Assembly: GCA_002685815.1 (NCBI GenBank)
Contig: NYYM01000036.1
Span: forward strand, 1 to 16,792
From: Dehalococcoidales bacterium
Lineage (GTDB): Bacteria; Chloroflexota; Dehalococcoidia; Dehalococcoidales; UBA2162
Reading direction: 5' to 3'
Length of the DNA stretch: 16,792 nt
In this document: positions 1 to 16,792 of the stretch, piece by piece
Numbering within the stretch: position 1 is the first letter of the stretch
How the letters are laid out: every line of letters starts with the position of its first letter
Program-made: the position numbers and the translations under genes
Notes under the pieces: generated by a model
Databases searched by the model: none
The model's input: the letters and a program-made list of their open reading frames with translations, nothing else
Told to the model about the DNA's origin: nothing

Positions 1-146
1 CCAGGTTTTACCTGAGCGGGTTGCCCCATTCGGGAATCCTCGGTTAGGCTTGCTTGGCAGCTCACCGAGGCTTATCGTAGCCGCACTACGCCCTTCTTCG
101 GCCCTTGATGCCAAGGCATCCACCGTATGCCTTCACCCGCTTGACC
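1..146 (-). rRNA. rrl: 23S ribosomal RNA, 5' end (partial)
   Basis: Read on the minus strand, this stretch begins with GGTCAAGC and continues into the conserved 5' domain of bacterial 23S rRNA, including ACGGTGGATGCC, GGCGTAGTGCGGCTACGATAAG-like bases and CGAATGGGG. The mature 5' end is placed near position 146 by analogy with the E. coli start GGTTAAGC. The gene continues beyond position 1, so only about 146 nt are present. No 16S gene or tRNA lies upstream, and a promoter sits about 190 nt before the mature end, so the gene appears to be transcribed without 16S. Confidence 0.95.
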
Positions 147-205
147 TGCTTCAGATTTGATATTAGATAGATACATACTAGATTTTCGATGCGGTTACTC
201 GTATT

Positions 206-220
206 CAATTGTTAAGGTGC
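206..220 (-). promoter_or_regulatory. boxA-like antitermination element in the 23S leader
   Basis: The minus strand reads GCACCTTAACAATTG about 60 nt before the mature 23S end. It closely resembles the Nus-factor boxA of bacterial rRNA leaders (E. coli TGCTCTTTAACA). Its place just after a terminator-like hairpin fits an rRNA antitermination leader. The match is by eye. Confidence 0.6.
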
Positions 221-228
221 TTGACACA

Positions 229-262
229 AAAGAAAGCGGCTTGGCGATAACTCACCAAGCCG
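229..262 (-). terminator. Terminator-like hairpin in the 23S leader (possible boxB analogue)
   Basis: On the minus strand the arms CGGCTTGG (255-262) and CCAAGCCG (237-244) form a perfect 8-bp stem with a 10-nt loop, followed by CTTTCTTTTG. This has the shape of an intrinsic terminator, yet it lies between the 23S promoter and the 23S gene. It could be a processing or boxB-like element, or an attenuator that the adjoining boxA machinery overrides. Confidence 0.5.
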
Positions 263-341
263 TCTGCCTGGCCATTAACTACCGAGATCTTTCTCTATGT
301 ATCAACCTTGAGCATAAACAATAACTCCTGTTCCGAGAGGA

Positions 342-371
342 ACTATAGCATATGTTTTGGCTTTTTGTCAA
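342..371 (-). promoter_or_regulatory. Promoter of the 23S rRNA transcript
   Basis: On the minus strand there is a perfect -35 TTGACA (366-371), an 18-nt spacer and a -10 TATAGT (342-347). Initiation is expected near 335. A short dyad GTTCC-N4-GGAAC (330-343) overlaps the -10 box and start point and could be an operator, though it may be chance. Nothing coding is seen between 372 and 476. Confidence 0.8.
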
Positions 372-476
372 GACTATTTTCACCCCCGTTCTGCCGGGAA
401 TTACTGGTTTGGTTAGCACCACCATCTGGAACTAAAATCAGGCTGCGCCCACAAAATCAGTAGTCGCTTCGCTGGC

Positions 477-1943
477 CTATTGCGACACTTCAGCCGACGG
501 TGTCGCCTCGCCAGGTGGTGTTGACGAAGCTTGCAGCTTCCGACGGAAGAAATAGTAAATAATCAAACCCACCGCCATCCACACAATTCCCACCCAGCGG
601 CTGTAAGGTTGGGTCATCAGGATTATGACCCAAATAACAGCGGTGGAGACCAAACCGATGATAGAGCTTATTGGCAACTCGTATCCCCTGGTCTTCAGAT
701 TCCAGCGCAGCTTGAAAGGCCGGTGCATATCCGGCTGTCTGATTCTCAGACTGAGGATGGAGGCATGGGCAAACATGAAGGCGAGCAGCGCTCCGAAAGC
801 GTACAGCGCCCCCATACTCTCAAAAACATCGGTGGTGAAGAAGCCGGGTAGCAAGAGAACTATGGCTATTACGCTGAAGAGTATTATTGAAACATAGGGA
901 GTCTTAAAGCGGTGGTGCACCCGACCGAGAATAGCCGGTTGCAGCCGGTTACTTCCCATTGAGAAGGCCAACCGCGAAATGCCCATGATTCCGGAGTTGG
1001 TGGCTATCAGCAGGATCGTACCGGCCAATATGGCGATCAGAGGCTTGAGGACGTCTCGCAATATGGCCAGGGGCAGGTTGGCGGCAATACCGGCCACCGG
1101 GTCCCGGGACCATTCAGAAGCAAGTTGCTGGGGGGTCATCGCCGATAGGGATACCAGTGAAATGCCGGCGAATAGCACCAGCACAGTGATGATCATCAGG
1201 ATTAACGCCTGGGGTACTCTTTTTTCCGGTTGCTTGGTCTCTTCAGCCATCTGAGACATCGTCTCTATACCGGTGTAAGCAATGGTAGCCAGAGCAATGC
1301 CCAGAATGAGGTTCTCGGCGGTTGGCCAGTTATCAGTGATTCTATTCCAGACCAACGCAGGGCTAAAGATGAGGATGAAGCCGATGACCACCAGGGAAAC
1401 CTGAGTGACGATATCCAGTATGGCAGCCCCGATATTTATTATTGAGGTTTCTTTAACGCCGACTACGTTGACCACCATCAGCAGCAGGACAATGGCCATG
1501 GAGGTTACCGTGCCGGCGGCCGGAGAAGCCTTAAACGGTTCCCAGAAGAAACCCAGGTAAGGAGGAATTGTGTAGGCAGAGATTGAGATAGTAACTATAT
1601 AGCTGAGCATCAGTGCCCAGCCAGCCGTGAAGCCCATAGCATTGTTGAAACCGTATCTGGCAAAACTGGCCGAACCCCCCGCTTCCGGCAGCATGGCAGT
1701 ACCCTCGGCGTAGGTCAGGGCGGTAAAGATAAAGAGAATACCGGCCACTCCCAGCGCTATCGGAGTGGCCCCCATAGCCACCAGAGCGACGATGCCCAGG
1801 GCGTAATAAATAGAGGAGCCGACATTCCCGTACCCGGCGCTGAATAAAGCCGGGACTCCCAAGACACGTCTCAAGCGGAATCGCCTGATCCGACGTGGCC
1901 GGAAAATTCTGTCACCCGGTTTGGGTTGCCAACTATTCTGCAT
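477..1943 (-). CDS. APC-superfamily permease (amino acid or cation transporter)
   Basis: This is a 488-residue polytopic membrane protein with about 12 hydrophobic segments and the expected length of an amino acid-polyamine-organocation permease. A basic N-terminal tail (residues 16-26, mostly Arg) precedes TM1, which carries the glycine-rich substrate loop GYGNVGSSIYYALG near residues 37-50, the APC signature region. TM3 and TM6-like segments follow in the usual order, including IAYTGIETMSQMAEE near residue 220, typical of the family. The substrate cannot be read from sequence. The ATG at 1943 is preceded by GGTAAGAG and lies only about 10 nt after the predicted transcription start, so the leader is very short. 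It is divergent from a universal stress protein and two RCK/TrkA regulators, which suggests nucleotide-controlled transport, possibly cation-coupled. Amino acid uptake is the default call. Confidence 0.85.
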   Translation of the reverse strand: MQNSWQPKPGDRIFRPRRIRRFRLRRVLGVPALFSAGYGNVGSSIYYALGIVALVAMGATPIALGVAGILFIFTALTYAEGTAMLPEAGGSASFARYGFNNAMGFTAGWALMLSYIVTISISAYTIPPYLGFFWEPFKASPAAGTVTSMAIVLLLMVVNVVGVKETSIINIGAAILDIVTQVSLVVIGFILIFSPALVWNRITDNWPTAENLILGIALATIAYTGIETMSQMAEETKQPEKRVPQALILMIITVLVLFAGISLVSLSAMTPQQLASEWSRDPVAGIAANLPLAILRDVLKPLIAILAGTILLIATNSGIMGISRLAFSMGSNRLQPAILGRVHHRFKTPYVSIILFSVIAIVLLLPGFFTTDVFESMGALYAFGALLAFMFAHASILSLRIRQPDMHRPFKLRWNLKTRGYELPISSIIGLVSTAVIWVIILMTQPYSRWVGIVWMAVGLIIYYFFRRKLQASSTPPGEATPSAEVSQ

Positions 1944-1959
1944 CTCTTACCATCAGGGG

Positions 1960-1988
1960 ATTTTACTCCCTTGTTTGGTGGCTGTCAA
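1960..1988 (-). promoter_or_regulatory. Promoter of the APC permease
   Basis: On the minus strand a perfect TTGACA (1983-1988) is separated by 17 nt from TAAAAT (1960-1965). Initiation would fall near 1953, about 10 nt before the ATG. Confidence 0.75.
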
Positions 1989-2007
1989 AGTTTTCTCGCC
2001 AAAGGTA

Positions 2008-2036
2008 TTGTGGATTTATCACAAGAGGACTATAAT
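2008..2036 (+). promoter_or_regulatory. Promoter of the USP-trkA genes
   Basis: TTGTGG (2008-2013), a 17-nt spacer and a consensus TATAAT (2031-2036) lie 35 nt before the ATG at 2071. It is back to back with the permease promoter, with 19 nt between the two -35 boxes, so a single regulator could act on both. Confidence 0.7.
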
Positions 2037-2070
2037 ACCTTTTGTTTATCAAGAATTGAGACAGGAAACT

Positions 2071-2496
2071 ATGGATTTCAGCAAGATTCTGGTACCGGTC
2101 GTCGGCACCGAAGCCGACGACGAAGCGATAAGGCTGGCCTGCCAGTTGACCAAGAAGGCTAAGGGCAAGATTTGGGCTGTCTATGTGGTCACCCTCAAGC
2201 GCAGCCTGCCCTTGGATGCAGAAGTAGAGCCTGAAATCAAGAAGGCTGAAGACATACTGGACCGGGCCGAGATTGTCGCCGAGGAGTTGGACCACGAACT
2301 GGAGACTGAACTCCTTCAAGCAAGAGAGGCCGGACCGAGTATCGTTGATGAAGCTGTGGAACATGAGGTTGACCTTATTCTGATGGGAATTGAGTACAAG
2401 AAGCGCTTCGGCCAGTTTAGTCTGGGCAGTGTCGTGCCTTATGTGCTGAAGAACGCCCCTTGTCGCGTGATACTTTACTCTCAATACGCTGGCTAA
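2071..2496 (+). CDS. Universal stress protein (UspA family)
   Basis: A 141-residue single-domain USP fold protein begins MDFSKILVPVVGTEADDEAI, the usual first strand and helix, and ends with the beta strand APCRVILYS. The ATP-binding signature G-2X-G-9X-G-S is present in altered form near residues 106-120: G106 and G119-S120 are in place but Tyr replaces the middle Gly at 109, so nucleotide binding is uncertain. The reading frame is open upstream to 1921, but the ATG at 2071 is chosen because GACAGGAAACT gives a ribosome site and the predicted transcript starts near 2042. It is followed by two RCK/TrkA genes and is divergent from an APC permease; USP domains are known to occur fused to or beside such transporters. 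Confidence 0.85.
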   Translation: MDFSKILVPVVGTEADDEAIRLACQLTKKAKGKIWAVYVVTLKRSLPLDAEVEPEIKKAEDILDRAEIVAEELDHELETELLQAREAGPSIVDEAVEHEVDLILMGIEYKKRFGQFSLGSVVPYVLKNAPCRVILYSQYAG

Positions 2497-2509
2497 ATGA
2501 GGTTGTTCA

Positions 2510-2923
2510 ATGAAAGTAGTTATTATGGGATGTTCGCGAGTAGGTGCCTGGTTGGCCAGACTGCTTGATGCTGAAGGGCATCAGGTTACCGTCCTTGACA
2601 ATGACTCGTGGAGTTTTCGGAGGCTTAGTTTTCCGGGACTCCTAGCCGATTTCCAGGGCACCGCACTGGTAGGTAATGGCACTGACCAGGAAGCCCTGAA
2701 AAGAGCGGGAATAGAGAAGGCCGACGTCTTCTTCGCTCTCACTCAGGGAGACAATCGTAATGTCATGGCAACTCAGATCGCCAAGCACATTTTTAATGTG
2801 CCAAGAGTAATCTGTCGTATCTATGACCCCCTGCGCCAGGAGCTATACTGCACTCTGGGGGTGGAGGCTATCAGCCCGACTGCAGTGTTTGCTCAAATGC
2901 TGAAGAAAAAACTGGAGAGCTAA
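2510..2923 (+). CDS. TrkA N-terminal (RCK_N) domain protein, single domain
   Basis: This 137-residue protein is a lone Rossmann-type RCK_N domain. It starts MKVVIMGCSRVGAWLA, with a nucleotide loop GxSxxG where Ser9 replaces the usual second Gly, then beta2 ending in VTVLDND with Asp at the position that contacts the ribose of NAD. The motif VGNGTDQEALKRAGIEKAD and the later FALTQGDNRN follow the TrkA pattern. The RCK_C domain is absent; the protein stops soon after the Rossmann fold. It begins 13 nt after the USP gene and ends 9 nt before a full-length TrkA, so these three are probably one operon. It may pair with the next gene product in a mixed gating ring, which is an inference. Confidence 0.85.
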   Translation: MKVVIMGCSRVGAWLARLLDAEGHQVTVLDNDSWSFRRLSFPGLLADFQGTALVGNGTDQEALKRAGIEKADVFFALTQGDNRNVMATQIAKHIFNVPRVICRIYDPLRQELYCTLGVEAISPTAVFAQMLKKKLES

Positions 2924-2932
2924 GGTGGAAAA

Positions 2933-3595
2933 ATGTATATCATAGTTGTTGGAGGTGGCAGGGTGGGTTACTATTTGACCCGGGCCCTGCTGGACGAGGG
3001 CCACGAAGTACTCGTAGTGGAAAAGGAAGAATCTACCTGCGAAGGCATTAACGAAGAACTGGGTAGCATCTGTTTCCGTGGTGACGGCTGTGAGGCGGCT
3101 ACTTTGGCTGAAATAGGCACCGAGCGCGCCGATATGCTGATTGCTGTAACCGGACACGATGAAGATAATCTGGTCGCCTGCCAGGTAGGCAAGCATAAGT
3201 TTAATGTGCCCCGCACCATTGCCCGTATCAGGAATCCTCAGAACGAAACTCTCTTCAAGAAACTCGGCATTGACGTTACCATAAGCAGCACCAACGTTAT
3301 CCTTGAACACATAGAAACAGAACTGCCGACTCACCCCCTGACCCACTTGCTGGCCATCGAGGAGGGTGGACAGGAAATCGTTGAGATAAAAATCCCCCCC
3401 GAAGCGACGACCATAGGCAAGTCACAAAGAGAACTCTCCCTCCCACGGGGCAGTAAATTAGCCCTGGTTATTCGAGAAGGTGGCAAGAACAGTGTCCCCA
3501 CCCTCAACACCACCCTCCGGGCAGGGGACCGGATAATAGCCGTTACCACCCATGATTCGGAAGAAGAGTTGCGGTCTACCCTCAGGGGCGTATAG
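2933..3595 (+). CDS. trkA: TrkA-family regulatory subunit (RCK_N + RCK_C)
   Basis: A 220-residue protein with the full TrkA layout. RCK_N occupies about residues 1-130, with intact GGGRVG at 7-12 and an acidic residue at the end of beta2 (VVEKE) suited to NAD(H). RCK_C covers about 135-220, containing TIGKSQRELSLPRGSKLALV and ending GDRIIAVTT. Such proteins gate Trk/Ktr potassium channels by binding nucleotides. The ATG at 2933 is preceded by AAGGTGGAAAA, a good ribosome site. No trkH or ktrB pore gene is in the window; the only transporter next to it is the divergent APC permease. The partner may lie elsewhere in the genome. Confidence 0.88.
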   Translation: MYIIVVGGGRVGYYLTRALLDEGHEVLVVEKEESTCEGINEELGSICFRGDGCEAATLAEIGTERADMLIAVTGHDEDNLVACQVGKHKFNVPRTIARIRNPQNETLFKKLGIDVTISSTNVILEHIETELPTHPLTHLLAIEEGGQEIVEIKIPPEATTIGKSQRELSLPRGSKLALVIREGGKNSVPTLNTTLRAGDRIIAVTTHDSEEELRSTLRGV

Positions 3596-3656
3596 GACAA
3601 CTCCGTTCTCGGGCAATTATTCAATCGGTTGAACTTCGACAGCCCTCTCTTACGTG

Positions 3657-3685
3657 TTGACGCAATTGCGTAATTACGCTATCAT
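3657..3685 (+). promoter_or_regulatory. parA promoter with overlapping palindromic operators
   Basis: A -35 TTGACG (3657-3662) and -10 TATCAT (3680-3685) are exactly 17 nt apart. The spacer is filled by two perfect palindromes that share GCG: CGCAATTGCG (3661-3670) and GCGTAATTACGC (3668-3679). A repressor bound here would block RNA polymerase, as expected for autoregulation by a small partition protein. The site could also be the centromere. Initiation is expected near 3692, before the ATG at 3707. Confidence 0.7.
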
Positions 3686-3706
3686 GGTCAGTGAAAGGGC
3701 TGGTTC

Positions 3707-4492
3707 ATGTCTGTTATCTGTATTGCCAATCAGAAAGGTGGAGTCGGAAAGACAACTACGACGGTCGCCCTCGCGGAAGGTCTGAGTGAGCACGGAAAAC
3801 GAGTTCTGCTCCTTGATTGGGACCCGCAAGCCAGCCTTACTATCAGTATGGGCTTTAACCCCGACACCTTGAAGGGCACCGGTTACGATGTTCTGGCCGG
3901 CAAGATCAGGAATGAAACAACCCCCGCCATCGGTGACGTGATCGTCCGGACGAAAAACCCGAACATTGATCTTGTACCGGCTAGTATTGAATTGTCCCAA
4001 GCCCAGCTTGACCTGGTGGAGGCGTCTACCAGGGAGCTGGTGCTGCGAGCAATGATTGAGCCGGTTCGTGCCTCCTACGACTTTATCCTGGTGGATTGTC
4101 TACCCAGCCTCGGTCTCCTCACTATCAATGCTCTGTCAGCATCGGATAGCGTACTGGTACCTTTGCAGGCTGACTTCCTGGCTATGAAAGGCCTGGCTCT
4201 TCTTTTGGATACCGTTATTCGGGTGAAAGATAAGATCAACCCGGATCTGAAGATTTCCGGCATACTGTTTACCATGACCGACCCCCGCACCCTGCATTGT
4301 AAAGAGGTCATAGACGTCACCAAGAGGGCCTTTGGTGACAAGATAAGAGTCTTCGAGGCGCGTATTCCGGTCACGGTTCGTTTTAAAGAAGCTCCGGCGG
4401 CCGGACAGTCAATCCTGACTTACGCTTCCCGCTCCAACGGGGCCGGTGCCTACCGATTACTTACGAAAGAGGTGATGAATGAAAAGAGTTAG
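3707..4492 (+). CDS. parA: ParA-family partition ATPase
   Basis: A 261-residue cytoplasmic ATPase with the deviant Walker A motif KGGVGKTT (residues 10-17, signature Lys10), Walker A' LLLDWDPQAS with Asp37 and Asp39, and Walker B ending at Asp130 in FILVDCLPSLG. No N-terminal helix-turn-helix precedes Walker A, which fits type Ib (short) ParA and Soj-like proteins. These ATPases bind DNA non-specifically as ATP dimers and position plasmids, chromosomes or protein cargo. The gene overlaps the next small gene by 14 nt, so the two are translationally linked. No replication initiator, ParB of the large type, or plasmid gene is nearby, so this may be a domesticated plasmid-like cassette or an orphan positioning system. 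Confidence 0.9.
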   Translation: MSVICIANQKGGVGKTTTTVALAEGLSEHGKRVLLLDWDPQASLTISMGFNPDTLKGTGYDVLAGKIRNETTPAIGDVIVRTKNPNIDLVPASIELSQAQLDLVEASTRELVLRAMIEPVRASYDFILVDCLPSLGLLTINALSASDSVLVPLQADFLAMKGLALLLDTVIRVKDKINPDLKISGILFTMTDPRTLHCKEVIDVTKRAFGDKIRVFEARIPVTVRFKEAPAAGQSILTYASRSNGAGAYRLLTKEVMNEKS

Positions 4493-4814
4493 CGTTACCG
4501 AGGAAAATGCTTATGGGACAGCCCTGGATCGCCTCACCGGCAGCGATAATACGGCCCGGACAGGCCTTGAAAATCCGATGAGGGAGCAACCTCCGACTTC
4601 TGTGAAAAAGCTATCCGTGTTCTTGAACCGTCAGGAAGACGCCTATCTGGAAACCCTGGGTTCAATGGCCAAGTTTAGTGGCGGTAAGAAACTCAGCAAG
4701 ACCAGGCTCATTGAAACCATGGTCCGGGCTTTCAGCACCACGGAACTGGACGTCCGGGGGGTCAATACCAGTGAAGAACTCTTCCAGAGGCTTACTGCGC
4801 AATTACGTAAATGA
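4479..4814 (+). CDS. Small ParA partner, ribbon-helix-helix-like DNA-binding protein (putative)
   Basis: This 111-residue protein starts inside the last codons of parA with the ribosome site AAGAGGTG ahead of it. Residues 1-40 are polar and probably disordered. From about residue 41 the pattern KKLSVFLN (a strand) followed by two helices with the turn GGKKLSKTRLIE resembles a ribbon-helix-helix fold, as in ParG-type partners of short ParA proteins. In ParG the flexible tail stimulates the ATPase; by position the Arg residues in this tail could do the same. The predicted DNA target is the palindrome pair in the parA promoter. Fold assignment is from pattern only and the sequence is not a strong match to any family I know by eye. 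Confidence 0.6.
   Translation: MKRVSVTEENAYGTALDRLTGSDNTARTGLENPMREQPPTSVKKLSVFLNRQEDAYLETLGSMAKFSGGKKLSKTRLIETMVRAFSTTELDVRGVNTSEELFQRLTAQLRK
4797..4810 (-). repeat. Inverted, diverged copy of the parA operator palindrome
   Basis: The minus strand reads TTACGTAATTGCGC. It differs at two of 14 positions from TTGCGTAATTACGC at 3666-3679 on the plus strand. It lies at the very end of the small partner gene, so the two-gene cassette is bracketed by inverted copies. It also encodes the last residues of the protein, so chance cannot be excluded. Confidence 0.4.
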
Positions 4815-4887
4815 GCAGCCATCAAAAGTCAGGCCCGGATTGAGTGTCGCACCGCCACACTAAGTAGCCGGCACCGGGGAGTTTTCT

Positions 4888-5568
4888 ATGGTAACGGACA
4901 AACCCAACAGGTTCTGGACACTGGTTGCAATCTTCCTGGCAGCCATGATATTCAGTGGTGGTGCCGTCATCTGGTTCAGATACAGCCCCGACCAACCCCT
5001 AGAAATCTCCCTCCCCCGAATTCAGAAATGGCAAAGCATGGTTCACATCAGCGGTGATATCAACAACCCCGGTTTCTATCCAGTAGTTGGCGGCGATACC
5101 ATTGACGCCCTCATTCAGACTGCCGGCGGCACCGTCGCCGGTGCCAACCTAAGTGGACTTGAACTTCATATTTCCGGAACAGGCCGGGACCAGCCAGCAC
5201 AAAGGATTGATCTCAATCGGGCCGAGGTTTGGTTACTTGAGGCTTTGCCCGGTGTTGGCGAAACTCTGGCCCAACGCATTGTCGACTATCGCCGCCAGAA
5301 CGGTCTCTTCCGCAACACCAATGAACTGCTCAAGGTAGCCCATCACGGCTCGGCCACCTCCACCACCGCTGATTTCCTGGCCGTGGTCAACCCCCGGCTG
5401 GCTGTTATCTCGGTGGGCGAGGATAATTCCTTCGGCCATCCTGATATTGAGGTGATGACCAGGCTTGAAGAGAGACTGGGCCGGGAGAATATCTACCGCA
5501 CCGATGAGCAGGGAACGATAGAGTTCATAACCGATGGTGAAAGGCTATGGGTCAGGGATGGAAACTAA
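4888..5568 (+). pseudogene. ComEA-ComEC chimera: N-terminal ComEA joined in frame to the C-terminal tail of ComEC
   Basis: The 226-residue frame has two recognisable halves. Residues 1-146 look like ComEA, the DNA receptor of natural transformation: a membrane anchor (about 10-30), an SLBB-like segment with HISGDINNPGFYPV (about 53-66), and a helix-hairpin-helix with LNRAEVWLLEALPGVGETLA followed by FRNTNELLKV. Residues 147-226 are the end of the ComEC metallo-beta-lactamase domain: LKVAHHGSATST, then AVISVGEDNSFGHP and a closing GERLWV. The join falls on LLKV, a tetrad found in both parents, so a deletion through short homology is the simple explanation. Missing are the second ComEA hairpin, the whole ComEC membrane channel and its HxHxDH metal site. 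The start has GGGGAG before the ATG. Stable expression is possible but DNA uptake by this product is not expected. A metagenome misjoin is the alternative. Confidence 0.75.
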
Positions 5569-5679
5569 TCCGAACAGGATGAGGTCTCAGGTTGCTGGGG
5601 ATTTTCGGGATTTGCACCCCGTGTACCTCCCGGCATTGAATAATACAAACGGACAAGAAGCCGTCATCGAGAGAATCAA

Positions 5680-6183
5680 TTGAAAGATCGCATTGAAGCC
5701 TACCTGGACATAGAAACTACCGGATTGTCACCAAACGTTTGTGAAATAACTGTCGTCGGTATTCACCTGTGTAACGGTGATAATACTGACTTCATTCATG
5801 TCGTGGGTGATAACATCTCTTCTGAGGCCATTCTTGAAGCTCTAGCTGATGTTGAAGTCATTTATACCTACAACGGAAGCAGATTTGACCTGCCCTTTAT
5901 CCATTTCAAACTTGGTGTTAATCTTGCCGAGATTTTCGGACACCATGACCTAATGTACGATTGCTGGAAAAGAAACCTGTATGGTGGATTGAAAGCTGTT
6001 GAAAGACAACTGGGGGTAGAACGGAAACTGACCGAAGTGAACGGCTATGAAGCTGTCCGGCTGTGGTGGAGATATATCAATGATTATGCCGAAGATGCTT
6101 TGGCAACATTGCTTGAATACAATAAAGAGGACGTCGTAAACCTGAAGATATTGAAGGATAGGCTATTGTCAGAGAGGAAATAG
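5680..6183 (+). CDS. YprB-like RNase H-fold / DEDD exonuclease-family protein
   Basis: A 167-residue protein with the three exonuclease motifs of the DEDD group in the compact YprB-type domain: ExoI DIETTGLS (Asp10, Glu12), ExoII TYNGSRFDLPFI (Asp70), and ExoIII EYNKEDVVNL (Tyr147, Asp151). An additional HHDLMYD (around Asp94) is typical of the YprB family, whose members act as or are predicted to be 3'-5' nucleases on DNA or RNA. The start codon is TTG at 5680 with GAGAG a few bases upstream; no in-frame ATG would keep the ExoI motif. The 111-nt gap before it shows no terminator. Length matches a stand-alone catalytic domain without the TPR region seen in longer relatives. Confidence 0.82.
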   Translation: MKDRIEAYLDIETTGLSPNVCEITVVGIHLCNGDNTDFIHVVGDNISSEAILEALADVEVIYTYNGSRFDLPFIHFKLGVNLAEIFGHHDLMYDCWKRNLYGGLKAVERQLGVERKLTEVNGYEAVRLWWRYINDYAEDALATLLEYNKEDVVNLKILKDRLLSERK

Positions 6184-6209
6184 GACGAGCGTATGGTTAT
6201 TCAGATATT

Positions 6210-6235
6210 TGGGATAATACTATGGGATAATACTA
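6210..6235 (+). repeat. Perfect 13-bp tandem duplication
   Basis: TGGGATAATACTA occurs twice head to tail (6210-6222 and 6223-6235), just ahead of a small membrane protein gene. Each copy contains GATAAT, one base from a consensus -10 box, so the duplication may double a promoter element. No clear -35 is seen. Confidence 0.7.
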
Positions 6236-6250
6236 GCTGTAGTAATAGCA

Positions 6251-6472
6251 GTGGGAATAATAATGGCACTCAGAGCGCGACGGGGGAAGAATGATTACCG
6301 CCCCTTTATTAGATTGGGAATCGCCGTTATCGTGGCCAGTCTTGTTTTGATGATTATTAGCCTGCTATTACAGATAATATTCGTCATAGGTATCCTTATT
6401 CTTATCCTGAGCCTGATATATCTGACAATTGGACTGGTTAGCAGAACCAGGTTGCAAAGTAATGGACGGTAA
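6251..6472 (+). CDS. Small two-helix membrane protein, unknown function
   Basis: A frame of 73 codons from GTG at 6251 (or 69 from ATG at 6263) encodes a basic N-terminus (RARRGKNDYRPF) followed by two hydrophobic helices, roughly residues 20-38 and 40-63, and a short basic tail. No family motif is recognised. Neither start has a strong ribosome site, so the true start is uncertain; the ATG begins MALRARRG. The positive charges before the first helix suggest the N-terminus stays in the cytoplasm, and the pair of helices would form a hairpin with both ends inside. Confidence 0.5.
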   Translation: MGIIMALRARRGKNDYRPFIRLGIAVIVASLVLMIISLLLQIIFVIGILILILSLIYLTIGLVSRTRLQSNGR

Positions 6473-6591
6473 ATACCTCTAGTTGCTTAGCTTGTCGGCA
6501 ATTGACAAATCCCGACCCGAGGGCTAGACTCAGACCTGAATATACCTGACCACCTCCTCATTCATAGTGGAGAGAGAAAGATTGAACAAAA

Positions 6592-6638
6592 GGCACTGGG
6601 AGCGCTGATTGAAAGGGCGGTAACTGGTGCCCTTTTTT
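6592..6638 (+). terminator. Intrinsic terminator with an alternative hairpin (T-box-like remnant?)
   Basis: AAGGGC (6613-6618) pairs with GCCCTT (6629-6634) across a 10-nt loop and runs into six T residues, a sound rho-independent terminator. A competing stem can form between GGCAC (6592-6596) and GTGCC (6627-6631). The run AAGGGCGGTAAC also resembles the T-box element AGGGTGGNACC, but no aminoacyl-tRNA synthetase follows and no full T-box leader is evident. The rest of 6473-6674 shows nothing else recognisable. Confidence 0.65.
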
Positions 6639-6674
6639 GCTGATTAACGGTGAAATTAATAGTAGAGTGAAGAA

Positions 6675-7028
6675 ATGCGGAAGTGGTTGCGCAGAACTGG
6701 ATTAGTTACAGGTTCTTTGTCGGTAGGTTTACTCTCGTCACTGGCTGCCATGCCATTCCTGGTGGGCACTTATTCGGGTTCGGTTTCTGAGGAACCATCT
6801 CTGAGTTTCGGGATGGCAGTTGTGGTTCCGGGACTAACTATTGCTGTTAGTCTGGCCATCGCCTGGAAGTGGGAGCTTGTTGGCGGGAGTCTGCTTGTTT
6901 TGGATAGCCTCGTCTGGTTATTAGTTGCTTGGGCATTCTTTTACGTACCTCTCCAGTTTTGCTTGCCCCTCTTGGCTTCAGGGATTCTTTTTCTTGTTTC
7001 ATGGAGAATTGGAGGAGGATACTTCTAG
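6675..7028 (+). CDS. Hypothetical membrane protein (about four helices)
   Basis: A 117-residue protein that is almost entirely hydrophobic. It opens with a basic MRKWLRR, then predicted helices near residues 10-30, 44-64, 67-87 and 93-112. It has no signal cleavage site or catalytic motif I can name. The ATG at 6675 is preceded by a purine-rich AGTAGAGTGAAGAA. It follows an intrinsic terminator and is separated from the next gene by 123 nt, so it is probably a single-gene unit. Several short membrane families share this look; I do not assign one. Confidence 0.55.
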   Translation: MRKWLRRTGLVTGSLSVGLLSSLAAMPFLVGTYSGSVSEEPSLSFGMAVVVPGLTIAVSLAIAWKWELVGGSLLVLDSLVWLLVAWAFFYVPLQFCLPLLASGILFLVSWRIGGGYF

Positions 7029-7151
7029 GGAATAACCACTCCGCAATAGAATGGACTTTCACCCACCGCTGGAGTGAACTCCGATCATGAGATGAGACAT
7101 AGCAATATGTTAAAATGGAGAAAATAACAGGGCAAAAGGGAGGTATCCGTC

Positions 7152-8036
7152 TTGGACGTGCAGGTTGAAGAGTTTGACAGCGCAATAAGGCAGATTGTGC
7201 CTGAGAAAGCAACGCTGGAGCAGATTGGCGCTGGTTTCGGCTTTACCGAAGGTCCTCTCTGGCGCGGAGGTCATCTCCTTTTCAGTGATATACCCCGCAG
7301 CCGTATCGTTAAGCTGCGTACGCTCGGTGAGGGACCGGAGGTCACCACCTTTCGCAGCCCCAGCGGGAACTCAAACGGTCTGACACTGGACATGAGCGGA
7401 CGCCTAATCGCTTGCGAGCACGGTACGCGGCGGGTAACTCGCACCGAGGTGGATGGCTCTGTCGCGGCCCTGGCCGAACGATATCAGGGACACCGGCTCA
7501 ACAGCCCCAATGATGTAGTGGTCAGGTCTGACGGCAGCGTCTACTTCACCGACCCGTCTTTTGGACTAGGGACTCCCCCAAAATGGAAAGAACTGCCCTT
7601 CAACGGCGTGTTTCGTGTCGCTCCTGATGGCGAGTTGGTGCTGCTGGTGGACGATTTTGACCTGCCTAACGGGCTGGCTTTCTCTCCGGACGAGACCGTG
7701 CTCTATATCAATGATACCGCCAAGGGCCACATCCGTGCCTTTGATGTTAGCGAGGACGGCAGTATCAGCAACGGTCGGGTGCTCGTTGAGTTGAAAGGGG
7801 CAGAAGGGGGCAGACCGGACGGCATGAAAGTTGACGTGGAAGGCAACGTCTACTGCACTGGCCCCGGCGGATTCTGGATTACCCAGCCGGATGGTAAAAG
7901 CCTGGGCCGGGTAATGATGCAGGAGCTTCCGGCCAATCTCGCCTGGGGTGATCCGGACCGTCAAACGCTCTATTTTACCGCCCGCACCGGCATCTACCGC
8001 ATGAGATTATCAATTCCCGGAATAGTGGTACCCTAG
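7152..8036 (+). CDS. SMP-30/gluconolactonase/LRE-family lactonase
   Basis: A 294-residue six-bladed beta-propeller protein of the SMP-30/gluconolactonase family, which hydrolyses sugar lactones or related esters using one divalent metal. The metal ligands of the family are visible: Glu33 in FTEGPLW, Asn173 in DLPNGLAFSPDE and Asp223 in RPDG, with the substrate-side Asn120-Asp121 in NSPNDVVV. Repeats of the D-G and YFTD type mark the blades. The start is TTG at 7152, supported by GGGAGG seven bases upstream. No signal peptide is seen, so it should be cytoplasmic. The pol IV gene starts 20 nt after its stop, so they may share a transcript. The real substrate is not predictable. Confidence 0.88.
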   Translation: MDVQVEEFDSAIRQIVPEKATLEQIGAGFGFTEGPLWRGGHLLFSDIPRSRIVKLRTLGEGPEVTTFRSPSGNSNGLTLDMSGRLIACEHGTRRVTRTEVDGSVAALAERYQGHRLNSPNDVVVRSDGSVYFTDPSFGLGTPPKWKELPFNGVFRVAPDGELVLLVDDFDLPNGLAFSPDETVLYINDTAKGHIRAFDVSEDGSISNGRVLVELKGAEGGRPDGMKVDVEGNVYCTGPGGFWITQPDGKSLGRVMMQELPANLAWGDPDRQTLYFTARTGIYRMRLSIPGIVVP

Positions 8037-8055
8037 GCAGGCTCAGGGTAAGAGT

Positions 8056-9279
8056 ATGGCAGATACAAGCATAATACATATCGACCTTGACGCTTTCTTC
8101 GTCTCGGTGGAGCAGGTGTTCAACCCCGAACTCAAAGGTAAGCCGGTGGTAGTCGGCGGTAAGCCGGGGGGGCGGGGAGTAGTTGCCGCCGCTTCCTATG
8201 AGGCCAGGGCATTTGGTCTCCACTCGGCCATGCCCCTGAAAACAGCCAGCCGTCTCTGTCCCCATGCTATCTTCATCGAGGGCAGCTTTCCCCGATACCG
8301 TGAGGCCTCAAAAAAGTTTATGGCTATCCTGGCTGATTTTACCCCTTTTCTTGAGCCGGGCGGTCTTGATGAAGCTTATCTGGATGTAACCGGTTTTGAG
8401 TCTCTCCACGATTCTATTCACCGGATGGCGGTAAGTATCAGGCAACGGATACAGGACGAATTGGGCCTTTGCGCCTCTGTGGGTATTGCCAGCGGTAAAA
8501 TAATAGCTAAAGTTGCTTCTGAGCTCTCCAAGCCGGACGGCTTGATCGAAGTAGCCAGAGGAGAGGAGCAGGCATTTCTGGCCCCGCTCGGGGTGGGCAA
8601 ACTTCCCGGGGTCGGCAAAAAGGCTGAACGGACACTGGAACTGTTGGGCATAGATACAATAGGCAAACTCTCTGTCACTCCGGTTGCCGTCCTTAAAAGG
8701 CATCTGGGTGTCTCTGGTGAGGGTCTGCATCGCTCGGCCAATGGCATTGATGATAGAAAAGTGGAGACGTCCGGTGCTGCCAAGTCCATCAGCCGGGAAA
8801 CTACTTTTGGCAAAGACACCAGAAACCGCGTTTACTTGAAGGCAACGCTGCGTTATCTTGGTGAGAGGGTGGGGGCTGACCTCCGCCGCCAGGGCAAGCA
8901 GGCAAAGAGCATCAACCTGAAGCTGAGATATGCCGATTTTACCACCCTCACTCGCAGCCATACCCCGCCCCAGGCCACCGACGGCGACCTGATGATTTTC
9001 CAGACCGGACTAAAATTACTGGACAAAGCGCTGGCTGCGGAAAAGCAGCCGGTACGCCTCATCGGTATCGGGGTATCAAATCTGGTCGAGGCAGGGGGGC
9101 AACTGGCCATGCTGGACTCATCGGCCCAGAGACAGGTACAACTAAATAAGACCATTGATCGCATCCGCCAGAAATACGGCTTCACCTCCATCCAGACCGG
9201 CCAGACCCTACTTCTCAAGGACCTGTATTCCGAAAAGAACAAGGACTATAATCTCCACACGCCCAGTCTGTCGAGGTAG
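8056..9279 (+). CDS. dinB: DNA polymerase IV (Y-family translesion polymerase)
   Basis: A 407-residue Y-family polymerase. Near the N-terminus IDLDAFFVSVEQ gives the first metal Asp10 and the steric-gate Phe15; the second catalytic pair is Asp105-Glu106 in LDEAYLDVTG. The thumb has KLPGVGKKAERTLELLGI (helix-hairpin-helix), and the little-finger domain fills the last 120 residues. The C-terminal stretch GQTLLLKDLY could be a clamp-binding peptide. Unusually, the bases before the catalytic pair read PGG rather than the usual PLS, replacing the conserved Ser with Gly103. The ATG at 8056 has only a weak site (GGGTAAGAG), consistent with read-through from the upstream lactonase. No LexA-type box (GAAC-N4-GTTC) lies before it. 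Confidence 0.93.
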   Translation: MADTSIIHIDLDAFFVSVEQVFNPELKGKPVVVGGKPGGRGVVAAASYEARAFGLHSAMPLKTASRLCPHAIFIEGSFPRYREASKKFMAILADFTPFLEPGGLDEAYLDVTGFESLHDSIHRMAVSIRQRIQDELGLCASVGIASGKIIAKVASELSKPDGLIEVARGEEQAFLAPLGVGKLPGVGKKAERTLELLGIDTIGKLSVTPVAVLKRHLGVSGEGLHRSANGIDDRKVETSGAAKSISRETTFGKDTRNRVYLKATLRYLGERVGADLRRQGKQAKSINLKLRYADFTTLTRSHTPPQATDGDLMIFQTGLKLLDKALAAEKQPVRLIGIGVSNLVEAGGQLAMLDSSAQRQVQLNKTIDRIRQKYGFTSIQTGQTLLLKDLYSEKNKDYNLHTPSLSR

Positions 9280-9283
9280 GGAC

Positions 9284-10384
9284 TTACCGCTTTCCTTCAG
9301 AATCTGGTCTATCGGAAAGAAAGGGGGGAGGTGCGTCATCGGGGCGGTCAAAAGTGAGGTGCCGCACGGGGTAGTTTATGGTTATCCCCTCCTGGTCGAA
9401 GCGGGCTTTGAGACGCTTGATCAGCTCACTCTTCACCCGGAAAGAAGCGATTCTGTCCTTCGCCTGCAGCCAGACCCAGAAGTTAATGTTGGAATCGGCG
9501 AATTCGTCAAAACCAAACCAGGGCTCGAAAGTCTTTATTGCTTCGTCAAGATCGTCAATCACCTCTTGAGCCACTTCTATGGCTATTCTCTCGACCTGGG
9601 CCAGGTCGCTGCTGTAGCTGACGCCCCCGCTGACAATTACTCCCATATCCATTGACGGACCATAGTAGTTGGTAATGACACTGTCAGCCAGGCGGGAGTT
9701 GGGCACGATAACCATATTGTTGAAAGAGGTACGAATCCGGGTGCTGCGCCAGCCTATGTTGGTGACATAGCCTCTCACGGCGCCATCGTCCAGTTCGATG
9801 TAATCCCCCTCCCTCACCACGTGGTCGACCACAATTTGGGTACCGGCAAAAAAGTTGCTCAAAGTCGGTTGCAGGGCCAGGGCGATCGCCAGACCGCCAA
9901 TTCCCAGGCCAGCTATCAGAGGGCTGACAGATATTCCCAGGTAGTCCAGCAGCACCAGCAGGCCGACAATGTAGGCCAGAATTACAACAAATCTTTGGGC
10001 AAGACGGTTAAGGCTCCGGCGAACCCTTACCCGTTGCAGGTACCAGGACAGTAGCACCTGTCCGATGCGAGCGATAGCGTATGTGACCAGGGCAATTATT
10101 CCGGCAATGGCCGCCTTCCCCAGAACTCCCATCCAGAGTTCCAGGTAGGAAAGAGAGCTCAGGGCCAGCAGAAGCCCCTCGAATACCACCAGAAGGAAAA
10201 GGGGTCTGGACAAACTCTGCAGCAACTGGGGTAGCAAAGCCGTTCTCTTATTCCCCGCTACCTTCCGCCGGACCAGCCGTGACACAAGCAGGACAAGCCA
10301 TGCAACCAGGACCGAACTTACCAGTATTCCGGCCGCCCAGGCCACCTCAAGCAAAAGAGAACCGGTAACGAATTCTGGCCGCAT
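9284..10384 (-). CDS. MscS-family mechanosensitive channel
   Basis: A 366-residue protein with about five hydrophobic segments (near residues 12-36, 60-80, 88-110, 128-150 and 155-180), the last being the Gly/Ala-rich pore helix with AGLGIGGLAIALALQPTLSN, typical of MscS TM3. The beta domain follows (REGDYIELDDGAVRGYVTNI and NNMVIVPNSRLA), then the alpha/beta domain and a Pro- and charge-rich tail. These channels release solutes on hypo-osmotic shock. It is longer than E. coli MscS by about 80 residues because of two extra N-terminal helices. The ATG at 10384 is preceded by GGGGG nine bases away. Its stop lies four nt from the dinB stop, tail to tail, leaving no room for a separate terminator. 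Confidence 0.9.
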   Translation of the reverse strand: MRPEFVTGSLLLEVAWAAGILVSSVLVAWLVLLVSRLVRRKVAGNKRTALLPQLLQSLSRPLFLLVVFEGLLLALSSLSYLELWMGVLGKAAIAGIIALVTYAIARIGQVLLSWYLQRVRVRRSLNRLAQRFVVILAYIVGLLVLLDYLGISVSPLIAGLGIGGLAIALALQPTLSNFFAGTQIVVDHVVREGDYIELDDGAVRGYVTNIGWRSTRIRTSFNNMVIVPNSRLADSVITNYYGPSMDMGVIVSGGVSYSSDLAQVERIAIEVAQEVIDDLDEAIKTFEPWFGFDEFADSNINFWVWLQAKDRIASFRVKSELIKRLKARFDQEGITINYPVRHLTFDRPDDAPPPFLSDRPDSEGKR

Positions 10385-10407
10385 TATTATCTACCCCCGT
10401 AATCAAT

Positions 10408-10436
10408 AATCTAAGCAGTCTGACTAGTTTTGTCAA
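10408..10436 (-). promoter_or_regulatory. Promoter of the MscS-type channel gene
   Basis: On the minus strand TTGACA (10431-10436) and TAGATT (10408-10413) are 17 nt apart. Initiation near 10401 gives a leader of about 17 nt with the GGGGG ribosome site. Confidence 0.7.
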
Positions 10437-10455
10437 ACTTCCTGCCTTAAACCAT

Positions 10456-10485
10456 TTGTTTTCTGCCCGGATAATTATGTATAAT
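10456..10485 (+). promoter_or_regulatory. Promoter of the branched-chain aminotransferase gene
   Basis: TTGTTT (10456-10461), an 18-nt spacer and consensus TATAAT (10480-10485). The -10 box overlaps an in-frame ATG at 10484, so that ATG would not be on the transcript; this decides the start in favour of 10517. Confidence 0.65.
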
Positions 10486-10516
10486 GAGCACTAACCGAGA
10501 GAGGAGACAGCAAAAG

Positions 10517-11428
10517 ATGCCATCGTTTGCCTTTTACAAAAACGAGTTTGTTCCCTTGTCTGAAGCCAACATGTCGGTGATGACTAATTTCATTCACTAC
10601 GGTACAGGCGTATTTGAGGGCATCAGGGGTAATTGGAATGCCGAAAACAAGAGGAGCTACCTGTTCTGTCTAAAAGAACACTATGAGCGGTTGCATCAGG
10701 GATGCCAGGTACTCAAGATGGAGCTTCCTTACAGTGTCGACGAAATGTGCCGCATAACCGTCGAACTGGTTGAAAAGTGCGGCTTTGAGGAAAATGTCTA
10801 TATCCGCCCCCTGGCTTACAAAAGTGCCGAGGCCCTGGGTGTCCGGCTCCATGACCTGGAGTGTGATTTCACGGTCTTTGCCTTTCCCTGGGGGCCCTAC
10901 CTGCCGGATAAAGTAAGGTGCTGTGTTTCATCCTGGCGCTTCCCGAATGGAATACCCCGGGCCAAGCTCACCGGGCTCTACGTCACCAACGCCCTGGCCA
11001 AGACGGACGCAATCGAGACCGGCTTCGATGAAGCGATTATGCTTACTTCGGACGGCTATGTCGCCGAAGGCAGCGGAGAAAATATCTTTCTGGTGATTAA
11101 TGGTGAACTGGTAACTCCGGCCAGCTATGACGGGATCTTGATGGGAATTACCCGTAATAAGGTGATGGAATTGGCCGAAGCCGAACTGGGTATTAAGACC
11201 GTGGAGAGGCATGTTGACCGCGTCGAGCTTTATAACGTTAGCGAGTGCTTCCTCACCGGAACTGCGGCCAACATAACCCCGGTATCCGAGATTGACAATC
11301 GCAGGATAGGTGACGGTGAAATCGGCCAGATAACCGAGAAACTGCAGAATATTTATTCCGACGTAATTCGGGGCAACAACCCGAAGTATCTGAACTGGTG
11401 CACGCCAGCTAAACGAAAGGGCCGTTAG
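10517..11428 (+). CDS. ilvE: Branched-chain amino acid aminotransferase (class IV PLP enzyme)
   Basis: A fold-type IV PLP aminotransferase of 303 residues that interconverts Val, Leu, Ile and their 2-oxo acids. Visible landmarks are the early FIHYGTGVFEGIRG (about 25-38), Arg58 in HYERLH for the phosphate, the PLP lysine Lys150 in PRAKLTGLYVTNALAK, and Glu184 in GYVAEGSGENIF. The usual GNY after the lysine is GLY here. The start at 10517 is preferred over ATG 10484 because GAGGAG lies about ten bases before it and the 10484 codon falls within the -10 box. The end bears a basic tail AKRKGR. D-amino acid transaminase and aminodeoxychorismate lyase share the fold, but length and motifs favour IlvE. 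Confidence 0.87.
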   Translation: MPSFAFYKNEFVPLSEANMSVMTNFIHYGTGVFEGIRGNWNAENKRSYLFCLKEHYERLHQGCQVLKMELPYSVDEMCRITVELVEKCGFEENVYIRPLAYKSAEALGVRLHDLECDFTVFAFPWGPYLPDKVRCCVSSWRFPNGIPRAKLTGLYVTNALAKTDAIETGFDEAIMLTSDGYVAEGSGENIFLVINGELVTPASYDGILMGITRNKVMELAEAELGIKTVERHVDRVELYNVSECFLTGTAANITPVSEIDNRRIGDGEIGQITEKLQNIYSDVIRGNNPKYLNWCTPAKRKGR

Positions 11429-11439
11429 CGGAAGCGTTG

Positions 11440-11944
11440 GTGACGGGGGTTGTGAACGGACTTATCGCCGTAATTGTCGCTTAGCTGCTTGGCTCCATTC
11501 CCGCTGCATACATCATTACTCGGCTAAGAACGGGCAAAGACATCCGTCAGTTGGGTGGGGGTAATGTAGGCACCTTCAATGTCTTTCGGGAGGTCGGTTC
11601 CGAGGCGGCTATTCTTACTGCTGTTGTTGATATCGGTAAAGGGGCCGCCGCTGTTTTCATAACTAGCTGGCTGTTTAACTTTCCTCCGATGCACGCGATA
11701 GGTGTCCCCCAACTCTTTGTGTTGGCAGCCGTGACCGGGCATATCTGGTATCTCTACCTGAAATTCAGTGGCGGTAACGGCCTGATTTCTGGAAGAATCG
11801 TGGCTTTTCGGTGTCTTCTTCGTTATCCTGGGACTAATACTGGTGTTTAACTTCCTACCCACTGCCAGAGCCGCCCTGGCTGCGGCCGGAAGTGGAAATA
11901 ACCTCTTGACCGAACTCTTGCACCGGGACAAAGTCAAGAAATAG
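11440..11944 (+). pseudogene. plsY-like glycerol-3-phosphate acyltransferase, disrupted
   Basis: From a GTG at 11440 the frame gives TGVVNGLIAVIVA, a TAG stop at 11482-11484, and then LLGSIPAAYIITRL, GKDIRQLGGGNVGTFNVFREVG, DIGKGAAAV and GHIWYLYLKFSGGNG. These follow the order of PlsY motifs (GSIPxxY; SGNxGxxNxxR; GHxxPxxxxFxGGKG). The final motif has Asn in place of the Lys of GGKG. Shortly after 11785 the reading shifts by one base: the frame ESWLFGVFFVILGLILVFN then carries the last membrane helix and tail to a TAG at 11942-11944. So there is at least one nonsense codon and one frameshift, and the total is about 30 residues shorter than usual PlsY. PlsY makes lysophosphatidic acid from acyl-phosphate; an intact copy is presumably elsewhere. 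Confidence 0.8.
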
Positions 11945-11957
11945 ACAGACGGGTTAG

Positions 11958-12599
11958 CTAGGCTACCTGCCTGATGACACCGATGACCTTGCCCTGGATC
12001 TCGACATTGTCCGGCTCAACAAATATCGGTTTCATCTGGCTATTGGACGGCTGAAGCCGGATGCGCTTTGGTTCACGATAGACCTTTTTCAAGGTGACCT
12101 CTTTTTCGGCTTTGAGCCATACGGCCGCCATCTCCCCATTCTCCACCACGTTCACAGACTGCATCAGGACGATATCACCATCATTAATCAAGGAATCTAC
12201 CATTGACAGACCCTTCACTCTGAGGGCGAAAACCCCTTCCCTGCCCCGGGTCAGTTCTTCGGTTACCTCCAGTATCTCTGAGGAATCAGTTACGTCCCAG
12301 GTGTCGGGAGTAGGCACCGGTATGGGTTCACCGGCAGCTATCTGACCAATAACGGACACCTTCACGGTGCGTCCCCTGGCAGGAAATTGATCGACCAACT
12401 CGATACCGCGGGAAATCCCCGGATGACGGCGAATATAGCCCTCCCGTTCAAGTATGGCCAGGTTATAGTCAACCACCGAAGTCGAGCTAATCCCGCAACC
12501 GCTTACTATGTCCCTGACGGTGGGGGGGTAGCTCCTGTCCAGCCAGAACCGGTTGACAAAATCAATAATATGCCGCTGCCTGGATGAGAGCGTTTTCAC
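11958..12599 (-). CDS. lexA: LexA SOS repressor
   Basis: A 213-residue LexA. An N-terminal winged helix (residues 1-70, SSRQRHIIDFV, YPPTVRDI, GISSTSVVDYNLAIL) binds DNA; the self-cleavage site is Ala89-Gly90 in IGQIAAGEPI; the catalytic dyad is Ser132 in VKGLSMVDSL and Lys171 in EVTLKKVY. All key residues are intact, so RecA-stimulated autocleavage should work. The start is GTG at 12599 (AGGA six bases upstream). Its promoter carries GAAC-N4-GTTC boxes over the -10, so it is autoregulated. The stop is 13 nt from the end of the plsY pseudogene on the opposite strand. Confidence 0.96.
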   Translation of the reverse strand: MKTLSSRQRHIIDFVNRFWLDRSYPPTVRDIVSGCGISSTSVVDYNLAILEREGYIRRHPGISRGIELVDQFPARGRTVKVSVIGQIAAGEPIPVPTPDTWDVTDSSEILEVTEELTRGREGVFALRVKGLSMVDSLINDGDIVLMQSVNVVENGEMAAVWLKAEKEVTLKKVYREPKRIRLQPSNSQMKPIFVEPDNVEIQGKVIGVIRQVA

Positions 12600-12631
12600 C
12601 TTTGTCCTCGTAAAGTACTCATATTTGTACC

Positions 12632-12678
12632 GAACATCTGTTCTATAGAACTATATTACTAATTCGGCAATTTGTCAA
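12632..12678 (-). promoter_or_regulatory. lexA promoter with overlapping SOS boxes
   Basis: On the minus strand TTGACA (12673-12678) and TATAGT (12650-12655) are 17 nt apart. Two overlapping Gram-positive-type boxes, GAAC-ATCT-GTTC (12632-12643) and GTTC-TATA-GAAC (12640-12651), share the central GTTC and cover the predicted start point and part of the -10 box. Binding by LexA would block initiation. The first box is extended by flanking C (CGAAC), as in strong sites. Confidence 0.8.
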
Positions 12679-12881
12679 GAGTCAAAGCGGCTTTATAGGT
12701 CGTTTGCTTCCTGCTATGTCAATCCGGTTCTTGCCTCGGAGAGAGTGTTTGTAACACATGAGCCCTTTTGGTCGTAATACTTAGTAGTTTGGTACTTTCA
12801 TCCCGGTGGCTGGAACCTATACTATCTAATCAAGCAGCAGGTACAGCAGTTGGCAACAAGAAAGGAAGATAAGATCGAAAA

Positions 12882-13139
12882 ATGATTGTAGAATTCAGTA
12901 TGATCAAAATGCACTCGCAGGCAGGGCATGACATATTTCAAAACGTAGAGCTTCCCTGGCCGATTGCCGACATTATACTTCAGCATCATGAGAGACTGGA
13001 CGGTTCCGGATATCCCCGAGGATTGGCCTGCAAGGACATCCTGTTATCGGCCAGGATCATCACCGTCGCCGATGTGATAGAGGCGATGGCTTCTCATCGG
13101 CCGTACAGACCCGCTTTGGGTATTGACAAAGCCCTGGAA
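12882..13139 (+). pseudogene. HD-GYP domain fragment
   Basis: From ATG 12882 the frame gives FSMIKMHSQAGHDIFQNVE, PWPIADIILQHHERLDGSGYPR, then SARIITVADVIEAMASHRPYRP, the central and distal part of an HD-GYP cyclic-di-GMP phosphodiesterase. The diagnostic HHxxxDGxGYP (residues 35-45) is intact. Upstream, the HD metal motif (HDIGK-like) is missing and no trace of it is visible in 12656-12881. Downstream, the family resemblance stops near residue 86, before the usual NRGxxYDP. About 70 residues are lost at the front and some 30 at the end. The frame stays open into the following SnoaL-like protein, so the fragment may be translated as a fused leader, but a separate ribosome site serves that gene. 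Confidence 0.7.
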
Positions 13140-13178
13140 TTCAGTATCGTTCAATGTAAAATAGGAATGGAGGAAACG

Positions 13179-13586
13179 ATGTCAGAAGAAAACAAGGCTG
13201 TCGTCAGGAAGTATTACGAGTTGCTGGATAAGGGAGATATGGAAGGCATGATGGGGCTCTTCTCGGATACCATTGCCTGGCGTTTCACCGGGATGGGGGA
13301 ACTCGATAAAAAAGGTCTGGAGGGGCTCATTCAGGGATTCGGGGGTGCCTTCCCTGACATGTGCCATACCATTGATTTGGTGGTGGCAGAGGGAGACGTG
13401 GTAGCTACCTCGCTTACGTTCGCCGGCACTCACAACGGGGAGTTAATGGGCATCCCTCCCAGCGGCAAGAAAGTGGAGGTCCGTGGCATGAATATGTATC
13501 GCATCGCCGGGGGTAAGATTGTGGATGCGGAGACTGTCGTTGACATGATGGCCCTGATGCAGCAGATTGGCGCTATCCCTTCCTAA
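13179..13586 (+). CDS. SnoaL-like / ester-cyclase-type NTF2-fold protein
   Basis: A 135-residue NTF2-like fold protein. It begins MSEENKAVVRKYYELLDKGD, the typical first helix, continues to DTIAWRFTG, then GGAFPDMCHTIDLVVAEGDVV and ends with MNMYRIAGGKIVDAETVVD. The pattern VAEGDVVATSLTFAGTHNGELMGIPPSGKKVEVRG is characteristic of the SnoaL-like polyketide cyclase and ester cyclase group (PF07366). Substrate unknown. The start is ATG 13179 with GGAGGAAACG just before it, though the frame is open to 12882 through the HD-GYP fragment. No terminator is evident after its stop. Confidence 0.8.
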   Translation: MSEENKAVVRKYYELLDKGDMEGMMGLFSDTIAWRFTGMGELDKKGLEGLIQGFGGAFPDMCHTIDLVVAEGDVVATSLTFAGTHNGELMGIPPSGKKVEVRGMNMYRIAGGKIVDAETVVDMMALMQQIGAIPS

Positions 13587-13716
13587 AGCTAAGAAACGCT
13601 TCATTGGGTAAGCTATCGAGGCAAATCCGAATCAGCGTACCCGACACTGTCGCCGAGCAAACGGAGAACCGTTCATTCTATTCCAGACGATGAGAGGTTC
13701 TCTTATTTGTCTATGA

Positions 13717-13959
13717 TTATGAGCCCATCATTTTCATACCACCCACGATTTGCTCGTCATCTTTGGCTACAAGAGACTGCCCCGGCGTATGTCCCACGAA
13801 GATTTTCATCTTCCCTTCGTTGCGAGGTAAGCCAGGGCCAAAGACGGAAAGCTCGCCAATTGGCAACGGGACTCGTCGAAGGACAACTGGCGTTAAGTTT
13901 GAACTACCCGGACCATCCGTAATATGATAAAATACCCTGAAACAGTAAACTATTGGTGA
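13717..13959 (-). pseudogene. Possible remnant of a metallo-beta-lactamase-fold protein
   Basis: On the minus strand an open stretch without a good start ends at TAA 13717-13719. Its end reads LPRNEGKMKIFVGHTPGQSL, then VAKDDEQIVGG and MKMMGS. The GHTPGQSLV followed by DDEQIV recalls the metal-ligand loop HTPGHxxGS and the strand after it in MBL-fold hydrolases. There is no adequate start, no HxHxDH motif in view, and the stop comes early. It may be a scrap of a deleted gene or chance. Confidence 0.3.
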
Positions 13960-13969
13960 CCTGTTTCAG
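13937..13969. repeat. Perfect 9-bp inverted repeat
   Basis: CTGAAACAG (13937-13945) and CTGTTTCAG (13961-13969) are separated by 15 nt. It lies 35 nt before the small gene at 14004. It could be an operator or leader hairpin for that gene; on the minus strand it is followed by a T-rich stretch, so it could act as a weak terminator there. Confidence 0.6.
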
Positions 13970-14003
13970 ACAGTCCGATAGGCTCACCTGAGAGGAGCGG
14001 CCG

Positions 14004-14222
14004 GTGATTGCTGAGTTCCGGGATATGGATGAAAAACTGGCGTTTCACACCGATATCACCGAAGTTGAGCGTCAACTCAAACGGCTAAAATCCTGCATAT
14101 ACGCGGTGCCATATTATGACGGCCACAACGGCAAGATCGCGGGCGTTGACCTCTACTTCGAAAAGTCGGCCAGAAAGATGCTTCTGAAAGTGGCAAATAC
14201 GCACCAGCTACCACTTTGCTAG
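14004..14222 (+). CDS. Small protein of unknown function
   Basis: A 72-residue soluble, charged protein read from GTG 14004, supported by GAGAGGAG eight bases upstream. It has a helical first half (EKLAFHTDITEVERQLKRLK) and a strand-rich second half (CIYAVPYYDGHNGKIAGVDL). I recognise no family. Cys31 and a C-terminal Cys72 are present. The good ribosome site and balanced composition favour a real gene. Confidence 0.5.
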   Translation: MIAEFRDMDEKLAFHTDITEVERQLKRLKSCIYAVPYYDGHNGKIAGVDLYFEKSARKMLLKVANTHQLPLC

Positions 14223-14318
14223 TCCCCCGGTGGATCACCTGAGCCGCGACTCTCTGCCCTAATCCCCGAATAACCTATAATTACCGATGTCGTTCAGGTC
14301 GACGGCCACAGGCGGCTC

Positions 14319-14567
14319 CTAACAACGCTCCTGGATACCTTCCTGGAACTTCTTAAATGCTTCTGACTGGCCCAGCGGATTGGCCTCGTCACTCGTTTCA
14401 ATAGACGCGATATGGACGAAACTCAGTCCGTCATCCAACTTGAATAAGGCGTACCTGATCCCTTCGGGAGAAGTCTGGCGCAACTCTTCACAAACCTTGC
14501 GGATGTAACCTTCATTCTCCTCGGCTCGACCGGATTTCACTTTGTAACTGACAAGAACCCTTTTCAT
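14319..14567 (-). CDS. Dimeric alpha/beta-barrel (ABM-like) protein
   Basis: An 82-residue protein with the beta-alpha-beta-beta pattern of the dimeric alpha/beta barrel. It starts MKRVLVSYKVKSGRAEENEG and later has YALFKLDDGLSFVHIASIE and SEAFKKFQEGI, resembling the antibiotic-biosynthesis-monooxygenase-like group of small proteins. These usually form homodimers that bind small aromatic or other ligands; the reaction cannot be assigned. The ATG at 14567 has AGAGAAGTG upstream. It stands alone on the minus strand between two plus-strand genes. Confidence 0.65.
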   Translation of the reverse strand: MKRVLVSYKVKSGRAEENEGYIRKVCEELRQTSPEGIRYALFKLDDGLSFVHIASIETSDEANPLGQSEAFKKFQEGIQERC

Positions 14568-14749
14568 GTTTCACTTCTCTGTCTATTTGATTTATCGAAT
14601 CTATCACGCCCCAAGCCAGGCCAGAACGGCGATGATGCTTTTCACTCAAACAAAGAGTTTGGGCTGGCCGGAATCCCTATCAAGCAGTAAACCACTCCGG
14701 TCCGGGCTAGGCCGGTAATTTGGCGGTCCCATGAAAGACTCTGACAAAT

Positions 14750-14778
14750 TTGACAGCCGGGGAAAGCGGGATTACAAT
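14750..14778 (+). promoter_or_regulatory. Promoter of the hemerythrin-dsrE operon
   Basis: Perfect TTGACA (14750-14755), 17-nt spacer, TACAAT (14773-14778). Initiation near 14785 gives a leader of about 37 nt ending in the strong ribosome site AAGGAGGT. Further upstream, 14568-14749 holds only short inverted repeats (CAAAC-N5-GTTTG and the flanking GGCCAG/CTGGCC) of unknown meaning. Confidence 0.8.
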
Positions 14779-14821
14779 AACAGCTACTAATATTACCGGT
14801 TGAAACTAAAGGAGGTAAGAA

Positions 14822-15313
14822 ATGGCTAGGTTAGACCCAATTGTTGAGTTCAGAGAGGACCATCGGAAGGTACGAGACCACCTGATGGAACTGGCTGGCG
14901 CCGCTGAGGGTGGCGATCTGGAAGCGGCCCGGACCGCTCTGGGGGCGATAGATGCCCTGGCCGGCCCTCATTTCCGCTACGAAGAGGAATCTCTCTACCC
15001 TTCGATGAAAGAGTTCCTTGGTGAGTACGTGGACAGCCTTATCGAAGAGCATGACGGTGCCATAAAGACGGCCCGGGTAGCCGCCAAGATTCTGTCCCAG
15101 TCTTCCGTCACTCCGGAGGAAGGCAAGATGGCGGCGGGGGCGGCCAGAGCTCTGCTGATTCACGTCAGTAACTGCGACGGCCTCAACATCCTGGCAGAAA
15201 AGTTCTCTCAGGAGAAGCTGGACGGGCTGGCTGACGACTTCCAGAAAGCCCGTGACCAGAATGTTGCCTTGTTGAACTGGGCCGAAAGCGTTCGGGCGCG
15301 TAAAGTAGCCTAG
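14822..15313 (+). CDS. Hemerythrin HHE-domain protein
   Basis: A 163-residue four-helix-bundle protein with candidate di-iron ligands His14 (or His20), His50 and Glu54 in PHFRYEEESLYP, His77 in IEEHDGA, and His114 with Asp119 in LLIHVSNCDGL. This matches the H..HxxxE..H..HxxxxD pattern of bacterial hemerythrins, which bind O2, NO or reactive oxygen, or help repair iron-sulfur clusters. The ATG has a near-perfect ribosome site, AAGGAGGTAAGAA. Its TAG shares a base with the GTG of the next gene, so the two are translationally coupled. No signal peptide. Confidence 0.85.
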   Translation: MARLDPIVEFREDHRKVRDHLMELAGAAEGGDLEAARTALGAIDALAGPHFRYEEESLYPSMKEFLGEYVDSLIEEHDGAIKTARVAAKILSQSSVTPEEGKMAAGAARALLIHVSNCDGLNILAEKFSQEKLDGLADDFQKARDQNVALLNWAESVRARKVA

Positions 15314-15741
15314 TGAGCGCTGGCAGCAGCGAACCGGATGAAGAACAGATCACTATAATCCTCCAGAGTGGTTCTTACGATAGAGTGAGTTACGCCCTGT
15401 CCCTCGCCAACATCTGTCTGGCGATGGGGATGGGGGCTCACATTTTGCTTACCTATGGGGGACTAAAGAGGTTCGTCAAAGGTCACCTGGAAGACATGGG
15501 GGCGACTGATTATGAGTTCCGGGACATGTTCCAGCGAGGCATAGCCTCAGGAGGAATCCGTCCGATCGGGGCAACCCTGGCTGATGCCCGGCAGTTGGGA
15601 CTGCGATTGTACGCCTGCGCCAACGCTATGGGCAACATGGGCATCGCCCGCCAGGAATTGGTGGACGAGGTAGATGAGGTAATGGGCCTGGCCGCCTTCG
15701 TTCAACTCGCCAGGGATGCCTCCATTAACTGGCACATTTAG
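15313..15741 (+). CDS. DsrE-family protein
   Basis: A 142-residue protein of the DsrE/DsrF-like fold. It starts with the strand QITIILQSGSYDRVSYALSLA, continues ANICLAMGMGAHILLTYGG, and has the family cysteine at Cys102 in LRLYACANAMGNMG, followed by GLAAFVQLARDAS. DsrE-type proteins carry persulfide on such a cysteine in sulfur-relay reactions; a second Cys35 lies in the first helix. The GTG at 15313 overlaps the upstream stop by one base (TAGTG) and no separate ribosome site is evident, so it depends on translation of the hemerythrin gene. The paired presence of an iron sensor and a sulfur carrier suggests a redox or NO/sulfur response role. Confidence 0.8.
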   Translation: MSAGSSEPDEEQITIILQSGSYDRVSYALSLANICLAMGMGAHILLTYGGLKRFVKGHLEDMGATDYEFRDMFQRGIASGGIRPIGATLADARQLGLRLYACANAMGNMGIARQELVDEVDEVMGLAAFVQLARDASINWHI

Positions 15742-15863
15742 ATAATTCGGTGCCGGGTAAGTAAAAAGCCGGAGCAGAGCAGGATGGCATAGGTCAGCTT
15801 GCGCCTGATGCTGAAGATGATGGCTAGGTTAACCTGACATCTCGCCGACGACATTGTCGGATC

Positions 15864-15888
15864 AGACGTCCCGGCTTGGCCGGAGTCT
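15864..15888 (-). terminator. GC-rich hairpin after rpsT, possible terminator
   Basis: The stem CCGGC (15871-15875) with GCCGG (15879-15883) and a TTG loop is extended by AGAC (15864-15867) and GTCT (15885-15888) across small bulges. It lies 5 nt past the rpsT stop codon on the minus strand. There is no T-tract, so it may be a processing stem or a factor-dependent stop. A second small stem CCGAC-N6-GTCGG is at 15845-15860. Confidence 0.4.
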
Positions 15889-15892
15889 AATC

Positions 15893-16171
15893 TTAAGCGG
15901 AAGGAGAGGGTTGAGCTGCGTTCAGCTTTTTCATCAAGCGGGACTTGCGTCGAGCGGCGTTATTAGCGTGGATAATCCCCTTTTCAGAGGCCGTATCCAG
16001 AGCGCTGATGGCGGCCACTACCGCTTTGTTGGCGTCCTCAAGTTCACCTGAAAAGATAAGCTTTTCCGCCTTGGTTATGGTGGTCTTGCACCGACTGCGA
16101 TAACTCTTGTTGATTAGCCGTCTCTTTTCAGTTGAGCGCACCTGTTTCTTGGCTGATTTGGTAACTGGCAA
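15893..16171 (-). CDS. rpsT: 30S ribosomal protein S20
   Basis: A 92-residue basic protein beginning [20 protein letters not shown], with [19 protein letters not shown] and the end helix [20 protein letters not shown], the S20 signature (the primary 16S rRNA binder of the small-subunit body). The start is TTG at 16171, fixed by GGAGG six bases away and by the family N-terminus. It follows the RelA/SpoT gene by 67 nt on the same strand and may be cotranscribed. In many bacteria rpsT sits near comEC and holA, which is not so here. Confidence 0.95.
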
Positions 16172-16238
16172 TATTTACCTCCTTCGTTTTCTATGTGGTG
16201 ATTCGCCATCTATTCATTGGCTGATGGCCTGGAGACAT

Positions 16239-16792
16239 CTAATGGGTTTTGGCTGCATTGGGTTGGGAGGCAGGTTTCAGGGGCACTCCCCCTCCGATCC
16301 GAGTTGCACTGGCCACCCCTCTTATGCCCTCGATTTTCACCAGGACCCGGTTTAGCTGGGCCAGGTTCGATGCCTCCAGAGAAATGAATACGGAGATACT
16401 CCCGTCATCATTGTTGGTCAGGTTGACGCCAACGATATTGATTTTTTCCTCGGCTACCAAAGTGGTAATATCACGCATCAGTCCCACTCTATCCTCGGCC
16501 TGGACGTGAATTTGGACCGGATATTGTGAATCCGTTTCTCCCCATTCCACCGGGACCAGCCTGTCCCTCTCGTCCTCATTCACCACGTTGTGGCAGTCCT
16601 GACGGTGAACGCTTATCCCTCGACTGCGGGTAACATAGCCGATAATTTTGTCTCCGGGCACCGGATGACAACATCTGGCTGGCTGGGTGAGTAAATTGTC
16701 CACCCCCCGCACCTTGACCTCGGACGCCGGTTGTTTAGGGGCGGTAAATTCAGCTACTTTGGGCTGTTGCTGCTGGGCAGCCAGTTTCACGG
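16239..16792 (-). CDS. RelA/SpoT-family (p)ppGpp synthetase/hydrolase, C-terminal part (partial)
   Basis: The frame is open to the window edge; only about 184 residues of the C-terminal half are seen. They contain the RIS/zinc-finger-like segment LTQPARCCHPVPGDKIIGYVTR and GISVHRQDCHNV, then a closing ACT domain with VQAEDRVGLMRDITTLVAEE and NIVGVNL. This order is specific to long Rel/SpoT enzymes, whose N-terminal synthetase and hydrolase domains must lie beyond 16792. The ATG near 16790 is internal, not the start. A polyglutamine/proline stretch (AAQQQQPKVAEFTAPKQP) precedes the RIS segment, where the TGS domain linker would end. The stop is TAG at 16239-16241. Confidence 0.93.
   Translation of the reverse strand, partial: VKLAAQQQQPKVAEFTAPKQPASEVKVRGVDNLLTQPARCCHPVPGDKIIGYVTRSRGISVHRQDCHNVVNEDERDRLVPVEWGETDSQYPVQIHVQAEDRVGLMRDITTLVAEEKINIVGVNLTNNDDGSISVFISLEASNLAQLNRVLVKIEGIRGVASATRIGGGVPLKPASQPNAAKTH

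Follow-up and report, generated by a model that had tools for sequence, protein, structure and literature searches.

What does a single open reading frame represent that starts as one competence gene and ends as another: a new protein, or the remains of two genes? The question is raised by a frame in the genome of a Dehalococcoidales bacterium, located in a stretch of 16,792 nucleotides (the window, bases 1-16792 of the 22,865-base contig C36). The genome (G000 below) comprises 1.30 Mb in 96 contigs and is 72% complete. Most likely the hybrid of comEA and comEC found here is a real in-frame deletion scar, with its join as given by the assembly, which marks a recurrent and ordinary loss of natural transformation and not a new protein.

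Domain composition of the hybrid frame

The hybrid frame (4888-5568, forward strand) runs from an ATG, preceded by GGGGAG, over 226 amino acids without internal stops, in a window without any N (the contig has its first at position 16793). Profile searches assign residues 1 to ~145 to ComEA and the remaining ~80 to the C-terminal end of the ComEC metallo-beta-lactamase (MBL) domain. The comEA part (4888..5322, forward strand) comprises the membrane anchor, the SLBB domain and the first helix-hairpin-helix (HhH), as recognized with Pfam and NCBIfam, and shares 48-59% identity with the longer comEA matches of relatives, with which the anchor aligns. The SLBB domain is matched at residues 51-90 (Pfam, 4e-6; 27.1 bits against a cut-off of 27), and both HHH_3 (Pfam, 8e-16) and the comEA model (NCBIfam, 1e-9) at residues 104-157. 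The HHH_3 match is over its cut-off, yet the paired hairpins ending in GIG are missing: the KVxGIGxxTYExIK of relatives has given way to KVAHHGSATST.

The comEC part (5323..5568, forward strand) starts at LKVAHHGS and runs to the stop codon, covering the final ~80 codons of the MBL domain. Positions 598-663 of the 663 in the NCBIfam ComEC_Rec2 model (TIGR00361) align to hybrid residues 143-209 (3e-12), and the part is 58-84% identical to the main comEC ends found in relatives. The competence channel domain (PF03772, Pfam) has no match within the 226-aa frame. ComEA (TIGR01259, TIGR00426) and ComEC/Rec2 (TIGR00361) are the source families of the two halves, neither of which is complete. The scores of the whole protein are far under the curated cut-offs (38 vs 152 bits for TIGR01259, 45.5 vs 190 bits for TIGR00361), as is expected because the frame consists of two fragments. 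A chance origin of the two-part match is excluded, since both matches are strong and the neighbouring genes are shared with relatives (UspA, TrkA and TrkA upstream; DinB downstream). An earlier note on this DNA, made from the letters alone, had described an in-frame ComEA-ComEC chimera; the profiles of both databases and the split matches in relatives (see below) bear this out.

Two further frames of the window look broken or fused. At 12882-13586 an HD-domain remnant (PF13487 positions 74-156 of 170) runs in frame into a SnoaL-like gene, and at 11551-11850 a glycerol-3-phosphate acyltransferase fragment (PF02660 positions 27-92 of 164) apparently represents a broken gene.

The locus in related genomes

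A search of 61 genomes with the hybrid sequence gave matches in 53 (G000 included), and in 43 of these at two or more places. Typically, residues 1 to ~160 match a comEA frame of ~170-200 aa, and residues ~145-223 all or part of a ~800-aa comEC frame. PF03772 is present in 40 of the 61 genomes, and in 107 of the 156 genomes that make up our sample of the order.

An intact comEA/comEC pair, the presumed ancestral state, is found at the same site in relatives. The order UspA, TrkA1, TrkA2, comEA, comEC is seen in seven of ten intact loci (G001, G004, G008, G016, G053, G060 and G033, the last with ~650 bp between TrkA2 and comEA). The G041 locus ends inside TrkA2 at a contig end, in G062 ~5 kb separate TrkA2 from comEA, and in G039 TrkA1 lies on a different contig. 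The window retains UspA-TrkA1-TrkA2 (a UspA-like and two TrkA-like genes, 1921..3595, forward strand), the 5' neighbours of comEA in most relatives examined, as well as a DinB-like gene (8056..9279, forward strand); the names UspA, TrkA and DinB are those that we presume for these neighbours. The DinB-like gene is located downstream of comEC in G001, G004, G008 and the comEC contig of G002 (C18), and downstream of the site of the lost comEC in G005 and G056. Between TrkA2 and comEA the window carries a ParA-like gene and a 111-aa ORF (3707..4814, forward strand) with no counterpart there in the relatives examined, and three extra ORFs precede DinB. The ParA-like gene and the 111-aa ORF recur as a pair in G028.

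From LKV codons to LKV codons, the ten relatives measure 2303, 2352, 2265, 2275, 2275, 2277, 2274, 2274, 2485 and 2286 bp, so that joining the separate genes at LKV removes 2265-2485 bp (n = 10). One deletion of 2.3-2.5 kb from separate comEA and comEC genes at this site is sufficient to produce the window, in agreement with the single deletion that the earlier note had expected relatives to reveal. The same note had listed the second hairpin, the ComEC channel and the MBL metal site as removed, and alignment with relatives and with the ComEC of G004 places all three in the deleted part. The second HhH hairpin of ComEA is gone from the hybrid. In the ComEC of G004, THPDNDH (at ~605 by visual count) and LLTAD (707), which we take to be the MBL metal motifs HxxxDH and TGD/TAD, both come before the join position at 732, and the channel lies earlier still; neither motif is in the hybrid.

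The join and a putative short repeat

The join (CTGCTCAAGGT, 5326-5336, forward strand) is embedded in the window sequence GAACTGCTCAAGGTAGCCCATCACGGC. At the same place the comEA of G002 reads GAACTGCTCAAGGTGCCCGGC, which contains CTGCTCAAGGT. Among ten intact comEC genes, GTGCTCAAGGT precedes the AHH codons in five (G053, G060, G062, G039 and G041), and the other five are one base off TGCTCAAGGT. The word common to the comEA of G002 and the former five is TGCTCAAGGT, 10 nt in length. Read together, the comEA of G002 and the comEC of other genomes make it plausible that a direct repeat of this length existed at the LKV codons. As this word reads as LKV in comEA and comEC alike, the product is in frame.

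The exact identity that touches the first base of the LKV leucine codon is 0-4 nt in the ten intact pairs, with AAGGT slightly further on common to some. Shared 10-mers anywhere between comEA and comEC number 0-4 per genome against 1.1-1.2 expected, which is near chance; a repeat of 10 nt is nothing special, just a possible place for slippage. The earlier proposal of a deletion by short homology at LLKV holds for the deletion, as a single event at the LKV codons fits; the homology is reconstructed across genomes, and none of the ten intact comEA/comEC pairs compared has the 10-nt repeat in both genes at once.

Uptake genes in G000 and the joint loss of comEC and dprA

Does G000 hold an intact comEC elsewhere? 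The search that had been suggested to settle this covered the channel domain and the tail: PF03772 gave no match in G000 (10 of 14 controls positive; genome 72% complete), and the hybrid query detected no second ComEC tail elsewhere in this genome. The dprA gene of G000 is a remnant on contig C53 (locus L082, about 1500-1750) that covers profile positions 2-34 and 47-116, is cut at both ends and is followed by an open topA frame; an additional weak dprA match lies on C51. No match to PF00437 (pilus and secretion ATPases) was found in the 72% complete G000 with 14 of 14 controls positive. This family was matched in 57 of the 61 genomes, G000 being among the four without, and only G005 of the 11 other members of the G000 family is without a strong match. 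As the missing part of a genome that is 72% complete could hide both comEC and the pilus ATPase, their absence is supportive, not conclusive. The absent channel, the dprA remnant and the absent ATPase fit the loss of transformation put forward in the earlier note, and by its gene content G000 has probably lost natural transformation.

Across the order, dprA tends to go along with comEC when the latter is lost, as judged from gene presence in the genomes with a completeness of 90% or more and a contamination of 5% or less (n = 52, overlap tallied by hand). Here, dprA is present in 38 of 42 genomes with PF03772 vs 2 of 10 without (Fisher 2.5e-5, kinship uncorrected). In both exceptions (G098 and G050) a gap or contig end interrupts comEC, and leaving them out gives a Fisher value of 9e-7, equally uncorrected for kinship.

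Scars and losses in the order

In the order sample (156 genomes), the TrkA1 neighbour is present at E<=1e-38 in 125 genomes and dprA at E<=1e-10 in 111. TrkA1 is present without PF03772 in 26 of the 156, and the site was examined in all 26. In 11 of them, contig ends, N gaps or a locus scattered over several contigs precluded a judgement (G011, G022, G030, G064, G065, G074, G098, G099, G106, G149 and G155). Four of the 15 judged genomes (G000, G037, G112 and G028) have comEA joined to a comEC tail. In G037 the start of SLBB continues in frame into VYRTDTQGTIEF; the G112 scar links the anchor, likewise in frame, to NIYRTDRQGNIEF and decays directly after the join. The scar of G028, an HhH remnant with a stop, does not keep the frame; it has 100 N in its vicinity and sits upstream of UspA, not behind TrkA2. 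These three scars, found by examining the loci, are shorter than the hybrid of G000, and since the joins differ the four look like separate events. In frame at the join are three of the four, an outcome of ~1 in 9 by chance that is not significant.

Other remains are seen in G056, where the comEC tail alone is left behind TrkA2; in G100 (L131 4325-5517), where a complete comEA is directly followed by an MBL-only stretch of 240 codons with the channel missing; and in G103, where a frameshifted comEA and the first ~80 comEC residues lie near a contig end. In eight genomes (G005, G017, G026, G038, G040, G130, G134 and G135), neither comEA nor comEC was matched at E<=1e-3 in the stretch examined. 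Close relatives with the channel include seven in the G000 family, G113 in the G112 genus, G090 and G091 in the G056 genus, and G058 in the G028 family.

The same fused gene in relatives, kept under purifying selection, would according to the earlier note speak for a functional fusion. At E<=1e-50, a threshold at which shorter hybrids are missed, 13 of the 156 genomes match the hybrid and only G000, the one member of its genus in the sample, covers residues 1-226, so no other full hybrid was found, and what relatives have are the shorter, separate scars. A 430-aa frame in G098 was considered as a further comEA-comEC fusion and rejected, as a TAG ends comEA ahead of comEC, which then enters a 100-N gap. 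In G012, G020, G021, G027 and G048, comEC is seemingly split into a channel frame of ~500 aa and an MBL frame of ~300 aa.

Rates of evolution of the two halves

Because only one genome has the hybrid and synonymous sites were judged saturated at genus distance, purifying selection on the hybrid was assessed from protein branch lengths on a fixed tree of ten genomes, with the G000 branch taken as share of the tree (30 bootstraps, extremes dropped). This share is 0.204 (0.150-0.253) for the comEA half, 0.122 (0.090-0.164) for the TrkA genes and 0.111 (0.079-0.166) for the MBL tail. The comEA half is thus ~1.7x faster than its TrkA neighbours, with bootstrap ranges that overlap slightly, and the MBL tail shows no acceleration relative to the TrkA genes. 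On these branch lengths the comEA half looks relaxed and the tail does not, a mixed pattern that fits a young relic, with some constraint on the tail possible.

Copies of the comEC 3' end

Inserts that follow an intact comEC terminate in an incomplete copy of its 3' end in G060 (235 nt, 86%), G029 (121 nt, 93%) and G053 (49 nt, 82%); the inserts bounded distally by such a copy are located at L069 4961-9977, L070 6360-7929 and L067 4262-6818. The copy of G060 (L069 4961-5207) and the remnant of G056 (L127 1812-2064), come from different families. In both, the sequence begins at the LKV codons, with the 13 bases CGTATCAGTCTCC in front of them, possibly the end of an element or an attachment site. 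The 17-mer formed by CGTATCAGTCTCC and AAGG occurs exactly in only G060 and G056 among the 156 genomes. G003 contains a version that differs at one position, and the 4 kb examined around this site showed neither a comEA nor a comEC match. No recombinase was detected among the four ORFs of the G060 insert scanned by family profiles, two of which matched no family; for G029 and G053, the ORFs of the inserts were inspected by eye.

Origin of the hybrid

We hold with considerable confidence, on the comparison of loci, that an in-frame deletion of ~2.3-2.5 kb fused comEA to comEC and cost the genome the channel, leaving an inert frame; no other reading is nearly as simple as a deletion scar. A deletion between two LKV-coding stretches, one in each gene, would have joined comEA and comEC in phase, and probably arose by replication slippage or end-joining on the putative ~10-nt direct repeat. 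Having lost the channel of ComEC and the greater part of its MBL domain, the cell would no longer be transformable. What would remain is an anchored ComEA with half of an HhH domain and an MBL remnant devoid of the main metal motifs, most likely without function. The lack of any accumulated stop or frameshift in the hybrid frame and the unaccelerated MBL tail speak against a scar; the frame may still be open because the join is in phase and not very old.

The join could also have been made by chimerism during assembly or amplification, in a cell with intact comEA and comEC. Amplification chimeras show short homology at their joins, as is the case here, and scattered single Ns on other contigs (25 and 26, respectively, in 3.2-kb stretches of C53 and C51) indicate an imperfect assembly. 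We nevertheless regard such an artefact as unlikely: the shared word of ~10 nt is shorter than the k-mers that assemblers usually employ, the window is free of N, G000 has neither a channel domain match nor a second ComEC tail, and its dprA is broken as well. That selection maintains a functional fusion, in the form of a DNA-binding protein that is anchored in the membrane and has acquired a new C-terminal part, is very improbable, even with an open frame that has GGGGAG ahead of its ATG, a tail without acceleration and three of four scars in frame. Such a protein would have neither the second HhH hairpin nor the metal motifs, no relative has it at E<=1e-50, its comEA half is accelerated, and the comparable in-frame scar of G112 decays directly after the join.

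Least credible to us is a mobile element that recombined in the comEC 3' end and whose imprecise loss removed the genes. The fragments of G056 and of the second copy in G060, with the same start after 13 identical bases, and the three inserts that end in a comEC 3' copy are in line with this. However, the 17-mer is absent from G000 even at one mismatch, the scanned ORFs of the G060 insert revealed no recombinase, and a short repeat already explains the join in the window. More broadly, the comEC 3' end might be a recurrent recombination target in the order, where mobile or transformed DNA enters, leaves copies of the tail and repeatedly costs the channel, with the scars, that of the window included, as its footprints; we consider this a long shot. 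For the hybrid as a deletion scar, it follows from the domains left that the protein is probably inert, and the modest interest of the case lies in the recurrence of such scars, the event itself being ordinary.

Comparison with known systems

No report on comEC in Dehalococcoidia was found in the literature searched, nor, judged from titles and the opening lines of abstracts, a description of a comEA-comEC gene fusion of this kind. Natural transformation is hard to study in these uncultured bacteria, and scars at one conserved site make its losses countable. As several lineages lost comEC through different deletions and their relatives kept it, the frequency and cause of the loss become testable from genomes alone.

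The event is of a known kind, as interruption of comEC and loss of transformability are already reported, in outline, for other species. In Piscirickettsia salmonis, according to the summary of that work, transposable elements interrupt comEC, and comEA and dprA are intact (PMC12955456). As in that species, the gene for the channel is broken here and other uptake genes persist or leave traces; in contrast to it, the damage here stems from a deletion that joins comEA and comEC, and dprA is broken too. Frequent and mostly recent losses of transformability are summarized for Legionella pneumophila and Acinetobacter baumannii (PMC11472951), and the repeated loss of natural transformation is what the Dehalococcoidales have in common with them. 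Whereas that study, as outlined, concerns strains within species with transformation measured, the losses described here are spread over the genera of an uncultured order and are known from sequence alone.
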